From NCBI RefSeq assembly GCF_014352935.1, contig NZ_CP060694.1, positions 1,364,001 through 1,428,000 of the forward strand: a DNA stretch of 64,000 bases. The letters are read 5' to 3'. This DNA comes from Aliarcobacter cryaerophilus (GTDB taxonomy: Bacteria > Campylobacterota > Campylobacteria > Campylobacterales > Arcobacteraceae). The notes under the pieces are model-generated. The model saw nothing but the letters and a program-made list of their open reading frames with translations, was not told the DNA's origin and did not search any database. The stretch's first letter is position 1; every line of letters starts with the position of its first letter. Below, in pieces: positions 1 through 64,000 of the stretch. Made by a program: the position numbers and the translations under genes.

Positions 1-1051
1 TTGCTCCAAATTTTCTTACATAATCTTCAAAACCTTTCATCTGTCTTTTTGAGAAGATATTATCCCCATTTGGACATCTTAATGCTTTTATTCTATTATT
101 TTTCTTATCTTTTGCAATATCTGTAAATATTTCGTTTGTTGACTTTTCAAAAATATCAATAACATCAATTAAAGGCATATCAAATCTTAAATCAGGCTTA
201 TCACTTCCATAACTCTCCATAGCTTCACTATATTTCATTCTTCTAAAAGATGATGGAATTTTTTTACCACATTTTGTAAATATATCATAGATTAATTTCT
301 CAGCAACAGCTATAACATCCTCTTGAGTACAAAAACTCATCTCAACATCTATTTGAGTAAATTCTGGTTGTCTATCTGCTCTTAAATCTTCATCTCTAAA
401 ACATTTTGCAATTTGAAAATATCTATCAAATCCAGCAACCATTAAAAGTTGTTTGAATAGTTGAGGAGATTGAGGAAGTGCATAAAACTCACCTGCATGA
501 ACTCTTGATGGAACTAAATAATCTCTTGCTCCTTCTGGAGTCGATTTTGTAAGAATTGGAGTTTCAACATCTAAAAATCCTAACTCATCAAGTGTATTTC
601 TAGCTTGAATAGTAGCTTTACTTCTTAGTTGGAAAATATCAAAAGATTTTTTACTTCTAAGCTCTAAAAATCTATTTCTTAGTTTTATCTCATCATTTAC
701 TTTTTCATCATTTATATCAAAAGGCATAGCTTTGCTTCTATTTTCAATAATAAGATTTTCTAAAATAATCTCAATTTTTCCAGTCTCTAAGTTTGGATTT
801 TCTAATCCCTCTCCTCTAGCTCGCACAGTTCCAGTTGCAATTAAAACATACTCATCTCTTACAGTTTCAGCAACAACTAAAGCATCTTTACAATCTTGTG
901 GATCAGCAACAAGCTGAACTAAACCACTTTTATCTCTTAAATCTATAAAAATAATTCCACCGTGATCTCGTCTGCTATTAACCCAACCAGCAACAGTAAC
1001 TTTTTGACCTATTAAATTCTCTTTTACACTTGTATTATAATGTGTTCTCAA
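1..1051 (-). CDS. aspS: Aspartyl-tRNA synthetase, 5' part (runs off window)
   Basis: Charges tRNA-Asp with aspartate. The frame reads continuously from a TTG codon at 1051 to the left edge, so about 350 N-terminal residues are visible and the C-terminal part lies outside. The N-terminal OB-fold anticodon domain is recognisable (start [15 protein letters not shown], then [11 protein letters not shown]), followed by the class II catalytic core with the motif-2 stretch [17 protein letters not shown] chose TTG because GGAG sits seven bases upstream and no in-frame ATG precedes the conserved start. Discriminating or non-discriminating (Asp/Asn) specificity cannot be decided here. Family assignment is secure. 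Confidence 0.96.
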
Positions 1052-1095
1052 AATTAAACTCCATTTTCTAAATAAGGGGTGATTTTATCCAAATT

Positions 1096-2274
1096 TTACT
1101 TAATCTCAACAAATCCATACTCTGTACTTTTAAATAGTCTTGGAGTATAAACAGCTTGATTTTCTACTATTTTAGTTGGTATTAAATTATTGTTTCCATT
1201 TACTAAATAGTTTGCACCAACCAAAGTTGAGTAATCAACCCATTCAAAATTTATATTTCCACCAAAATTTAAAATCTCATCTCTTAATTTGTTATCAATT
1301 TTTTCAATAGAGTTTGCAAGAACCATTTTTTCTCTATCTTTATCTTGAGTTAGCGTCATTAACATAGGATCAAAATTTATTTGAGTAGAAAATATAAACT
1401 TTGGATAAATATCATTTGCTCTTAGTTGAGACATTATTAGTGAACTTTTTACAATATCTACATTTAAAAATATTGAGCTATTTCTTAATCTTGAATCTAC
1501 AACAATATTTTTAAAGTTTGTTTCACCACTTTTTATCTCTTTTCTTGCTGTTGTATAACTAACAACATTTTCATAACTATTTTTTAACTTATTTCCCAAA
1601 TATGTATTTTGATAAAAAAGTACATTTGGACCATCAGAGTAATAACTTAATTTTTTAAGTTGATCTTCATAAGAGATAGAACCAAAAATTAAATTATCGT
1701 TTTGAGATAAACTATCTTTTTTTTCAATTAGTGGAAGATAAACCATAATATCATTTAGTGACATTGTATTTAAATTATTTATTGCATTTGGTGTATAAAG
1801 TGCAATTACTTTTGTAATTCCCTCTTCTTTAACTTTATTAAATGCATTATTTATACTATCAGCACTCTCATTTTGACTATCAATTACAACTAAATCATAA
1901 TTTGCATTTAAAAATGTCAAATATGCAGCAACTGTATTTATAGAATTTTTTGCATATTTAGATACTAGAGAGGATGGATAAACAAAGGCAATCTTAAGAT
2001 TTGCCTTTGTGCTATCAAATTTTATTTCAGGTTCACTAGATGCTAAAACTTCACTATTCTCTTCTTGTGTTATCTCATTTTTAGAACCATTGTTATTTAT
2101 AATCTCTTCTTGAATTACACTATCGTTTGAGATAAACTCTTCAACAACTGTTTTTTTATCTTCCTCAACTTTTTTTACTGGAACATTCTGATTTGGCATT
2201 TTTAGCTTTACAACTTTTTGTGTACAACCCGCCACTAAAAAAGCCATAAAAATTAAAATAAGTAGATGCTTCAA
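1096..2274 (-). CDS. Putative lipoprotein with periplasmic-binding-like domain
   Basis: Function not assigned. The N-terminus is a lipoprotein signal ending in VAGC, so the mature protein should be lipid-anchored from Cys17. Next comes a low-complexity acidic linker of about 70 residues, then about 290 residues opening with KIAFVYPSSLV and alternating hydrophobic strands and helices. That fold pattern resembles type I periplasmic-binding or LpoA-like proteins, a resemblance I infer rather than prove. I placed the start at TTG 2274 because GAGGAGAG lies just upstream, directly after the stop of the preceding gene; the upstream ATG at 2289 lacks a ribosome site and would overlap that gene by 14 bases. 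It forms a tight minus-strand pair with the glycosylase gene. Confidence 0.8.
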   Translation of the reverse strand: MKHLLILIFMAFLVAGCTQKVVKLKMPNQNVPVKKVEEDKKTVVEEFISNDSVIQEEIINNNGSKNEITQEENSEVLASSEPEIKFDSTKANLKIAFVYPSSLVSKYAKNSINTVAAYLTFLNANYDLVVIDSQNESADSINNAFNKVKEEGITKVIALYTPNAINNLNTMSLNDIMVYLPLIEKKDSLSQNDNLIFGSISYEDQLKKLSYYSDGPNVLFYQNTYLGNKLKNSYENVVSYTTARKEIKSGETNFKNIVVDSRLRNSSIFLNVDIVKSSLIMSQLRANDIYPKFIFSTQINFDPMLMTLTQDKDREKMVLANSIEKIDNKLRDEILNFGGNINFEWVDYSTLVGANYLVNGNNNLIPTKIVENQAVYTPRLFKSTEYGFVEIK

Positions 2275-2275
2275 T

Positions 2276-2941
2276 TTAACTCTCCTCATATAGATTTTTG
2301 ATTTTTAACATATCAAGATAAGTATCTTTTTTCAAAGATGGATTTTTTAGTAAATAAAGAGGAGAAAAGATTGGTACTAAAATAGCAGAATTAAAGCTTA
2401 AAACTTTTCCTCTATTTTTTAAAAATTCACCACTACTTTTTAACAAATAGTCATGAACTCTCTCTCCCACAGCAACAATAATTTTTGGTTTTATAACCTC
2501 AATTTGCTTTAACAAATAACAATTACAACTCTCAAAATTTTGAAAAGTTGCTTCTTTTGTTCCTCTACATTTTACTAAGTTTGTAGTGTAAACTTCCTCT
2601 TTTTTTATTTTTAAACTACCTTCAATCATTTTTGCTAACATATCACCAGAATTTCCAACAAAAAAAGAACCCAAATCATCTTCACTTTTTGATGGCTCAT
2701 CGCAAATAAACATAATTTTTGAATTCTGACTTCCATATCCAAAAAGTGTATGTTTTCTTGTTTTTGACAAATCACACAAATAGCAGTTTGTAACTGATTT
2801 TTTAAGCTCTTCTAAACTATTTGGCAATGCAAAATCACAACTACTATAAAAGTTTATATTTAAGTCACTATGATATTTAATTCCAAAAAGTTTTTGATTA
2901 TAAAGGTATTTTAAAACTTGATTCTTAACTTTATTTGTCAT
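2276..2941 (-). CDS. Family-4-like uracil-DNA glycosylase with altered motifs
   Basis: Resembles family 4 (Fe-S) uracil-DNA glycosylases, which excise uracil from DNA. Visible signatures: an early CYLC cysteine pair, the uracil pocket stretch FFVGNSGDML, TTNLVKCRG, and a second cysteine pair in ESCNC; these four cysteines fit the iron-sulphur cluster. The C-terminal KPKIIVAVGERVHDYLL also fits the family. Two expected motifs deviate: the usual GEAPG is CDEPS, and the usual HPSYLL loop reads SPLYLL, losing the histidine. Length (221 residues) is normal. Fold membership is fairly sure, enzyme activity less so. It is followed almost without gap by the lipoprotein gene. Confidence 0.8.
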   Translation of the reverse strand: MTNKVKNQVLKYLYNQKLFGIKYHSDLNINFYSSCDFALPNSLEELKKSVTNCYLCDLSKTRKHTLFGYGSQNSKIMFICDEPSKSEDDLGSFFVGNSGDMLAKMIEGSLKIKKEEVYTTNLVKCRGTKEATFQNFESCNCYLLKQIEVIKPKIIVAVGERVHDYLLKSSGEFLKNRGKVLSFNSAILVPIFSPLYLLKNPSLKKDTYLDMLKIKNLYEES

Positions 2942-2988
2942 ACTTCATTTTACAAAAAATATGCTTTAGTATCAATTTTTAAGAAGAT

Positions 2989-3020
2989 TTATTAAATAGA
3001 GAAACTTCTCTATTTAATAA
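2989..3020 (-). terminator. Hairpin ending the ribosomal-protein operon
   Basis: A perfect 15-base inverted repeat (TTATTAAATAGAGAA and its complement) starts directly after the infA stop codon. In the minus-strand transcript it forms a long stem with a minimal loop. The following minus-strand bases are only moderately T-rich, whereas the plus strand runs into a T7 tract, so it may work in both directions. Confidence 0.7.
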
Positions 3021-3239
3021 CTATTTTTTTCTATGAACAATTCTTCCCTTATCAAGTGAATAAGGTGTTATCTCAACTGTTACAGTATCATTTGGTAATA
3101 TTTTTATATAGTGCATTCTCATTTTTCCAGAGATATGACACAATACAACATGACCATTTTCCAACTGAACTCTAAACATTGCATTTGGTAAAGCTTCAAC
3201 TACTTTTCCATCAACAACAATTACATCATCTTTTGCCAC
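3021..3239 (-). CDS. infA: Translation initiation factor IF-1
   Basis: IF-1 binds the A site of the 30S subunit and helps start-codon selection. The 72-residue length is exactly typical, and the S1/OB-fold sequence is clear: [26 protein letters not shown] followed by [20 protein letters not shown]. It lies nine bases downstream of map and is the last gene of the spc-type run, with a hairpin immediately after its stop. In many bacteria rpmJ and the alpha operon (rpsM, rpsK, rpsD, rpoA) would follow; here they do not. Confidence 0.97.
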
Positions 3240-3248
3240 ATTAGCCCC

Positions 3249-4013
3249 TTAATTTTCTCTATTACTTAAAATAACTGCTCGTCCATCAACTACAGCAACC
3301 GTATGCTCATAATGACTCCCTCTTAAACCATCAGCTGAAACAACATCCCAACCATTTTTAAGAATAACAGGGTTTCTATCTTTTTGACATATCATGGGTT
3401 CTATACAAAACACCATTCCATTTTTTATTTTTGGTCCAGATTTTGTACCACCATGCTCTAAGTAGTTTGGAATTTCAGGTTCTTCATGTGGTTTTCTTCC
3501 AATTCCATGTCCACAAAATCTAACTAATGGCTGATAACCTCTTGAAGTAATAAAATCTTCAATAGCTTTTGATAACTCTTTAAATCTCATACCATCTTCA
3601 ATTATGTCAATAGCATAATACAAAGCATCTTTTGCACAAGCTATCAGCTCTTCATCTTTTTTAGAGATATCTCCAATTGGCATTGTAATAGCACTATCGC
3701 CATACCAACCGTCAACTTCAGTTCCTATATCAAGACCTAAAATATCACCCTCTTTTAAAACTGTATCGCTTGGAATTCCATGAATTATAACTTCATTTAG
3801 TGATGTACAAACAGCATTTGGAAATCCATATAAACCTTTAAAAGCAGGTCTAGCTCCTAGGCTTAAAATAAATTTTTCGCCCATAGCATCAACTTCTTTT
3901 AAAGTCATTCCAGCTTTTACATTCTCTTCTAGATATTTTAGTGTTTTTGCAACAGCTTGATTTGCAACAAAAAGTTTTTCAATCTCTTCAGGTTTTCTAA
4001 GCGCAATAGACAT
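3249..4013 (-). CDS. map: Methionine aminopeptidase type I
   Basis: Removes the initiator methionine from new proteins, after deformylation by the peptide deformylase encoded elsewhere in this window. The metal-binding residues of the pita-bread fold are in place: Asp in GLDIGTEVDGWYGDSA, His in GHGIGRKPHEEP, Glu in FCIEPM, and Glu in YEHTVAV. The length of 254 residues is usual for type Ia enzymes, which lack an N-terminal extension. It sits between secY (two bases away) and infA in the spc operon, a common bacterial arrangement. Confidence 0.97.
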   Translation of the reverse strand: MSIALRKPEEIEKLFVANQAVAKTLKYLEENVKAGMTLKEVDAMGEKFILSLGARPAFKGLYGFPNAVCTSLNEVIIHGIPSDTVLKEGDILGLDIGTEVDGWYGDSAITMPIGDISKKDEELIACAKDALYYAIDIIEDGMRFKELSKAIEDFITSRGYQPLVRFCGHGIGRKPHEEPEIPNYLEHGGTKSGPKIKNGMVFCIEPMICQKDRNPVILKNGWDVVSADGLRGSHYEHTVAVVDGRAVILSNREN

Positions 4014-4015
4014 TT

Positions 4016-5278
4016 TTATAGTCCAACTGCACTTAAAGTTTGATATTTATTTGAATATTGTTGAGCCTCTATTTTTCTCATAGTATCAATAGCAACTTGA
4101 ACTACAATTAAAACTGAAACCCCTCCAAAATAAAAAGGAACACCCATTGCTTTTACAATTAACCAAGGAAGTGTAGAGATTAATCCCATATAAATAGCTC
4201 CCCAGAAAGTTAATCTACTAGCAACTGTATTTAAAAACTCGGCTGTACTAGCTCCTGGTCTAACACCAGGTATAAATCCACCTTGTCTTTTTAAGTTTTC
4301 ACTTATATCTTTTGCATTAAATGTAATTGATGCATAAAAAAATGCAAAGAAAACTACAAATAAAAACATAAATAAGTTAAATGTATATGAACTAGGATTC
4401 ATATAATCAGCTATCATCACTAAATATTTATTTTGACTTCCTTGTAAAACTGTTGCTGGAAACATCAAAATAGCACTTGCAAAAATAGCTGGGATAACTC
4501 CACTTAAATTTACTTTAATTGGAATGTAATTCATAACTCTTTTACTTTGGTTTTGCATAATTACTTTTCTTGAGTATGAAACAGGAACTCTTCTCTCTCC
4601 CAACTCAACATAAATAATAGCTCCAACTGTTGCAAAAATAACTAGTAAAATACCAATTACAGTTAAGAAGTGCATTTGACCATTATTTACTAAATCAATA
4701 GTTCCACCAATAGCACTAGGAATTGCTGAAACGATACCTGCAAAGATAATCAGTGAAATACCATTTCCTATACCTCTTTGAGTTATTTGCTCACCTATCC
4801 ACATTAAAAGCATTGTTCCTGTAAGCATTGAAATAGCTGAAACTGCAATAAATGTATTCATATCAATAGAAATTGCTGCTTGCCCATTTTGTCCAGTTAA
4901 TGAATTAAGACCAATAGATACTCCAATTGATTGAATCAATGTAATAACAATAGTTGTATATCTGATGATTTGCATATATTTTTGCATCCCATCTCTCTCT
5001 TTTTTCATTTTACCAAGTGCTGGGAAAGTTGCTGCTAGAAGCTCCATAATAATTGAAGCTGTAATGTAAGGCATAATTCCTAGTGAGATAATACTTAGTC
5101 TTTCAACTGCATTTCCACTAAACATATTTACAAGACCTAATGCATTATTTGCATTTGAATCAAAGAACTCTTTAACTACATCAATATTAACTCCAGGTAC
5201 TGGCACATATGCCAGTAGTCTGTAAAGAAAAATAAAGCCTAATGTAATAAGAATCTTATTTACTAGATCTTTACTCAT
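4016..5278 (-). CDS. secY: Protein translocase subunit SecY
   Basis: Forms the channel of the Sec translocon in the inner membrane. The 420-residue product shows the expected ten hydrophobic segments. It begins KILITLGFIFLYRLLAYVPVPGV, the standard SecY first helix; the plug and pore-ring region follows, and the cytoplasmic loop ERRVPVSYSRK needed for SecA and ribosome contact is present, as is FNAKDISENLKRQGGFIPG before helix 9. It lies two bases after rplO and two before map, so it is co-transcribed with ribosomal proteins. Confidence 0.98.
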   Translation of the reverse strand: MSKDLVNKILITLGFIFLYRLLAYVPVPGVNIDVVKEFFDSNANNALGLVNMFSGNAVERLSIISLGIMPYITASIIMELLAATFPALGKMKKERDGMQKYMQIIRYTTIVITLIQSIGVSIGLNSLTGQNGQAAISIDMNTFIAVSAISMLTGTMLLMWIGEQITQRGIGNGISLIIFAGIVSAIPSAIGGTIDLVNNGQMHFLTVIGILLVIFATVGAIIYVELGERRVPVSYSRKVIMQNQSKRVMNYIPIKVNLSGVIPAIFASAILMFPATVLQGSQNKYLVMIADYMNPSSYTFNLFMFLFVVFFAFFYASITFNAKDISENLKRQGGFIPGVRPGASTAEFLNTVASRLTFWGAIYMGLISTLPWLIVKAMGVPFYFGGVSVLIVVQVAIDTMRKIEAQQYSNKYQTLSAVGL

Positions 5279-5280
5279 AA

Positions 5281-5679
5281 TTATTTTCCAGTAGTTGTAA
5301 CGTTTTCGTCTTTAATCTTAGCACTTAAATTTTTAGCTGTTGCACCAATAAGTTTTACTTTTACAACAGTTTTTGATAATTTATATACAGATCTAATTGA
5401 TTCAACTGTAATTTCTGGTAATTCAGCAATTGCAGTTACTTTTTCAACATTAATTGTATATGGTTTAACTACTCTTGATACAAATCCAACTTTAGGAAGT
5501 CTTCTTGCTAGTGGTTGTTGTCCACCTTCAAAACCTCTTTTTACATTGTATCCAGATCTAGCTTTTTGACCTTTATTACCTTTTCCAGCAGTTTTACCGT
5601 TACCGCTTCCTTGACCTCTACCTTTTCTTTTAGGAGCTTTTGTGCTTCCGCAAGCTGGTTTTAAATTTTCTAATATCAT
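5281..5679 (-). CDS. rplO: 50S ribosomal protein L15
   Basis: Large-subunit assembly protein. The N-terminal glycine- and lysine-rich tail, [18 protein letters not shown], and the following [18 protein letters not shown] are the L15 signature. The 132-residue length is normal. It starts five bases after rpsE ends and abuts secY; no rpmD (L30) gene stands between rpsE and rplO, a common loss in this phylum. Confidence 0.97.
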
Positions 5680-5683
5680 ATTT

Positions 5684-6124
5684 TTATCCTTTTATTCTTG
5701 CTAAAGCTTCAACTGTAGCTTGTACAAGGTTATTTGGATTATTTGAACCTAAAGATTTTGCAATAATATCTTTAACTCCAGAAAGCTCAAGAACAGGTCT
5801 TGCAGCTCCTCCAGCGATTAGTCCAGTTCCTTCTGAAGCTGGTCTTAATAAAATTTTACTTGCATTATATTTGTGTTCAATATCATGTGCAATTGTAGTT
5901 CCTTTTATAGAAACTGTCACTAAGCTTTTGAATGCATCATCTAAAGCTTTTTTAATAGCATCTGGAACTTCTTTTGCTTTTCCTGTTCCAAAACCTACTG
6001 TACCGTTTTTATCTCCAACAACAACTAAAGCTGTAAATCTGAATCTTCTTCCACCTTTTACAACTTTTGTTACTCTTCCGATTTTAACGATTGCTTCTTG
6101 AAAATCTTCTCTATTTACTGCCAT
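5684..6124 (-). CDS. rpsE: 30S ribosomal protein S5
   Basis: Small-subunit protein involved in accuracy of decoding and in mRNA unwinding at the entry site. Signature stretches are [18 protein letters not shown] and [17 protein letters not shown] in the N-terminal double-stranded RNA-binding domain, then [20 protein letters not shown]. Two ATGs are adjacent; I prefer the second (6124) because AAGGA then stands six bases away, against three for the first (6127). 146 residues. Confidence 0.97.
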
Positions 6125-6133
6125 CATTAATCC

Positions 6134-6493
6134 TTATAATTTAATACCATTTTCTCTTAATGCGTCAGCAAATGCTGCAACAACACCATGATAAAGATAC
6201 CCGTTTCTATCATAAACAACTGTTTCAATACCAGCTGCTTTTAACTTAGAAGCAAACTCAGCTGCAACTTTTACAGCACCCTCTTTATTTCCACCTAAAC
6301 CCATAGTTTGTGAGCTAACTGCTGCTAAAGTTCTACCTTCAACATCGTTGATAGCTTGTGCACTAATGTATTTGTTAGATTTAAAAATCGATACTCTTGG
6401 TTTTTCAGCTGTACCAGAAATATTAGCTCTAACTCTTTTTTTTCTTTTTATTCTTAAAGCAATTTTTTTTGCTAAATCTTTTTCTCTACTCAT
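6134..6493 (-). CDS. rplR: 50S ribosomal protein L18
   Basis: Binds 5S rRNA together with L5 in the central protuberance. The conserved stretches are [38 protein letters not shown] and the C-terminal [21 protein letters not shown]. The length of 119 residues is usual. It lies nine bases after rplF and nine before rpsE in the standard spc order L6-L18-S5. Confidence 0.97.
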
Positions 6494-6502
6494 AGTTACA
6501 CC

Positions 6503-7039
6503 TTATTTCTTAGCAGTTTTTCCGGCTTTTCTAATGATTTTCTCATCAGAATACTTAACACCTTTACCTTTGTATGGTTCTGGTTTTCTAAAGCCTCGAA
6601 TAATAGCAGCAGCTTGCCCAACTTGTTGTTTATCTGCACCTTTAACTGTAATAATGTTTTTCTCAACAGAGATATCTAATCCTTTTTGGATTTCAAAATT
6701 AATTGGATGAGAATAACCTAAGATTAACTCTAAAACATCACCTTTTACAGCTGCTTTATATCCAACTCCATTGATTTCTAAAGTTTTTGTGAAACCTTCA
6801 TGTAAACCATTAACTGCGTTTGCTGTTAATGCTCTGTAAGTTCCCCAAAATGCTGCAGCTTCTTTTGTTTCTCCATTTTTTGTTAAAACAACTTGACCAT
6901 CTGCAACTTCAATTCCAACTCTTCCATGAGTCTCAACTGTAGAAACATTGTTTCCTTTTTTAACACTAATTAGTGTTCCATTTACTGTTACTTCAATTCC
7001 AGCAGGAATTGTGATAGGTTTTTTTCCAATTCTAGACAT
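6503..7039 (-). CDS. rplF: 50S ribosomal protein L6
   Basis: Large-subunit protein near the factor-binding site and the sarcin-ricin loop. The start [19 protein letters not shown] and the C-terminal repeat ending [18 protein letters not shown] are diagnostic. 178 residues, normal for the family, with the two related alpha/beta domains expected. It follows rpsH by nine bases. Confidence 0.97.
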
Positions 7040-7048
7040 TACACTCTC

Positions 7049-7447
7049 CTACCAAACAGTACAAAGTACTTCTCCACCAACATTAGCAGCAAATGCTTCA
7101 TCATTTGCAATAATACCTTTGTTAGTTGAAAGAATAATAGTACCGTATCCGTTTTTGAAATTTTTAATTTCAGAAGCTGGTTTATAAACTCTTCTTCCTG
7201 GTTTTGAAACTCTTACAATTTCGTTAATTGCTGATTTCTCTTTATCATCATACTTCAATTCAACTTGAATTGTTTTTTTATTATTTTGTCCGTCAATAAC
7301 TTTGAATCCAGCGATATACTCTTTTTGTAAAAGTACATTCATTACTCCAACAACTGTGTTTGAGTGTAATAATGTTGCAACTTCTAATCTTCTCATTGCA
7401 GCATTTCTAATTCTAGTTAAAGCATCTGCGATTAAATCATTCATCAT
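7049..7447 (-). CDS. rpsH: 30S ribosomal protein S8
   Basis: Binds the central domain of 16S rRNA; in enterobacteria S8 also represses the spc operon by binding its mRNA. The start [16 protein letters not shown] and the C-terminal [19 protein letters not shown] followed by GGEVLCTVW are the family signature. The first ATG (7447) is taken because AGGAG sits nine bases away and other S8 proteins also open with a double Met. 132 residues. Confidence 0.97.
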
Positions 7448-7459
7448 AGCTTTTTTCTC

Positions 7460-7645
7460 CTACCAACTAGCTTTTCTAACACCAGGTAATAAACCTTCGT
7501 TAGCCATTTTTCTTAAACAAACTCTACATAGACCAAAATCTCTATAAACTGAGTGAGGTCTTCCACAAACAGAACATCTTGTGTATGCTCTTACAGCAAA
7601 TTTAGGTGTTCTTTGTTGTTTAGCGATCATAGATTTCTTTGCCAT
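7460..7645 (-). CDS. rpsN: 30S ribosomal protein S14, zinc-binding short form
   Basis: Small-subunit head protein. It is the short 61-residue type with four cysteines (CSVCG and, 12 residues on, CRVC) that bind zinc, rather than the long cysteine-free form of enterobacteria. The C-terminus [11 protein letters not shown] is typical. Its start codon overlaps the end of rplE by one base, suggesting coupled translation. Confidence 0.97.
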
Positions 7646-8193
7646 TACGCTCTTCCTTTAGTAAATGGAATTCCAATTAACTCTAACAATCTATATGACT
7701 CAGCATCACTTGTAGCTGTTGTAGCTATTGAAATATTCATCCCGTGTGTTTTAATGATGTTATCATAAACTACTTCTGGGAACATCAATTGCTCATCAAG
7801 TCCGAAGTTAAAGTTTCCTCTTCCATCAAATCCATTCTTGTTTAGACCTCTAAAGTCTTTTACTCTTGGTAATGCAATGTTACATAATTTATCTAAAAAG
7901 TGATACATTTGCTCACCTCTTAAAGTAACTTTAATACCAACAGGCATTCCTTCTCTTACTTTAAATCCAGCTACAGATTTTTTAGCAATAACTTTAACTG
8001 CTCTTTGACCAGCAATTAAAGAGATTGTATCTTGCATATTTTGGATTAATTTAGTATCTTTCATAGCTTCACCAGCACCAACAGAGATAACAACTTTATC
8101 AATTTTAGCTGTTAAAGTTTTATTTTTTGGAAACTCTGCTTCAAGAACTGGCTTGATTTCAGCTTTATATTTTTCTAATAATCTTGATGCCAT
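7645..8193 (-). CDS. rplE: 50S ribosomal protein L5
   Basis: 5S rRNA-binding protein of the central protuberance. Diagnostic segments are [35 protein letters not shown] and [20 protein letters not shown]. 182 residues is the usual size. It overlaps the rpsN gene by one base and follows rplX by three. Confidence 0.97.
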
Positions 8194-8196
8194 CTT

Positions 8197-8433
8197 TTAC
8201 CCTTCCACTTTTGCCACATTTGAAATATCAATTGGCATCTCTTTATTTATAAATCCACCATCTGGATTTTTTTCTTGATCAGGTTTAACAGTTTTTTTAG
8301 CAACTTTACAATCTTTTACGATTACTTTGTTTACTTTTGGTAATACTTGTAAAACTTCTCCAGTTTTTCCTTTGTCATCACCAGCAATGATTCTAACTGT
8401 ATCACCTTTTTTTATTTTTAATTTAATAGCCAT
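8197..8433 (-). CDS. rplX: 50S ribosomal protein L24
   Basis: Early assembly protein of the large subunit with a KOW motif, seen here as KIKKGDTVRIIAGDDKGKTG near the N-terminus. At 78 residues it is shorter than the roughly 105 of E. coli, mainly at the C-terminus, which is usual in this phylum. Its start overlaps the rplN stop by one base. Confidence 0.96.
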   Translation of the reverse strand: MAIKLKIKKGDTVRIIAGDDKGKTGEVLQVLPKVNKVIVKDCKVAKKTVKPDQEKNPDGGFINKEMPIDISNVAKVEG

Positions 8434-8801
8434 TATAGTACCTCCGGTGCAAGTGAAACGATTTTCATAAATCCTGAATATCTAACTTCTCTAGCAACTG
8501 GTCCAAAAATTCTTGTTCCAACTGGCTCTCTTTTAGCATCTAAAATAACAGCAGCATTGTCATCAAATCTGATTAATGAACCATTCTCTCTTTGAACTTC
8601 TTTATGAGTTCTTACAATTACAGCTTTAACAACTTGACCTTTTTTAATTTTTCCAGTTGGAAGAGCTTTTTTAACAGAAGCAACAATAACATCACCAACA
8701 GTTGCATATCTTCTTTTAGAACCACCTAAAACTTTGATACACATAATCTCTTTAGCACCTGTGTTATCTGCTACATTTAATCTTGTAAAACTTTGAATCA
8801 T
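8433..8801 (-). CDS. rplN: 50S ribosomal protein L14
   Basis: Large-subunit protein at the subunit interface, forming bridge contacts. The start [20 protein letters not shown] and the C-terminal [13 protein letters not shown] are diagnostic, with the normal 122 residues. It overlaps rpsQ and rplX by one base at either end, so this part of the operon is tightly coupled. Confidence 0.98.
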
Positions 8802-9052
8802 TATTTAACTCCTGTAGCAAGGATCGTTTTTAATCTAAAAGATTTAGTTTTAGATAGTGGTCTACATTCAATAGCAATAACACTATCACCAACATTTAAT
8901 TCATTTTTTTCATCATGAATTAAATATTTTTTAAATCTTTTAACTGTTTTATGATACTTTGGGTGTAAAACTGATCTTGTAACTAAAACAGAAGCTGTTT
9001 TATCACCTGATCTTTTTACTACTACACCTTGAATCTCTCTTTTATGTGTCAT
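8801..9052 (-). CDS. rpsQ: 30S ribosomal protein S17
   Basis: Small-subunit protein binding the 5' domain of 16S rRNA. I set the start at the ATG of [12 protein letters not shown] (9052), which has AAGGA seven bases upstream, directly after the rpmC stop. A longer open frame up to 9106 only overlaps rpmC and is not conserved. The conserved segments [19 protein letters not shown] and [20 protein letters not shown] follow. 83 residues. Confidence 0.96.
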
Positions 9053-9062
9053 ACTTAGATCC

Positions 9063-9254
9063 TTAGTTAGCTTTAACAGCTGTAATAGCAGTCTGAATTT
9101 TAGCAATATCTTTTTTTGCCACTCTTAATTCAGATGTATTTGTTAACTGCATAGTTTTTAGCTTAGCTTTTAATTCAAAAAGAAGCACCTTTTTTTCTTT
9201 TAATAACGCTTGTAATTCGCTCAAGCTTTTATCTTTAATATCAGTATAGTTCAT
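9063..9254 (-). CDS. rpmC: 50S ribosomal protein L29
   Basis: Small helical hairpin protein at the polypeptide exit tunnel. 63 residues with the typical [22 protein letters not shown]-terminal helix and a second helix rich in lysine. Its start lies 14 bases inside the rplP gene, so translation of the two is probably coupled. Confidence 0.95.
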
Positions 9255-9666
9255 TTTCGCTATCTCTTGTTACAAATTTAGTTTTAAATGGTAGTTTATG
9301 CATAGCTAAAGCTAAAGCTTCTCTTGCTAAACTTTCATCTACTCCAGCCATTTCGAAACAAACTCTTCCTGGCTTAATGTTCATTACCCATTTATCAACA
9401 CTACCTTTACCTTTACCCATTCTTGTTTCAAGTGGTTTAGCAGTTAGTGGTTTATCAGGGAATACCATAATCCAAACTTTCGCTTGTCTTTTTACTTTTC
9501 TTGTCATGGCAACCCTAGAAGCTTCAATTTGTCTTGAATCTACTCGTCCATGCTCAACAGCTTTAATTCCGAAATCTCCATAAGCTAAAGAGTTACCTCT
9601 GTGAGCTTCACCTCGATTTCTTCCTTTCATCATTTTTCTAAATTTTGTTCTTTTAGGCATTAACAT
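9241..9666 (-). CDS. rplP: 50S ribosomal protein L16
   Basis: Large-subunit protein at the A-site side of the central protuberance, needed for late assembly. The start [19 protein letters not shown] matches the family, which also favours the first ATG (9666, eight bases after AGAGGT) over the second. [20 protein letters not shown] and [10 protein letters not shown] follow. 141 residues, against 136 in E. coli. Confidence 0.97.
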
Positions 9667-9668
9667 AA

Positions 9669-10373
9669 TTATTTACCTCTTTTCTTTGCTGGTCTTCTTT
9701 TTGGTTTAGACTCAGGAGTTTCAGATTTTTCAGTTGGAATTCCTTTTGCAAGAACTTCACCTTTAAATATCCAAACTTTAATCCCAATACAACCATAAGC
9801 TGTATGAGCTTCTGCAAAACCATAATCAATTCTAGCTCTTAATGTATGTAAAGGAACTCTTCCTTCTAAATACCACTCAGTTCTTGCCATTTCAGCTCCA
9901 CCAAGTCTTCCAGAAACAGATACTTTAATACCTTTTGCTCCACCTTTAAGTGCATTTTGCATAACTCTTTTCATAGCTCTTCTAAATGCAACCCTTCTTT
10001 CTAATTGTTGAGCAACATTCTCAGCTGAAAGTAGTGCAGAAGTTTGAGGTTTTCTCTCTTCTTTAATATTTACAGCTATCTCTTTTCCTACAAGTTTAGA
10101 TAAAGAGTCTTTTAGTTTTTCAACATCTGCACCTTTTTTACCAATGATAATTCCAGGTCTAGCAGCAACAACTGTAACTCTTACTTTTTTTGCAGTTCTT
10201 TCAATAACAGTTTGAGCAATTCCAGCATAATATAACTCTTTTTTAACAAACTTTCTTATTTTGTCATCTTCAGCTACATTTGCAGGCATTGTTTCAAATT
10301 TTGGAAACCATCTAGACTCCCAATTTCTATTAATACCTAATCTTAAACCTATTGGATTAACTTTTTGACCCAT
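9669..10373 (-). CDS. rpsC: 30S ribosomal protein S3
   Basis: Forms part of the mRNA entry channel and helicase. It starts [20 protein letters not shown] and holds the KH domain with [11 protein letters not shown]-like sequence ([19 protein letters not shown]), then [20 protein letters not shown]. The lysine/arginine-rich C-terminal tail is common. 234 residues; overlaps rplV by one base. Confidence 0.98.
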
Positions 10374-10705
10374 TACTTGTCTCCTTTTGTAGATGCAGCT
10401 ACTTCAATCATAATATGTGCAGTTGGTTTATGCTTTGGTGAAGCTGAACCTCTTGCTCTTGGAGTAAATCTTTTAAGAACTGGTCCTTTGTCTACTCTAG
10501 CACTTGTAATTACTGCATCAGCTGAATCCAATCCAGAGTTTGCAACAGCAGAAGCTATTACTTTAGATATAATTCCAGCAGCTTTGTTTGGAGTAAATTG
10601 TAAAGATGCAATTGCATACTCTGCATTCATCCCTTGAACTTCTCTAGCAATTAATCTTGCTTTAATAGGAGAAACTCTAATAAATTTTAATATCGCTCTT
10701 GCCAT
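10373..10705 (-). CDS. rplV: 50S ribosomal protein L22
   Basis: Lines the exit tunnel; its beta-hairpin loop is the site of macrolide-resistance changes in other bacteria. Conserved: [20 protein letters not shown] at the start and [19 protein letters not shown] in the hairpin, both intact. 110 residues, located between rpsS and rpsC in the standard order. Confidence 0.97.
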
Positions 10706-10707
10706 TA

Positions 10708-10983
10708 TTACGCCTTTCTTTGAACAGAACCTTTATGGCCCTTAAATGTTCTAGTTGGTGCAAACTCACCTAATTTATACCCAACATGGTTCTCTGTAAC
10801 ATTTACAGGAACAAAGTTTCTACCATTATGTACATTAAATGTTAATCCAATCATATCTGGAAGAATTGTAGATCTTCTTGACCATGTTTTAATTGGTTTT
10901 TTATCTTTTGAACTATTAGCAGCCACAACTTTTTTTAGTAAGTGTGAATCTACAAAAGGTCCTTTTTTTATTGATCTTGCCAT
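10708..10983 (-). CDS. rpsS: 30S ribosomal protein S19
   Basis: Small-subunit head protein contacting S13 and the A-site finger. The signature [19 protein letters not shown] and the C-terminal [16 protein letters not shown] are present. 91 residues, typical. It follows rplB by nine bases. Confidence 0.98.
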
Positions 10984-10992
10984 CTTAAACCC

Positions 10993-11820
10993 TTACTTCT
11001 TTTTTCTTGAAATGATTAGTTTATCACTAGCTTTTTTCTTTCTAGTTTTATAACCTTTAGTTGGCATACCCCATGGAGTAACAGGATGTCTTCCAGAATT
11101 CGTTTTACCTTCTCCTCCCCCGTGTGGGTGATCAATAGGGTTCATCGCAGATCCTCTTGTTTGAGGTCTAATTCCTAAGTGTCTTGTTCTACCAGCTTTA
11201 CCAATTACCATATTTATATAATCCCCGTTTCCAACTACACCAATAGTAGCCATACAAACTCCAAGGATTTTTCTCATTTCACCAGATGGTAATCTTAAGA
11301 TAACATATTTATCTTCTCTTCCCATAATTTGTGCATATCCACCAGCACTTCTAGCAATTTGAGCACCTTTACCTGGTTTTAACTCAATATTGTGAACCAT
11401 TGTTCCAACAGGAATACTTACTAGTTGCATAGCATTTCCTGGTAAAATATCAAGTCCAGAAATAGCAGCTTGAACTTTATCTCCTACTTTTAAACCAGCA
11501 GGTTGAATAATATATCTTTTATCACCATCAGCATATGAAACTAAGCTAATTCTACAGTTTCTATATGGGTCATACTCAACAGTTGCAATAGTACCTTCTA
11601 TACCAAATTTATTTCTTTTGAAATCAATAATTCTATATAATTTTTTTGCACCTGCTTCTTTGTGTCTTGATGTAATTCTTCCATTATTATTTCTACCAGC
11701 ATTTGCTTTTACTCTTACAAGTAAAGATCTAACTGTTGGTTTTGAAGTAATATCAGAGCTATCGATAACTGACATAAATCTTCTAGCAGGAGTTATAGGT
11801 CTAAATTTTTTAATTGACAT
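10993..11820 (-). CDS. rplB: 50S ribosomal protein L2
   Basis: Core protein close to the peptidyl-transferase centre. The C-terminal signature [19 protein letters not shown] includes the conserved histidine region, and [19 protein letters not shown] is seen near the N-terminus. 275 residues, usual size. Positioned after rplW and before rpsS as in other S10 operons. Confidence 0.98.
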
Positions 11821-11830
11821 TTTTTACTCC

Positions 11831-12112
11831 TTATGCTGAAAGGTTCGCAATTGCTGCGCCCTCTGGTAATGTTACATAGAATTTTTTAAAGTCAACTCTT
11901 TTTCCAAGTTTTCCTCTAAATCTTTTAACTTTACCATCTTGTCTTAAAGAGTTAATTTTTGTTGGAACAACTCCAAAATACTCTTTGAAAACCTCTTTTA
12001 AACCTGTTTTAGTCATTCTAGGACTAGTTTGAACAACGATTACACCATTTTCTTGAAGCTCGATTGTTTTTTCTGTATATAAAATTGATTTAATATCTGT
12101 TATATCTGCCAT
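11831..12112 (-). CDS. rplW: 50S ribosomal protein L23
   Basis: Exit-site protein that docks trigger factor and the signal recognition particle; trigger factor itself is encoded at 25328-26629. The sequence has the early [15 protein letters not shown] stretch and [19 protein letters not shown] in the loop. 93 residues. It starts one base after rplD ends. Confidence 0.95.
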
Positions 12113-12113
12113 C

Positions 12114-12725
12114 TTAAGCCTCTTTTGTTAATGCTTCTAGTACTGATTTTTCAATTAGTACAGAGTGATATACAGCAATTAAGTATGCATTTACTTCTTG
12201 CTTTTCAATCATATAACAGTTTTTAATATTTCTAAACGCTAAATAAGTTTTTTCATCAATTGTATCAACAACAATTAATGTATCTCTTTTGTTTAGTTTA
12301 CTTAAAACTGCAACCGCATCTTTAGTTTTACCTGATTCTAATTTAATTGAATCAACTGCAAAAAGTGAACCATTTTGAGCTTGTGCATTTAAAGCATATT
12401 TAAGTGCAAGAGCTTTTTGTTTTTTATTTACTTTTTGCTCGTAGTTTCTTTTTGTAGGACCAAAAACAACTCCACCGCCAACAAATAAAGGTGATCTTTT
12501 AGATCCCCATCTTGCAGCTCCACTACCTTTTTGTGCTTTAGGTTTTTTACCACCACCACTTACTTGTGCTCTAGTTTTCGCAGCTGCTGTATTTGATCTT
12601 AAAGATGATAAATACGATTTTACATATAAGTATAAATTGTGTTTATTAATCTCTTCATAATTAGCAGGTAAAACTAATTCACCACTATTTTCAAATTTTG
12701 TATTTAATACTATTGCTTTACTCAT
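12114..12725 (-). CDS. rplD: 50S ribosomal protein L4
   Basis: Exit-tunnel protein; in E. coli it also represses the S10 operon by binding its leader. The extended tunnel loop is clear ([20 protein letters not shown] then [19 protein letters not shown]). 203 residues. It overlaps the end of rplC by four bases. No E. coli-like long leader is present before rpsJ, so the same autoregulation is not evident. Confidence 0.97.
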
Positions 12726-13297
12726 TTAGCAACCTTTACTTTTCCTAATGAACCATTTGGACCAGATACTGAACCTTTAAGAACTAAAACTCCAGATTCT
12801 GCATCAAATGATAAAACTTCATTTTTTACAGATACATTTGTATTTCCGTATTGTCCTGGCATTTTTTTACCTGGTTGAACTCTTCCTGGGAACTCACAGT
12901 TACCAATTGAACCTGTTCTCTTACCCATTCTATGTCCGTGAGAACTTCTTCCACCAGCAAAATTCCATCTTTTTACAACCCCTGAGAAACCTCTACCTTT
13001 TGTTCTAAAAGTTGTTTTAACGATTTTTGCTTCACCTAAACCAGTAACATCTAAATCTCCAGCTTCACTATTTGCTACAGTAATTGTTGCAAATCTGTTA
13101 AACTCTTTAGATAGGTTATATTTTTTTTGTTGTCCCTCAATAGCTTTGTTAAATTTTTTACCACTGCTATAAGAAACTAGTGCTACACCATCAGTTACTT
13201 GACATACTTTTGTATCAATAACTTTTAAAAGTGTAACCGCTGTACTAGGAACAGATACTGTTCTACTCATACCGATTTTTTGAACTATAAATTCCAT
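12722..13297 (-). CDS. rplC: 50S ribosomal protein L3
   Basis: Early assembly protein that reaches the peptidyl-transferase centre. Conserved: [16 protein letters not shown]-like sequence ([20 protein letters not shown]) and [20 protein letters not shown]. At 191 residues it is slightly shorter than E. coli L3 (209). It is the second gene of the S10 operon. Confidence 0.97.
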
Positions 13298-13316
13298 CTT
13301 GTATTACCCTTTCTAC

Positions 13317-13631
13317 TTATTCTTGACCCATTGATCTTACTTCAACATCAACCTCAGGAGCTAAGTCTAGTTTCATTAAAGAATCAACTGTATCAGCTGT
13401 TGCTGAAATAATGTCAATAATTCTTGAATGAACTCTAATCTCAAATTGCTCTCTTGAATCTTTGTTTACGTGAGGACCTTTGATAACTGTATATCTTCTG
13501 ATTTTTGTAGGAAGAGGGATTGGACCTCTTAAATCAGCACCAGTTCTTTTAACAGCTTCAACTATTGAAGCAACACTTCTGTCTAAAACTCTATGATCAT
13601 AAGCTTTAAGCTTTAATCTGATTTTTTCCAT
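13317..13631 (-). CDS. rpsJ: 30S ribosomal protein S10
   Basis: First gene of the operon; also the NusE partner in antitermination. The 104-residue sequence opens [20 protein letters not shown] and contains [14 protein letters not shown], both diagnostic. The start codon lies about 67 bases downstream of the consensus -10 box, leaving a short leader of roughly 60 bases. Confidence 0.98.
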
Positions 13632-13698
13632 ATATTTTTTCCTTTAAAGAACTCGTTAGACACCAAAAAATGGCTCTAACCACATTAAGTGGACGCGG

Positions 13699-13727
13699 AT
13701 TATAACTTAAGTTACGTTAAATGTCAA
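13699..13727 (-). promoter_or_regulatory. Consensus sigma70 promoter of the S10 operon
   Basis: Read on the minus strand there is a perfect -35 TTGACA (13722-13727), a 17-base spacer and a perfect -10 TATAAT (13699-13704). Transcription would begin near 13692 and run into rpsJ. Most promoters in this phylum lack a clear -35 element, so this is an unusually strong one, as suits the operon. Confidence 0.9.
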
Positions 13728-13743
13728 TAATTATGGGGCTTTT

Positions 13744-13769
13744 GGAAATAAATTGACAAATTTATTTCC
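13744..13769. repeat. Perfect inverted repeat upstream of the S10 promoter
   Basis: GGAAATAAATT, spacer GACA, then its exact complement: an 11-base palindrome ending about 17 bases upstream of the -35 box. A second overlapping inverted repeat, TTCCTTT/AAAGGAA, spans 13766-13782. There is no T tract on the minus strand, so an operator, or a processing or termination site for the acetyltransferase gene, are all possible. Confidence 0.5.
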
Positions 13770-13840
13770 TTTGAAAAAGGAATAAAAATAAGTTTTTAGC
13801 ATAAAATAAGTTATAATTAAGAATAGATAGTTGAGTATCT

Positions 13841-14347
13841 TTATAGATATTTTATATACAAATTTCTTGGAAAAGATTGTCTTGAAAACTCTTTTATAAA
13901 TTTCATATTTAAGTTCCTTAAAGAGATATTGCTAGCAATATTATCAGGATGAGCAGTTGCAATTATATATTTTAACCCTTTATCTCTAGCAACTTCTATA
14001 AGCTTCTTATTTATATTTAACATACATTTTTTTCCTCTAGCACTTTTTAAAGTCATTGAAGCACCAATTTCAGCACAATAATTTGTTTGTATATTAAGAG
14101 TTTCTAGTTCATATTTTAAATCTTCAATATCCAAAAATAGCCCTGATATAGAAAGTAGTTCTTTTTCATTGAAGTAACCATAAAATATAGTTTTATCATC
14201 TTTTATTGAGTTCTCTAAAATATTATCAATCTCATCTTCAGTAAAAAAACCTATAAAAAACTCTGGATTTTCTAACTCTTTTTCTGTAATATCGTTTATT
14301 TTCTTAAAGTCATTTTTATGACTTCTGTTTAATCTTATTAACTCCAT
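13841..14347 (-). CDS. GNAT-family N-acetyltransferase
   Basis: Probable acetyl-CoA-dependent acetyltransferase of unknown substrate. The 168-residue protein ends in the typical GNAT layout: a long stretch of small-residue strand and helix (GASMTLKSARGKKCMLNINKK, where the acetyl-CoA loop would lie), then LKYIIATAHPDNIASNISLR, followed by NLNMKF, the usual 'return as second-best substrate' strand. A weak AAAGG lies before the ATG. It is followed downstream by the S10 promoter region and preceded by the TSUP transporter gene 18 bases away, so both may be one transcript. Family fairly sure; partner unknown. Confidence 0.7.
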   Translation of the reverse strand: MELIRLNRSHKNDFKKINDITEKELENPEFFIGFFTEDEIDNILENSIKDDKTIFYGYFNEKELLSISGLFLDIEDLKYELETLNIQTNYCAEIGASMTLKSARGKKCMLNINKKLIEVARDKGLKYIIATAHPDNIASNISLRNLNMKFIKEFSRQSFPRNLYIKYL

Positions 14348-14365
14348 TTTATAACCTTTTAAATT

Positions 14366-15115
14366 CTAAATTATCTTTACTATAATATCTACAATAAGTT
14401 TTATAGCTAAAATTGTAAGTAGTGTTTTTAGAATAATTGTAAATTTTTTACCATCTATTAAATTTCTTGCTTTTGTTCCAACAAAACTTCCTGCAACAGC
14501 TCCAAAAATCATAGCAATAATAATCCAAATAAAGTCAAAGAATACAAAACCAAAATAGATAAAAACAACAACTTTTAGAAAATGAGTTATACTCATCAAA
14601 GCAGCTCCAGTTGCTACAACTTTATCTTTATCTTGATAATCTTTAAATAATAGTGTCATAGTAAGTGGTCCAGTAGCACCAACAACCATAGAAAGCCCTG
14701 TTTGAAAAAAACCTGCTAAATAGTAATTTTCATATCTTTTAATCTTTTCATTAAATTTTTCACTCCAAAGAGAAAGTAAAATATAGACTCCAATAAATAA
14801 AGGAACATATTCAAGAGAGATAAAACTCAAAATTCCAGCAAATAAGCCTATTCCTAAAACTGAACCTATTAAAAACTTTGGTATTACTTCATATTGAATA
14901 TCTTTGTATCCAAAAAAAGCACGGCTTATATTACTACTTACTTGAGTAAGTCCATGAACTGGAATAAGCGCATTTAGAGGCAAAAATGATGGTAAAATTG
15001 CTATTAACATCATTCCACCTCCTATTCCAACAACAGCTGCAATAACTGAAGTTAAAAAAGTAATAACTCCTAAAATAATCTCTGTTGAAGTTAAAATAGA
15101 AATAAATTCTGACAT
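14366..15115 (-). CDS. TSUP (TauE/SafE) family membrane transporter
   Basis: Eight or so hydrophobic segments over 249 residues, with the glycine-rich repeat VVGIGGGMMLIAILPSFL near the N-terminus and the paired VGATGPLTMTLLF in the second half, both characteristic of the TauE/SafE family that moves sulphite, organosulphonates or similar anions across the inner membrane. Substrate cannot be told from sequence. It lies directly upstream of the acetyltransferase gene on the same strand. Confidence 0.88.
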   Translation of the reverse strand: MSEFISILTSTEIILGVITFLTSVIAAVVGIGGGMMLIAILPSFLPLNALIPVHGLTQVSSNISRAFFGYKDIQYEVIPKFLIGSVLGIGLFAGILSFISLEYVPLFIGVYILLSLWSEKFNEKIKRYENYYLAGFFQTGLSMVVGATGPLTMTLLFKDYQDKDKVVATGAALMSITHFLKVVVFIYFGFVFFDFIWIIIAMIFGAVAGSFVGTKARNLIDGKKFTIILKTLLTILAIKLIVDIIVKII

Positions 15116-15209
15116 ATATTTTTCCCAATTAAAAAGATTTTGTAAAATATCAAATAAACCCTTTATTATTGAAATATAGTTATACTTTAAATTAAAAAAA
15201 GGAAAAAAT

Positions 15210-15464
15210 ATGAAATTACTTCTTATTATTACTATATTTTTATCAAATTTATTATTTGCAGATTCAAACTATAATAAAAATTATAGTGGAAAAATAGATA
15301 TGCACGGTGGAAAAAGTGAAAATATTTTAAATGATAAAAACAGTTTATCAAATAAAGATTTTAAAAATATTGGTATAAATAAACCAACAACACCAACTCA
15401 CCCAAAAGAGCCATCAAGCTTAATAAAAGATGAAAAAAAAGATATAAAGGAAATTAGAAAATAA
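15210..15464 (+). CDS. Small predicted secreted protein
   Basis: Not recognised. 84 residues: a clean signal peptide (MKLLLIITIFLSNLLFA, cleavage expected near Ala17), then a hydrophilic tail rich in Asn, Lys and Ser with KPTTPTHPKEPSSL near the end. The mature part of about 67 residues looks disordered. AAAGGAAAAA stands before the ATG. Its stop shares an A with the ATG of the exonuclease III gene, so the two are translationally coupled, but no functional link is evident. Confidence 0.65.
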   Translation: MKLLLIITIFLSNLLFADSNYNKNYSGKIDMHGGKSENILNDKNSLSNKDFKNIGINKPTTPTHPKEPSSLIKDEKKDIKEIRK

Positions 15465-16252
15465 TGACAAAAAGATATAAATTTATCTCTTGGAATGTAA
15501 ATGGTATCAGAGCAGTTGATAAAAAAGAGGCTTTAAAATGGGTAGACGATTACAATATTGATATTTTAGGAGTTCAAGAGACAAAATCACAAAAAGATCA
15601 AATACCAAAATCAATATTTAATAAAGAGTTTTCTTTTAAAACTGCTAGTCAATCAAAAATAAAAGGAAGAAGTGGAACAGCCCTATTTTCAGATATTAAC
15701 ACTACTTTTGATTGCACTTGTCCTAGTGTAGATATTTTAGATGAAGGACGAATAAATGAAGTTCATTTTAATTTAGGAAATAAAGATATAGCATTTTTTA
15801 ATGTATATTTCCCAAATGGGCAAAGCTCTCAAGAGAGACTTGAATATAAAATGGAGTTTTACGATAGATTTTTAAATCATTGTGAAAATTTAAAAAAAGA
15901 TGGAAAATCAATAATTGTTTGTGGTGATGTTAATACAGCTCATACTGAAATTGATATTGCACGTCCAAAAGCAAATGAAAATACAAGTGGTTTTTTAAAA
16001 ATGGAAAGAGATTGGATAACAAAATTCTTAAATCATGGATATATTGATACTTTTAGACTCATAAATGGTGATTTAAAAGATAAGTACTCTTGGTGGAGTT
16101 ATAGAGCAAATGCTAGAGAGAATAATGTTGGATGGAGAATTGACTATTTTTATGTAAGTTCTGATTTAAAAGATTTTGTAAAAGATGCTTATATTTTAGA
16201 TGATATTTTTGGAAGCGATCACTGTCCTATTGGACTTGAAATAGAAATTTAG
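15464..16252 (+). CDS. xth: Exodeoxyribonuclease III
   Basis: AP endonuclease and 3'-5' exonuclease of base-excision repair. The 262-residue protein has the whole metal-dependent EEP catalytic set: ISWNVNGIRAV with the first Asn, the metal-binding Glu in LGVQETK, FFNVYFPNG, the Asp/Asn pair in VCGDVNTAH, WRIDYFYVS, and the final GSDHCPIGLEI with the catalytic Asp-His. Length matches the ExoA type. It overlaps the preceding small secreted-protein gene by one base. Confidence 0.96.
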   Translation: MTKRYKFISWNVNGIRAVDKKEALKWVDDYNIDILGVQETKSQKDQIPKSIFNKEFSFKTASQSKIKGRSGTALFSDINTTFDCTCPSVDILDEGRINEVHFNLGNKDIAFFNVYFPNGQSSQERLEYKMEFYDRFLNHCENLKKDGKSIIVCGDVNTAHTEIDIARPKANENTSGFLKMERDWITKFLNHGYIDTFRLINGDLKDKYSWWSYRANARENNVGWRIDYFYVSSDLKDFVKDAYILDDIFGSDHCPIGLEIEI

Positions 16253-16269
16253 AAATTTGTTTACAAATA

Positions 16270-17727
16270 TTAAGGTCTAAAAACCTTTATATTTGTATAT
16301 TTTCCTTCATCTTTTAAATATTGTCCATGAAGTTGGCTTAAAACACCTTTATCACAATATAGAAGATAAGTTTTTGAACTATCTAATTTCTTAAACTCTT
16401 TTTTTAAATCATAAAATGGTATTTTTAAAACTTCACCAGAAGCTTTTAAAATGTCACTACTTTGTCTTATATCAACTACTATTTCATTTTCACCAACACT
16501 ATTTACAACTTCTAAAGTTCCAACTTCACAAACATCATCTAATACCTCATCAATATTTTTAATTTTTGCATTTTTAATAGCTTCTTCTAAGATAGTATAA
16601 TCAAAATTCTTCGCCTCTTTTTCAACTCTATCGAAACTGCCTGCTGTTACAGGATGTTGAGAAATCACTCCACAATACTCAGGCATTGCTTCTGCAAATT
16701 TCTTTGTACCAATTTTTGTTGCAATATCAATAATATCTGGTTTACTCATCATAGCTAATGGTCTTAAAATCAAAATATCGCTTGCACTATCTATTAAACT
16801 TAAGTTTCTTAAAGTCTGGCTTGAAACTTGAGCAACACTTTCACCTGTCATTAAAGCATCAATCTTCATATCTTTTGCAACTTTTTGAGCCGCAATTATC
16901 ATAAGTCTTTTTAACATAACTCCCATATAAGATGGGCTAATATCTTTAAAAATTTGTCCTACAACATCTTCAAAAGGAATAGTAATAAATGAAACTCTAT
17001 GTGATGAAGCAAATTTATTCCACAAATACCAAGATACTTGCTTAACGCCTATTTCATGAGCAATTCCACCCAAATTAAAAAAGATAAAATGTGTTTTAAG
17101 ACCTCTTTTAATAGATAAATATGAAGCAACAGTTGAATCAAATCCACCTGACATCAAAGATAAAATCTCACCTTGACTTCCTAGTGGAAAGCCTCCTAAT
17201 CCTTGATGTTTTTGTGTAATAATATTTAATTTATTATGTTCCAACTCAAGTTTTATAGTAACTTCAGCATTTCTAAGATCAACACCTTTTGTTTTATTGT
17301 GTGCTAGCATATAACCACCAACAGTTTGTTCAATATCAATAGATTTAAAATCTTGTGTTCCAACTCTTTTGGCTCGTATTACAAATGTTTTATCAACTAT
17401 CTCTTTTGACATATATTTGTTTACTTCAACTTTTATCTTATCTAAACTATCCATTTCATTTATTTGTATAGCTTCTAAAACCTGATCAATTCCTGGTGTT
17501 TGTAATAGTTTCTCTTTTAAAACTGAAGAGAATTCTAATGGAGTAACTAATTCTATCTTATCAAAAAACTTTTTTAAAACTATTTCATTTGAAATATCTT
17601 TTGAAATTTTTTGCAAATTCATTAAAAGTTGACTTAACATCTGTCTTTTTGCTCTATCACCTTTTATCATAATCTCTGTAAAATATTTAACTATAAATTT
17701 TTGTGTTTTTATCTTATTTTCTATCAT
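16270..17727 (-). CDS. thiI: tRNA 4-thiouridine synthase ThiI with rhodanese domain
   Basis: Makes 4-thiouridine at position 8 of tRNA, and in many bacteria supplies sulphur for thiazole. Order of parts: N-terminal ferredoxin-like and THUMP domain (about 1-170), PP-loop ATPase with SGGFDSTVA near residue 192, and a C-terminal rhodanese-like domain with the active cysteine in YCDKG near residue 457. The partner cysteine in PEYCGV (about 350) is also kept. At 485 residues it matches the long E. coli form, so it may serve both tRNA thiolation and thiamine synthesis. Confidence 0.95.
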   Translation of the reverse strand: MIENKIKTQKFIVKYFTEIMIKGDRAKRQMLSQLLMNLQKISKDISNEIVLKKFFDKIELVTPLEFSSVLKEKLLQTPGIDQVLEAIQINEMDSLDKIKVEVNKYMSKEIVDKTFVIRAKRVGTQDFKSIDIEQTVGGYMLAHNKTKGVDLRNAEVTIKLELEHNKLNIITQKHQGLGGFPLGSQGEILSLMSGGFDSTVASYLSIKRGLKTHFIFFNLGGIAHEIGVKQVSWYLWNKFASSHRVSFITIPFEDVVGQIFKDISPSYMGVMLKRLMIIAAQKVAKDMKIDALMTGESVAQVSSQTLRNLSLIDSASDILILRPLAMMSKPDIIDIATKIGTKKFAEAMPEYCGVISQHPVTAGSFDRVEKEAKNFDYTILEEAIKNAKIKNIDEVLDDVCEVGTLEVVNSVGENEIVVDIRQSSDILKASGEVLKIPFYDLKKEFKKLDSSKTYLLYCDKGVLSQLHGQYLKDEGKYTNIKVFRP

Positions 17728-17811
17728 TAATTGCTTACCTATATTTTTTTAAGTCGGGATTATACCATTTTTTGAGATAATACAGCTTTTACAATATTTA
17801 AAGGGCGAAAT

Positions 17812-18069
17812 ATGGCTTTAGAAACTTTAGAAGATTTAGCAAAAGAGCTAAAAAATGAAGACAATAAAAATGTATATAAAATCTTTGATGATTTTGTTGC
17901 AAAATCAAATTTTAGTGCTGAGGAGCTAGAACAAAAACTAGCAAAAGAGTATGACTGTTTTAAATGTGATAGTTGTGAAAAATTTTACTGCTATGATGAA
18001 TACTCATTTTTTGATGAAGAGTGTATTTACTGTTTTGATAGCGAATCTGACGAGGAAGATGAGTTTTAG
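17812..18069 (+). CDS. Small acidic cysteine-rich protein
   Basis: Not recognised. 85 residues, strongly acidic; the first half is helical (LEDLAKELKNEDN and similar), the second half has six closely spaced cysteines (CFKCDSC, FYC, ECIYC) that could bind a zinc ion or two, and an Asp/Glu-only tail. AAAGGG precedes the ATG. It overlaps the convergent downstream gene by four bases. Could be a metal-binding or regulatory partner; nothing in the neighbourhood fixes a role. Confidence 0.7.
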   Translation: MALETLEDLAKELKNEDNKNVYKIFDDFVAKSNFSAEELEQKLAKEYDCFKCDSCEKFYCYDEYSFFDEECIYCFDSESDEEDEF

Positions 18070-18554
18070 TCGTTAAACTCAGCTTCCAGCTCATCTTTAA
18101 TAATTAAGGCATCTATTTGTCTTGATTTTATCTTTAATGATTTTGACTCTCCAAAACATTTAATCAAAATTTCATTATCTTTTTTTTCTAGTGTAATCTC
18201 ACCAGCTCCTTGAATCACAAAATCTGTAAAAATTCTATTTGCAACTCTTTTAAAACTAAATTTCTTTGGAAAAATAATAAACTTAGAAGATGTAATAATA
18301 TACCTAGAATTTATAACAAAAGATTCTAAAAGCTTTTCTCTTAAAGCCTCTGTTGTTTTTCCTTGTATCAAATCACATTTTAAATCTTCATGTAATAGAC
18401 AAATCCTATCGTCATTTACTTTAAAAAAACCAAACTCATTTGGCTTAACTTTCTCTTTATAAAACTTTTTGAAAACTTCAATATGATCAAATGAGTTTGA
18501 AAAAACTATTAAACTCTTATTTGTCCTTGCAAATTTAGCAAAACTACAAACCAT
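18066..18554 (-). CDS. Hypothetical protein
   Basis: Not recognised. 162 residues, soluble, mixed alpha/beta, lysine- and phenylalanine-rich, no signal peptide or membrane segment. Segments such as SLIVFSNSFDHIEVFKKFY and YIITSSKFIIFPKKFSFKRV suggest a compact domain. It follows the antiporter gene by 12 bases on the same strand, so it is probably co-transcribed with it, and it converges on the small acidic protein gene. Confidence 0.65.
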   Translation of the reverse strand: MVCSFAKFARTNKSLIVFSNSFDHIEVFKKFYKEKVKPNEFGFFKVNDDRICLLHEDLKCDLIQGKTTEALREKLLESFVINSRYIITSSKFIIFPKKFSFKRVANRIFTDFVIQGAGEITLEKKDNEILIKCFGESKSLKIKSRQIDALIIKDELEAEFND

Positions 18555-18566
18555 TTTTTCTTATCC

Positions 18567-19826
18567 TTATAAAAATATAAAACACAAACTTGATATTATT
18601 GTAGGAACTAATGCTCCTAAAAATAAAAATCTTGGATCAATAGAGTTATCTTGAAAATGACTTTTAAGTATTGCTGCACCTGCTGGGTTTGGTGCATTTG
18701 CAATAATAGTCAATCCACCACCTGTAACTGCTCCAGCTACTAAATAATACTTAAACTCATCACTTAATCCTTCAACTAAAGAACCTAAATACGTAATCGC
18801 AGCATTATCAGTAAATGCTCCTAGTGTTATAGCTCCTAAAAATGCTTCTGGGTTACTTAAATTTGAGATAATATCTTTTAGCCACCACTCTTGCTGACCA
18901 CCTAATATTACCAAACCACCCAAGAAGAATGCAACCAAAAGACCTTCTCTTAGCATTAATCTATCTTGATACTGTTGATAAGCATATGTAACTCCCAAAA
19001 ATAGCAAAAATATACTCATAAAAAATGCTGGATAATGTCCAAAATATACCACTAAAAAAAGAAATATAAAATGAACTAGAATTATAGCAAAAGGTATCTT
19101 TTCTCTATCACTAACTGTTGTTCTTATGTTTATATTTGAAAGCTCTTTATAAAATAAAACTATAATTAAAATTGTATTAATAAAAGTAATAATAATTGCC
19201 TTCCAACCAAATGTTGTAAACATAAAAATTGTATCCCACTCCCAAGTTTTTGCAACCATTAAAATAGGAGGGGCTGCAAAATTTGTCAAAGTTCCTCCAA
19301 CAGAAATATTTATAAATAAAGTTCCCAAAGTTATGTATTTTAACTTATTTGAAATACCCTGTGAAAATAGTTTATCACTTAAAATCAGTGCAGCTAGTGT
19401 CATAGCTGCTGGTTCAGTGATTAGTGAGCCTAAAAGTGGAACTAAACACATTACAACAAAATAGAAAGAAGTAGCTCCTTTAAGTGGCAAAATATTTGAT
19501 ACTCTTTTTACCAAAGATAATACCGTATTTAAAATAGGTCTAGTAGCTGCAATAACCATGATTACGAATACAAACATTGTTTCTACATAATTTCTATTAT
19601 TTACATAGTTCATTGTCTCTTCTTTTCCTAAAAATATAAACATAAATAAAACTAAAATCATAGCCCAAATACCAAATACAACCTCAATCTCTCCAAGAAG
19701 ATGAAAAAGTCCAGAATGTTTTTCACTTCTGTGTGCTAAATGTTCAAAATATTTAACTGAAAAAATATGAATAATTGCTAATGTAAAGATAGTAACAGCG
19801 ATAATTTGCAGTGTTGTTGGCGACAT
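18567..19826 (-). CDS. Putative Na+/H+ antiporter, ion-transporter superfamily
   Basis: Inner-membrane protein of 419 residues with about eleven hydrophobic segments. Features such as PLLGSLITEPAAMTLAALIL, NISVGGTLTNFAAPPILMVA and GAFTDNAAITYLGSLVEG repeat the pattern of broken helices with Asn/Thr/Pro residues seen in the putative Na+/H+ antiporter family (PF07399) of the ion transporter superfamily. Ion specificity is inferred from family only. Downstream hypothetical gene is probably in the same transcript. Confidence 0.8.
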   Translation of the reverse strand: MSPTTLQIIAVTIFTLAIIHIFSVKYFEHLAHRSEKHSGLFHLLGEIEVVFGIWAMILVLFMFIFLGKEETMNYVNNRNYVETMFVFVIMVIAATRPILNTVLSLVKRVSNILPLKGATSFYFVVMCLVPLLGSLITEPAAMTLAALILSDKLFSQGISNKLKYITLGTLFINISVGGTLTNFAAPPILMVAKTWEWDTIFMFTTFGWKAIIITFINTILIIVLFYKELSNINIRTTVSDREKIPFAIILVHFIFLFLVVYFGHYPAFFMSIFLLFLGVTYAYQQYQDRLMLREGLLVAFFLGGLVILGGQQEWWLKDIISNLSNPEAFLGAITLGAFTDNAAITYLGSLVEGLSDEFKYYLVAGAVTGGGLTIIANAPNPAGAAILKSHFQDNSIDPRFLFLGALVPTIISSLCFIFL

Positions 19827-19903
19827 ATTTTAATCCTTAACGCAAATTTTGTCCGATTTTACAAAAAAAATATTAATAGTAATTAAACAAAATATATTTT
19901 TTT

Positions 19904-21415
19904 TTATCTTTTTCTAAAATTTAAACTTTTTAATAAATCACCTTTAGTTATAAACTCATTTTCATTTATATCAGCAATTGTTCTTGCCACTTTTAATATT
20001 TTATTTATACTTCTAAATGATAAAGAGTAATTTACTCTAGCTTTTTCAAGTATATCTGAAGTTTCACTATCCAATACACAATATTTTTTTATATCTTTAT
20101 CATTTAGTTTTCCATTTAACTCTTTTTGTCCTCTGTTTTTTTGTCTTATAAAAGCTTTTATTACACTTTCGTGAAGCTCTTTTGAACTTACGATATTTTT
20201 ATTATCACTAAAACTATCGTTCATAACAACATATAAATCAATCCTATCTAAAAATGGCTCACTTAGACGGTTCTTATATCTTTGTACTTCAAAATCACTA
20301 CATCTACACTCTTTCACACTTGAAAGTTTATTTCCACAAGGACATGGATTCATCGCACTTACAAATATAAATTTTGTCTCATAAAGTATCTTACTATTTA
20401 CTCTTGAGATTAATATTTTATTGTCTTCAAGTGGTTCTCTTAAAGCTTCTAAAATATTGCTTGGAAAATGTGGTAACTCATCAAAAAATAGAACACCGTG
20501 GTTGCTTAAAGCAACTTCTCCCATTTTAGCATTTGAACTTCCTCCACCAAATATAGAAGATTTTGTACTTGAATGATGTGGATTTCTAAAAGCTCTTATA
20601 GGGCTAAAATCAACATCTTTTAAATCAAGAGCTTGAAGTTTTGCCTTTTCAAGTATCTCTTCAAGATTCATAGGAGCTAAAATATATTGTAACCTTTTTG
20701 CTATCATTGATTTCCCACAACCTGGACTTCCTTCCATCAAAAAATTATGATTTCCAGCTGCACAAATAAGTGCTGCATATTTCGCCATATCTTGACCTAT
20801 AACATCTTTAAAATCTTCATCATATTTTTTATTATAAAAATATTGTTCATCTTTTATAGTTAAAACATGATATTTAATCTCCTCTTTTTTATACAAATAG
20901 TTATCTTTATCTTTACTTTTCACAAACTCTATTGCGCTATTTAAGGTATTTACAACATAAATATCGATATTTGGTATATTTCCTAATTTTTTAGCACTTT
21001 CCAAAGAGCTTACAACTCTTTTTAACTCTCCTTTTTTTGCCAAAGATAAAACTATTGCGAAAATATGACTTGTATCTTTTATTGTTCCATCAAGTGCTAG
21101 CTCACCAAAAAAGAAAAAATCATCAAATTCTATTTTGCTCTCATCAAATAAAGCAACTTGTAAAGCAATTGGTAAATCAAAGTGTGAACCTTTTTTATTT
21201 AATTCACTAGGTGAGAGATTTATTGTTATTTTTAGTGGTGGAAATTTGAAATTATTTAAAAGAAGAGAAGACTTTATTCTATCTTTTGACTCGTTGATAC
21301 TGGCACTAACCATGCCCACTATTGTAAAACTTGGCATCCCTTTTGTAAATGTTGCTTCAACATCAATAATTGTTGCTTCAATACTATCAAGTGTAGCAGA
21401 TTTTATAATTTTCAT
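19904..21415 (-). CDS. comM: YifB/ComM-family Mg-chelatase-like AAA ATPase
   Basis: Related to ComM, a hexameric helicase that promotes branch migration during natural transformation. N-terminal ChlI-like/Lon-protease-fold domain (FTIVGMVSASINESKDRIKS, then INLSPSELNKKG with DLPIAL) covers about 1-190; the AAA core has Walker A EGSPGCGKSM near residue 232, Walker B VLFFDELPHFP, and the MNPCPCG cysteine motif before the sensor region; a C-terminal helical domain closes the 503 residues. Intact and full length. The symbol is by family likeness. Confidence 0.92.
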   Translation of the reverse strand: MKIIKSATLDSIEATIIDVEATFTKGMPSFTIVGMVSASINESKDRIKSSLLLNNFKFPPLKITINLSPSELNKKGSHFDLPIALQVALFDESKIEFDDFFFFGELALDGTIKDTSHIFAIVLSLAKKGELKRVVSSLESAKKLGNIPNIDIYVVNTLNSAIEFVKSKDKDNYLYKKEEIKYHVLTIKDEQYFYNKKYDEDFKDVIGQDMAKYAALICAAGNHNFLMEGSPGCGKSMIAKRLQYILAPMNLEEILEKAKLQALDLKDVDFSPIRAFRNPHHSSTKSSIFGGGSSNAKMGEVALSNHGVLFFDELPHFPSNILEALREPLEDNKILISRVNSKILYETKFIFVSAMNPCPCGNKLSSVKECRCSDFEVQRYKNRLSEPFLDRIDLYVVMNDSFSDNKNIVSSKELHESVIKAFIRQKNRGQKELNGKLNDKDIKKYCVLDSETSDILEKARVNYSLSFRSINKILKVARTIADINENEFITKGDLLKSLNFRKR

Positions 21416-21526
21416 ACTTACTCTTTATCTTTTTTAAAATAGTACAATAATTTATTATATTATTGCAAAAAAAACAAAATAATTATGATAAAATTTACTT
21501 CATGTCTTAATTCTAGGGGGGAATAG

Positions 21527-23317
21527 ATGTCTACAAGCAAAAAATTATTTTTAACTATGTTTTTTAATGTTATGAGTTTAATCTTTATAATTTTAGTATC
21601 ATTTTTTATTGCTAAAAAAAATATTGAAATTTTAATAAATAAAGATTTAGAAAGCGTAGGTTTATCAGTATTTAATTTAAGCTCTTTTTATGCAAAAAAC
21701 AATCCTAAAGGATATGAAAACAAAGAGTTTAAAGATGCTATTAAAGAGATTAAAATTGGTAAAAGTGGTTACATATACTTTGTTGATGAATCTGGAAAAA
21801 TAATAATTCATCCAACAATAGAGGGTAAAAATCTAGCTTCTTTAGATTTTATTCAAAAAATTATCACTAGCAATGATAAAAGTGGAATAATTGAATACTA
21901 CACTGATGTTACAAATCAAGATAAAATAATATATTATAAATATATTCCTGAATGGAAAATGTGGGTTGTTCCAGGTATAAATAAAGAGGATTATGTAAAA
22001 GATATTTATGTTGAATTTTTCTACAAAATTGTTCTTCTGGGAGCATTCATAATTATTTTACAACTAATAATATTCTACTTAATAACAAGAGGAATTACAA
22101 AACAGATAAAAGATTTTTCATCTCATTTTAGAGAATTTATTAGCTTCATCACTTATAAACAAAATAGGATTGAAAAGAAAAAATTAGAGGGTAATTGTGA
22201 ATTTTCAGTTATGACAAAAGATATAAATAGTGCAATTGATGAGTTTGATGATAAATTCAAACATGATATGCGAGTAATAGGAGAGAGTGTTTTAAATTTT
22301 GATAAACTAAAAAAAGGTATTTTTAAATGTAGAGTAAACTCAAATAGTTCAAATCCAATGATAAATACTTTAAAAAATACAATAAATGATGCTTTAGATG
22401 ATTTAGAAAATTATATGAGAGAGATAGAAAAAACTCTTATATCTTACACTAGCAATGATTATAAAGATAGAATTGTTATAAATGATAAAATTGCAAATCC
22501 ATCAAGACTTTTAAAAGTTATTCAAAGTGTAAACTCTTTAGGTGATACTTTAGCAACACAAGCAAAAAATAGTTTAGAAAATGGTAGTTCTTTGGAGACT
22601 AACTCTAAAACTTTAAAAAACTCTATTGAAAATCTTACTTCAAAGATTACAAAACAGATTGAAAGTCTTGAAGAGACAACCTTAGCTGTAGAAAAAATAT
22701 CAGAAATAACAAATAACAACTCAAAAAACACTACTTCTATGTCAAAATTAGCAGAAATTGTAAAACAAGCTGTTGAAGATGGTTACAATCTATCAAATAA
22801 AACAACTAAATCAATGGATGATATAAATGAAAAAGTTATAGCTATAAATGAAGCTATAACTATAATAGACCAAATAGCATTTCAAACAAATATTCTTTCA
22901 TTAAATGCAGCGGTAGAAGCAGCAACTGCTGGTGAGGCTGGAAAAGGTTTTGCTGTTGTTGCAGGAGAAGTTAGAAATCTAGCAAACAAAAGTGCAGAAG
23001 CTGCAAATGAGATAAAAAAATTAGTAGAAATAGCAAATCAAAAAGCTCATGAAGGTAAAGATATATCAAACGAGATGCAAAATGGTTACAAAAATCTTCA
23101 CACTCATATTACTGAAACTTTACAAATTATCCAAAATGTAAGTGATGCAGCAAATGAGCAGATGGTTGGAATAAATCAAGTAAGTCAAACTATAGTAAGC
23201 TTAGACCAAATATCAAAAGATAATCAAAAAGAGACAAATTTGATAAATGATATTTCAAATGTAGTATCATCTATGGCTATAGAAGTTTTAGAAGATGCAA
23301 AAAATAAAAAGTTTTAA
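21527..23317 (+). CDS. Methyl-accepting chemotaxis protein with Cache sensor
   Basis: Chemoreceptor of 596 residues. First membrane helix at about 7-29, a periplasmic single Cache-like domain ([19 protein letters not shown], then [17 protein letters not shown]), second membrane helix at about 165-187, then a long cytoplasmic region ending in the signalling tip at about 448-490 ([20 protein letters not shown] with [18 protein letters not shown]). Ligand unknown. GGGGGG stands before the ATG. A soluble PAS protein gene follows 31 bases later, which suggests the two may act together. Confidence 0.94.
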
Positions 23318-23348
23318 AATATAATTAAAATATAGGGGTATTTATATT

Positions 23349-23738
23349 ATGAAAGAAGAAGAGACAATTTTAGATGATTATGCTTTTTTGGTTAGTGAAA
23401 CTGATGAAAAAGGTATTATAAGGTTTGCAAATAGAGATTTTTGCAATATCGCTGAATATAATTTAGAAGAGCTAATAGGAAAACCTCACAATATTGTAAG
23501 ACATAAAGATATGCCAAAAGTTGCTTTCAAAGATTTGTGGGAAACTGTTTCAAAAGGTAATATTTGGACTGGATATGTAAAAAATGCAACAAAAAGTGGT
23601 GGATATTACTGGGTTTTTGCAACAGTTTACCCTTTTTCATCTTGTGATGGAACAAAGGGATACTTATCTTGTAGAAGAAAAGCATCAAAAGATGAGATTG
23701 AAAAAATATCAAATCAATATGAGATTTTATTAAATTAA
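23349..23738 (+). CDS. Single PAS-domain protein, CetB/Aer-like
   Basis: 129 residues forming one PAS domain and little else: FANRDFCNIAEYNLEELIGK, HNIVRHKDMPKVAFKDLW, WTGYVKNATKSGGYYWV. These match the FAD-binding PAS of Aer and of CetB, the soluble half of the Campylobacter energy-taxis pair. No output domain is present, so it must signal through a partner; the chemoreceptor gene just upstream is the natural candidate. Flavin binding is inferred from family, not shown. Confidence 0.87.
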   Translation: MKEEETILDDYAFLVSETDEKGIIRFANRDFCNIAEYNLEELIGKPHNIVRHKDMPKVAFKDLWETVSKGNIWTGYVKNATKSGGYYWVFATVYPFSSCDGTKGYLSCRRKASKDEIEKISNQYEILLN

Positions 23739-23821
23739 GAAAAAAATAAAAATTTTATTCTTTAAACTTTTGTTGATTAAAAAACTTATGGCTATAATGT
23801 AACAAAAAATTAGGAATATAT

Positions 23822-24196
23822 ATGTCTGAACTTATTAATTGCCCAAGTTGTAATAACAAAATTCTATCAAGAATGGGTACAATATGTCCAAATTGTAAAT
23901 ATACAGTTGGATACTTCAATGGAGAGAAAAGAAGAAAGGGGTATGGAAGACTTTTTGCACTTACCATATTTGCACCATTTTTCTCATTTTTTACACTAGT
24001 TTTTGCTCAAATTAATTTTTATAGTTTTATTTTAGCAGTTATTGTGGCAATTTTTTTGGCAATTAAATCTTGTCCTATAAACTTTAAGACTGTTTTTGCT
24101 ACAAATTTTGAAAAGCTGTTTTTTTGGAATATTTGGATTTTATCAAATATTTTTTTAAGTGTGATTATTTTTAATATTATTTCAAAAAGCATATAA
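23822..24196 (+). CDS. Zinc-ribbon membrane protein
   Basis: Not assigned a function. 124 residues: an N-terminal zinc ribbon with two CxxC pairs (INCPSCNNKIL and TICPNCKY), a basic stretch (GEKRRKGYGR), and then three hydrophobic helices. Proteins with this layout are common in Campylobacterota, with the ribbon in the cytoplasm. It stands alone between the PAS gene and the convergent def gene and ends in a shared terminator hairpin. Confidence 0.75.
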   Translation: MSELINCPSCNNKILSRMGTICPNCKYTVGYFNGEKRRKGYGRLFALTIFAPFFSFFTLVFAQINFYSFILAVIVAIFLAIKSCPINFKTVFATNFEKLFFWNIWILSNIFLSVIIFNIISKSI

Positions 24197-24223
24197 GAAA
24201 AAATCTATTTTTTAGATTTTTTC
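24197..24223. terminator. Convergent terminator hairpin
   Basis: GAAAAAATCTA, a T5 loop and its exact complement form an 11-base stem between the plus-strand zinc-ribbon gene and the minus-strand def gene. The A-rich and T-rich arms give a U tract to transcripts in both directions; the last codons of def form part of the stem. Confidence 0.75.
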
Positions 24224-24720
24224 CTATTTTTCCACTCTTTTTCAAATTTTTGTCGTTTTGTAAAAGATAGATTCTCAATAAAAACATGACCAGACAAATG
24301 CTCCATTTCATGTTGCCAAGCAACAGCTAAGAAATCTTCACACTCCATAGTCTGTTTTTCACCAAATCTATTAAAATACTCTACAACAATATGCTTTGCT
24401 CTTGTAATATCCTCATAAAAACCTGGTACACTAAGACACCCTTCTTGATATACTAATTCTCCATCTTTATGAGTAATTTTTGGATTTATAGCTTCAATTA
24501 AATCATTTTTATCTTGAATATCTTCTTCATTTATAGGATTTATAATTAAGACATTTAGTGGAACTGCTATTTGAATAGCTGCTAATCCTACACCAGAAGC
24601 TGCTATCATAGTTTCATACATATCATCCAAAAGAGTGTGAAGTTCGCTATTAAACTCCTCAACATCTTTTGATTTTGTTCGAAGTAATTTGTTTGGATAT
24701 GTAATAATCTCTCTAATCAT
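24205..24720 (-). CDS. def: Peptide deformylase
   Basis: Metalloenzyme removing the formyl group from nascent proteins, ahead of methionine aminopeptidase. All three motifs are intact: GVGLAAIQI (motif 1), EGCLSVPG with the metal-binding Cys (motif 2), and QHEMEHLSGH with the HExxH metal site (motif 3). 171 residues, normal. It follows clpP by eight bases in a def-clpP-tig set dealing with nascent-chain processing and quality control. Confidence 0.97.
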   Translation of the reverse strand: MIREIITYPNKLLRTKSKDVEEFNSELHTLLDDMYETMIAASGVGLAAIQIAVPLNVLIINPINEEDIQDKNDLIEAINPKITHKDGELVYQEGCLSVPGFYEDITRAKHIVVEYFNRFGEKQTMECEDFLAVAWQHEMEHLSGHVFIENLSFTKRQKFEKEWKNRKKSKK

Positions 24721-24728
24721 AGTTCTTC

Positions 24729-25313
24729 TTATTTATGTTTTTCAATAACTTCGTCTATAAGACCATATTTACAAGCTTCAGCTGCACTCATAAAGTTATC
24801 TCTATCAGTATCTTTTTCAATAGTTTTTACGTCTTGTCCAGTTTGAGATGCTAAAATACTATTTAAAGTATCTTTTAATCTTTGAATCTCTTTAGCTTGA
24901 ATTTGAATATCCGTTGCTTGACCTCTAGCACCTCCTAAAGGTTGATGAATCATAATTCTAGAGTTTGGAAGAGAGTATCTCTTTCCTTTTGTACCTGAAC
25001 TAAGTAAAAAAGCTCCCATAGAAGCAGCTTGTCCAATGCAAATAGTACAAACATCTGGCTTGATATAATTCATAGTATCAAAAATAGACATTCCAGAAGT
25101 TACAACTCCACCTGGAGAGTTTATGTATAAATAGATATCTTTTTCAGGATCTTCAGCTTCTAAAAATAGAAGTTGAGCCACCACAGTTGAAGCAACTGCA
25201 TCGTTGATTTCACCACTTAACATGATAATTCTATCTTTTAAAAGTCTTGAATAAATATCGTAACTTCTTTCTCCTCGACCTGTTTTTTCAACTACGTATG
25301 GTATATAACTCAT
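24729..25313 (-). CDS. clpP: ATP-dependent Clp protease proteolytic subunit
   Basis: Serine protease that forms the tetradecameric chamber fed by ClpX or ClpA. The catalytic Ser sits in [14 protein letters not shown], the His in [14 protein letters not shown], and the Asp further on; the N-terminal [23 protein letters not shown]... region is that of housekeeping ClpP1. 194 residues. Transcribed after tig and before def. Confidence 0.98.
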
Positions 25314-25327
25314 TTTCTATCCTAAAA

Positions 25328-26629
25328 TTATTTTTCTAATTTCTCATCAAAAAGTTTAGAGATAACTTTCTCTTCAATAATTGACATTTTAATTGCAGGT
25401 AAATATCCAGCTTCTTGATATTGTTTAATAACATTTTGTGGATTTTGACCCATTTGAAGTGCTTCAAAATATAGAAGTTGAGTAACCTCTTGATCATTAA
25501 CTTCAATACTCTCAGCTTTTGCTAAAGCATCGATAATAAACGTAGCTTTTACAGAGTTTGTAGCATCAGTTTTTAACTCTTCTTTAATCTCTTCTATTTT
25601 AGAAGGGTTCTCTTTTAACTCATTAATTTCAGCTTCACTCATAGATCTTATTTTACCATTTAATGCAAAGTTAATCTCTTGCTCAACTACAGTTTTAGGT
25701 AAAGCAAAATTGATTTTTTCAACTAAAGTATCTAAAAATTGTGGTTTTAACTCTTCTCTATAATAAGTTGCTTTTTCAGCTGCTACCATTTGCTCTTTTA
25801 TTTTTTCTCTTAAAGTATCAATAGTTGCATCTTTTTCATTTGGAAGCATTTGTTTTGCAAACTCATCATTTAACTCACCAACTTTTCTCTCTTGAATCTC
25901 ATGTAAAGTCACTTTAAATACAGCATCTTTTCCAGCTAAATCTTTTGCTTGATAATCTTTTGGGAATTGAACAGTAATATCTTTTTGCTCTTCATATTTC
26001 ATACCAATAACTTGTTCTTCAAATCCTGGAATAAATGAACCAGAACCTATTTGTAGTGGGTATTTTTCAGCTTTTCCACCTTCAAATGCTACACCATCAA
26101 CAAAACCTTCAAAATCAATCACAGCAAAATCACCATCTTTTACGGCTCTTTTTCTAGTAATTTTTTCTAATGGTGCTGATTGACTTGCAATTTCAGTAAG
26201 TCTAGCATCGATTTTTTCAATTCCAACTTCAATAGGTTTTACTTTTGGAACTAAAGATTTATAATCACCTAAATTTATTTGTGGTTTACAAGCTACAGAG
26301 ATTTCTAACTCAACACTTCCATTATCTTTTTTCTCAAATTTAGAAATAGTAGGCTCTCCTATTAAATCTTCATTTTTAACATCAAGTTGTTTTAAACCTT
26401 CATTTAAAACTTTTCTAATAGCCTCACCTTGTGCATCTTCAATTAATTTATCTGCATATCTTTGTTTTACAACTGCAACAGGAACTTTTCCTTTTCTAAA
26501 TCCTTGAACATTCATTGTTTTTGCAGCTTGAGCAGCTACTTTATCTAAATTTTTTTCTATTAGCTCTTTTGAAATTGTTGCTTTAATCTCAACATTTGCT
26601 TCATCAACTCTATTTGCTTTAAATTCCAT
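25328..26629 (-). CDS. tig: Trigger factor
   Basis: Ribosome-bound chaperone and peptidyl-prolyl isomerase. The ribosome-binding N-terminal domain with the GFRKGKVP signature is clear, followed by the FKBP-type domain (DGDFAVIDFEGFVDG, FIPGFEEQVIGM) and the C-terminal helical arms. I chose the ATG at 26629, with GGAG eight bases upstream, instead of an upstream alternative at 26659 that adds ten non-conserved residues. 433 residues. First gene of the tig-clpP-def set. Confidence 0.96.
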   Translation of the reverse strand: MEFKANRVDEANVEIKATISKELIEKNLDKVAAQAAKTMNVQGFRKGKVPVAVVKQRYADKLIEDAQGEAIRKVLNEGLKQLDVKNEDLIGEPTISKFEKKDNGSVELEISVACKPQINLGDYKSLVPKVKPIEVGIEKIDARLTEIASQSAPLEKITRKRAVKDGDFAVIDFEGFVDGVAFEGGKAEKYPLQIGSGSFIPGFEEQVIGMKYEEQKDITVQFPKDYQAKDLAGKDAVFKVTLHEIQERKVGELNDEFAKQMLPNEKDATIDTLREKIKEQMVAAEKATYYREELKPQFLDTLVEKINFALPKTVVEQEINFALNGKIRSMSEAEINELKENPSKIEEIKEELKTDATNSVKATFIIDALAKAESIEVNDQEVTQLLYFEALQMGQNPQNVIKQYQEAGYLPAIKMSIIEEKVISKLFDEKLEK

Positions 26630-26712
26630 CAAATTTACTCCGAATTTTAATTTTAGCAAATATTTTATCTAATTTTTAATAAGGATTTTCTTTAAGTAAC
26701 TATTTTGTTTTC

Positions 26713-26739
26713 AAACAAAAGATTAATAATCTTTTGTTT
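26713..26739 (-). terminator. Hairpin at the 3' end of the second PPK2 gene
   Basis: AAACAAAAGATT, a three-base loop and its complement form a 12-base stem overlapping the stop codon of the PPK2 gene. On the minus strand it is followed by an A-rich stretch that can itself pair with the T-rich arm, so its strength as a terminator is uncertain. Confidence 0.5.
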
Positions 26740-27865
26740 TTCTCATTTGAAGTAACTCTCTTTGAACAGAGATATTTATATCTTCATTTGCCTCAAAGTT
26801 TAATGAGTAGTTTCTGCCATCATAATCAACTGAATTTAAAATTATTTTCAAAGCTTCAAAACGAGCAAGCTGTTTATCATCACTTCTTATTATATGCCAA
26901 GGTGCACTTCTAGAAGTTGTACGTCTAAGCATTTCATATTTTTTTTCAGAAAATTCATCCCATAAATCTTGAGCTTGCATATCAACTTCAGAAAATTTCC
27001 ACTGCCTAAGAGGATCATTTATTCTTCTATCAAATCTTCTTTTTTGCTCCTCTTTTGAAACAGAAAAATATAGTTTAATCAAAATCATACCCTGTCTTAC
27101 TAAATCCTGCTCAAAATTTACAATATCTTCCATAAAAATTTCATGCTCTTCTTGTGTACAAAAACCAAAAATTGGCTCAACCATAGCACGATTATACCAA
27201 GATCTATCAAATAAAACTATCTCCCCACCTGTTGGAAAATGCTCAATATATCTTTGTAAAAACCACTGATTTCTTTGTGTTTCTGTTGGTTTACCAAGCG
27301 CTACAACTCTATAATGCTTGTTATTCATATATCTTGTAATTCTTCTAATAGCTCCACCTTTTCCAGAAGCATCTCTTCCTTCAAAGATAATAATCATTCT
27401 TTTATTCTCTTTTTCTAACCAATTTTGAAGCTTTATTAATTCAATCTGATATGGTTTTAAAGATTGTAAATCATATATTTTTTGAATACCTTCAACTAAA
27501 TCTTCATGTTTTACTTTTTTATAATCTCCTAAAAGAGATTTTAGATAACTATTTTCTTCTTTTAATTTTTTTAACTCATCAGAGTCAATATTACTATTTT
27601 TAGAAATTACCTTGGGAGTTATTTTTTTATCATCTTTAGTTTCATTCTCATGAGAATTTTTTTGTATAGAAGATTTAAATTTTTCTATTAAGCTAATTGC
27701 CTTATTTAATGTAATGTTATCTCTTTTTTCATAACCCAAAACTTTAACATATCTTTTTTTATCATACTGAAATCTAGCAATATATTTTTTTCCAAAAATC
27801 GGATGCTCATCTTTTGAAATATATAATCCACTATGAGTTGTTATATCAAAATCATTTAAATTCAT
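26723..27865 (-). CDS. ppk2: Polyphosphate kinase 2 with integrase-arm-like N-terminus
   Basis: PPK2 enzymes move phosphate between polyphosphate and nucleotides. The kinase core (about 130-350) has Walker A FEGRDASGKGG near residue 165, the lid region with FDRSWYNRAMVEP, and RRINDPLRQWKFS. Unlike its neighbour this protein carries an extra N-terminal region of about 130 residues; its first 60 (GKKYIARFQYDKKRYVKVLG then NITLNKAISLIEKF) look like the three-strand arm-DNA-binding domain of tyrosine recombinases, and a coiled-coil linker follows. That resemblance is by eye. It overlaps the upstream PPK2 gene by 14 bases. Confidence 0.92.
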   Translation of the reverse strand: MNLNDFDITTHSGLYISKDEHPIFGKKYIARFQYDKKRYVKVLGYEKRDNITLNKAISLIEKFKSSIQKNSHENETKDDKKITPKVISKNSNIDSDELKKLKEENSYLKSLLGDYKKVKHEDLVEGIQKIYDLQSLKPYQIELIKLQNWLEKENKRMIIIFEGRDASGKGGAIRRITRYMNNKHYRVVALGKPTETQRNQWFLQRYIEHFPTGGEIVLFDRSWYNRAMVEPIFGFCTQEEHEIFMEDIVNFEQDLVRQGMILIKLYFSVSKEEQKRRFDRRINDPLRQWKFSEVDMQAQDLWDEFSEKKYEMLRRTTSRSAPWHIIRSDDKQLARFEALKIILNSVDYDGRNYSLNFEANEDINISVQRELLQMRKTKDY

Positions 27866-28805
27866 TTTTACTCCTCATTTTCTCATTTCCTTCTTGCATA
27901 TTTTCTATTTCAACTGCACCATTAATTAAAATTTTTCTATCAATTTTAAATATTGACTCATCTTTTGATTTTCTTCCATAATCAATTCCATTTAAAAGAT
28001 GTCTAATACAATTTATTCTAGCTTTTTTCTTATTATCACTCTTAACAACAGTCCAAGGAGCTATTGGTGTATGAGAAGCCATAAGCATTGAAAACTTTGC
28101 ATTTGTATATTTATCCCAAACTTTTTGAGCCTCTTTATCTATTGGAGATAATTTATATTGTTTTAACGGATCATCTTCTCTTTTTTTAAATCTTCTCTCT
28201 TGCTCTTTTTTTGATACAGAAAAATAATATTTGAATAATATAATACCAGATTCTACAAGCATTTTTTCAAACTCTGGAACATCTTTTAAAAACTGTTCAT
28301 GTTGTTCTTTTGTACAAAATCCCATAACAGGCTCAACACCTGCTCTATTGTACCAACTTCTATCAAATATAACTATCTCTCCAGCACTTGGAAAATGACT
28401 TACATATCTTTGAAAGTACCATTGAGTTTTTTCTTGTTCATTTGGTTTTTCCAATGCAACAATTCTAGCGCCCCTTGGATTTAGGTGCTCAGTGATTCTT
28501 TTTATAGTTCCACCTTTTCCAGCTGCATCTCTTCCTTCAAAAATAATCAGAACTTTTAAACCTTTATCTTTTACATGATTTTGTAGTTTCAAAAGTTCAA
28601 TTTGAAGCAGTGTAAGTCTTTTTTGATACTCTAAAGTCTCTTTTTTAATCCAAACTTGAACTTTTTGTTCTCCATCTTCCTCTTTTTCATTTAGTTCTTT
28701 TCTAGGTCTAGTTTTATCCACTCCATGAGGAATATCATCTTTTGTATCAATTACTGAATTATCATCTTCAAAAGCGTGTCTTACTAAACTTCTATCATGT
28801 CCCAT
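27852..28805 (-). CDS. ppk2: Polyphosphate kinase 2
   Basis: Class I-type PPK2 of 317 residues. Walker A FEGRDAAGKGGTI at about 90-102, FDRSWYNRAGVEPVMGF, and KKREDDPLKQYKLSPIDKEA are all intact. It is about half identical by eye to the second PPK2 immediately downstream, but lacks that protein's N-terminal extension. The two are surely co-transcribed. Whether they differ in direction (NTP synthesis versus polyphosphate synthesis) or nucleotide preference cannot be read from the sequence. Confidence 0.94.
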   Translation of the reverse strand: MGHDRSLVRHAFEDDNSVIDTKDDIPHGVDKTRPRKELNEKEEDGEQKVQVWIKKETLEYQKRLTLLQIELLKLQNHVKDKGLKVLIIFEGRDAAGKGGTIKRITEHLNPRGARIVALEKPNEQEKTQWYFQRYVSHFPSAGEIVIFDRSWYNRAGVEPVMGFCTKEQHEQFLKDVPEFEKMLVESGIILFKYYFSVSKKEQERRFKKREDDPLKQYKLSPIDKEAQKVWDKYTNAKFSMLMASHTPIAPWTVVKSDNKKKARINCIRHLLNGIDYGRKSKDESIFKIDRKILINGAVEIENMQEGNEKMRSKNEFK

Positions 28806-28829
28806 ATACTTTTCCTTATGTAATTTTTA

Positions 28830-29978
28830 TCAAGATAATTTTGATTTATAATCATTATAACCAAAGTTTTTTATAATTTTATAATTATTATCTTTAGTTT
28901 TTATAACAATTGATGGTAATTTTATACCGTTAAAAGTAGTTGTTTTTACCATTGTATAATGAATCATATCTTCTAGAATTATTCTATCTCCTACATTTAA
29001 AGGCTTATCAAAAGAGTAATCTCCAATAATATCTCCAGCCAAACAAGTATTTCCACCTAATCTGTAAGTATATTTTTTTTCTAAAGCATTTGCACTATTT
29101 CTAATCATTGCACGATATGGCATAGCAAGAGTATCAGGCATATGAGCTTCTGCACTAGTATCAAGAATTGCTAAATCCATTCCATTATTAACAATATCAA
29201 GCACAGTTGCTACTAAATAACCAGTTTGCCAACCAACTGCTTCACCTGGTTCCATATAAACTTCAAGATGAGGATATCTTGATTTAAAATCTTTTAAAAG
29301 ATTAATCAATCCCTCAACATCATAATCAGCTCTTGTAATATGATGACCTCCTCCAAAATTTACCCATTTTAATTGAGAAAAATATTGGCTGAAATTTTTT
29401 TCAAAATTTGCTAAAGCACCCTGTAGAGCATCTACATTTTGTTCGCAAAGTGCGTGAAAATGGAAACCTTCTAAATATTGTAGTTGTGATTCATCAAAAT
29501 TTGCTTTTGTAATACCAAGTCTTGAATTTGGAGCACAAGGATTATATAAATCAACCTCAACACTTGAATACTCAGGATTTAATCTCACTCCTAAAGATAC
29601 TTTTTTAAAAGCTTTATCTTTATATCTTTTTAGTTGATTAAATGAGTTAAATACTAAATGATTTGAGATAGATATAATTTCATCTATCTCTTCATCTTTA
29701 AAGGCTGGACTATATGTATGAACTTCTCCTCCAAACTCCTCTTTTGCTAAAAGTGCTTCATGAAGACCAGAAGCACAACAACCTTTAAGATATTTTTTAC
29801 ATAAATCAAAAGTTGAATACATAGCAAAACCTTTTAAAGCTAAAAGAATTTTAACTCCCGTCTCATCTTGAACTCTTTTTAAAAGTTTTAAATTTTTTTC
29901 TAAAAGTTCCTCTTCACAAACATAAGCTGGGCTTGGTAGCTTATCAAAGCTATCAACTACTTCATAATTTTTATTCAT
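28830..29978 (-). CDS. nspC: Carboxynorspermidine decarboxylase
   Basis: PLP enzyme that decarboxylates carboxynorspermidine or carboxyspermidine, the last step of the alternative route to spermidine used by Vibrio and Campylobacterota. The PLP lysine is in ILLALKGFAMYS; the fold-III features GFHFHALCEQ, VNFGGGHHIT and MEPGEAVGWQTG are present, and the second active-site region AHMPDTLAMPYR follows. 382 residues. It lies two bases after the dehydrogenase gene, giving the complete two-step pathway. Confidence 0.96.
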   Translation of the reverse strand: MNKNYEVVDSFDKLPSPAYVCEEELLEKNLKLLKRVQDETGVKILLALKGFAMYSTFDLCKKYLKGCCASGLHEALLAKEEFGGEVHTYSPAFKDEEIDEIISISNHLVFNSFNQLKRYKDKAFKKVSLGVRLNPEYSSVEVDLYNPCAPNSRLGITKANFDESQLQYLEGFHFHALCEQNVDALQGALANFEKNFSQYFSQLKWVNFGGGHHITRADYDVEGLINLLKDFKSRYPHLEVYMEPGEAVGWQTGYLVATVLDIVNNGMDLAILDTSAEAHMPDTLAMPYRAMIRNSANALEKKYTYRLGGNTCLAGDIIGDYSFDKPLNVGDRIILEDMIHYTMVKTTTFNGIKLPSIVIKTKDNNYKIIKNFGYNDYKSKLS

Positions 29979-29980
29979 AA

Positions 29981-31183
29981 CTATTTCACATCAAGTTCAA
30001 GTATTTTCCAAGGAAGACCTTGAGTCATTAGCTCATCCATAAATGGTTTTGCATCAAACTCTTCTATATTAAATACACCTTTATTTTTCCAAACACCTTT
30101 ATATAAAAGTTTTGAACCAATCATTGCTGGAACTCCTGTTGTATAAGAAACTGCTTGTGCTCCAGTTTCTCTATAGCACTCTTGATGATCACAAACATTG
30201 TAAATGTAAACTTTTCTTGGTTTTCCATCTTTAATTCCTTCAATAATACATCCAATATTTGTTTTTCCAACAGTTCTTGGACCCAAACTTGCTGGATCTG
30301 GTAATAAAGTTTTTAGAAACTCTATTGGAATGATTTTTTGTCCTTGGTGTTCTACTGGCTCAATTCCTAACATTCCAACATTTTGTAAACAATTCATATG
30401 TTGAATATAAGAGTCTCCAAAAGTCATAAAAAATCTAATTCTTTTTAAACCTTTAATATTTTTAGCTAAAGATTCTAACTCTTCGTGATAAAGTAAGTAT
30501 GAAGCTTTTACTCCAATTTCTGGATAGTCATGATCAACTCTAATTTCAAGTGGTTTTGTCTCAATCCACTCTCCATTTTCCCAATATCTTCCATTTGCAC
30601 TTACTTCTCGCAAGTTTATTTCTGGATTAAAGTTTGTAGCAAAAGCATAACCATGGTCACCTGCATTACAATCCATAATATCTATATAGTGAATTTCATC
30701 AAAAAGATTTTGCTCTGCATATGCACAAAATACTCCAGTAACACCTGGGTCAAATCCTGAACCTAAAAGTGCCATAATTCCAGCTTCTTTAAACTGTTCA
30801 TCTCTTTCCCATTGAAGTTTATATTCAAACTTTGCTTCATCTGGATGTTCATAATTTGCTGTATCAACATAATCAACTTTACATTTCGTACAAGCATCCA
30901 TAATTGTTAAATCTTGATATGGTAAAGCAACATTTAGAACTAATTTTGGATTTACTTTTTCAATTAACTTAACAAGTTCATCAACACTATCTGCATCAAC
31001 TTTAGCAGTATCTATTTTCACACCTTTATTTTTTAAAATATAATCTGCAATTGCATCACATTTGCTAAGTGTTCTAGAAGCTAATGTTATTTTTTCAAAA
31101 GTATCAATATTCATAGCACATTTTACAGTTGCAACTTGACTAACACCACCTGCACCTATTATTAAAATCCCTTTTTTACTCAT
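29981..31183 (-). CDS. Carboxynorspermidine dehydrogenase (saccharopine dehydrogenase family)
   Basis: NADPH-dependent enzyme condensing an amine (putrescine or diaminopropane) with aspartate semialdehyde to carboxyspermidine or carboxynorspermidine. The N-terminal Rossmann fold has LIIGAGGVSQVA and the family's ALLGSGFDPGVTGVF and CNAGDHGYAF segments are intact. It is often annotated as saccharopine dehydrogenase (Lys1), but the coupling to nspC and 400-residue length point to polyamine synthesis. 154 bases separate its start from the tmRNA gene on the other strand. Confidence 0.94.
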   Translation of the reverse strand: MSKKGILIIGAGGVSQVATVKCAMNIDTFEKITLASRTLSKCDAIADYILKNKGVKIDTAKVDADSVDELVKLIEKVNPKLVLNVALPYQDLTIMDACTKCKVDYVDTANYEHPDEAKFEYKLQWERDEQFKEAGIMALLGSGFDPGVTGVFCAYAEQNLFDEIHYIDIMDCNAGDHGYAFATNFNPEINLREVSANGRYWENGEWIETKPLEIRVDHDYPEIGVKASYLLYHEELESLAKNIKGLKRIRFFMTFGDSYIQHMNCLQNVGMLGIEPVEHQGQKIIPIEFLKTLLPDPASLGPRTVGKTNIGCIIEGIKDGKPRKVYIYNVCDHQECYRETGAQAVSYTTGVPAMIGSKLLYKGVWKNKGVFNIEEFDAKPFMDELMTQGLPWKILELDVK

Positions 31184-31317
31184 TTTTAAAACTCCGATAT
31201 TATTATTTTATAGCTAGATTATACAATTTTAAAATAAAAAAATTGATGAAACAAGTTAAATATTGAATTTAGTAACCATTTGATTACAAAATTAAATCTA
31301 TTTTAATTTTATTCATA

Positions 31318-31323
31318 TACAAT
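31318..31323 (+). promoter_or_regulatory. Possible -10 box of the tmRNA gene
   Basis: TACAAT, within TATACAATACGG, lies 14 bases before the mature tmRNA 5' end; the primary transcript would need only slight trimming by RNase P. No convincing -35 box at the right distance, as is common in this phylum. Confidence 0.4.
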
Positions 31324-31337
31324 ACGGTTTTAAAATT

Positions 31338-31735
31338 GGGGATGACTTGGTATCGATTAGAGCAGTGAGTATAAGTTGCATGTCGGCCTGAACATGCCGT
31401 TACGCGGTTCATTTTTTTTAGACGCAAACAATACAAATTACGCTCCAGCTTACGCAAAAGCTGCGTAAGTTTAACAACTTATTGACTCGCCCAACGGCTT
31501 GAGTCTTCGGAGGCTAGCACTACAGATTCTATCTATGTAGGTAAATGCTGGTTCACAATAGATAGATTATCTTTGAGGAGTTGATTGAAACTTGAAGAGA
31601 AATTTTAAATCTTAGCTTTATGATTGCTTTTGGAAGTTGAGTTGTCATAGAGTGAAATTTTTCAACTTTGCTAAGCATGTAGACGCTTATATAAGCTGTT
31701 TTAAGACTGCGGTTCGATCCCGCACATCTCCACCA
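31338..31735 (+). ncRNA. ssrA: tmRNA
   Basis: Rescues stalled ribosomes and tags the unfinished protein for proteolysis. The ends pair as a tRNA-like acceptor stem (GGGGATG with CATCTCC, one G-U), followed by discriminator A and an encoded CCA at 31733-31735. A T-arm GGTTCGATCC precedes it. The tag frame runs 31424-31468 and encodes ANNTNYAPAYAKAA, ending at TAA; this is close to the Campylobacter tag. Its last 15 bases (31721-31735) also occur at 44660-44674 and form the attachment site of the island that starts immediately after it. Confidence 0.96.
31721..31735 (+). repeat. Island attachment repeat, left copy (within tmRNA)
   Basis: CGCACATCTCCACCA, the 3' end of tmRNA, repeated exactly at 44660-44674. 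The tmRNA gene stays intact because the inserted element brings or leaves a copy of the 3' end, which is the usual outcome of integrase-mediated insertion at ssrA. Confidence 0.8.
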
Positions 31736-31799
31736 TTATTACAAATACTTATAGTTTTATTATTTGTTTATCTTATAATTTATAGAAGATTTCAAAAAA

Positions 31800-32210
31800 T
31801 TAAATCTCTGCGTAAAATTCACATTTGCCTTTTTCTTCTATACACTCTTTTATTTTATTACCAAGTTTAAAATCTGCATATTCATGTATAATTTCAAAAG
31901 TTTCTTCTGGAGTTTTATTTAAAAATTTTGCCAACTCTTCATCTGTATAAACTTTTCTACTATTAAAAAAGTTATTGATTTTTTCAAGATTATGAGATAA
32001 ATTTTTTTTAATATTTTCTAATTCTTCTTCTACGTATTTTAAGTAATTTTTATCAAAATTGTAATGTATTTCAACAGGGAAAGTTTCTTTTGTATCTTCA
32101 TCTTCATAAAAAATAGTTTCACCTAAATATCCAAATCTATCTGCGGCTCTGCTACTTTGAACACCAACCATAAATTTGTAATCAATATCACCTGTTGTAA
32201 ATCTTCCCAT
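31800..32210 (-). CDS. Hypothetical protein beside the CARF nuclease
   Basis: Not recognised. 136 residues, no signal or membrane segment. The N-terminal third is distinctive (MGRFTTGDIDYKFMVGVQSS, then AADRFGYLGETIFY), the middle is a helical, possibly coiled-coil stretch (YVEEELENIKKNLSHNLEKI), and a C-terminal part has TDEELAKFLNKTPEETFEI, helix-turn-helix-like. The gene follows the CARF nuclease by 23 bases on the same strand, so the two are likely one transcript and may act together. It ends 65 bases inside the left end of the island. Confidence 0.65.
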   Translation of the reverse strand: MGRFTTGDIDYKFMVGVQSSRAADRFGYLGETIFYEDEDTKETFPVEIHYNFDKNYLKYVEEELENIKKNLSHNLEKINNFFNSRKVYTDEELAKFLNKTPEETFEIIHEYADFKLGNKIKECIEEKGKCEFYAEI

Positions 32211-32233
32211 ATTTTTTCTTGTATATAAAATTA

Positions 32234-33319
32234 TTAGCTTAGAAAATGATTTTTTATATCTTGTAAAAATCTAGCTTTATCAAAAGTTTTTGAGTGATGA
32301 ATTAATATCTCTGATGTTTTAGCTCTTGCTTTTGTTCCATTAGTAAATGAAGTTTTTACATTACCACATTGTGTAACTCTTTTATTATCATCACCAATAA
32401 CTAGTATCATACCTTTGCCATCATCATCAAGATAATCAATAACAGAATCTAGTTTATATACATAATCTTCACCTTGAACTGATTTTCTTAATTTACACTC
32501 AATTACGTGAAGATGATTATCTTTCATCATTAAAATATCAAATTCATTTTGTAAAGCTGGTGCAAACTCAACTTTTACATTAAACATTACATGATCAAAA
32601 TCAAAATTATCAGCAATTAGCCAATATATATACTCTTCAAATATAGTTCCTTGTATGAACATTCTATCGTTTAACTTATCAATTTTTTCAAGGTCTTTTT
32701 TTATTTCAGTATATCCATCTATTGAATCTAAAGTCTTATTTTGAAATAAAGCTGCAAATGTTTGATATTCTTCAAGATTTTTACAAATATTCATTACTAT
32801 ACTTTTTCTTGAATATGCTTCAACTTTATTACCCATAGATAAAAGGTTGTAGCCTTTAAGAATAAAGTGAGTTATGATATCTTTATTTTGAGAGATTTGT
32901 TTTTTTTGCATAGAGTTTTTTGTAACAATATTATATCCGTTATCAAAAATATCATATGCTATAAAATTTGCACCTTTTTCAAGTAATCTATCTGAAAGAA
33001 TTATAGTAGAAGATACTAATCCATCTGTTGCATTAAAATATATATTTTTAAAATCATTATTAGATATTTTAACTATCTCTTCAAAACAAGATATTATTGA
33101 ATCATAAGAGTCTTCATCAATTTTTATAGCATGTGTTTTAAAATTTAAATTATAAAATTCTTTAAATTTTTCTTGAGAATTCATAACTTTTTTTATCATA
33201 GTGGTTTCATATTTTGAATCATCATGAATTATTATATGTTTTTTAATTTTATCTTTAAATTCTACTAGTATTGGATAAATAGAAGAATCATGAATCCCAA
33301 GAAGTGAAATTAATATCAT
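32234..33319 (-). CDS. Card1/Can2-like CARF-PD-(D/E)XK nuclease (DUF1887)
   Basis: 361 residues. An N-terminal CARF-like Rossmann domain (MILISLLGIHDSSIYPILVEF, TIILSDRL, ANFIAYDIFDNGY), a middle winged-helix-like part, and a C-terminal restriction-type nuclease core: Glu in GTIFEEYIYWLIAD (about 223), Asp in ALQNEFDILMMK (about 260), and ECK in HLHVIECKLRK (about 273). This is the Card1/Can2 layout; those enzymes are switched on by cyclic oligoadenylate from type III CRISPR and cut nucleic acids. No cas gene is in the window, so its activator must come from elsewhere or be different. Catalytic residues appear intact. Confidence 0.78.
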   Translation of the reverse strand: MILISLLGIHDSSIYPILVEFKDKIKKHIIIHDDSKYETTMIKKVMNSQEKFKEFYNLNFKTHAIKIDEDSYDSIISCFEEIVKISNNDFKNIYFNATDGLVSSTIILSDRLLEKGANFIAYDIFDNGYNIVTKNSMQKKQISQNKDIITHFILKGYNLLSMGNKVEAYSRKSIVMNICKNLEEYQTFAALFQNKTLDSIDGYTEIKKDLEKIDKLNDRMFIQGTIFEEYIYWLIADNFDFDHVMFNVKVEFAPALQNEFDILMMKDNHLHVIECKLRKSVQGEDYVYKLDSVIDYLDDDGKGMILVIGDDNKRVTQCGNVKTSFTNGTKARAKTSEILIHHSKTFDKARFLQDIKNHFLS

Positions 33320-33394
33320 TGTGTTCCTTGTGTGTAGGTATTTAAAACAAAAGTGTATCTATTTTTAATTTATATTTATATTTTTAAATACATT

Positions 33395-33763
33395 TTAATG
33401 ATAATATTCATCATTGTTTCTAGAACTTCCAAAAAGTAAAAGAAGCAAAAGTAATCCAGCAAAAACTAAAATAAAAATAGCCCCCAATGCTACATTTAAA
33501 TCAGTTTTTGTTTTTATATATATAAAATTTCCTATCATAAGAATTAAAGAAAAAATAATAGCTAGATATAAATTAATTTCATTATGCTTAAAAAAGTAAT
33601 ATCCACAAATTATCAATATAAATGGAGTCATCATTATTCCAGCATTAAAAATATTTATAGGTCTATAATCATATTTTTCTTCACTATAATTATTTAGTTT
33701 CATTCCAAAAAATACAAGTCCAACTATAAATAATATTCCTATAAAAATTATTGTAATTTGCAT
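33395..33763 (-). CDS. Small four-helix membrane protein
   Basis: Not recognised. 122 residues with four hydrophobic segments (QITIIFIGILFIVGLVFFGM; GIMMTPFILIICGYYF; LAIIFSLILMIGNFIYI; ALGAIFILVFAGLLLLLLLF) and a short polar tail. AAGGGG precedes its ATG. It is one of a series of small envelope genes on the minus strand between the CARF nuclease and the WYL regulator. Confidence 0.65.
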   Translation of the reverse strand: MQITIIFIGILFIVGLVFFGMKLNNYSEEKYDYRPINIFNAGIMMTPFILIICGYYFFKHNEINLYLAIIFSLILMIGNFIYIKTKTDLNVALGAIFILVFAGLLLLLLLFGSSRNNDEYYH

Positions 33764-33800
33764 TTGTTTCCCCTTTTTAAGATATAAACATATAGTTTAA

Positions 33801-34145
33801 TTAGTATGAATTATTATCATTATCATAAGAAGTTTTATAATAATAATCATCATAAAAACTATTATTACTAGAGTCATTATTGTATGAACTATTGTAACTA
33901 TTATCAGCACTAGTATTATTATGTGATAAATCATTATGATTATCTTCAGCTCCACTTACACCATAAGGATTTCCATAAATATCTAAACAGCCTATCATTG
34001 GTGCACCATTAGCAGGATTAAAGTCTGTAGGAGCACAAAAATTATCTTCATCTTCTTCATGCTTTTTTAGATATTTATTTTCTTTACATGATAAAATAAA
34101 AAACAGTACGTAAATAATTGGTACAAATAAAAATAGAAGCTCCAT
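33801..34145 (-). CDS. Single-pass membrane protein with Asn/Ser/Asp-rich tail
   Basis: Not recognised. 114 residues: one N-terminal membrane helix (MELLFLFVPIIYVLFFIL), a middle stretch with PANGAPMIGCLDIYGNPYG, then a low-complexity tail of about 45 residues made almost only of Asn, Ser, Asp and Tyr. The tail is repetitive at DNA level too. AAAGG is present upstream. The tail is probably disordered; no function is suggested. Confidence 0.55.
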   Translation of the reverse strand: MELLFLFVPIIYVLFFILSCKENKYLKKHEEDEDNFCAPTDFNPANGAPMIGCLDIYGNPYGVSGAEDNHNDLSHNNTSADNSYNSSYNNDSSNNSFYDDYYYKTSYDNDNNSY

Positions 34146-34191
34146 TTTATATCCTTTAAAAAATCTACTGAGAAATATCTCAGTAGTAATA

Positions 34192-34587
34192 TTATCTAAC
34201 TAATCCACCCATAGTTTCACCTTCACTTGATGAAAAGCTATGTGTTTTTACAACATTTCCATCAAACAGTACTATTAATGTTTTTTTAGTATCATCTGTT
34301 CCTTTTACAAACAAATTTACAACAGGAACATAATTTACACCTTTTTGAACACTTCTTGAGTGATGATATTCCCATTTTTCTAAGCCATTATCCATAAAGC
34401 CAATATTTCTAGGCTCCCCAAATGCTTTTCTAACATCTGCTTTTGTTGATTTACCATCTTCTATCATACTCAAAATATTATCTTGAGTAACATTTTCGAT
34501 TCTATCATTTCCTGTTTTTACAGCACATCCTGTAAATAAAACTGTCCCTAACAATAAACTTGTTGTGATTAAACTAATTTTTCTCAT
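34192..34587 (-). CDS. BamE/SmpA-like lipoprotein
   Basis: 131 residues. The signal ends in LFTGC, so Cys21 would be lipidated. The mature part has the BamE/OmlA pattern: DNILSMIEDGKSTKADVRKAFGEPRNIGF, here seen as a helix-turn followed by GEP, then EKWEYHHS and a strand pair to ILIVLFDGNVV-like sequence (TLIVLFDGNVVKTH). Similar small domains occur in many envelope proteins, so a true BAM-complex role is not implied. Lies in the island, three genes downstream of the porin-like gene. Confidence 0.7.
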   Translation of the reverse strand: MRKISLITTSLLLGTVLFTGCAVKTGNDRIENVTQDNILSMIEDGKSTKADVRKAFGEPRNIGFMDNGLEKWEYHHSRSVQKGVNYVPVVNLFVKGTDDTKKTLIVLFDGNVVKTHSFSSSEGETMGGLVR

Positions 34588-34637
34588 TTTTTCCCTTTTA
34601 TTTTTAAATTTTCAATATAATTATATTTTTAATAATT

Positions 34638-34657
34638 GACAAAAATTGTCGTTTAAA
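34638..34657. promoter_or_regulatory. Inverted repeat and WYL-site-like half upstream of the lipoprotein
   Basis: GACAA-AAA-TTGTC (34638-34650) is a short perfect palindrome; next to it GTCGTTTAAA (34648-34657) matches nine of ten bases of one arm of the palindrome found before the WYL regulator. Could be a terminator of the small ORF or a second operator. Confidence 0.35.
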
Positions 34658-34778
34658 TAAATTTTAAATTTTTTCTAGAGTATATTTTTTTACTCTCTTT
34701 AACTCTAGTTATTGGTTTAAATCCCCAAACAACTCTTGTTTTAATACTACTTGTATCAATTGTTATTTTTGTTTTCAT
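34653..34778 (-). CDS. Small basic protein of 41 residues
   Basis: Too short for usual ORF cut-offs. ATG at 34778 with GGGAG six bases upstream, stop at 34653. The sequence is basic, MKTKITIDTSSIKTRVVWGF then KPITRVKESKKIYSRK, with a single tryptophan and a lysine/arginine tail. No similarity I can name with confidence. It lies 19 bases downstream of the porin-like gene, in the same direction, so it is likely co-transcribed. The well-placed ribosome site is the main support. Confidence 0.55.
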   Translation of the reverse strand: MKTKITIDTSSIKTRVVWGFKPITRVKESKKIYSRKNLKFI

Positions 34779-34797
34779 TTTAATCTCCCTATTTTAG

Positions 34798-35289
34798 TTA
34801 AAATGTATATTTTAGATTTAAATTAGCTTTTTCATAATCATAATCAAATCTTGAAGATGTCATATTGTAAATTTTATATTCAAAATTTAAAGCTATATTT
34901 TTTGTAATTCTATAATCAGCACCAGCTCCATAACCAAATCCTGCTCCATCTTTATTATCTATTCCTTGTAAAGCACCAGAACCTATTGTGTATAGAAACA
35001 AATCTTGATTAAAAATAGCATATCCTATTTTTAAATCACCAGATAATGTATAGACATCTATATTTTTACTATTTACATTTGGGTTACCATATGCAAAGTT
35101 TATTGATGTGCCAACAACAATATTTGAATCAAAGTATTTATTAAAACCATAGCCACCATTAAACTCTGTATATGATTCATCTAAAACTTTTGCGTTTGAA
35201 ACTCCAACATGAACATCTGAAACAAATTCAGCATATGCAACTGAAGACATAATTACTGAACTGATAAATATTTTTTTAAGATATTTCAT
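34798..35289 (-). CDS. Outer-membrane beta-barrel protein, small
   Basis: 163 residues. Signal peptide (KKIFISSVIMSSVAYA), then alternating strands with aromatic girdles (EFNGGYGFNKYFDSNIVVG, FGYGAGADYRITKNIALNFE) ending in a C-terminal Phe (LNLKYTF), the insertion signal for the BAM machinery. The size suits an eight-stranded OmpA/OmpX-type barrel. AAGGAGAAG precedes the ATG. Divergent from the WYL regulator across an intergenic region with a palindrome. May be surface-exposed; no ligand inferred. Confidence 0.75.
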   Translation of the reverse strand: MKYLKKIFISSVIMSSVAYAEFVSDVHVGVSNAKVLDESYTEFNGGYGFNKYFDSNIVVGTSINFAYGNPNVNSKNIDVYTLSGDLKIGYAIFNQDLFLYTIGSGALQGIDNKDGAGFGYGAGADYRITKNIALNFEYKIYNMTSSRFDYDYEKANLNLKYTF

Positions 35290-35331
35290 TCTTCTCCTTC
35301 TTGTGTTAATTTACGAAAGAATTATAAAATC

Positions 35332-35359
35332 TTTAAACGAATATATAAGTTCGTTTAAA
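35332..35359. promoter_or_regulatory. Palindrome between the divergent WYL and porin-like genes
   Basis: TTTAAACGAA, an eight-base spacer, then TTCGTTTAAA: a perfect ten-base inverted repeat in the 149-base divergent intergenic region. This is the place and form of an operator for a dimeric regulator, most likely the WYL protein encoded next to it. Confidence 0.6.
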
Positions 35360-35438
35360 AAAAATGATTAATTTAATAATTTATTTATATTAAAACGATA
35401 TATTTATCATCTTATTTTAAAATATATGGAATAGATAT

Positions 35439-36356
35439 ATGAAACATGATTACGATAGAACTGTCACAAGATTAATTACAATTCTTTCAAAATTTTCTCA
35501 CAATGAAATTGTAAATCCAAAAGATTTAGCAGAAGAGTTTAATGTAAGTGTTAGAACAATACAAAAAGATTTAAAAGAAAAGTTAATGCCAAATTTTCCT
35601 ATATATATGCACAAAAAAGGTGAATATAGATTAAGTGAAGGAGCTTCAATTACAAAATCTAATTTAACTAATGATGAAATGATTATATTATCTTTAGCTC
35701 TTTCAAAATTCAAAAATGTAAGTGATTTTGATATAACAACAGATAATCTTTTAAAAAAGCTTTTAAAACCAAATTTAAATAATCCTTATTTTATGAAATA
35801 TGAAGATATTGAAGATTTGGATATTGATTCAAAAATTGTACAAACTATTGAAGCTGCTATTGAGTATTCAAATATAATTGAAATAAATACAAAAAATGGT
35901 TCTAAAATAGTTGAAGCTTACAAAGTAGTGAATTATGGTGGAATATGGTATTTATTTGCAAGAGATACAAAAGATAGTAAAGTTAAAACATTTATGATAT
36001 CTAAAATAAAATCTGTAAATTTAACTTCAGAAAAATATACCTTTCCAAAACATGTAATTGAACAAATGCTTCAAAAGGCTCATTCTCCATATTATCAAGA
36101 TGGTAATACTTATAATGTAAAAGTAAAAGTTGATAGTGAGATTTCTCATTTTTTTGAACAAAAAGAGTTTTTACAATCACAAGAAATAGAAGATAAATTA
36201 GAAGATGGGAGTTTAATAATAAATTTTGAGATAAGTCATGATGAAGATATAGATAATATTATTAAATCTTGGCTACCACACATTGAAATAATTGAACCCA
36301 TTAGATTTAAAGAGAAATTGAAAAATGAATTGAAAGAGTATTTAAAAAGGATGTAA
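35439..36356 (+). CDS. WYL-domain transcriptional regulator
   Basis: 305 residues. N-terminal helix-turn-helix of the DeoR/HTH_11 type (LITILSKFSHNEIVNPKDLA, EEFNVSVRTIQKDLKEKL), then a WYL domain at about 140-215 (VVNYGGIWYLFARDTKDSKV with the variant W-Y-L reading IWYL) and the WCX C-terminal part to the end. WYL regulators often control phage-defence loci and may sense nucleic acid or nucleotide ligands. It precedes the large DUF4062-STAND gene by 69 bases in the same direction, and probably controls it and/or the divergent genes. Confidence 0.9.
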   Translation: MKHDYDRTVTRLITILSKFSHNEIVNPKDLAEEFNVSVRTIQKDLKEKLMPNFPIYMHKKGEYRLSEGASITKSNLTNDEMIILSLALSKFKNVSDFDITTDNLLKKLLKPNLNNPYFMKYEDIEDLDIDSKIVQTIEAAIEYSNIIEINTKNGSKIVEAYKVVNYGGIWYLFARDTKDSKVKTFMISKIKSVNLTSEKYTFPKHVIEQMLQKAHSPYYQDGNTYNVKVKVDSEISHFFEQKEFLQSQEIEDKLEDGSLIINFEISHDEDIDNIIKSWLPHIEIIEPIRFKEKLKNELKEYLKRM

Positions 36357-36425
36357 ATTATTTTATACACTGATTTAAAGATATTTTGTTAAAAATTAAA
36401 AGTTATACTTAAAAGGGTTGAATAT

Positions 36426-39400
36426 ATGAATCAAGGGAAAACATTTAGATTATTTATAAGTTCTACATTTAGTGATTTCTCAGTTGAGAGACGACTACTA
36501 CAGGAATATGTATTTCCAGAAATTAAAAAATATTGCAATGAAAGTAATTTAAATTTTCAACCTATAGATTTGAGATGGGGAGTTTCAAACGAAGCTCAAC
36601 TTGATCAAAAAACTCTTGAACTTTGTTTAGAAGAAGTAAGAGAATCTAAAATAAATCCTCATCCAAACTTTTTAATTATGGCAGGAGATAGATATGGTTG
36701 GATACCTCTTCCATATCTAATTGAAAGATCAGAATATGAAGCAATTGTAACTAATATTGAAAAAGAAGAAGATAAAGAACTTTTAAATATTTGGTATAAA
36801 CTGGATGAAAATCAAATACCTGCTTCTTATATTTTATGTGAAAGAAAAAATGAATTTGTAGAGTACTTAAATTGGGAAAAAGTAGAAAATCAATTAAGAG
36901 ATATTTTACAAAGTTCTGTAAACAAAACTTCATTATCAAAAAATGATAAAGAAAAATATTTTATGAGTGCAACTGAACATGAAGTTATAGAAGGAATATT
37001 TAAATATTTAAATACTACACCTTTTCAGGAAAGTATTTTACAACAAAATAAGACTTTATTACAGATTGATTCAGAAAATGTATATGCCTACATAAGAAAT
37101 ATAAAATCAATAGATGAATCATATAAAAACAACTTTATAGATAAAGATTTAAAAAATGTAAATAAATTTAAAAAATGTATAAAAGAATCTATAGATAATA
37201 ACAATATTTTAGAAGTTGATATAGAGTTAGAAAATATTTCTAAAGATAATATGAATGGAAGCTTATTATATAGCTATGAAACCATTAAAAATGATCAAAA
37301 ATCAATTTTTGTTGAAATAATGATCAATAATTTAAAAAAATCAATAAATTTATATAAAAATTCAATTAAAAAATTTTCTGAAGATGAACTTGAAGTTTTT
37401 GAACAAAAAAGTTTTAAAGAATTAAAGATGAAAAACTTTTTAGGAAGAGAAGAATCTTTACAAACTATTGATAAATATATAAATGACAATAACAATGAAG
37501 CACTTGTAGTTTATGGTAAAAGTGGACTTGGAAAATCTTCACTTATGGCTAAAGCTATAGATAATGCACAAAATAAGTATTTAAATAAAAAAATTGTTTA
37601 TAGATTTGTTGGTTCAACTGTAAATCTTACAACAACTTCGGAAATATTAATTTCAATTTTAAAAGAACTTGGAATTACAGAAGAGATAAGAAAAATTAAA
37701 AATTCTAAAAATTTACAAGAAGAGAATGAAGAAATTAAGGAGTTCTACTATAGAGTTTATGATCACTTAAAATCTATTAAAGAAGATACTATTATTTTTA
37801 TAGATGCAATTGATCAGTTAATAAATGAAGATGAATTTCTTTGGCTTCCAAAAAAGTTACCAAATAATTTAAAAATTGTAATTTCAGCTTTAAAAGATGA
37901 CAATTATAAAGAAGATAGTAAATATTTAGAAGATATTAACAAAGTAACCAAAAATACTTATGAATTAAAAGCATTTGATTTAAATAATGCAAAAGAACTT
38001 GTTATAAATTTACTAGAAAAATACAATAGAAAAATATCACAAGAACAGATGAATTATGTGCTTGATATTTATAAAAATATAAACTCTCCTTTATATCTAG
38101 TTGTTGCTATTCAAGATTTAAAAGATTGGAAATCAACAGATAAAAATAAAACTTTAGCAAAAACACAAAAAGATGAGATTAAATGTTTTATAAATAATTT
38201 ATCAAATATTCATCATCATAATAAAGAGTTTGTAAAAAGAGTGTTTGCTTATATTTCATTAACTGGCGGATTAAGTGAGAATGAATTATTAGAGTTATTA
38301 TCAAGCGATAAAGAATTTTTAAATACAATAGCCCCTGAAACATTTCATACGAACACTACAAAAGAACTACCTATTGTAATTTGGTCAAGATTGCATACTC
38401 ATATCAAAGAATTTTTAAAACTGGAAAATGTAGATAACCAAAATGTTATGAAATTTTTTCATAGAGAGTTTGATAATATTTCGGAACTTACTAAAGATGA
38501 ATATGAACACTTAATTGAACTTCTACAAAACTTAATGTTTAAATATCAAAATGAAGATTTCTATTCAAATAGATGGGGGAAATTATATATAGAGGTACTC
38601 AAAAAATATTACATAAAGTATAACATTTATAAATTTAAATATGATTCAAATACAAAAAATTACAGTTACTGTAAAAAAATAGTAATGAATTTAAGTAATG
38701 AAAATTATATTATTAAATTATTGGAATTTCTTAATGATATTGGGATGAGATTTAATGAATTAAACAAAAGTATCACATCTTATTATTTTGAAAGTTTATA
38801 TTTTGTATCAAAACTTTTATACAATCAAAATTCTAATAAATGGGTAACAAAATTAATAACAAGTGTATTTACTTTATCAATATTTTTACGAAATAATTTT
38901 AAAACAAATGAATCAATAAAGTTACAATTTGAAATTATAGAAATTTTAAAAAATTTATATAAAAAAAATCCAACTAAATGGAATAATTTTTATATTACAT
39001 GTTTAACAAATCAAGCTGCTTTTTTGAGAAATACTGGTAATAAAATTGAATCAATAAAATTTAACAAAGAAGCTTTAAGTATTACAAAATGCCTATATGA
39101 AAGTGATACAGACATATGGTGTTATCACTATACAACTATATTAAATAATTTAGCTATGTCACTAAAAGATGTTGGTCATGTCAGTGAAGCTATAGAATTA
39201 GAGAGAGAAGCTTTATGCATAAGAAAACCTCTACATGAAAATGATCCAATTAGTTGGAATAAAGAGTATACAATTAGTTTATCAAATTTAGCAACTTCAT
39301 TAAAAAACAATGGTCAAGTTGAAGAAGCTATTGAATTGGAAATAGAAGCTTTAAGAATAAGAAAATCTATGTATATAAATGACCCAGATATATATGTTGA

Positions 39401-40214
39401 AAATTATATTTCTAGTTTAATTAATTTAGGAACTTCATTTTATAAATATAATAAAATTGAAGAAACTTTAGAATATTGTAAAGAAGCTTATGAAATTACT
39501 AAGCCACTCTATGAATCTAATCAAAATAAATGGTCTGATTTATTTACAAAAAGTTTATCAAGTTTTGGAACTTCATTAGAAAGCATTGGCAAAATTGATG
39601 AAGCTATTAAATTACAAAAAAAAGCTTTGGAAATAAGAAAATCATTATATGAAAATGATTCAAATATTTGGTCTAATGTTTATATTAAAAGTTTAATTTC
39701 CATATCACTCTCTTTAAAAAATTTTGGAGATATAATACAAGCTAAGATATTTCAAGAAGAAGCTTTATTTATAGTAGAACATTTGTATAAAAAAGATTCA
39801 AATATATGGATTGATAAATATTTACAATGTTTAATTAATTTATCTTCTTATTACAATCAGTTGGAAAAAACTACAGATTCTATAAATATGTTAAAAAAGG
39901 CTTTAAACATATTAAGACCTTTAAATAAAGAAAAATCAAATATTTTTGTCAAAGATTATTTGATAGTTTTGACTAATATAAGTAATTATTTATATAAAAT
40001 AGGTAAAGTTAATCAGGCTATACAATATTATAAGGAAGCAATAACAATAATTGAACCTTTATATTTTAAAAATTTTTTTGACTATAATAAGATATATATA
40101 AATATTTTAAATGGTTTAAGTTATTGCTATACAGATTTAAAAAAATATAAAGAAGCAAAATTATACAAAAGAAAATCAGCAAATATTATGAAAAATCTTG
40201 AAGATAAAGAATAA
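36426..40214 (+). CDS. DUF4062-STAND NTPase-TPR protein
   Basis: 1262 residues, a candidate immune sensor. DUF4062 domain at about 1-105 (FRLFISSTFSDFSVERRLLQ, PIDLRWGVS, IMAGDRYGWIPLP); a linker; a STAND/NACHT-type NTPase with Walker A YGKSGLGKSS near 363-373 and Walker B IIFIDAIDQL near 456; a helical middle; then about nine TPR-like repeats of roughly 48 residues from about 835 to 1250 (LSNLATSLKNNGQVEEAIEL, LNNLAMSLKDVGHVSEAIEL). The same domain order occurs in eukaryotic NPHP3/TEP1/NWD1-like proteins and in bacterial defence NTPases. AAGGG precedes the ATG. Nucleotide-dependent activation is inferred. Confidence 0.88.
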   Translation: MNQGKTFRLFISSTFSDFSVERRLLQEYVFPEIKKYCNESNLNFQPIDLRWGVSNEAQLDQKTLELCLEEVRESKINPHPNFLIMAGDRYGWIPLPYLIERSEYEAIVTNIEKEEDKELLNIWYKLDENQIPASYILCERKNEFVEYLNWEKVENQLRDILQSSVNKTSLSKNDKEKYFMSATEHEVIEGIFKYLNTTPFQESILQQNKTLLQIDSENVYAYIRNIKSIDESYKNNFIDKDLKNVNKFKKCIKESIDNNNILEVDIELENISKDNMNGSLLYSYETIKNDQKSIFVEIMINNLKKSINLYKNSIKKFSEDELEVFEQKSFKELKMKNFLGREESLQTIDKYINDNNNEALVVYGKSGLGKSSLMAKAIDNAQNKYLNKKIVYRFVGSTVNLTTTSEILISILKELGITEEIRKIKNSKNLQEENEEIKEFYYRVYDHLKSIKEDTIIFIDAIDQLINEDEFLWLPKKLPNNLKIVISALKDDNYKEDSKYLEDINKVTKNTYELKAFDLNNAKELVINLLEKYNRKISQEQMNYVLDIYKNINSPLYLVVAIQDLKDWKSTDKNKTLAKTQKDEIKCFINNLSNIHHHNKEFVKRVFAYISLTGGLSENELLELLSSDKEFLNTIAPETFHTNTTKELPIVIWSRLHTHIKEFLKLENVDNQNVMKFFHREFDNISELTKDEYEHLIELLQNLMFKYQNEDFYSNRWGKLYIEVLKKYYIKYNIYKFKYDSNTKNYSYCKKIVMNLSNENYIIKLLEFLNDIGMRFNELNKSITSYYFESLYFVSKLLYNQNSNKWVTKLITSVFTLSIFLRNNFKTNESIKLQFEIIEILKNLYKKNPTKWNNFYITCLTNQAAFLRNTGNKIESIKFNKEALSITKCLYESDTDIWCYHYTTILNNLAMSLKDVGHVSEAIELEREALCIRKPLHENDPISWNKEYTISLSNLATSLKNNGQVEEAIELEIEALRIRKSMYINDPDIYVENYISSLINLGTSFYKYNKIEETLEYCKEAYEITKPLYESNQNKWSDLFTKSLSSFGTSLESIGKIDEAIKLQKKALEIRKSLYENDSNIWSNVYIKSLISISLSLKNFGDIIQAKIFQEEALFIVEHLYKKDSNIWIDKYLQCLINLSSYYNQLEKTTDSINMLKKALNILRPLNKEKSNIFVKDYLIVLTNISNYLYKIGKVNQAIQYYKEAITIIEPLYFKNFFDYNKIYINILNGLSYCYTDLKKYKEAKLYKRKSANIMKNLEDKE

Positions 40215-40229
40215 TATTAATAATCACGA

Positions 40230-40260
40230 AACAATAAATAATGGTTTATTACTTATTGTT
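40230..40260. terminator. Convergent terminator-like hairpin
   Basis: AACAATAAATAAT and ATTACTTATTGTT pair over 13 positions with one mismatch around a five-base loop. It lies 16 bases after the STAND gene stop on the plus strand, and on the minus strand seven bases after the end of the -1-frame extension (40267) rather than at the annotated 0-frame stop (40545), which supports the longer product being the real one. Confidence 0.6.
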
Positions 40261-40266
40261 CGATAG

Positions 40267-40551
40267 TTAAATATATGCTTGTACTCTTGATAAGATAATC
40301 TTATTTTTTAATTTATTTTTTACTTTTCCTAAAAAAGAATATTTTATATTATTTTCTTCATCAAAAATCTTTTCTATTTCATACTCTGATAAGAAATCTT
40401 CTAAAATCTCTATTTCAAAATCAGATTCTAATTTTTTACTGAACTTATGAACTCTAATTATTGAACCTGCTCTAGCTTTATTTAAGGATTTAAAAGGAAT
40501 AAATTTTGCTTCAGATAAAGTTAAAGATTTCGATTCAAATATTTCTATAGC
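40267..40551 (-). CDS. -1-frame C-terminal extension of the DUF4062-TPR protein
   Basis: An open frame of 94 codons that begins exactly at the A_AAA_AAG heptamer and ends 7 bases before a hairpin. It contains no ATG, GTG or TTG, so it cannot be translated on its own by a normal start. Composition is protein-like (for example AKFIPFKSLNKARAGSIIRV, then EDFLSEYEIEKIFDEE). Read through a -1 shift it makes a fusion of about 728 residues with the upstream 635-residue protein. The alternatives are a sequencing error in the A6 run or a true frameshift mutation. Confidence 0.6.
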   Translation of the reverse strand, partial: AIEIFESKSLTLSEAKFIPFKSLNKARAGSIIRVHKFSKKLESDFEIEILEDFLSEYEIEKIFDEENNIKYSFLGKVKNKLKNKIILSRVQAYI

Positions 40552-42452
40552 TTTTTTATATTTTTTATATTTATTTTATATTCATCAATTTTATGGTTTA
40601 TAGATTTTAGAGTTAAATTAAATTGATTCTCATAATTTTTTTCTTTGCTTAATTTATCACTCAAAAATCTTTCTTCTTCATCCAAAAATGAATTATTAAT
40701 TTCTTGTATCTCTAAATTTTTATTTTTAAATATTTTCTTGACTTGTCTTGAAAAGTAATAAATAGCAGAAGTTGTAAGTATACTTGAAATAAAAGTAAAT
40801 ATAAATAAATTATAATTATTTTTATAAAATAATATTGATAAAAGTACGAGTGTACCCAGTACAAAAAACATATTATTTCTCTTAGTTATTGAAATAAAAG
40901 TATCATTTTTAGCTTTTTTATCAATAATTTCAATCTTATTAATTTTATCTTTTTCTAATTTATATATAGATTCATCAAAAGAAATTTTTAGCTTTTTATA
41001 TTTTTCATTTAATTCATTTTCTAAAAATATTTTTTCAGATTCAAACTTATCTATACTATCATTTGATAATATTTTTAAATTATTACTAATGATTTTATAT
41101 TGACTAAGTATCCCTCTTCTAGCATTTTGCCATAATTCTGTAATTGAATTTTGAGAAATATTAAAATTATATATTGGCATATTGAATATCTCTCTAATAT
41201 TATTTGTATTATATAAAATAGCATCTGTAGTTTTATATAATTTAGCTTTCATTTCTTTAAAATACTCATCAATTTCATTTTTATATGGAATGAAAAAAGG
41301 ATCTGAATTTATTTGTTCCAAAAAATCCATTTTTATTTTTAAACATTCATCTATTGCCTGTTTAGCCTCTACATTTTCATTAAAAGAAAATAAAAATTTT
41401 GCTTTTTCATAATATACTTTAGCAAAATTTTTTGTCAATTCCTCAGCAAGTTTTATATATTTCTCACCTTCATGTTTTTTGTCAGAAAATATAGAAGCTT
41501 GAACAATAAGTAAATAACAATGAGAAGCTCTAAAAATATTATTATTTTTTTCAGCAATTTTAGCAGCTCTTAAAAGATATTCTTCTATTTCAAAAAATAA
41601 ACTTTTTTTAGCACTTGTAATATATAATTTAGCTAACCAATAATTTGTTTCAAAATCCAATGGTTTGAGATCTAATGCTTTTTTTAAGTGTTTTATTGCA
41701 GTAGAATAATCTCTAATGTCTATTGCATATTGAGCTTCTTGTTTTTGTTCGATTGCAGCTAATTTATTGGGAATTTTTAATAATTCAAAACCTTCAATTT
41801 TATCATTATTATCAATAATTAAATTAATTTCTTCATCTTCTTGATATTGGTTATCTAATAAAATACTATCACTATCTTCTAATAAGAATTCATCATCAAC
41901 ATTATTTTCAATAATTTCTAAATCTACTGTATTTAAATTTAAATCTTTGTTATTAATTAAATTTAATTCATATAGAGAGGTTAATAAATCAACAGAAATT
42001 TTTTCTGCTATATCTTTTACATTATCTGTATCTTCAAATTTTTTAATTCTATGGTTTCTTTCAAGTTCTCTTTGCCAATTTGACATATTGATATCATCTG
42101 AATATTCAATAATACTTTTATAACTTTTTCCAATACAAAAAACTAAAACTCTAGTATTCGAGTTATCTTTTATAGCTTCTTTGTATTCTAAATGTGTATA
42201 AGATAATTCTTCCCCATCAGGTATAGTTCCATATGATTCACCAACTAATAGTATCATAACCTCTGATTTTTTTGCATAAAAAAGTGATTCAGCCAAAGGA
42301 GATCTTGTCGATGCTTCATTGTTATTTAAATCAATAGCTTTCATAAATTTGTATTGATTTATTTTTTCTCTTAATATTCCACGTAACTCTTTAAATTCTT
42401 CAAATCTTGAAGCTAAAAATATTTCATAATGACTATTTTGTGTTTCTAACAA
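40545..42452 (-). CDS. DUF4062-TPR membrane protein (0-frame product)
   Basis: 635 residues. DUF4062-like domain at about 1-150 (YEIFLASRFEEFKELRGIL, VMILLVGESYGTIPDGEE, LEYKEAI); an acidic linker; TPR-like helices from about 240 to 357 (IDIRDYSTAIKHLKKALDL); a long coiled coil; two membrane helices near 524-565 (FFVLGTLVLLSILFY, FISSILTTSAIYYF) and a further coiled coil. The start is TTG 42452, with AGGA eight bases upstream. The gene lies 18 bases after the RyR gene. The 0-frame stop is four bases after a slippery heptamer, see the extension entry. Confidence 0.8.
   Translation of the reverse strand: MLETQNSHYEIFLASRFEEFKELRGILREKINQYKFMKAIDLNNNEASTRSPLAESLFYAKKSEVMILLVGESYGTIPDGEELSYTHLEYKEAIKDNSNTRVLVFCIGKSYKSIIEYSDDINMSNWQRELERNHRIKKFEDTDNVKDIAEKISVDLLTSLYELNLINNKDLNLNTVDLEIIENNVDDEFLLEDSDSILLDNQYQEDEEINLIIDNNDKIEGFELLKIPNKLAAIEQKQEAQYAIDIRDYSTAIKHLKKALDLKPLDFETNYWLAKLYITSAKKSLFFEIEEYLLRAAKIAEKNNNIFRASHCYLLIVQASIFSDKKHEGEKYIKLAEELTKNFAKVYYEKAKFLFSFNENVEAKQAIDECLKIKMDFLEQINSDPFFIPYKNEIDEYFKEMKAKLYKTTDAILYNTNNIREIFNMPIYNFNISQNSITELWQNARRGILSQYKIISNNLKILSNDSIDKFESEKIFLENELNEKYKKLKISFDESIYKLEKDKINKIEIIDKKAKNDTFISITKRNNMFFVLGTLVLLSILFYKNNYNLFIFTFISSILTTSAIYYFSRQVKKIFKNKNLEIQEINNSFLDEEERFLSDKLSKEKNYENQFNLTLKSINHKIDEYKINIKNIKKL
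40551..40557 (-). promoter_or_regulatory. A_AAA_AAG slippery heptamer
   Basis: Read on the minus strand, in frame with the DUF4062-TPR gene, the codons are ATA-AAA-AAG-CTA-TAG. This is the same heptamer as in E. coli dnaX. A -1 shift leads directly into the 94-codon extension. I see no strong stem-loop after it and no Shine-Dalgarno-like booster before it, though the region is very AT-rich. Confidence 0.55.
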
Positions 42453-42470
42453 TTTAATTTTCCTAAGTTA

Positions 42471-44057
42471 TTATTTAAATTTTATTAATTTTTTTACTAT
42501 GCAGCTAGATAATAATATAATAAATGTTTTTAACCATTCATATTTAGTTATCTTTTTTACTTTCTTTTTATTATACTTATAGTCAATAATCATATCAATA
42601 TTTTTAACCATAGCTCTATCTTTTGCTTTATTGCTTTCATCTAAATTATCATATGGTACAAGACAGTGATGTAATTTTATTTTTGGATTTCTTTTTTTAG
42701 CATATTTCCATCCATTTAAATAATGAAAAGCACTCCATCTATTATGTTCACATCTAGCTAATTTTTCTATAGATAAATCACTATTATCAATCTTTAAATA
42801 TTTTTGTTTTATTTTTATATGATCAGCAGAAGCTCTATTAGACTCTTTTTCAAAATAGCTTCTTTCTTCCCAAGGTTTTTGCTTACTTGGTGATGCGTTT
42901 TCATTATATATATTATTTGTTGCTTTTGCTCTAATATCTCTTATTTCATCTATTAAATACTCTTTTGTACAAATATCTCTTGTTAGTCCAAAAGTAAAGA
43001 AATTTTCAAATGAATTTTGATTTGTTTTTATACAATTACTAATATTATATTCATTAAAAATTGCCAATATAATATTTGTTTTTAATTCTTTTTTTTCTAT
43101 TTCTTTAAGATAAGTAATATTTGAAAGATTTGCTGCAATTTCAAGATTAGTTTCTTCATTTTCATAACAAACAAATATATTTGTTAAATTCATATCATAC
43201 CAAAAATCTTTCATATATGATAATTTTGAATCGATATCAAATTTTATATATTTAATTTCTATATTCGAAATGCTATTTATCTCTGTATAATTTAATTCTA
43301 CTTTTTGTTGAAATTTTTTTGGATTTTTATCTAGACAATATATGGTTAATTTATTTTCGTTTGGTAATTGTCCCATTATACAAGCTTGAAATATTACTTC
43401 ATGTGCTAGATTAGTATTTCCTAAAATAACAATTGAGTAATCTTCATTAGATGAAATTATTTTATCATTTTCTCCATCAATATCATATTTTTTAAATAGT
43501 TCTCTTGAAGCATCTTCATAATATGAAAAAATTTTAATATTTTTACCTTCAAGTAATCCATTATCCTTATGAAAATATCTTAAGTTTCTATTTTCAATCT
43601 GTACATGAATATTTACATTTTTGTTTATAGCTAGTATATGGCTTACTATTTCTATATTATCAAGATCTTTACCTGATGAAACTATTATATGTTTTTTCTT
43701 TTCTAAATTTAATTTTATTAATGTTTCATGATTTTTTGGATTAGCAATTAATACACTTACATTATTTGCTTTCATATATTCACTAATATACAAATTTTCT
43801 TTATTTTGTTCTACTATTATTATTTTACTATTTAACTCTAGTTCACTATCAATATAAGTACGATTTTTATCACAAAGCCCTATTACAATAATTACATTTG
43901 AACTAAAATATTTATTATAAATAAAAAATTTAATTGAATTCCACCAATGAAATAATTTAAAACCACCATATATGATTACTAATAAAGAAATACCTGTAGC
44001 TATAGCATCAATTACTTTCCAAAATTCACTATTAACAATTTCAATTAAATAGTACAT
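42471..44057 (-). CDS. Membrane-anchored TrkA-N/RyR-domain protein
   Basis: 528 residues. N-terminal membrane helix at about 18-42; two Rossmann-like TrkA-N (RCK-type) units at about 54-175 (SSNVIIVIGLCDKNRTYIDS) and 208-330 (YSIVILGNTNLAHEVIFQAC); a C-terminal RyR-type domain at about 432-490 (LARCEHNRWSAFHYLNGWKY, with HCLVPYDNL) and a hydrophobic tail near the end. RyR domains in bacteria are proposed to bind nucleotide-derived signals in conflict systems. There is no channel domain attached. AAGGA stands about ten bases before the ATG. Likely one transcript with the DUF4062-TPR gene. Confidence 0.82.
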   Translation of the reverse strand: MYYLIEIVNSEFWKVIDAIATGISLLVIIYGGFKLFHWWNSIKFFIYNKYFSSNVIIVIGLCDKNRTYIDSELELNSKIIIVEQNKENLYISEYMKANNVSVLIANPKNHETLIKLNLEKKKHIIVSSGKDLDNIEIVSHILAINKNVNIHVQIENRNLRYFHKDNGLLEGKNIKIFSYYEDASRELFKKYDIDGENDKIISSNEDYSIVILGNTNLAHEVIFQACIMGQLPNENKLTIYCLDKNPKKFQQKVELNYTEINSISNIEIKYIKFDIDSKLSYMKDFWYDMNLTNIFVCYENEETNLEIAANLSNITYLKEIEKKELKTNIILAIFNEYNISNCIKTNQNSFENFFTFGLTRDICTKEYLIDEIRDIRAKATNNIYNENASPSKQKPWEERSYFEKESNRASADHIKIKQKYLKIDNSDLSIEKLARCEHNRWSAFHYLNGWKYAKKRNPKIKLHHCLVPYDNLDESNKAKDRAMVKNIDMIIDYKYNKKKVKKITKYEWLKTFIILLSSCIVKKLIKFK

Positions 44058-44370
44058 TTATTAATATTCCTTAATATAAAAATCATTACAAAATTTATTT
44101 ATTCTATAAAATTAAAATTTATGAAATCAATTTAAAAAACAGTGTTTATAATAAAATGATAAGTATCCATAATACTTTTTAAATAATATCGGAATATTAT
44201 ATCTAACATATACAAATTTTAATAAATAAACAGAACATAAAATTTTTAATTTTATTTATTTTTAAATAAATGTTACCACATGAAATAATTGATTCATTAT
44301 CTATATAAAAATAATAACTAGAAAAAATAGATAAAATTTATTTAATCCATTAAAATAACAATTTATATAG

Positions 44371-44472
44371 AATGGATATTGTGTTAATAATGATTTATTA
44401 AGAAATAGTTAAACTCCAATTCCTAATTGGCATTGTAATGGATATGGTGTTAATAATGATTTATTAAGGAAT
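44371..44472 (+). repeat. Two 36-base direct repeats spaced 30 bases apart
   Basis: Copy 1 at 44371-44406 and copy 2 at 44437-44472 differ at two of 36 positions. Each contains TTAATAA-TGAT-TTATTAA, a perfect stem-loop; the 30-base spacer holds CCAATT-CCT-AATTGG. The geometry equals a one-spacer CRISPR, but in one reading frame both copies read NGY(C/G)VNNDLLRN, with one change silent, which also fits a duplicated fragment of a lost gene. No cas gene is near. Confidence 0.55.
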
Positions 44473-44659
44473 GAGATAAAAAATATTATCTAATATTTGA
44501 TAATTTATTATAATATTCAAAAGCTCGGAAAATGCCAAATAATTGAATCTACGTGACCAAAATACTAGTTTTTTAGTTTTTGTTACTCGTTTTGTTCTTT
44601 AAATATGTTAATAGTTTTAAAGCTCTACAATACAATACTTTTAAGAATTTATTCGCAGT

Positions 44660-44674
44660 CGCACATCTCCACCA
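44660..44674 (+). repeat. Island attachment repeat, right copy
   Basis: Exact copy of the last 15 bases of tmRNA (31721-31735), including the CCA. Upstream of it the sequence no longer forms a tmRNA, so this is the displaced 3' fragment that marks the island's far end. Ordinary chromosomal genes resume 35 bases later. Confidence 0.8.
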
Positions 44675-44708
44675 ATTCTATAGTTTCATATCATATAATA
44701 TTAAAAAA

Positions 44709-45467
44709 CTAAATTTCTCCTCTTAAATACGAATATAAAAGACCTAAATACTCATGAAATGCTAACTCAACTTTTTTTATATTTGTTCCACTAAAATATG
44801 ATGATGGATATGTACTTGTAAAGTATTTATGATTTGTTGGACTTTCTATAATATCTAAACCCTCTTTTTTAAATAACATTGATGCTCTTTTCATATGGCT
44901 TGCAGTTGTTACAAGAATTAGTTTTTTTCCATCTACTATTTTTTTACTCTCTATTGCCTCTTCTTTTGTATCTTTTGGAGTATCAAGAGTAATAATATCC
45001 GCTTCACTAACACCTAAAGATATAGCCAATCTTTTTTGCATTTGAGCATGAGAGTTTGGGTCATCAAAACTATATCCACTAACTATAAGTTTTATATTTG
45101 ATTCATTATTTTTTAAATTTTTATAATGTCTTATACCTTCTATTAATCTATTTATAGCTGTAGTATTTAACTCAGATGTAATAGCAAAATTTTCATTTGT
45201 TTTATGACCATTTCCCAAAACTAAAATATACTCTATATCTTTTGGTGTATCTTTTAAAGATTGATGAGCATTTTCAAGTGGAGATATTATCATATTTGAT
45301 ATAGTTTGATTTGATATTAATGCAAACCACAAAAAACTCAAAAATAAAAATATTTTTGCTTTTTTATAAGAGTTTTTTAGTAAAAAAACTAAAGCCAAAA
45401 GCAATAAGAAAAGTCCTATTGGTACAGGCATTAAAAAAGCTGCGATAATTTTTTTTAACACAAACAT
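44709..45467 (-). CDS. YdcF/SanA-like DUF218 membrane protein
   Basis: 252 residues. Two N-terminal hydrophobic segments, then a DUF218 domain: DIEYILVLGNGHKTNENFAI, INRLIEGIRHY, KLIVSGYSFDDPNSHAQM, and LILVTTASHMKRASMLFKKE. This family (E. coli ElyC/YdcF type) is linked to envelope polysaccharide metabolism, but substrate and reaction are unknown. AGGAG stands just before its ATG. It follows the MEMO-like gene directly, one base apart. Confidence 0.88.
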   Translation of the reverse strand: MFVLKKIIAAFLMPVPIGLFLLLLALVFLLKNSYKKAKIFLFLSFLWFALISNQTISNMIISPLENAHQSLKDTPKDIEYILVLGNGHKTNENFAITSELNTTAINRLIEGIRHYKNLKNNESNIKLIVSGYSFDDPNSHAQMQKRLAISLGVSEADIITLDTPKDTKEEAIESKKIVDGKKLILVTTASHMKRASMLFKKEGLDIIESPTNHKYFTSTYPSSYFSGTNIKKVELAFHEYLGLLYSYLRGEI

Positions 45468-46253
45468 CTATTCTCCTATTACTGCTGATGTATATCCAAC
45501 AACTCGTGTTTTATCATTTGAAATATCAGCACTTGTGCAATAATGCAAAAGTTTTGTTTGAAGATTATTTTTAATTGAATATTCAATAATAGCTTCTAAT
45601 CCAACTTTACCACAAGCCTCACAATTTTCAAAAGCTTTTAAATCTTTATTTGTTATTGCATTTAAACAAATTAAATCTAGTTTCATAGCATCTTGTTGTG
45701 AATAAAAATGGCTTAAATCACTACTTACAACCAAAAGTGTATCTTTTGATTTTAAAATATAATCAAACACTTTTTCTAAACTAAAATAATCAATATCACC
45801 ATAAACAATCTCAACAAAATCGATATTCTCAAAATAGTATTTTATAAAAGGAGCTTGAACTTCTGTTGAGTGTTCAAAGCTACACTCATCTTGAAAACTT
45901 AGAAAGTCAAATTTGTTTAATAACTCTTTTGAATATTCTAAATCTATTTTTAAATTTCCAAAAGGAGTTTCATATTCATTATAAAAACATACACTAGCTC
46001 CACTAAACCAAAATTTATGATACGGTCCTACTACAACAACTCTTTTGTAATTATTTAAACTAGCTATTTTATAAGCTTTATTTGCTGTAAATCCACTATA
46101 AATATATCCAGCATGAGGAACAATAATTGCATTTATATTTTTAAAACTATTTTTATCATCTTTAGTTTTATTAAATTTTTCAAAATAATCCAATAACTCT
46201 TTTTTATTATCTGGATAAAAACTACCACTTACAACAGATTTTCTTACACTCAT
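45468..46253 (-). CDS. MEMO1-family protein (AmmeMemoRadiSam system protein B)
   Basis: 261 residues. The family is a dioxygenase-like fold with conserved histidines: IIVPHAGYIYSGFTANKAY, VVVGPYHKFWFSGAS, and VVSSDLSHFYSQ. In bacteria it is usually encoded with AMMECR1 and a radical SAM enzyme; here only AMMECR1 is adjacent (four-base ATGA-type overlap). The radical SAM partner must be elsewhere or absent. Function of the set is unknown. Confidence 0.92.
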   Translation of the reverse strand: MSVRKSVVSGSFYPDNKKELLDYFEKFNKTKDDKNSFKNINAIIVPHAGYIYSGFTANKAYKIASLNNYKRVVVVGPYHKFWFSGASVCFYNEYETPFGNLKIDLEYSKELLNKFDFLSFQDECSFEHSTEVQAPFIKYYFENIDFVEIVYGDIDYFSLEKVFDYILKSKDTLLVVSSDLSHFYSQQDAMKLDLICLNAITNKDLKAFENCEACGKVGLEAIIEYSIKNNLQTKLLHYCTSADISNDKTRVVGYTSAVIGE

Positions 46254-46792
46254 TTTATTTTCTCTACCTCATATTTATATACTTTTGGTTTAAAATTATC
46301 ATCTACTTCAAATCCACCTTTATAGCATAAATGAGCAAAAAAATCATCAAAATTTGGTAGCATATCCCAAACTTGTGGTAAAAAAGTACTTCTTTTTCCA
46401 TCTTGCTCAATAATAACGCCATCTATATATGGTCTTATTTTTGATTTTAAATCTTCAAAATCTTTGTACTCTACTATAATAGGAGGTGTTAAAATAGATA
46501 TTTCAATCTCTATTTTCTTAAACTCTTCAAAACTTAACTCTAAAAATCTTGGATCCTCAAAAGCTGCCATATATGCATTATTTACTAAATCATCAAATAA
46601 AGTTCTATTTGCTTCTAAACTTCCTATACAACCTCTTAACTCTTTATTTAAAGTAAGAGTTACAAAGCTTGCCCTCTTCTCATCTAAAAAGTTATTATTT
46701 TTCAAAAATTCATTTTTATCAATATTTATTTTATTATTAAATTTTCTCTCTATTGATTTTTTTGCTATATTTATTAATATATCTTTATCCAT
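46250..46792 (-). CDS. AMMECR1-domain protein (AmmeMemoRadiSam system protein A)
   Basis: 180 residues with the AMMECR1 signature LNKELRGCIGSLEANRTLF and the conserved PRFLELSFEEFKKIEIEISI. I chose the ATG at 46792, with GGAG six bases upstream; an upstream TTG at 46804 has no ribosome site. Translation is coupled to the MEMO-like gene by overlap. Divergent from the denitrification cluster, with the FNR-type box between them, so it may be influenced by the same regulator. Confidence 0.92.
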   Translation of the reverse strand: MDKDILINIAKKSIERKFNNKINIDKNEFLKNNNFLDEKRASFVTLTLNKELRGCIGSLEANRTLFDDLVNNAYMAAFEDPRFLELSFEEFKKIEIEISILTPPIIVEYKDFEDLKSKIRPYIDGVIIEQDGKRSTFLPQVWDMLPNFDDFFAHLCYKGGFEVDDNFKPKVYKYEVEKIK

Positions 46793-46843
46793 TGTAATCT
46801 CCAATTGTTTTATAAAACAATTACAATTTTAGTATAAATATGA

Positions 46844-46857
46844 TTGATTATAATCAA
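46844..46857 (+). promoter_or_regulatory. FNR/CRP-family box upstream of nor-nir
   Basis: TTGAT-TATA-ATCAA, a perfect FNR consensus site with one further symmetrical base pair on each side. Its centre (46850.5) lies 41-42 bases before the start site predicted from the -10 box at 46880-46885, the class II activator position. Suggests switching on of the cluster when oxygen is low or nitric oxide appears. Confidence 0.8.
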
Positions 46858-46879
46858 TAGAGCAATATTTTTTCTCATA

Positions 46880-46885
46880 TATAAT
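46880..46885 (+). promoter_or_regulatory. -10 box of the nor-nir transcript
   Basis: TATAAT within CATATATAATGC, 29 bases after the centre of the FNR box; a start near 46892 would leave a leader of about 33 bases to the first ATG. No -35 box, as expected for an activator-dependent promoter. Confidence 0.7.
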
Positions 46886-46924
46886 GCATTTAGATAAAAA
46901 TATTTGAAGTAATAGGAGTAGAAA

Positions 46925-47254
46925 ATGTTAGGTGAAGTAGTTAGGAATAGACCTGAAATTGCCTTGGATGATTTTTTACCTATATTTTTATCATCGTCTT
47001 TAGTACTTGTTTTTGGTGCTTTGTTTGTGGGTATTTATACTTTAGTAAAAATGGGTTATTTAAAAAAGTTTTATATGCCTTTTGCATATCTTTTTTGGAT
47101 ACTTCAAGCTTACTGTATGTATTTTATGGCTACAAGACTTCAAGTAGGAGATTTTGTTGGGAAAGTTTTATTTATCACTATGATAGCTTATCTTACTTTA
47201 CCTCATCTTTATTACTATTTGAACAGCAAAGCAGAAGAAGAGTATGAAAATTAA
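46925..47254 (+). CDS. Small membrane protein preceding norC
   Basis: 109 residues with three to four membrane helices (FLSSSLVLVFGALFVGIYTL, MPFAYLFWILQAYCMYFMAT, VLFITMIAYLTLPHLYYYL). GGAG precedes the ATG, and it lies directly after the FNR-type promoter and 21 bases before norC, so it is the first gene of the nitric oxide reductase unit. It is not NorE or NorF by any motif I can name. A role in assembling or stabilising cNOR is inferred from position only. Confidence 0.8.
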   Translation: MLGEVVRNRPEIALDDFLPIFLSSSLVLVFGALFVGIYTLVKMGYLKKFYMPFAYLFWILQAYCMYFMATRLQVGDFVGKVLFITMIAYLTLPHLYYYLNSKAEEEYEN

Positions 47255-47275
47255 TAAAAAAGGGGGAAAGTAGCA

Positions 47276-47923
47276 ATGTCTAAAAAAGTGTCTGTATGGA
47301 CAGATAATCGTTTTTGGCAAAGATCAGCTGCTTGGGTTACTGGTGTAGCTGCCATGTTACTAATTTGGCTAACTTTTGACAGTATGAGTCAAATTAAAAT
47401 GGGTTCAAAAGAGGATCTTAGTAGTGGAATAACAAAAAGAGTTCCATCTCCAACTGTTATAAACTATAAAGTTTCTTATGAATTTAGCGAAAAAAGAGGT
47501 CATGAAGTACCTGTAATTGGAGAAAAAGAGAAATTCTTTGGAAGAGATGATTACAGTGAGGAAGAAGCTATGGCTTTATTAAATTTGGGAAAATTAGCTT
47601 CTCAAACTAAAAACTGTATGAATTGTCATACTTTACTTGGAAATGGTGCATACTATGCTCCTGATTTAACTAAAGCTTGGCTTGATCCTATGTGGGATTC
47701 ATATATGCTTAGAATGGGAAAAGCTTCAAAAGAAGAGGCTATAGCTGAATTTTTACAACATCCATCTGATAATCCATCAAATGAGAGAATGATGCCAAAT
47801 CTTGGTATTACAGCAGATGAAGCAAAAGGTTTAGTGGCATTTTTAAAACATATGTCATCAATAGATACAAATGGTTTCCCTAGAAACTTTGGGAAAATCG
47901 AAGGAGGAATTCATGGTAGATAA
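47276..47923 (+). CDS. norC: Nitric oxide reductase subunit C (cytochrome c)
   Basis: Membrane-anchored cytochrome c that feeds electrons to NorB. 215 residues: one N-terminal membrane helix (WVTGVAAMLLIWLTFDSM), a periplasmic part with the heme motif CMNCH at about 113 followed by TLLGNGAYYAPDLTKAW, and the distal Met in MMPNLG. Length is a little longer than the roughly 150 of Pseudomonas. Overlaps norB by 11 bases. Confidence 0.96.
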   Translation: MSKKVSVWTDNRFWQRSAAWVTGVAAMLLIWLTFDSMSQIKMGSKEDLSSGITKRVPSPTVINYKVSYEFSEKRGHEVPVIGEKEKFFGRDDYSEEEAMALLNLGKLASQTKNCMNCHTLLGNGAYYAPDLTKAWLDPMWDSYMLRMGKASKEEAIAEFLQHPSDNPSNERMMPNLGITADEAKGLVAFLKHMSSIDTNGFPRNFGKIEGGIHGR

Positions 47924-49328
47924 TATGAAATCTCAATCTAAACAGTTAGGAAAAATGTATTTTACAGTTGCAGCAATACTTTTTGGTGCACAAATACTAT
48001 TTGGTCTAATTGCTGGGACTCAGTTTGTATATAGTGGATTTTTATTTGAACTATTGGATTTCAATGTTGCTAGAATGGTACATATAAATGCTTTAGTTGT
48101 TTGGCTTTTATATGCAATGATTGGTTCTGTTTACTATTTACTTCCTGATGAGACAAAAATAGAAACTGTTGGAATTGGTTTGGGAAAACTTGGATTTTAT
48201 GTATTAACTTTAGCTGTTACAGTTGTAGTTTTAGTATATATTTTAGTTCAAGTAGGACCTGCAAATGAGCTATCTATTTGGCTAATTCACGAAGGAAGAG
48301 AGTATATTGAAGCTCCTAGATGGGCTGATATTGGTATAGTTGTTGTTGTTTTAATCTTTTTAGCAAATGTTTATTTAACTGCAATAAAAGGTGAAAGAAC
48401 AGGAATTATTACAGTTTTAATGGCTGACTTACTTGCTCTTGCTGGATTATATTTAGCTGGAATGTTTTATACAAATAATATCTCTATTGATCAATACTGG
48501 TGGTGGTGGGTTATTCACCTTTGGGTTGAAGCTACTTGGGAAGTATTTGTTGCCTCTGTTATTGGTTGGGCATTGATTAAAATAATTGGTGCAAATAGAC
48601 AAATTGTTGAAATGTGGTTATGGATTGAAGTAGCAATGCTATTTGGTTCTGGAATTTTGGGAATCGGGCATCACTATTTCTGGATTGGAACACCTGAATA
48701 TTGGTGGGAAATTGGAGCACTTTTCTCTGCACTTGAACCTGTACCTTTAGTTGCAATGTTTGTGCATGTAATGTATGACTGGGGGAAAGAGCAAGGATTA
48801 CAAAAAGCTCAACATGGAAAAGCTCAAATGAATAACACTCCAGCATTTCTATGGTTTTGTGCAAGTGCCTTTGGTAACTTTTTAGGTGCTGGTATTTGGG
48901 GATTTTTCCACACATTACCACAAATGAATATTTACACTCACGGTACACAATTTACATCAGCTCACGGTCACTTAGCTTTCTTTGGAGCATTTGCAATGGC
49001 AATGATTGCAATGTTTTATATGGGAGTTCAAGGTACTAAAAAAGAGTTAAAGATGACAAGTCTTACAAAATGGGGATTTGCTTTAATAACTATTGGGGTT
49101 GTTGGAATGACAGTAGCTTTAACTATCGCTGGATATGGTCAAGTTATGATTGAAAGAGCGCAGTTTGGTGCGACTTGGGAAGCATATTTTATTGGTCAAA
49201 GTAGTGTTTGGTTTAAACAAGCTATGGGTTGGAGATTAGTTATGGGTCTTGTTACATTTGTAGGTTTCTTATTTTTAGTAATTGATTTACTAACAATAAA
49301 AAATGCAAAAATAAATCAAGAATCATAA
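47913..49328 (+). CDS. norB: Nitric oxide reductase subunit B
   Basis: Catalytic subunit with low-spin heme b and the heme b3-FeB site; reduces two NO to N2O. About 12 membrane helices over 471 residues. Metal-ligand regions: ARMVHINALVVWLLYAMIG, HLWVEATWEVFVASVIGWA, GIGHHYFWIGTPEYWW, and AHGHLAFFGAFAM. I chose the ATG at 47913, with GGAGG five bases upstream, over an upstream in-frame ATG at 47871 inside norC. It uses NorC, so it is of the cNOR type rather than the quinol-fed fused form. Confidence 0.97.
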   Translation: MVDNMKSQSKQLGKMYFTVAAILFGAQILFGLIAGTQFVYSGFLFELLDFNVARMVHINALVVWLLYAMIGSVYYLLPDETKIETVGIGLGKLGFYVLTLAVTVVVLVYILVQVGPANELSIWLIHEGREYIEAPRWADIGIVVVVLIFLANVYLTAIKGERTGIITVLMADLLALAGLYLAGMFYTNNISIDQYWWWWVIHLWVEATWEVFVASVIGWALIKIIGANRQIVEMWLWIEVAMLFGSGILGIGHHYFWIGTPEYWWEIGALFSALEPVPLVAMFVHVMYDWGKEQGLQKAQHGKAQMNNTPAFLWFCASAFGNFLGAGIWGFFHTLPQMNIYTHGTQFTSAHGHLAFFGAFAMAMIAMFYMGVQGTKKELKMTSLTKWGFALITIGVVGMTVALTIAGYGQVMIERAQFGATWEAYFIGQSSVWFKQAMGWRLVMGLVTFVGFLFLVIDLLTIKNAKINQES

Positions 49329-49340
49329 AAGGAGGTAATT

Positions 49341-49502
49341 ATGTTTACAGAATTTACAGATATTGTTCCAAGTTTTTTTGGATGGTTAAATCAAGGTCCT
49401 ATGACTTTGACACTATTTTTACACAGTGCAATAGTTCTTCCAATGTATTTTATATACAAACAAGAGAAGAAAAGATTAGAGAGTGAAAATAAAGGCAAGT
49501 AA
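49341..49502 (+). CDS. 53-residue membrane protein after norB
   Basis: Begins MFTEFTDIVPSFFGWLNQGP, continues into one membrane helix (TLTLFLHSAIVLPMYFIY) and ends in a basic tail (KQEKKRLESENKGK). The ribosome site AAAGGAGGT is a full consensus, seven bases off the ATG, and the gene is 12 bases after norB, so it is almost certainly translated. Possibly a small accessory subunit of the reductase, by analogy with the single-helix subunits of related oxidases. Confidence 0.8.
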   Translation: MFTEFTDIVPSFFGWLNQGPMTLTLFLHSAIVLPMYFIYKQEKKRLESENKGK

Positions 49503-49533
49503 AGTTTTATAGTGGTAAAGCACTATAAAACTT
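49502..49533 (+). terminator. Hairpin between the nor genes and nirS
   Basis: AAGTTTTATAGTG, six-base loop, and its exact complement: a 13-base stem starting at the stop of the small ORF. No long T run follows, so it may be a partial terminator or an mRNA-stability element separating the nor and nir parts of the cluster. Confidence 0.6.
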
Positions 49534-49583
49534 ACTAAACTATTGTTTGGTTGTATATCTATTTTATTAAAAGGGAGAAAAAG

Positions 49584-51236
49584 ATGAAATTAACAAAAGT
49601 TTTAAGTATGGTAGCAATTGCTAGCTTGGGTTTAACAACTGTTTCTATGGCTGAAGAGATAAAATTAACTGAAGAGCAGATGAAAGATGCCAATCAAGTA
49701 TATTTTGATAGATGTGCTGGTTGTCATGGAATGCTAAGAAAAGGAGCTTTAGGTCCTACACTTGAAGCAAAAGAGATGAAAACTAGAGGTACTGAGTATC
49801 TAAAAACAATAATTCATGAAGGTACACCTGGAGGAATGCCAGATTGGGGAAAATCTGGTGAATTAACAGCTGCTCAAACTGAATTAATGGCAAAATATAT
49901 TCAAGTAGAGGCTCAAACTCCACCTGAAAAATCTATTGCTGATATGAAAAAATCTCATAAAGTTTTAGTTCCTGTAAAAGATAGACCAACAAAACCTGAA
50001 GTTGGTGCTGAAAACTGGAAAGATTATTTCTCAATCATCTTAAGAGATGTTGGACAAATTGCTATTATTGATGGAAAAACAAAGGAGATTAAATCTGTTG
50101 TTCCATCTGGATTTGCAACACATATTACAAGAACAGGTGCATCTGGAAGATATATGTATGTTATTGGTAGAGATGGAAAAGCATCTATGATTGATATGTG
50201 GATGAAAGAACCTAAAAATGTTGCAGAGATTCAAGTATGTAATGATGCTAGAGCAATTGATACATCAAAACATAAAGATTATCTTGATAAATATGCCGTT
50301 GTTGGTTGTTATTGGCCACCATCAATTGTTACTTTAGAAGCAGATACACTTGACCCATTAAAAATTGTTTCAACAGGAAGTTATACTTATGATACAAATG
50401 AGTATTTAAGAGAAGCTAGAGTTGCTGCTATTATTGCATCTCACGATAAACCAGAGTGGATTGTTAACATTAAAGAGACAGGTCAAGTTTGGTTATATGA
50501 CTACTCAAATGTTAAAAATCCAAAAGTTACAATGGTTGAAGCAGAGAGATTTTTACATGATGGTGGTTGGGATTTATCAAAAAGATATTTCATGACAGCT
50601 GCAAATGCTAGAGATGTTATCTCTGTTATTGATACAAAAGATGGTAAATTAGTTGCAAATATCCCATCTCAAGGAAATAAACCACATCCAGGACGTGGTG
50701 CAAATGTTGATCATCCAACTTATGGTCCTCTATGGGCATCTGGACATATTGGTTCAAATGATATAATATTTATTGGAACAGACCCTGTAAAACATCCAAA
50801 AAATGCTTGGAAAGTTGTTAAAAAAATTCAACTACCAGGTGAAGGTGGAGGAAACTTGTTTGTAAAAGGACATCCAAATTCACCATATATCTTTGCTGAT
50901 AGACCTGTTCATCCTGATAGAAAGATACAAACATCATTTTATGTAATTGATAAAAATAAACTTGAAGTTGTAAAAACTATACAAATACCTGAAAAATATC
51001 TTCCTTCTGTAAAAGTTGGAGATAAAACAATTGAGTCAAGAGGACCAGTTCACTTTGAATTCAATGCTGATGGTAGCGAAGTTTGGACTAGTATTTGGGG
51101 TAACAAAGAGGTTGCAACTGCTATTTTAGTTTATGATGCAAAAACATTAGAACTGAAAAAAGCGATTGAAGACCCTAGACTTAAAACACCTACTGGTAAG
51201 TTTAATGTTACAAACACTATGAAAGATGTTTATTAA
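49584..51236 (+). CDS. nirS: Cytochrome cd1 nitrite reductase
   Basis: Periplasmic enzyme reducing nitrite to nitric oxide. 550 residues: signal peptide (about 23), an N-terminal cytochrome c domain with CAGCH at about 44 and GMLRKGALGPTL, then the eight-bladed propeller carrying heme d1 (GRDGKASMIDMWMK, RHD-type regions, KPHPGRGANVDHPTYGPLWA). The start is ATG 49584, with GGGAG seven bases upstream; a TTG at 49551 is discarded. A classical terminator follows at 51245. Confidence 0.97.
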   Translation: MKLTKVLSMVAIASLGLTTVSMAEEIKLTEEQMKDANQVYFDRCAGCHGMLRKGALGPTLEAKEMKTRGTEYLKTIIHEGTPGGMPDWGKSGELTAAQTELMAKYIQVEAQTPPEKSIADMKKSHKVLVPVKDRPTKPEVGAENWKDYFSIILRDVGQIAIIDGKTKEIKSVVPSGFATHITRTGASGRYMYVIGRDGKASMIDMWMKEPKNVAEIQVCNDARAIDTSKHKDYLDKYAVVGCYWPPSIVTLEADTLDPLKIVSTGSYTYDTNEYLREARVAAIIASHDKPEWIVNIKETGQVWLYDYSNVKNPKVTMVEAERFLHDGGWDLSKRYFMTAANARDVISVIDTKDGKLVANIPSQGNKPHPGRGANVDHPTYGPLWASGHIGSNDIIFIGTDPVKHPKNAWKVVKKIQLPGEGGGNLFVKGHPNSPYIFADRPVHPDRKIQTSFYVIDKNKLEVVKTIQIPEKYLPSVKVGDKTIESRGPVHFEFNADGSEVWTSIWGNKEVATAILVYDAKTLELKKAIEDPRLKTPTGKFNVTNTMKDVY

Positions 51237-51244
51237 AAAAAGAG

Positions 51245-51272
51245 TATCAAGCCTTAGGGCTTGATATTTTTA
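51245..51272 (+). terminator. Rho-independent terminator after nirS
   Basis: TATCAAGCC, loop TTAG, GGCTTGATA, then T5: a textbook structure nine bases after the nirS stop. It would let nirS be expressed at much higher level than the heme d1 genes downstream. Confidence 0.9.
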
Positions 51273-51296
51273 TATCTATTTTCTTTGGGGGCTCTT

Positions 51297-52877
51297 ATGA
51301 AATTCTTATCAAATATATCAAAAGTATCAATTTTTACAATCTTTTTTTTAAGCAATGTTTTCGCACAAATCGATGGAGCTACAGCACATATGGCTGAAGC
51401 ATTACCTAAAAAAGAGATAGGAAAAGAGTTGTATAATCAATATTGTGCCTCTTGTCATCATGAAAAAAGAGTTGGAATAGATGGTCCACCACTTCTTCCA
51501 AATAATCTAAAAAAGTATGATGAAAAAGATTTAGCTTCAAAAATAAAAGATGGGTTTCCACAAACTTTAATGCCCAAATATGACTTTTTATCTCTATACG
51601 AATTACATCAAATAGCAAGATATATAAAATCTCCTATTGATGGAGTTTTTTCTTGGGATTTAAATGATATAAATAAATCTATAACTTCATTTAAAGACCC
51701 ATTAAATCCCTTAAATATAAAAGATAAAGAGCAAATTTTACCAGTAGTTGAAAGAGATGGAAATAAAACTTGGATTATGGAAGATAGAAGAGTTTTAAGT
51801 AAATTTCCACTAAATAATATTCACGGTGGAATAAAATTTACTATGGATGCAAAAACTATTTATGTTCCAACAAGAGATGGTTGGATACAAAATTATTCAC
51901 TTGAAACTGGTCAAAGGATGAATAAAATAAGAGCTTGTATAAATCTAAGAAATATCTCTTTAAGTCGTGATGAGCAAAACTTATTTGCAACATGTCTTTT
52001 GCCAGAACAGTTAGTTGTGATGAATCCAAAAACTATGGAAGCAAAAGATATTTTAAAAATAGATGGGAAAATATCTGCTTTATATGAACTATATAGTAAA
52101 GATGAGGCTATTTTTACTTTTAGAGATAAGCCATTAATTGGAAGATTAGATACAAAAACAAATGAAATAAAATATATAGATATTAAAGAGCCTATAGAGG
52201 ACTTTTTTATAGATCCTTTTGATGATTTTTTAATAGGAACTGCAAGAGGAGGAGATGTTTTAAGAGTTTATAGCTTAAAAGATAATAGTGTAGTTTTTGA
52301 ACATGAAATGAAAGGTATGCCACATCTTTTTTCTGCAACATATTGGTATAAAGATGGAAATTTCTATTTTGCAACTCCTCATATAAAAAAATCTTACATA
52401 ACTATTTGGAAAATGTATGATTGGGAATTTGTAAAAGAAGTAGATATTAAAGGAGATGGTTTTTTTGTAAAAACACATCCAAATACACCATATTTATGGG
52501 CTGACAATGGAAGTGATAAATTAGTTTTAATAGATAAAAACGATTATAGTTTAAAAACAATAACTCCAAGAGAGGGAAAAAAATATATTCACACAGAGTA
52601 TAGCGGAGATGGAAAATATGCATATTTGAGTATTTATGAACAAAATGGTGAGATAATAGTAATTGATACAAATAGTTTTAAAGAACTAGCAAGTTATGAT
52701 GCAAATGTACCTGTTGGAAAATATAACTTTATAAATAAAAATAGAGAGTTCTATCCAAGGCTTTTTGGAATAGATATTTTTAAACAAAACTGTAACTCAA
52801 AGTTACCTTGCGACAGTTCAAGCTTTAATTATTATGAAAATAAAAGTTTTGAAGATTTTAAAAAAACTATTAAATAA
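51297..52877 (+). CDS. nirN: NirN-like cytochrome c/d1-domain protein
   Basis: NirN completes heme d1 by oxidising dihydro-heme d1. 526 residues: signal peptide, a cytochrome c domain with CASCHH at about 51, and a d1-type propeller (GGIKFTMDAKTIYVPTRDGW, MNPKTMEAKDIL). It is clearly a paralogue of NirS but divergent; NirS from this window has catalytic-site segments it lacks. I chose ATG 51297 (GGGGG upstream) over 51261, which starts inside the terminator. Symbol by analogy; a NirF-type alternative is unlikely because NirF is encoded further on. Confidence 0.8.
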   Translation: MKFLSNISKVSIFTIFFLSNVFAQIDGATAHMAEALPKKEIGKELYNQYCASCHHEKRVGIDGPPLLPNNLKKYDEKDLASKIKDGFPQTLMPKYDFLSLYELHQIARYIKSPIDGVFSWDLNDINKSITSFKDPLNPLNIKDKEQILPVVERDGNKTWIMEDRRVLSKFPLNNIHGGIKFTMDAKTIYVPTRDGWIQNYSLETGQRMNKIRACINLRNISLSRDEQNLFATCLLPEQLVVMNPKTMEAKDILKIDGKISALYELYSKDEAIFTFRDKPLIGRLDTKTNEIKYIDIKEPIEDFFIDPFDDFLIGTARGGDVLRVYSLKDNSVVFEHEMKGMPHLFSATYWYKDGNFYFATPHIKKSYITIWKMYDWEFVKEVDIKGDGFFVKTHPNTPYLWADNGSDKLVLIDKNDYSLKTITPREGKKYIHTEYSGDGKYAYLSIYEQNGEIIVIDTNSFKELASYDANVPVGKYNFINKNREFYPRLFGIDIFKQNCNSKLPCDSSSFNYYENKSFEDFKKTIK

Positions 52878-52885
52878 GGAAAAAT

Positions 52886-53686
52886 ATGAAAAAATTTATA
52901 ACAGCATCAATATTTCTAGCTATAAGTTTAAATGCCCAAACTTTAGCAACAGTAAATAATCAAGAGATAAAAGTTGAAGATGTAAACAACTTTTTAAAAT
53001 CAACAGATCAAAATATGGATTATAATAAACTAGACAATAAAGCAAAAAATCTAACTCTTCATCAAACAATAGAAAAAACTCTTTTAATCCAAGAGGCACA
53101 AAAAGAGAATCTTGATAAAACAGAAGAGTTTAAAAATACTATAGAAAATTTTAAGAACTCTTTACTAGTAGAATTTTTTATGAAAAATGAGTTTTCAAAA
53201 ATAGAAATATCAAAAAATGAGGTTGAAAACTACTATAACTCACATTTATATGAATTTCAACAAGATAAAAAACTAAAAGCTAGGCATATTTTAGTTGAAA
53301 ATATTAAAACAGCTTCAGATATTATAAAAGAGCTTGAAAAGTCAAAAAACAGAGAGCTTACATTTGTAGAACTAGCTAGTAAAAACTCTATTGATGGCTC
53401 AAGAGATAGTGGTGGAGAGTTAGGTTGGTTTTCTAAAGGTGATATGATAGATGAGTTTTGGGATGCAACTTTGAAATTAAAACCTAAAGAATTTACAAAA
53501 GAGCCTGTAAAATCGATGTTTGGTTACCATATCATATTTTTAGATGAAATTCAAGAGCCTTTAACAATTAAATTAGACCAAGTTTATAGTAATATTGAAA
53601 ATCAAATAAGAATGGATAAGTTTCAATCTGTAATTGATGAGAGAATTAAAAATATAAAAAAAGATGCAAAGATTATAATTAAATAA
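52886..53686 (+). CDS. Periplasmic parvulin-type peptidyl-prolyl isomerase
   Basis: 266 residues. Signal peptide (FITASIFLAISLNA), a SurA/PrsA-like N-terminal helical region, then a parvulin domain at about 130-220 (KARHILVENIKTASDII, GGELGWFSKGDMIDEFWDA, KSMFGYHIIFLDE). Such proteins help fold periplasmic and outer-membrane proteins. It is nine bases after the nirN-like gene and within the nir genes, so it may assist maturation of NirS or the d1 proteins; that is inferred from position. Confidence 0.9.
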   Translation: MKKFITASIFLAISLNAQTLATVNNQEIKVEDVNNFLKSTDQNMDYNKLDNKAKNLTLHQTIEKTLLIQEAQKENLDKTEEFKNTIENFKNSLLVEFFMKNEFSKIEISKNEVENYYNSHLYEFQQDKKLKARHILVENIKTASDIIKELEKSKNRELTFVELASKNSIDGSRDSGGELGWFSKGDMIDEFWDATLKLKPKEFTKEPVKSMFGYHIIFLDEIQEPLTIKLDQVYSNIENQIRMDKFQSVIDERIKNIKKDAKIIIK

Positions 53687-53710
53687 ATTTGCATAAAAAA
53701 GGGGTTTATT

Positions 53711-54019
53711 GTGAGATATTTTTTTATATTGGTTTTACTATTTTGTATAAATCTACAAGCTTCACAAAATGATGGAGAGAAACTTTTTAAAAAGTATTGT
53801 TGGGGTTGCCATCATGAAACTTCGATGGCTTTTGGACCATCTTTTAATCAAATTGCAAACCAAAGAGATAGTGGACAAATTATTGCACATATTGTAAATC
53901 CAAAAAGTAACTATCAATCTTTAGGATATAAAAGAACTGCAATGCCTGCATTTTCACAACTAAATGCTAAAGAGCTTCAAGATTTAACAAACTTTATTCT
54001 AAGCTTCAAGGATAAATAA
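53711..54019 (+). CDS. nirC: Small cytochrome c (NirC/NirM-like)
   Basis: 102 residues with a signal peptide (YFFILVLLFCINLQA) and a single heme c site, CWGCHH at about 29, with a Met ligand (MPAFSQL) near the C-terminus. A small c-type cytochrome in this place is usually NirC or NirM, an electron carrier to NirS or in heme d1 maturation. Starts with GTG, GGGG nine bases upstream. Its stop overlaps the nirJ start. Symbol is by analogy; which of the two it is cannot be told. Confidence 0.8.
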   Translation: MRYFFILVLLFCINLQASQNDGEKLFKKYCWGCHHETSMAFGPSFNQIANQRDSGQIIAHIVNPKSNYQSLGYKRTAMPAFSQLNAKELQDLTNFILSFKDK

Positions 54020-55140
54020 TGTTTAGATTATCAAACCTTATAAAATCAACTCTACAAGAGCAAAAAAGTAGAAGTTTAGATGGAAGTATTATAATTTGGA
54101 ATATGACAAATCGTTGTAATTTACTCTGTCACCACTGCTATAGCAAAGCTAGTGCAAATGAGAAAGAGAGTTTATCATTAGAAGATATTTTAAAAACTAT
54201 TCCAAAACTCAAAATTGCCAATATTAATTTTGTAATCTTTAGTGGAGGTGAGCCACTTTTAAGAAAAGATATTTTTGAAATTGCACAATGTATGAAAGAT
54301 AATAAAATTATGACTTATCTTTCAACAAATGGTACATATATAACAGAAAAAAATGCACAAAAAATCATAGATACTTTTAACTATATAGGTATTTCAATAG
54401 ATGGAATAGGAGAAGTTCACGACTATTTTAGAGGACAAAAAGGCTCATATGATAAAAGTATTGAGGCTATAAAAACTATTCAAAAATTAGGTGGAAATGC
54501 TGGTATTAGATTTACGATTACAAAAGAGACTGAAAGTAGTTTTTATGATATTTTTACCCTTGCTGAAGAGTTAAATGTGAACAAAATATATATCTCTCAT
54601 CTTGTATATTCAGGTCGTGGAAAAGAGAACCTTGAGATTGATATAAGTAAAGAAAAAAGAAAAGAGTATGTAAGCTTTATGATAAATAAGGCATTTGAGT
54701 ATTATGAAAATGGCAAAGATATAGATATTGTTACAGGAAATATGGAGATGGATGCCATAATACTTTTAAAAGAGTTTGAAAAAAAATATCCAGATTTTGT
54801 GAACTCTTTAAAAAATAGATTAAAATCTTGGGGTGGAAATAGTGCTGGGAAAAGACTTGGAAATATGGATTGGAATGGTTTTGTGAAACCAGACCCATTT
54901 TTTCCTATAACTATTGGAAACTATTTAGAAAAAGATTTTGATAAAATTTGGTTAGATGATAGTAATGAATTACTAAAAAAGCTAAGAGAATTTCCACGAA
55001 ATATAAAAGGGAAATGTAGCTCTTGCAAATATATAGATATTTGTAATGGTGGTTCAAGAAGTAGAGCTTATGCAATAAGTGGCGATTTATGGGATGAAGA
55101 TCCATCTTGTTATTTGACTTTAGAAGAGATAAAGGGGTAA
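54019..55140 (+). CDS. nirJ: Radical SAM heme d1 biosynthesis protein NirJ
   Basis: 373 residues. The radical SAM 4Fe-4S motif is CNLLCHHC at about 33-40, followed by FVIFSGGEPLLRKDIF (the GGE glycine-rich stretch), and the C-terminal SPASM-like cysteines CSSCKYIDIC with a last Cys near the end (EDPSC). NirJ removes two propionate chains from didecarboxysiroheme to form the oxo groups of heme d1. It overlaps the cytochrome gene by one base. Confidence 0.95.
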   Translation: MFRLSNLIKSTLQEQKSRSLDGSIIIWNMTNRCNLLCHHCYSKASANEKESLSLEDILKTIPKLKIANINFVIFSGGEPLLRKDIFEIAQCMKDNKIMTYLSTNGTYITEKNAQKIIDTFNYIGISIDGIGEVHDYFRGQKGSYDKSIEAIKTIQKLGGNAGIRFTITKETESSFYDIFTLAEELNVNKIYISHLVYSGRGKENLEIDISKEKRKEYVSFMINKAFEYYENGKDIDIVTGNMEMDAIILLKEFEKKYPDFVNSLKNRLKSWGGNSAGKRLGNMDWNGFVKPDPFFPITIGNYLEKDFDKIWLDDSNELLKKLREFPRNIKGKCSSCKYIDICNGGSRSRAYAISGDLWDEDPSCYLTLEEIKG

Positions 55141-55142
55141 AA

Positions 55143-56228
55143 ATGTTAAAAAAAATAGCTTTAAGTCTAATAGTAGCTAGTAGTTTATTTGCTAGTGAAA
55201 AAATATTTGTAGTTGAAAGAGAGAGTTCTAGCATAGCTATTATTGAAAATGATAAATTCAAAAATAGAATGGAGAACTTTAGAAATACAAATCACTCTGT
55301 TGTGAAATTTTACAAAGATGAAGCTTATGCAATCTCAAGAGATGGATATGTTATAAAGTTTGACCCAAAAAAAGAGATTATAGAAGCTGAATACAAAACT
55401 AGCAAAAGTGCAATAGGATTTGAAATATCAGAATACTTTGTAGCTGTTGCAAACTATGATGATAAAAGTGTTGATGTTTTAACAAAAGATTTAAAACCTC
55501 TAAAAAAAATAGTTACAAACTCACGAAATGTAGGGATAAAACTATATAAAAACTATATGATTTTTTCTCAAATGGATAGTGACATAATATCTGTTTATAA
55601 AGATTTAAATGAAGGAAAAAAAGAGCCAAATTTTGTTTTACATAAAGAGTTTAAAAATGCAGGTGAAATGCCTTTTGATGCTATGCTTCAAGAACAAAGT
55701 TATATAATGGGCTTTTTTAACTCTGCTTTTTTTGGAGTTGTTGATTTAGAGAAAATGGAGTATAAAAAAATAGATGTTTTTTTAGATGAAAAAAAACAAC
55801 AAGTTTTAAAAGTACCTCACTTTGGGTTTTGGAGTTTGAGTAAAGATGAGATTTTTATACCAGCAGTTGGAGATAATAAAGTTTTTGTTTATGATAAAAA
55901 ATTTAAATTCCTAAAATCAATAGATATAAAAGGAATGCCTGTTTTCACAAGTCTTAGCCCAAATAAAGATTTTTTAGCAGTAACATTTTCTGGAGAAGAT
56001 TTTCCATATTTACAAATTCTTGATACAAAAACTTTTAAAGTTATAAAAGAGTATAAATTTGATGGTAAAGTATTGCATGTAAGATGGTCAAATGATAAAA
56101 ATGAACTATATGTAAGTGTAAATGATACTAATAAAATAGAGGTTTTAGACACAATTACTTGGAAAAATATTAAAACTATAAATGATATTAAAAAACCTTC
56201 TGGTATATTTATTTTTGAGGAGAGATAG
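55143..56228 (+). CDS. nirF: Heme d1 biosynthesis protein NirF
   Basis: 361 residues; signal peptide (KKIALSLIVASSLFA), then a d1-type propeller without a cytochrome c domain (VERESSSIAIIENDKFKN, FEISEYFVAVANYDDKSVDV, FGFWSLSKDEIFIPAVG). NirF acts in the periplasm at the final stages of d1 formation. Start chosen at ATG 55143, with GGGG upstream and just after the nirJ stop; 55107 is rejected because it would overlap nirJ. Four bases before nirE. Confidence 0.9.
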   Translation: MLKKIALSLIVASSLFASEKIFVVERESSSIAIIENDKFKNRMENFRNTNHSVVKFYKDEAYAISRDGYVIKFDPKKEIIEAEYKTSKSAIGFEISEYFVAVANYDDKSVDVLTKDLKPLKKIVTNSRNVGIKLYKNYMIFSQMDSDIISVYKDLNEGKKEPNFVLHKEFKNAGEMPFDAMLQEQSYIMGFFNSAFFGVVDLEKMEYKKIDVFLDEKKQQVLKVPHFGFWSLSKDEIFIPAVGDNKVFVYDKKFKFLKSIDIKGMPVFTSLSPNKDFLAVTFSGEDFPYLQILDTKTFKVIKEYKFDGKVLHVRWSNDKNELYVSVNDTNKIEVLDTITWKNIKTINDIKKPSGIFIFEER

Positions 56229-56231
56229 AGT

Positions 56232-56966
56232 ATGAAAAAAGTATATTTAACTGGTGCAGGACCTGGAGATATTGAGCTTATGACTTTAAAAGCAGCAAGA
56301 GTTATAAAAGAGGCAGATGTGATTATATATGATAAACTTGCTAACCCTGAAATATTAGAGATGGCAAAAGATGGAACAGAGTTTATATTTGTAGGTAAAG
56401 AGTTTGGAAAACATTTAATACCGCAAGATGAGATAAATGAGATAATATATCAAGCTTCTCTTAAATACGATCTTGTAGTAAGATTAAAAGGTGGTGACCC
56501 TTTTGTATTTGGTAGAGGTGGAGAAGAAGCTCTTTATTTAAAAGAGCGTGGAGTTAAGTTTGAAATAATTCCAGGTATTACTTCAAGTATTAGCGTTCCT
56601 GCATACGCAGGAATTCCTGTAACTCATAGAGGAATTACTTGCTCTTTTAGAGTAGTCACTGGTCATGAAGCACCAAATAAAAAAGATACTCAAATAAATT
56701 GGGATAGTTTTATTGCAGACGAAACAATAGTATTCTTAATGGGAATCCATAATATAAAATTAATATCAAAAAAACTAATCAAAATTGGAAAACCATCTAC
56801 AACTCCTTGTGCTGTTATATCAAAAGGTACAACAAATGAGCAAAAAGTAATTGTTGGAACACTTGAAGATATTGCAGATAAAGCCAAAGAGATTCCAACT
56901 CCTGCGATAATCGTTGTTGGAGAAGTTGTAAAATTAAGAGAAGAGTTAAAGTGGTTTGAAGAGTAG
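56232..56966 (+). CDS. nirE: Uroporphyrinogen-III C-methyltransferase
   Basis: SAM-dependent enzyme making precorrin-2 from uroporphyrinogen III, the shared first step of siroheme and heme d1 synthesis. 244 residues with YLTGAGPGDIELMTLKAARV, VVRLKGGDPFVFGRGGEEA and PGITSSISVPAYAGIPVTHR, all SUMT signatures. It lacks the CysG dehydrogenase domain, which is encoded separately on the opposite strand at 57353. In this position it is named NirE; it could equally be called CobA. Confidence 0.95.
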   Translation: MKKVYLTGAGPGDIELMTLKAARVIKEADVIIYDKLANPEILEMAKDGTEFIFVGKEFGKHLIPQDEINEIIYQASLKYDLVVRLKGGDPFVFGRGGEEALYLKERGVKFEIIPGITSSISVPAYAGIPVTHRGITCSFRVVTGHEAPNKKDTQINWDSFIADETIVFLMGIHNIKLISKKLIKIGKPSTTPCAVISKGTTNEQKVIVGTLEDIADKAKEIPTPAIIVVGEVVKLREELKWFEE

Positions 56967-56985
56967 GAAACCCTACTTTTCAATT

Positions 56986-57366
56986 TTAAATTCCAAAAAA
57001 CTCTTTAACCCAAACTAACTCTTGACTGTTTAAATCTACTCTTTTTAGCTCTTGTTTATCTTTATTTAAAACTATTAAAATATTTCCATCTAGTCTTAAG
57101 TTATCTTTTCCCCACTCTTTATCAAGTTTATCAGTTATATGAAAAATCTGAGAGTTTTTTGGTTTCTCTTTTTCTCTTCCATCTTTATACACTATTGCTA
57201 ATCCGCCTGTTCTTTTCTCTATTGTATATGGAAGATACTCTTGCAAAATACCATAAACTCTTTCATTTTTATTTTCAGGTAAGGAATCTTTAAAGCCAAT
57301 AAAACCAACTACAAAAAATATAGCAACTAATAATATTAATAAAATATTTTTCTTATTTTTGTCCAC
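56986..57366 (-). CDS. Hypothetical protein with N-terminal membrane anchor
   Basis: Not recognised. 126 residues, one N-terminal helix (KNILLILLVAIFFVVGFIGF) and a hydrophilic C-terminal domain with no cysteines (VYGILQEYLPYTIEKRTGG, LRLDGNILIVLNKDKQELK). It starts with GTG, GGGAG seven bases upstream, and overlaps the precorrin-2 dehydrogenase gene by 14 bases, so they are co-translated. A role near tetrapyrrole or membrane proteins is possible but unproved. Confidence 0.7.
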   Translation of the reverse strand: MDKNKKNILLILLVAIFFVVGFIGFKDSLPENKNERVYGILQEYLPYTIEKRTGGLAIVYKDGREKEKPKNSQIFHITDKLDKEWGKDNLRLDGNILIVLNKDKQELKRVDLNSQELVWVKEFFGI

Positions 57367-57934
57367 TTTTTTTCTCCCATGAATTTATATAATCTTTTAC
57401 TTTATTGTCAAAATATCGCATTCTCTCTTTTCCTTTTGGAATTGTGCTTCTCAACTCTTTTAACTCTTTTAAAAAATCTTCAACTCCTTCTGGAATTAAA
57501 TTAGAAAGAAATGTTTTGAAATTTTTTGCAAATGCAGGAGAGCTTCCACTTGTAGAAATTGCAACAGTTAAATCCCCTCTTTTAATATATGAAGGGAAAA
57601 TAAAATCACAATACTGCTGTAAATCTACACAGTTACAAAGAATCTTATACTCTCTTGTCTCAAAATAGATATCCTCTTGTAGCACAAAATCATCTACAGC
57701 AACAATAACTATATCATAACCTTTAGCATCACCTTTTTCATACTCTTTTTGAAAAATCTTAAGACTATGTTTATCTATTAAATCATCTATTTTTTCACTA
57801 AAATTTTTTGAAATCAAAGTAATATTTGAAGAAAAATTCAAAAGATGTTCTAACTTTTCTAAAGCTATATTACCACCACCAACTATCAAAATAGTTTTAT
57901 CATCAAATTTTAAAAAAGCTGGAAAATATGCCAC
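57353..57934 (-). CDS. Precorrin-2 dehydrogenase / sirohydrochlorin ferrochelatase (CysG N-terminal domain)
   Basis: 193 residues corresponding to the N-terminal half of CysG or to Met8. NAD-binding GGGNIALEK in ILIVGGGNIALEKLEHLLNF, CNCVDLQQYCDFIFPS, and the SDGxSP-type STSGSSPAFAK loop are present. It oxidises precorrin-2 to sirohydrochlorin and probably inserts iron to give siroheme, the substrate of NirDL. It starts with GTG at 57934, preceded by AAGGA. Transcribed away from nirDL across 124 bases. Confidence 0.92.
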   Translation of the reverse strand: MAYFPAFLKFDDKTILIVGGGNIALEKLEHLLNFSSNITLISKNFSEKIDDLIDKHSLKIFQKEYEKGDAKGYDIVIVAVDDFVLQEDIYFETREYKILCNCVDLQQYCDFIFPSYIKRGDLTVAISTSGSSPAFAKNFKTFLSNLIPEGVEDFLKELKELRSTIPKGKERMRYFDNKVKDYINSWEKKSGQK

Positions 57935-58058
57935 TAAAAATCCTTTTTTTATATATTTTATTCTATCAAAGCTTATGCTATTCTATCTTAATTTAAGTCA
58001 ATCTATAAAAATTATTATTAAGTTAAAATTTTTTTAATTTAAAATAGGAGAGAAAAAT

Positions 58059-59081
58059 ATGACACAAATTCCCCAACTAGAACTAAAAAATGAAGTTCTA
58101 CTTAGAATCCAAAAAAATTTTCCACTTGCAAAAAAACCTTTTCTTAATATTGCAAATGAACTTCATACAACAGAGGAGAGAGTTTTAGAAATTTTAAATG
58201 AAGCAAAAAGAGATGGTATTATAAGACAAACATCTGCTATTTTTGATACAAAAAAGCTAGGATATAAATCATCTTTAGTAGCATTTGAAATTGAAGAGAA
58301 AGATATACCAAATGCTGTAAAAATTTTAAACTCTCATCCTGGAATCTCTCATAACTACGAAAGAAATCACTCTTTTAATATTTGGTTTACTATTGCTATA
58401 GCTCCAAATTCTAATTTGGGACTAGAAAAAAGTATTGAAATTTTAGCTAAAAAAACAAATGCAAAGAATTATATAATACTTCCAACTTTAAAATTATTTA
58501 AAATTTCAGTAAAACTTGATACTACAAATAAAGAGGAAAAACAAGAGAAGTTAATTCAAAAAAGTTTTACAAATCTTGATTTATCAGAGTCTCACTACAA
58601 ATTTATCAAACTTTTACAACAAGATATAGAGTTTAAAAGTGAGCCTTTTAAATTTATAGTTGATGAGCTAAATATTAGCTATGATGAACTTTTTACAACT
58701 GTTCAAGAGTTTATAAACTCTGGTGTTATGCGAAGATTTGCCTCAATTTTAAATCATAGAAAAGCTGGTTTTAGTGCAAATGCTATGGTTGTTTGGGATA
58801 TTGATGAAAAAAAATCTCAAGATATAGGAGAAATAGCAGCATCTTTTAGTGCGGTAAGTCACTGTTATTTAAGACCTCAATATCCAAACTGGAAATACAA
58901 TCTTTTTACAATGATTCATGGTAAAACCGAAGATGATACTCAAAAAACAATAGAAGATATAGCAAATAAAATTGAATATAGAGACAAAATGGCACTATAC
59001 TCAAGTAAAGAGTTTAAAAAAGTAAGAATTATTTACTTTAGTGATGAGTTTGAAAACTGGGAAAAAGAGAATAATAATTAA
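58059..59081 (+). CDS. nirDL: Siroheme decarboxylase, fused NirDL-type
   Basis: Turns siroheme into 12,18-didecarboxysiroheme. The 340-residue protein is a tandem of two Lrp/AsnC-like modules, each with a winged helix and a ferredoxin-like part: DGIIRQTSAIFDTKKLGYKS in the first and SGVMRRFASILNHRKAGFSA in the second. That equals NirD plus NirL (or AhbA/AhbB) in one chain. GGAG is placed before the ATG. It is not a DNA-binding regulator, although automatic annotation often calls it AsnC family. A weak FNR-like site (TTAATttaaGTCAA, 57988-58001) lies upstream. Confidence 0.92.
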   Translation: MTQIPQLELKNEVLLRIQKNFPLAKKPFLNIANELHTTEERVLEILNEAKRDGIIRQTSAIFDTKKLGYKSSLVAFEIEEKDIPNAVKILNSHPGISHNYERNHSFNIWFTIAIAPNSNLGLEKSIEILAKKTNAKNYIILPTLKLFKISVKLDTTNKEEKQEKLIQKSFTNLDLSESHYKFIKLLQQDIEFKSEPFKFIVDELNISYDELFTTVQEFINSGVMRRFASILNHRKAGFSANAMVVWDIDEKKSQDIGEIAASFSAVSHCYLRPQYPNWKYNLFTMIHGKTEDDTQKTIEDIANKIEYRDKMALYSSKEFKKVRIIYFSDEFENWEKENNN

Positions 59082-59095
59082 AAATGGAGTATAAA

Positions 59096-59491
59096 ATGAA
59101 ACTTTTTTTTGAACTTGAAATTGCCTATATTTTTATAGCTATATTTTTTCTTATAGTAACAGCTATTGTAACCACAAGAAAATTTTCTCCACCAAATAGC
59201 TTTAAAAAAGTTTTTCCACCTGTTTTAATATTTCTAATTATTGCAATTTTTGCTCATTTTAAAGTTACAACTTCAAGAATGGCTGAAGTTGAAAGTGAGT
59301 TTTTAAAAGGTGAAACAGTTCTTTGTGAAAATAGAACAAAAAGAGAAGTTTCAAAATCAATTATGATAAATGATAAATTAGGTTGGAATTTAAAAGATAA
59401 TATATTTTCAAATCCTGAATATTTTAAAAATTTTCATAGCGCAAGATGTGTAAAAATGCTTGAAAATATGAAAAAAGAGTATATAAAATAA
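59096..59491 (+). CDS. Two-helix membrane protein with two cysteines
   Basis: Not recognised. 131 residues: two membrane helices (YIFIAIFFLIVTAIVTT; KKVFPPVLIFLIIAIFAHF) and a soluble C-terminal part with two conserved-looking cysteines (TVLCENRTKRE and SARCVKMLENM) that might bind heme or form a disulphide. I chose ATG 59096, because GGAG lies inside the codons after the earlier ATG (59084) and six bases before this one. Close to nirDL, so it probably belongs to the denitrification set. Confidence 0.7.
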   Translation: MKLFFELEIAYIFIAIFFLIVTAIVTTRKFSPPNSFKKVFPPVLIFLIIAIFAHFKVTTSRMAEVESEFLKGETVLCENRTKREVSKSIMINDKLGWNLKDNIFSNPEYFKNFHSARCVKMLENMKKEYIK

Positions 59492-59524
59492 GCAACAAAT
59501 TGCTTATTTTATTAAAATTGTATT

Positions 59525-60016
59525 TTAGCTAGCATCTTTTTGCCACTTTCTTTTTAGATTATGAATATAAATTATTAGAATAAAAAAGATAGAGGATGTT
59601 ATTCCCAAAGCTACAAGTAAACTAGTTTCACTAGGTATTGTCTCAAGTAAAATAAGTTTTCTAATTATAACAACAAAAGCTATTTCCAAAAATGTCAAAG
59701 AGTAATCAAAGCCATTTTTAATAAAAAGAGTTTTTACAATTGCAATTACAATCAAAGTAAAAAGACCATCTGTTAATATAGTCTTAATAGAAGAGAAATT
59801 CAAAGCTCCTTGCTCTATAGTAAAAGCTATTAATTTATATCCTAAACTCAACAAACAAACTGCTAAATATATAATCATTATTACAATAAAAATATATTTA
59901 AGCATATTTATAACTCTTAAAAGTATAGTATCTACTCTACTTTCTAGAACTTTATCTATACTATTTACTTTAAAAAAAACTCTCTCTATAAAACTCTTTT
60001 TCTCTTTTTCATCCAT
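59525..60016 (-). CDS. PsiE-like phosphate-starvation-inducible membrane protein
   Basis: 163 residues with four membrane helices (YIFIVIMIIYLAVCLLSLGY, LFTLIVIAIVKTLFI, LTFLEIAFVVIIRKLI, LLVALGITSSIFFILIIYI). The pattern fits the PsiE family. ATG 60016 is chosen, with AAAGG six bases upstream, rather than GTG 60034. Function of PsiE proteins is not known; expression with phosphate limitation is from the family, not from this locus. Confidence 0.75.
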   Translation of the reverse strand: MDEKEKKSFIERVFFKVNSIDKVLESRVDTILLRVINMLKYIFIVIMIIYLAVCLLSLGYKLIAFTIEQGALNFSSIKTILTDGLFTLIVIAIVKTLFIKNGFDYSLTFLEIAFVVIIRKLILLETIPSETSLLVALGITSSIFFILIIYIHNLKRKWQKDAS

Positions 60017-60079
60017 CTTCGACCTTTTGAACACTCACAAAATTTTTTGAGAATAGTATCCAAAAAAAACATAAAAAAA

Positions 60080-61015
60080 TTAATTTTTATCTATTATATC
60101 TTTTATAGCATCTATAAAATTATCATTATAATTTACACATTTACAAACTTTATAATCTAATATTCCTAAATCTTGTGAAATATGTCTATATTCAATATCA
60201 AGTTCAAAAGTAGTTTCAGAGTTATCAACTATAAAAGATAGTGGATAAATAATAACTTTTTGATCTTTAAAATTTTTTAACATATCTTCAAGAGATGGCT
60301 CAAGCCACTTCAAAGGACCAACTTTTGATTGATATGCAAGATTTATTGATTTGAAGTTTATATTTTTATCTTTTAATTTTTGACTTAAAATCTCAACATG
60401 CTCAATCATCTGTTTTTCATAAGGATCACCATTATCTACAATTTTTTGAGGTAAACCATGGGCTGAGAATATTAGATTAAAATCATCTTTTCCATCTTGA
60501 ATTCTTTTGATTTCATCTACAATACAACTATTAAATTTATCATTTCTATAAAAATCATATATAGATTTTATTTTGAAACTATTTTTTGCAAACTTAATAA
60601 AATCTTCTAAAGATGATTTTGTAGTTGTTGTAGAGTATTGAGGATATAAAGGAAGAAGTAAAACTTCTTCTATACCATCTTTTTTTAAATTTTCAACAAC
60701 ATCTTTTGCAAAAGGTGGAGTATATCGCATAACCTGATATGTTTTAAAATTTTTAATTTTTTCATTACATTTTTCTACTAATTTTTCAGTTAAAGGATTT
60801 ATAGGAGAGCAATTTCCTATAAGCTCATAGTTTTTCCAAGCTTCATTTAATCTTTTATTTACAATCAAAGAAGCTACTATTTTTCTTATAAATGAACTTT
60901 TTATAGTCAAAATATTTTCATCATTAAACATATTTGTTAAAAACATTTTTAACTCATTTTTATCTCTAGCTCCACCCATATTTAAAAGTATCAAAGCTCT
61001 TTTTTTATTTTCCAT
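60080..61015 (-). CDS. hemH: Ferrochelatase
   Basis: Inserts iron into protoporphyrin IX, the last step of heme b synthesis. 311 residues. The catalytic His is in LIFSAHGLPQK near 183; the Glu is in DNSETTFELDIEY near 266; and KRALILLNMGGARDKNELKM begins the N-terminal domain. No C-terminal extension. It overlaps the ABC ATPase gene by 11 bases. Heme b from this enzyme is needed for NorB, NorC and other cytochromes in the cluster. Confidence 0.96.
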   Translation of the reverse strand: MENKKRALILLNMGGARDKNELKMFLTNMFNDENILTIKSSFIRKIVASLIVNKRLNEAWKNYELIGNCSPINPLTEKLVEKCNEKIKNFKTYQVMRYTPPFAKDVVENLKKDGIEEVLLLPLYPQYSTTTTKSSLEDFIKFAKNSFKIKSIYDFYRNDKFNSCIVDEIKRIQDGKDDFNLIFSAHGLPQKIVDNGDPYEKQMIEHVEILSQKLKDKNINFKSINLAYQSKVGPLKWLEPSLEDMLKNFKDQKVIIYPLSFIVDNSETTFELDIEYRHISQDLGILDYKVCKCVNYNDNFIDAIKDIIDKN

Positions 61016-61589
61016 TTTCCAACCTTATTATTTCATTACTGCACCAGTAAGCCATATCTATATCGTGAGTTACAAGTAAAATTCCACAATCACTTAGAAG
61101 ATTTACAATTAATTTCATAGTATCATAAGCAATTATATTATCTAGTGCGGATGTTGGTTCATCTATTAAAAGCAAATCTGGTTTTAATAAAATTGCTCTT
61201 AAAATAGAACATCTTTGAAGTTGCCCTCCACTTAATTCATATGGTTTTTTATGTAAAAGTGATTCTTCTAAGCTTAATTTATACAAAATATTATCAACTT
61301 CATCTTTAAAATCTCGGTTTACTACATCTTTTATCTGCTCAAAAATTGTATATGTTGGATGAAAAGAGGAAAAAGGATCTTGAAAAATCATAGCTGTTTT
61401 ACTTTTTTTTATCTCTCCACTTTTTTGTTTTAAATTTCCTAAAATAAGTTCAAAAAGTGTGGTTTTACCACTTCCACTCTTTCCAAAAATTGTTTTTAAT
61501 TCACCTTTTTTAAGTTCTAAATCAAAATTTTCAAATATAAAGTTATTTTTTTTGTATCCAAATGTTAGTTTTTTTATCTCTAATACCAA
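61005..61589 (-). CDS. ABC transporter ATP-binding protein (oligopeptide/nickel type)
   Basis: 194 residues with a full ATPase: Walker A GKSGSGKTTLF, signature YELSGGQLQRC, Walker B LLLIDEPTSALDN, and the switch His in VTHDIDMAYW. The Q-loop MIFQDPFSSFHPTYT resembles the peptide/nickel (DppF/OppF-like) family. No permease or binding protein gene is nearby in the window. I chose TTG 61589, with AGAGGT upstream, over TTG 61628. Overlaps hemH by 11 bases, so heme- or metal-related transport is possible. Confidence 0.85.
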   Translation of the reverse strand: MVLEIKKLTFGYKKNNFIFENFDLELKKGELKTIFGKSGSGKTTLFELILGNLKQKSGEIKKSKTAMIFQDPFSSFHPTYTIFEQIKDVVNRDFKDEVDNILYKLSLEESLLHKKPYELSGGQLQRCSILRAILLKPDLLLIDEPTSALDNIIAYDTMKLIVNLLSDCGILLVTHDIDMAYWCSNEIIRLENGK

Positions 61590-61740
61590 ATTAAAACCTC
61601 TATTTTTTAATTTTGAAACATTATACAATAAATAGAATGGGTAATTTGAAAAACTAAAGAAATATATTTGAGAAGATAAGATATTTTTAAAAGAGTTAAA
61701 GGATCTTAAGTGAAACTTTAAAACTATTTAAAACTAAAAT

Positions 61741-61881
61741 TTATTTATTTTGAAGATATTCTTTTGCAATTTTAATACATAAACCAGACTTCGAACTTGC
61801 ATCTATTAGGCTTTCACCATTATTTATAAGTCTTAAAAGTACTAACTGTTTTATTTTTATACTAATATTTGTTATTGACAT
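61741..61881 (-). CDS. Small 46-residue protein
   Basis: Too short for most ORF calls. ATG at 61881 with AAGGAG five bases upstream; opens MSITNISIKIKQLVLLRLIN, continues NGESLIDASSKSGLC and ends IAKEYLQNK. The middle looks like a helix-turn-helix of about 20 residues (SLIDASSKSGLCIKIAKE), so a tiny DNA-binding protein is possible. It lies after the cold-shock gene, separated by a hairpin. Reality rests mainly on the ribosome site. Confidence 0.5.
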   Translation of the reverse strand: MSITNISIKIKQLVLLRLINNGESLIDASSKSGLCIKIAKEYLQNK

Positions 61882-61911
61882 TTTTCTCCTTTGTAATATT
61901 TATATTGTCTG

Positions 61912-61937
61912 AATATGGTTTATAAATAAACCATATT
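61912..61937 (-). terminator. Hairpin after the cold-shock gene
   Basis: AATATGGTTTA, loop of four, then its complement: an 11-base perfect stem four bases after the cold-shock gene stop. It lacks a strong T run on the minus strand, so it may only attenuate transcription into the small ORF. Confidence 0.5.
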
Positions 61938-61940
61938 TGA

Positions 61941-62159
61941 CTAGATAGAAGAAACGTTTTTTGCTTGAGGACCTTTTTCGTTTCTACCAATTTCAAAAGA
62001 CACCTTTTGACCTTCTATTAAATTAACTCGTCCATAACCTGAAGAGTTAACTTCACTATGATGAACAAAAAACTCATCATTTCCATTTTCTATTTGGATA
62101 AATCCAAAACCTTTTTCTGTGTTGAACCATTTTACTGTTCCAATATTTTGAGTTGCCAT
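61941..62159 (-). CDS. Cold-shock protein (CspA family)
   Basis: 72-residue single-stranded nucleic-acid-binding protein, one cold-shock domain. RNP1 is KGFGFIQIE, RNP2 is EFFVHHSEV, both intact (one His replaces the usual Val/Phe pattern FVHxS). AAGGA is seen before the ATG. Binds RNA and helps translation under stress or generally, from family knowledge. The upstream 443 bases hold its promoter, perhaps near 62205-62215 (TATTATA on the minus strand). Confidence 0.95.
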   Translation of the reverse strand: MATQNIGTVKWFNTEKGFGFIQIENGNDEFFVHHSEVNSSGYGRVNLIEGQKVSFEIGRNEKGPQAKNVSSI

Positions 62160-62602
62160 TGCAATTCCTTAAGTTTAATTTACTTCTTATTGAAGTATGT
62201 GATGTTTATATAATAAGGAGTTATATTTTTAATAGATGTTCGTATTAACTTTGTAAGTATCAATAAAAGCAAACTAAAGATGTCATAAAACTCTAATCAT
62301 CTTTAACAAAAAGATTCTATCTGAAAAAATAGATAAATGCAAACTTTATTATTTACGGTATGATTATGTTATTTTATAATAGTTTGGCAAGATAATTTAA
62401 ATATTTTAGTTTAAATACAAACTAATCAGTAACAACTGAATATTTTTTATTTATTACAAACATATATAAAAAATGTAAAATAACTAGATATTGAGATTTT
62501 CCACTATCTCTTTTTGTAAAATTACTCTGTTTTAAAATAGAACTAAAAATAGATAAATATAATATTTAAAAAATTTGCTATGCTACACAAGAGGAACTTA
62601 GA
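62160..62602. other. Gene-free intergenic stretch
   Basis: 443 bases between the divergent cold-shock and phosphatase genes. I see no supportable ORF. It holds a small hairpin (ACTTC/GAAGT, 62181-62195) in the cold-shock leader and a weak terminator-like GAGAT-8-ATCTC followed by T5 near 62493. Otherwise AT-rich sequence suited to promoters. Confidence 0.6.
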
Positions 62603-63304
62603 ATGAAAAACATATATATTGTAAGTGATGTTCACGGTTGTTACAAATCACTTTTAGCTTTAATTGAGCAATTTCCAAATAAACAAAACTCTAAAATTGT
62701 TTTTGTAGGTGATTTAGTTGATAGAGGAAAAAACTCATATGATGTTGTTAAGTTTGTTATGGAAAATAAATATGATTGTGTAAAAGGTAATCATGAAGAG
62801 ATGCTTTTAGAGTATGGACCAACAAAAGAAGAGCTTTATTTCAATGATGAGTCAAAACACTGGTTATATAGTTGTGGTGGAGATGAAACACTAACTTCTT
62901 ATAACAATAAAAAAGAGGAATATTATAAACATTATGATTTTTTAAACTCTTTACCTTTGTATATAGAATATCAAGATTATAAAACAAAAGATAATAGATA
63001 TTTAGTAGTAAGTCACTCGACTATATCAGATGTTTGGGAACTAAAAGATAGCTCTGATATTATTGATAAAGATATTTTTGAATCTCATATTTTATGGAGT
63101 AGAAAATCAAGTAAAGATATTAAAGAGATTTTTAATGTTTATGGACATACAATTTTTGAAGAGCCAAAAATAAATCAATTTAGCTGTGGAATAGATTTAG
63201 GTTGTTGCTATAAAAAAAATCCATCAAAAATTCCAAATCCTAGACTTTGTGCTTTAGAATTCCCAAGTATGAAGCTATTTATTCAAGAAAATATAGAAGA
63301 TTAA
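62603..63304 (+). CDS. Metallophosphatase, PrpA/Ser-Thr phosphatase-like
   Basis: 233 residues with all phosphoesterase motifs: VSDVHGCYKSL, FVGDLVDRGKNS, VKGNHEEML, VVSHSTISD and YGHT. This set fits the bacterial PP2A-like (PrpA/PrpB) or diadenosine tetraphosphatase group; the absence of the ApaH C-terminal features makes protein phosphatase likelier. GAGGAA precedes the ATG. Substrate unknown. Confidence 0.9.
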   Translation: MKNIYIVSDVHGCYKSLLALIEQFPNKQNSKIVFVGDLVDRGKNSYDVVKFVMENKYDCVKGNHEEMLLEYGPTKEELYFNDESKHWLYSCGGDETLTSYNNKKEEYYKHYDFLNSLPLYIEYQDYKTKDNRYLVVSHSTISDVWELKDSSDIIDKDIFESHILWSRKSSKDIKEIFNVYGHTIFEEPKINQFSCGIDLGCCYKKNPSKIPNPRLCALEFPSMKLFIQENIED

Positions 63305-63579
63305 AGGATTACTTAAAATGAAAAAGATTCATATAAATTAGAATAAATAATAAAATGATAAAATCATTGAAGATAATGCATTAATTTTATAAAAGTAGTA
63401 ATAATAAGTCTTATTTCATATTTAGCTGTTAAATCTAGTTCATTTTAACAATGCAAGATTTATCAGCTAATTTTTTACTATTTTAATTGAATATTTTGCT
63501 CCAAACTTATAAATATATAATTTACTATTTAAAGTTAGTATTATTAATCCTTTTCCAATTGATGTTAAATATCAATATT
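63305..63579. other. Gene-free stretch before the PhnD-like gene end
   Basis: 275 bases without a convincing gene. On the minus strand an open stretch of about 30 codons ends at TAG near 63466 (LYIYKFGAKYSIKIVKN) and could be a fragment of an older gene, but it has no start or homology I can support. Confidence 0.4.
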
Positions 63580-64000
63580 TTACCAGTTATTTTTCATCAA
63601 ATCTTGTTCAAACATTGCTTGAGTTAAAACATCATAACCTTTTAGCTCTTCACTTGTAGTTACAACCCATTTATTTAAACCTTCCATTTGCATCATTTTT
63701 TTGATTATTGGTTCATTTGGATCTTGCGAAAGCATCATATCTACAAATGTTTTTTTTACTTTCTCATCTAAAGAATTAAGTGCTGTAAAATTACAATGGC
63801 AATAACCCTCACTAGTGTAAAAAGACTCTATTTCACCTGCTGGAAATAGTCCTTCTTCAAGTACTCTAACCCAAGTACTAATACCAATCGCACCTGCATC
63901 AAGTTTATCATTTTTTATTGCTTCAAGTACATCAAATTCACTTCTTCCTGTATCTCCATGTTTTCCTAAGTCAGAATTGAATTTAACTATTTCAATATCT
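63580..64000 (-). CDS. PhnD-like substrate-binding protein, 3' part (runs off window)
   Basis: The last about 140 residues of a periplasmic phosphonate/phosphite-type binding protein (type 2 fold), ending in MKNNW at 63580. Recognisable are LEAIKNDKLDAGAIGIST (a family position), IPAGEIESFYTSEGYCHCNFTAL-like sequence (FPAGEIESFYTSEGYCHCNF) and KGYDVLTQAMF. The 5' part, and the permease/ATPase genes if present, lie outside the window. Substrate is open; some members sense rather than transport. No RNA gene or repeat follows. Confidence 0.75.
   Translation of the reverse strand, partial: DIEIVKFNSDLGKHGDTGRSEFDVLEAIKNDKLDAGAIGISTWVRVLEEGLFPAGEIESFYTSEGYCHCNFTALNSLDEKVKKTFVDMMLSQDPNEPIIKKMMQMEGLNKWVVTTSEELKGYDVLTQAMFEQDLMKNNW

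Follow-up and report, generated by a model that had tools for sequence, protein, structure and literature searches.

A CARF nuclease in an Aliarcobacter assembly without Cas10: a probable effector cassette detached from a type III-B CRISPR locus

What does a CARF nuclease answer to when no CRISPR system accompanies it? Enzymes that join a CARF domain to a PD-(D/E)XK nuclease are usually activated by cyclic oligoadenylate made by the Cas10 protein of type III CRISPR systems. We analysed a stretch of 64,000 nucleotides from Aliarcobacter cryaerophilus (contig NZ_CP060694.1, positions 1,364,001 to 1,428,000), hereafter the window, whose own numbering is used for its features. An earlier reading of these letters (the original prediction) had proposed that it holds an orphan nuclease of this kind with a partner gene and no CRISPR nearby, which might respond to another nucleotide or form a stand-alone system.

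The nuclease gene lies at 32234-33319 on the minus strand and encodes 361 amino acids. Its open reading frame, profile matches and predicted structure all identify it as a CARF + PD-(D/E)XK nuclease of the DUF1887/CARF4 type, and the Card1/Can2-like assignment was confirmed at that site. The PADLOC profile CARF4--CARF_PDDEXK (PDLC01891) matched it over its full length (E 2.6e-110) and the Pfam family Card1_endonuc (PF09002) did so over the Pfam cut-off (E 4.5e-12). Compared with Cdn1, Can2 and VC1899, an AlphaFold model built from a 20-row alignment (mean pLDDT 92.4) matched along its whole length, residues 1-361, with Z values of about 27; the Can2, Card1 and Cdn1 entries gave Z values of 22-27 with the exception of cA3-bound Cdn1 (16.6), and sequence identity to the solved members was 13-18%. 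The protein thus has the N-terminal CARF fold fused to a C-terminal nuclease that characterizes this family. A search of phages and viral contigs found no copy of it.

As had been proposed, the catalytic residues are intact. E228 of an FE motif (32636-32638, minus strand), N258 and the core E259-x-D261 ... E274-x-K276 (32492-32545, minus strand) do not vary among the 29 aligned relatives, a set that, like the family tree, omits G088 and G369 (internal stops), G241 (a piece of 238 amino acids), G305 (39 amino acids) and G167 (lost by the ORF filter). Their counterparts, according to the available parts of the respective papers, include Glu276 and Asp278 in Can2 (PMC7969007) and the set E274, D310, E323 and K325 in Cdn1 (PMC12825302). 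The ligand pocket is another matter. The Cdn1 residues T9, Q11, T37, K104 and Y124 are given in the accessible text of PMC12825302 as cA4 residues conserved in all Can2-family clades; at these positions, assigned from a sequence-profile alignment and not by superposition, the window protein has G8, H10, D34, V102 and Y122. Only the Tyr is kept, counting Y122 as such because Card1 pairs Tyr with Tyr although the Can2 profile alignment is off by one there, so that four of the five contacts (S/T, Q, T, K and Y) of the Can2 and Card1 effectors are replaced. The cA4-binding Lys is absent from all 29 relatives, while the Tyr is kept in 28 of them and N127 in all 29; 25 of the 29 have Asp at position 99, which lies in the loop whose Lys binds phosphate in Can2. 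Pocket columns were more conserved than the comparison value (0.68 vs 0.47), a figure from which we draw no proof, the columns having been picked partly after inspection. The window protein is therefore a member of the DUF1887 fold family whose pocket does not match that of a Can2 activated by cA4. Since the pocket is unlike the cA4 pocket, the suggestion that the enzyme responds to another nucleotide appears plausible.

The original prediction saw no cas gene in the window, and this extends to the whole genome sequence, one contig of 2,020,388 bases from which plasmids may be absent. Profiles for Cas1 and RAMP proteins, as well as for the CD-NTase-type families SMODS (PF18144) and mCpol (PF18182), had no match in it. 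The best match to a Cas10 palm model reached 33 bits and was a GGDEF-type protein with a GGEEF motif, not a Cas10. The CRISPR repeat of a related locus (that of genome G303, described below) had 0 copies in the window genome vs 23 in G303 itself, which served as positive control.

Clues to the origin of the nuclease came from its neighbourhood. A block at 31770-36344 is shared with an 82,987-base Arcobacter plasmid, p82, at 93.5% identity over 4.6 kb, and its ends are where the neighbours change. It begins 35 bases past the 3' end of the tmRNA gene (ssrA, 31338-31735, plus strand); a second copy of the last 25 bases of that gene, allowing up to 3 mismatches, was not found in the window, so that an integrase-made repeat is not supported. 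Its minus-strand genes comprise the partner, an open reading frame of 136 amino acids (31800-32210) that, as originally described, follows the nuclease, here at a distance of 23 bases; the nuclease; a protein of 122 amino acids that by eye appears to be a small membrane protein (33395-33763; 96.7% identical to p82); a small protein of 114 amino acids with, by eye, an NPxxGxPM motif (33801-34145), whose gene varies more than any other in the block (70.6%); a BamE-like lipoprotein of 131 amino acids (34192-34587), below the Pfam cut-off; and an outer-membrane beta-barrel protein of 163 amino acids (34798-35289; PF13505, E 7.9e-12; 96.9%). A WYL-domain regulator diverges from this nuclease arm on the plus strand (35439-36356) and is 95.7% identical to its p82 counterpart and 90.1% to the WYL protein directly preceding nrn-corA in G303. 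The seven genes have in p82 the order WYL, beta-barrel, lipoprotein, two small proteins, nuclease and partner, with 95.8% identity for the nuclease and 96.3% for the partner. By eye, an NPxxGxPMxG motif is common to the small protein at 33801-34145 and another at L070:5502-5756, both near a nuclease.

To the right of the WYL gene, the window and its relatives part. The window has there a DUF4062-STAND/NACHT-TPR protein of 1262 amino acids (36426-40214, plus strand), whereas p82 and G303 have a cas operon in that slot. In p82 the genes run NERD-helicase, fused DHH-CorA, cmr1, cas10, cmr3, cmr4, cmr5, cmr6, cas1 and cas2; this type III-B locus adjoins the block and includes a fused NrN-CorA gene. 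G303 is a complete Arcobacter-group genome of the same genus, and its locus runs WYL, NrN-CorA, cmr1, cas10, cmr3-6 and cas1, followed by a 92-amino-acid gene of the size and place of cas2, a CRISPR array and then a nuclease with 67% identity to that of the window. The large G303 cas1 product (743 amino acids) is presumably an RT fusion. The Cas10 proteins of p82, G303 and a third genome, G044, keep the GGDD motif, and all three loci contain the elements of a SAM-AMP type III-B system, that is Cas10, CorA and a SAM-AMP degrading enzyme. A type III Cas10 is thus found beside the nuclease in p82 and G303, and the window genome has neither Cas10 nor Cas1 nor a RAMP protein. The right-hand portion of this island, at 40545-44057, holds a second DUF4062-TPR protein, preceded by a minus-strand gene for a TrkA_N + RyR-domain protein.

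These observations lead us to favour, with a probability of roughly 0.6, the interpretation that the nuclease and its partner are the left arm of an Arcobacter NrN-CorA (SAM-AMP) type III-B locus, a seven-gene block now separated from its cas operon. The best reading is then that of a detached type III-B effector cassette, intact and without its synthase. The statement that there is no CRISPR here consequently holds for the window genome and fails by ancestry, the only other copy of the pair being beside a type III-B locus. WYL regulators have been reported, in the available part of PMC9122601, to co-localise with defence systems, and a WYL regulator between the two arms fits defence-gene regulation. 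By analogy with Can2, Card1 and Cdn1, binding of a nucleotide messenger by the CARF dimer would close the nuclease domains, which, as in Can2 and Cdn1, would then cut DNA and/or RNA non-specifically. As no messenger synthase was found in the window genome, the nuclease is most likely silent, a state that would end once a plasmid like p82 brought in a type III system or some other source supplied the ligand; the type III-B system of such an incoming plasmid would be the likeliest ligand supply in this strain. A cas operon was probably once present in the window and then lost, rather than never joined.

The distribution of the nuclease complicates this picture. It occurs in 28 of 298 genomes of the order. 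Cas10 was counted at 50 bits or more (65 genomes), since no score fell between 52.0 and 38.7 bits; the Pfam family PF22335 alone misleads, as 237 of the 298 genomes match it at E 0.001 because GGDEF proteins do so. By the 50-bit rule, Cas10 is present in 10 of the 28 nuclease-bearing genomes vs 55 of the other 270, a weak enrichment (one-sided Fisher p 0.056). On the family tree, Cas10-bearing genomes do not group together (10 changes vs a shuffled mean of 9.4-9.5). We read the surroundings of 30 copies, the 29 rows of the tree and G305. Five have a type III cas10 no more than 10 kb away (p82, G303, G027, G015 and G044), two are fused to NrN (G055 and G200), two border a Mokosh-like operon (G114 and G305; MkoA-like helicase, E 1.4e-92), two close a MotA-MotB-SAVED-TM operon (G296 and G043), one is beside a WD40-caspase gene (the second G043 copy), six directly follow groEL (G100, G145, G014, G061, G074 and G134) and one is beside Cas6 and WYL genes (G246); the remainder are the window's own copy and ten with other or unreadable surroundings. 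The relatives with 77% and 72% identity (G296 and G043) belong to operons devoid of cas genes, in genomes where neither Cas10 nor RAMP was found. Together with the weak Cas10 enrichment and the lack of clustering, these relatives count against our preferred reading, since the p82 arrangement may be a secondary insertion beside a type III locus.

Alternatively, the nuclease would be a portable, Cas10-independent effector adopted by various defence operons, associated here with WYL or STAND proteins and served with a nucleotide by the host, a phage or another synthase. Its relatives directly beside Mokosh-like, MotA-MotB-SAVED-TM and WD40-caspase operons and groEL speak for this, as do the 18 of 28 nuclease-bearing genomes without Cas10 under the 50-bit rule and the catalytic residues, whose invariance in all 29 relatives indicates that these copies are maintained. 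However, no synthase is known for such operons, adjacency is not function, and the G305 case rests on the first 39 codons at a contig end (all 39 residues identical to those of the window). The nearest copy of the window block also sits beside a type III-B locus, and we regard a portable effector as possible but rather unlikely.

Several of these surroundings deserve description. The PADLOC MkoA/MkoB genes, which we take to be Mokosh, form a kinase-helicase operon at L147:194-9218 (G305) and at L070:88-4770 / L035:10001-14683 (G114), one of the two genomes having the CARF nuclease at the downstream end of this operon and the other directly upstream of it. The MotAB-SAVED operon is found at L034:5114-9988 (A. 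vandammei), L067:10757-15624 (G043) and L126:400-5183 (G246), in genomes where no Cas10 reached 50 bits. It encodes a protein of 560-611 amino acids, another of 197-249, MotA, a ZorB-like MotB/OmpA protein and a membrane SAVED protein, and the CARF nuclease is its last gene in two of the three loci. The larger protein of L034 carries an RNDIAH motif that, by eye, we take to be HEPN-like. This operon has the appearance of a motor-type defence system, as yet unnamed, that includes a receptor for cyclic nucleotides. The second G043 copy heads a different array (L068:2990-10211), in which three unassigned proteins and a WD40-caspase protein of 1004 residues follow the nuclease. The genes preceding the nuclease at L075, L076, L077, L078, L096 and L098, which we take by eye to be groEL, define copies that make up six of the nine members of one clade, four of the six genomes being without Cas10 under the same rule; in this position the nuclease looks like a resident chromosomal gene.

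The detached cassette could also be a mere recent relic, whose cas operon was lost by recombination, leaving a nuclease unused and not yet decayed. The absence of Cas10 from the window genome and the coincidence of the block ends with the changes of neighbours would agree with this. Nevertheless, all open reading frames of the block are open in the window, and between the window and p82 the nuclease has a dN/dS ratio of 0.16 and the partner, with just 11 substitutions, one of 0.23; four other block genes range from 0.10 to 0.18. The block genes are not decayed and have been under purifying selection between the two, although selection along the p82 branch also enters this ratio, which can thus neither date the loss nor show selection after the separation. 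A relic of this kind is, in our estimation, quite improbable.

The partner gene has a much narrower distribution than the nuclease. Spacing and strand suggest that both are carried by one transcript. In a tblastn search of 72,556 plasmids the two occurred together only in the three records of p82, which represent one plasmid lineage and hence one independent case. Among the 298 genomes the partner was matched in two, the window's own and, weakly (E 7e-4), one that has no nuclease; no partner was found in the other 27 nuclease-bearing genomes. Its presence in one of 28 makes the partner a local companion of the nuclease and not half of a conserved pair, so the idea of a stand-alone two-gene system, which would recur in unrelated genomes, did not survive. 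Family profile searches with the partner (including Pfam and PADLOC) gave no match worth the name, a fold search gave none at E 0.001 or better with a weak model (pLDDT 67), and none was seen in viral contigs. Two similarities were dismissed as chance: those to an H. pylori phage (E 0.1 to 1), in an open reading frame without the N-terminal motif of the partner, and one to Acetoanaerobium (E 4), inside an unrelated long open reading frame. That the partner restrains the nuclease as in a toxin-antitoxin pair, as their common strand, 23-base spacing and joint presence in p82 would allow, is highly improbable given its absence from the 27 genomes, including those of the 77% and 72% identical relatives, and its want of any family or fold match.

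If the pair is indeed the nuclease arm of an NrN-CorA locus, its ligand might be sought in SAM-AMP. In two relatives, CARF, nuclease and NrN domains form a single protein (G055, 612 residues, L091:2533-4371; G200, 592 residues, L090:14391-16169). Residues 361-600 of the former and 353-588 of the latter match the solved NrN chains of PDB 9lq9 (E 1.5e-51 and 4.8e-45), both with the DHH motif retained, and the G055 fusion adjoins an NrN-CorA gene at the contig start. The two fusions share 36% identity over their length and belong to different families (f6 and f15), and the fusion is therefore old. According to the available text of PMC10600005, the substrate of NrN is SAM-AMP; cA2 to cA6 are not degraded. 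If receptor and degrading enzyme handle the same messenger, their fusion is to be expected. Moreover, the nucleases of p82, G303 and G044 are within 11 kb of NrN-CorA. Because of the two fusions, these three neighbours, the lost cA4 Lys and D99 in the phosphate loop, we tentatively consider it possible, if less than probable, that the messenger sensed by this family is not cA4 and, in the NrN-CorA branch, is SAM-AMP; the nuclease would there be an effector beside the CorA channel. The acidic side chain of D99 would seem to favour the cationic SAM moiety over phosphates. The fusions being only 24 to 27% identical to the window nuclease, this argument reaches the window via p82 and G303, whose nucleases are beside NrN-CorA.

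A universal SAM-AMP reading was rejected, as the nucleases of G027 and G015 are in type III loci with Csx20, which in the accessible part of PMC12409355 is a cA4-specific ring nuclease at normal enzyme levels; the many copies with neither NrN nor Cas10 nearby also speak against a general rule. For the family at large, its mobile defence contexts and NrN fusions suggest that its activating signal may differ from the usual one. A literature search covering titles and abstract openings, with few subscription papers, found no description of a CARF-NrN fusion or a SAM-AMP CARF nuclease, which leaves novelty unproven; the CorA channel is the sole SAM-AMP receptor named in the available parts of PMC10600005, PMC12669027 and PMC12255297. 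Were the SAM-AMP reading true, a CARF domain would read a non-cyclic messenger, a nuclease effector would be added to the SAM-AMP pathway, and detached copies such as that of the window would be spare effectors awaiting this signal or obtaining it otherwise. The NrN-fused nuclease makes the existence of other SAM-AMP receptors directly testable with synthetic ligand.

Three known systems are useful for comparison. Chi et al. describe fused nrn-corA genes in A. butzleri and related species as belonging to the SAM-AMP kind of type III-B and name wyl genes in a figure legend; in the available text the word CARF appears once, in the reference list, and CARF nucleases are not discussed under that name (PMC10600005). 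The gene set of this Aliarcobacter butzleri system, with fused nrn-corA and wyl, is the same in p82 and G303, whereas the window has the nuclease arm only. Can2, Card1 and Cdn1 resemble the window nuclease in domain order, whole-chain fold and the catalytic E, E-x-D and E-x-K, but it differs from them in keeping only the Tyr (Y122) of the five cA4 residues. The third is VC1899 of Vibrio cholerae, an orphan DUF1887 protein without type III that, like the window nuclease, has the nuclease residues and lacks those for cA4, and that cA4 does not regulate according to the available part of PMC7969007. That the CARF nuclease recurs in genomes lacking Cas10, and next to several defence operons unrelated to one another, bears on what such orphan CARF proteins respond to. 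VC1899 has Val115 at the Tyr position according to that same source, whereas the window family keeps the Tyr and, unlike VC1899, has conserved residues of its own in D99, Y122, D123 and N127.

What the first reader, a model, noticed from the sequence alone, without database searches (positions are those of the whole stretch)
36426..44057. Possible undescribed defence module: two DUF4062 proteins and a TrkA-RyR protein
A DUF4062-STAND-TPR protein faces a two-gene unit of membrane TrkA-N/RyR and DUF4062-TPR-membrane proteins. STAND NTPases and RyR domains are known parts of bacterial conflict systems; DUF4062 occurs at the N-terminus of such proteins and of eukaryotic NWD1/TEP1-like proteins. 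I do not know a described system with this combination. A link between the two convergent units is inferred from proximity and shared DUF4062.
Basis: partly seen in the sequence, partly recalled or inferred. Interest (0 to 1): 0.8.

Follow-up and report, generated by a model that had tools for sequence, protein, structure and literature searches.

The report
NADase plus ryanodine-domain membrane defence module
A mobile piece of DNA in this bacterium carries two NAD-cutting alarm proteins next to a membrane protein built like an ion-channel gate with a ryanodine-receptor domain; the same kind of pair recurs across bacteria, so it looks like an undescribed virus-defence system in which an NAD-derived signal acts on a channel-like protein, as cyclic ADP-ribose is thought to act on our own ryanodine receptors.

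Summary
In detail: a DUF4062-STAND-TPR gene (36426-40214) converges on an operon of TrkA-N/RyR and DUF4062-TPR-membrane genes (42471-44057, 40545-42452). All sit in a 12.94-kb island inserted at the 3' end of ssrA, flanked by a 15-bp repeat; a same-genus genome has the empty site. Both DUF4062 domains keep the Glu that is catalytic in KpSwz and TEP1, now known as TIR-like NADases (PMC13174449). The RyR domain keeps the residues with which phage RyDEP binds 2'/3'cADPR (PMC13232231). The TrkA part folds as an RCK gating ring. The pairing recurs: in 397 genomes of the class, 9 of 11 TrkA-RyR genomes also carry DUF4062-STAND (P=5e-15), 8 within about 5 kb; genomes with only small DUF4062 have none. 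Elsewhere the partner is a canonical TIR. The DUF4062-TPR gene recurs only on one Arcobacter plasmid, with a STAND remnant. Best reading: a Thoeris-like, STAND-triggered module whose NADase product acts on a gating-ring effector. Signal, gating and anti-phage activity are inferred; no paper I could reach describes this pair.

The parts
31721..31735 (+). attL-like 15-bp core CGCACATCTCCACCA, the last bases of ssrA (tmRNA gene 31338-31735)
   Evidence: shared with 44660-44674; present once in the empty site of same-genus genome G198 (L076:1919-1933)
31736..44674 (.). 12,939-bp mobile island inserted at the 3' end of ssrA; GC 22% against 28-29% in the flanks; no integrase gene inside
   Evidence: window 29802-31746 and 44660-47042 are contiguous in L076; GC
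35439..36356 (+). WYL/WCX transcription regulator gene, possible regulator of the STAND gene; travels separately with the Card1 block on plasmids
36426..40214 (+). DUF4062-STAND(NACHT/NPHP3_N)-TPR protein: putative sensor and TIR-like NADase; predicted catalytic Glu186 (SATEHEV)
   Evidence: DUF4062 aligns to solved human TEP1 TIR domain (11gz, E 1e-12)
40545..42452 (-). DUF4062-TPR-TM protein, second gene of the operon; predicted catalytic Glu89 (SYTHLEY); about 93 C-terminal residues lost to a frame change relative to the plasmid copy
40267..40544 (-). remainder of the DUF4062-TPR C-terminal region, in a different frame after a poly-A run
   Evidence: intact and in frame on plasmid CP146529.1; end coordinate derived from that alignment
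42471..44057 (-). TM - tandem RCK/TrkA-N gating ring - RyR protein, first gene of the operon: putative receiver/effector; ligand residues H438, W441, H463, D480
44660..44674 (+). attR-like 15-bp core CGCACATCTCCACCA

Best explanation
The locus is a mobile anti-phage module that works like Thoeris but with new parts. Shown by sequence: a STAND-TPR protein and a TPR-membrane protein each carry an intact DUF4062 (TIR-like NADase) domain, and the operon encodes a membrane-anchored RCK gating ring that ends in a RyR (R12) domain with a complete ADP-ribose-type ligand pocket. Inferred: infection is sensed by the TPR/STAND part, the NADase domains cluster and convert NAD+ to ADP-ribose or a cyclic derivative, the RyR domain and/or RCK Rossmann pockets bind that product (or feel the NAD+/ADPR change), and the gating ring changes ion flow across the membrane or the state of a partner channel. 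Together with NAD+ loss this stops growth or kills the cell before phage are released.
For: Enzyme: the DUF4062 of the STAND protein matches solved TEP1-TIR (E 1e-12; profile 1.7e-21). The KpSwz E97 position, read from its deposited E97A mutant, aligns with Glu89 of the TPR protein through L084, and the same S-x-T-x-x-E motif gives Glu186 in the STAND protein. DUF4062 NADase and anti-phage activity: PMC13174449. Receiver: RyDEP ligand residues H75/W78/H100 (PMC13232231) fall at the same spacing on H438/W441/H463, invariant in all 42 aligned homologs that cover the region, with D480 at the D117 spacing. Gating ring: AlphaFold pLDDT 84.7, best Foldseek hits TrkA, CASTOR/DMI1, GsuK (ADP- and NAD-bound entries among them) and BK Slo1; clostridial relatives carry a TVGYGD potassium filter. 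Coupling: 9 DUF4062 and 10 TIR neighbours within 5 kb over 34 genomes against 0.09 and 0.21 expected; overlapping or <15-bp-spaced genes at L030, L037, L041, L043, L051; 9 of 11 TrkA-RyR genomes carry DUF4062-STAND. Mobility; plasmid copy next to RM genes.
Against: Tested DUF4062 enzymes make linear ADP-ribose; TEP1 made no other derivative, and human NWD1, NWD2 and NPHP3, which share the DUF4062-NACHT layout, were inactive (PMC13174449). No cyclic signal is therefore shown for this family. The window's TrkA-RyR protein has one TM helix and no pore filter; most relatives have two TM helices and no filter. The DUF4062-TPR frame is truncated here and the plasmid's TrkA-RyR is split. Distances of paired STAND and RyR proteins do not correlate (r -0.03), so partners are exchanged rather than co-inherited. 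16 or so of the 36 TrkA-RyR loci show no TIR/DUF4062 neighbour, several because the contig ends. No phage test exists.
Confidence: 0.5

Rival explanations
1. The DUF4062 proteins are complete killers on their own, Swarozyc-like NADases that deplete NAD+ when triggered, and TrkA-RyR is a guard or off-switch: its RyR domain binds or hydrolyses ADPR-type products to restrain leaky activity, as phage RyDEP does.
For: KpSwz works alone (PMC13174449). RyDEP hydrolyses 2'/3'cADPR with His and Asp residues that are both present here (H438, D480). DUF4062-STAND occurs without TrkA-RyR in G096 and G241, and at a different locus from it in G034.
Against: A sponge or hydrolase would not need a membrane anchor and a full RCK gating ring, nor the potassium-channel pore seen in clostridial relatives. 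Most phage RyDEP homologs with conserved residues did not cleave the signals (PMC13232231).
Confidence: 0.2
2. The two convergent units are independent systems brought together in one defence island: a STAND-DUF4062 system regulated by the WYL gene, and a separate TrkA-RyR/DUF4062-TPR system.
For: Convergent orientation; the WYL gene travels with the Card1 block without either unit on plasmid p82; the TrkA-RyR/DUF4062-TPR pair is a tight operon by itself.
Against: DUF4062-STAND relatives of the window protein are the usual direct partners of TrkA-RyR elsewhere, and the plasmid p121 block keeps the STAND end in the same place beside the pair.
Confidence: 0.2
3. A housekeeping or stress system: an NAD-responsive potassium-transport regulator of the TrkA/GsuK kind with no role in defence.
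For: RCK gating ring fold and TrkA_N domain.
Against: Very patchy distribution (11 of 397 genomes), location on a mobile island and plasmid, pairing with TIR and STAND proteins.
Confidence: 0.07

Closest known systems
Swarozyc (KpSwz; DUF4062 one-gene NADase defence; PMC13174449, PDB 10wc/11cq/11cv)
   Same: DUF4062 TIR-like domain with the catalytic Glu in the S-x-T-x-x-E motif; carried by mobile DNA
   Different: KpSwz is one protein with a portal-binding auxiliary domain; here the domain is fused to STAND-TPR or TPR-TM and is linked to a membrane RCK-RyR gene
Thoeris (TIR ThsB plus nucleotide-gated effector)
   Same: A TIR-superfamily NAD-consuming enzyme encoded beside a protein with an ADPR-type ligand domain
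   Different: No ThsA or ThsB match in the window proteins; the enzyme is DUF4062 and the receiver is a RyR-tipped RCK gating ring in the membrane
RyDEP and other phage R12/RyR proteins (PMC13232231)
   Same: Same PF02026 domain, same ligand-contacting residues at the same spacing
   Different: RyDEP is a small free phage protein that removes the signal; here the domain ends a host membrane protein coupled to the enzyme gene
Vertebrate TEP1 / NWD1 (DUF4062-NACHT-repeat proteins)
   Same: DUF4062 then NACHT/STAND NTPase then repeats; match to TEP1-TIR 11gz and weak NWD1-type winged helix
   Different: TPR instead of WD40 repeats in the window protein; bacterial partner gene TrkA-RyR
GsuK / TrkA / BK Slo1 RCK gating rings
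   Same: Tandem RCK Rossmann fold after a membrane segment; GsuK structures hold ADP or NAD
   Different: RyR domain added at the end; the window member lacks the second TM helix and pore filter

Membership tests
DUF4062 TIR-like NADase family (PF13271) | DUF4062 domain above the curated cut-off | tested here: met
   36.2 and 52.6 bits against a cut-off of 24.7
DUF4062 TIR-like NADase family (PF13271) | Glu at the KpSwz E97 / TEP1 E1008 position | tested here: met
   Glu89 (SYTHLEY) and Glu186 (SATEHEV); KpSwz position read from the deposited E97A mutant via L084; the TEP1 residue was placed by number offset, not by a printed alignment
DUF4062 TIR-like NADase family (PF13271) | TIR-like five-strand, five-helix fold | tested here: inconclusive
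   predicted order E-H-E-H-E-H-E-H-E-H over residues 9-167 of the TPR protein fits, but the structure searches were filled by the TPR part
DUF4062 TIR-like NADase family (PF13271) | NAD+ hydrolysis | not testable with these tools
   needs purified protein
Swarozyc defence system | single protein of DUF4062 plus portal-binding auxiliary domain (KpSwz chain 326 aa) | tested here: not met
   1262-aa STAND-TPR and 635-aa TPR-TM proteins, in a multi-gene setting
Thoeris | ThsB TIR and ThsA effector proteins | tested here: not met
   no ThsA/ThsB or TIR match in the window proteins; related loci do pair TrkA-RyR with ThsB_TIR-type TIR proteins
Thoeris | cyclic ADPR signal from enzyme to effector | not testable with these tools
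   only ligand-residue conservation was tested
RyR / R12 domain (PF02026) | domain score above cut-off | tested here: met
   44.7 bits against 27.4
RyR / R12 domain (PF02026) | ligand residues H75, W78, H100, D117 of RyDEP | tested here: met
   H438, W441, H463 at identical spacing and invariant in the family; D480 at +42
RCK-gated channel (GsuK type) | tandem RCK Rossmann gating ring | tested here: met
   TrkA, CASTOR, DMI1, GsuK and Slo1 rings are the best structural matches (TM-score about 0.4)
RCK-gated channel (GsuK type) | two TM helices with a selectivity filter | tested here: not met
   one TM stretch in the window protein; the filter TVGYGD is found only in clostridial relatives
STAND NTPase (NACHT/NPHP3-type) | Walker A and B motifs in a STAND NTPase domain | tested here: met
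PADLOC-listed defence systems | match to a listed core protein | tested here: not met
   no match for TrkA-RyR or DUF4062-TPR, only a weak mad8 match (STAND part) for the third protein

The most novel reading that the evidence does not exclude
A previously undescribed, widespread family of bacterial immune systems in which a STAND-triggered TIR-like NADase makes an ADP-ribose-type signal that gates a membrane channel through a ryanodine-receptor domain: a bacterial counterpart, and possibly forerunner, of cADPR control of animal ryanodine receptors and of DUF4062-NACHT proteins such as TEP1.
Probability: 0.3. Interest if true: 0.92.

Novelty: new variant of a known kind. Interest (0 to 1): 0.76.

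Why it matters
Two recent preprints describe the halves separately: DUF4062 as a TIR-like NADase in bacteria and in TEP1, and the RyR domain as a binder or hydrolase of cADPR immune signals in phages. This locus and its relatives join an enzyme of the first kind and a domain of the second kind in bacterial gene pairs, with an ion-channel-type gating ring between RyR and membrane. That makes the disputed idea that cADPR acts directly on the ryanodine-receptor domain testable in a small bacterial protein. It also suggests that phage RyR proteins imitate a host receptor, and adds a membrane gating-ring receiver to NAD-based immunity.

Tried and rejected
Viral contigs: no relatives of TrkA-RyR or DUF4062-TPR. 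DNA search of the operon across 31 same-genus genomes gave only short AT-rich matches outside the own genome, so it is absent from them. Mirror-tree test of 15 STAND/TrkA-RyR pairs: no correlation, so co-inheritance is not claimed. Structure search of the DUF4062-TPR model returned only TPR proteins; a TIR fold was neither shown nor excluded that way. Pfam's RyR model alone misses divergent TrkA-RyR partners (against 108). A CRISPR explanation for the island was dropped: no Cmr2-type Cas10 was found in the genome, and the Card1-like gene belongs to a block that also moves separately. Literature: no held paper joins Thoeris or TIR systems with a RyR effector. From memory, Burroughs et al. 2015 (NAR) may mention bacterial RyR domains near TIR/SLOG genes; the identifier I tried was not held and I could not check.
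Full report
WHAT IS THERE. The STAND protein has DUF4062, a NACHT/NPHP3-type NTPase with intact Walker motifs, and TPR repeats. The TrkA-N/RyR gene comes first in a two-gene operon, 18 bp before DUF4062-TPR-TM, and this operon converges on the STAND gene. The genome (2.02 Mb, one contig) has no other DUF4062 gene.

IT IS A MOBILE ISLAND. In the same-genus genome G198 the sequence left of window 31746 and right of 44660 is contiguous (L076). Both window junctions carry the 15-bp core CGCACATCTCCACCA, the last bases of ssrA; the empty site has it once. So 31736-44674 is a 12,939-bp insertion at the 3' end of ssrA. It has lower GC than its flanks (22% against 28-29%) and no integrase gene. It is composite. 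Its left part (Card1-like CARF nuclease to WYL regulator, 31770-36344) is found at 93.5% identity on 83-kb Arcobacter plasmids beside a type III-B CRISPR locus and without the DUF4062 genes. Its right part (39768-44066) is found on the 121-kb plasmid p121_Kiel_2759 beside a tyrosine recombinase and type I restriction genes. That plasmid copy holds the last 148 residues of the STAND gene, a 99%-identical DUF4062-TPR gene and a split TrkA-RyR gene, so all three genes were once linked there too.

THE ENZYME DOMAINS. A May 2026 preprint (PMC13174449) shows DUF4062 to be a TIR-like NADase: KpSwz defends against phage, needs E97 and is triggered by the portal protein; human TEP1 needs E1008. The window STAND domain matches the solved TEP1 domain 11gz (E 1e-12; profile 1.7e-21). 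The deposited KpSwz chain, an E97A mutant, aligns with relative L084 so that the mutated position falls on L084's Glu in SFTQKEY. In A7 that Glu aligns with Glu89 (SYTHLEY) of the window DUF4062-TPR protein. The corresponding motif in the STAND protein is SATEHEV, Glu186, conserved in its relatives. Both enzymes therefore look intact. The TEP1 residue was placed by number offset and is less certain. In the AlphaFold model of DUF4062-TPR (mean pLDDT 70.6), residues 9-167 alternate five strands and five helices, with Glu89 in the third helix.

THE RECEIVER. A second May 2026 preprint (PMC13232231) shows that phage RyR (R12) proteins bind, and in one case cleave, 2'cADPR and 3'cADPR; in the cleaving enzyme RyDEP the contacts are H75, W78, H100 and D117. 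The window RyR domain has H438, W441, H463 and D480 at identical spacing, and the first three are invariant in all 42 aligned homologs that cover the region. The AlphaFold model of the whole protein is confident (pLDDT 84.7, pTM 0.83). Its best structural matches are RCK gating rings: TrkA, CASTOR, DMI1, GsuK (ADP- and NAD-bound entries among them) and BK Slo1 (TM-scores near 0.4, so fold class rather than close likeness). Most homologs have two TM helices, the window protein one. Four clostridial relatives carry a TVGYGD potassium filter before the same RyR domain.

THE PAIRING IS REAL. A genome-wide scan found 36 loci encoding TrkA-RyR relatives in Campylobacterota, Gammaproteobacteria, Bacteroidota, Bacillota and others. 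Their neighbours are DUF4062-STAND proteins in nine (L030, L035, L037, L039, L041, L042, L043, L044, L051) and TIR proteins in about eleven: TIR-STAND-WD40, TIR-WD40, TIR-NB-ARC-TPR or TIR alone (two of them, at L047 and L049, rest on the genome search or on reading the sequence). In L030, L037, L041, L043 and L051 the TrkA-RyR gene precedes DUF4062 with overlaps or gaps under 15 bp, the order seen in the window operon. Over the 34 searchable genomes, 0.09 DUF4062 and 0.21 TIR neighbours within 5 kb are expected; 9 and 10 are seen. An independent survey of 397 high-quality genomes of the class found TrkA-RyR in 11 genomes and DUF4062 in 23. Nine of the 11 TrkA-RyR genomes carry a DUF4062-STAND gene, against two of the other 386 (Fisher P 5e-15); eight of the nine are within about 5 kb. 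None of the 12 genomes with only small DUF4062 proteins has TrkA-RyR. Of the two TrkA-RyR genomes without DUF4062, one (G026) has a broken TrkA-RyR gene. Some species are related, so P-values overstate independence; by genus TrkA-RyR occurs in 7 of 68. Accessory genes recur in the clusters: SLOG-like (L024, L034, L047, L097, L100; only L097 confirmed by a Pfam match, the others by sequence likeness) and an AAA+/M41 protease (L024, L026 by Pfam; L098 and L102 by sequence likeness).

MECHANISM. Shown: intact predicted NADase residues; complete RyR ligand residues; gating-ring fold; genetic coupling; mobility. Inferred: TPR/STAND sensing, clustering of NADase domains, production of ADPR or a derivative, binding by RyR or RCK, and a change of ion flow or partner-channel state that adds to NAD+ loss. 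The TIR and DUF4062 partners are interchangeable, which suggests that what matters to TrkA-RyR is what TIR-superfamily enzymes do to NAD+. Weak points: known DUF4062 enzymes yield linear ADPR; the window receiver has one TM helix; pair distances do not correlate; no assay exists. The main rival is that TrkA-RyR limits or removes the product instead of executing the response.

NOVELTY. It is not Swarozyc (one gene, portal-binding auxiliary domain) and not Thoeris by its proteins, and PADLOC has no model for the TrkA-RyR or DUF4062-TPR protein. It works like a TIR-signal-effector system with a new receiver class, so I file it as a new variant of a known kind. The library of papers is partial and an earlier mention of bacterial RyR/TIR neighbourhoods may exist outside it.

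Noticed in passing
window 32234-33319: Card1/Can2-like CARF-PDDEXK nuclease in the same island, although no Cmr2-type Cas10 was found in the genome (one model tested); the same block sits near a type III-B CRISPR locus on 83-kb Arcobacter plasmids.
   Followed up: partly
L034:318-3595: In a Sulfurovum genome a Card1-like CARF gene (47% identical to the window's) lies directly upstream of a split TrkA-RyR gene and a SLOG-like gene, so the CARF and RyR parts of the window island meet again elsewhere.
   Followed up: no
window about 40550-40560: Poly-A run followed by G (A AAA AAG) where the DUF4062-TPR frame departs from the plasmid copy by one base; could be assembly error, phase variation, transcriptional slippage or a -1 frameshift site.
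   Followed up: partly
L052:3880-5316, L053:88-1611, L054:3334-4896, L058:8885-10480: Clostridial genes join a TVGYGD potassium-channel pore to a RyR domain, in tandem with a second TrkA-RyR gene; three of the four have a TIR gene next to them.
   Followed up: partly
L024:961-4239, L026:9470-12247, L098:15074-17851, L102:2246-4990: A large AAA+ / peptidase M41 protein recurs inside DUF4062/TrkA-RyR clusters of Campylobacterota, suggesting an accessory protease.
   Followed up: partly
L104:3666-5831: The TrkA-RyR gene of genome G116 lies near a protein whose start resembles a caspase-like peptidase; domain not tested.
   Followed up: no
L096:5063-10457: In same-genus genome G096 a DUF4062-STAND gene without TrkA-RyR lies beside a TIR (ThsB_TIR-like) gene.
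   Followed up: partly
window 33395-35289: The island also carries small membrane proteins, a BamE-like lipoprotein and an outer-membrane beta-barrel between Card1 and WYL, conserved with them on plasmids; role unknown.
   Followed up: no
window 54019-55140: Radical-SAM protein that matches PADLOC viperin models (E 2e-23), probably a core MoaA-type enzyme rather than a defence gene.
   Followed up: no
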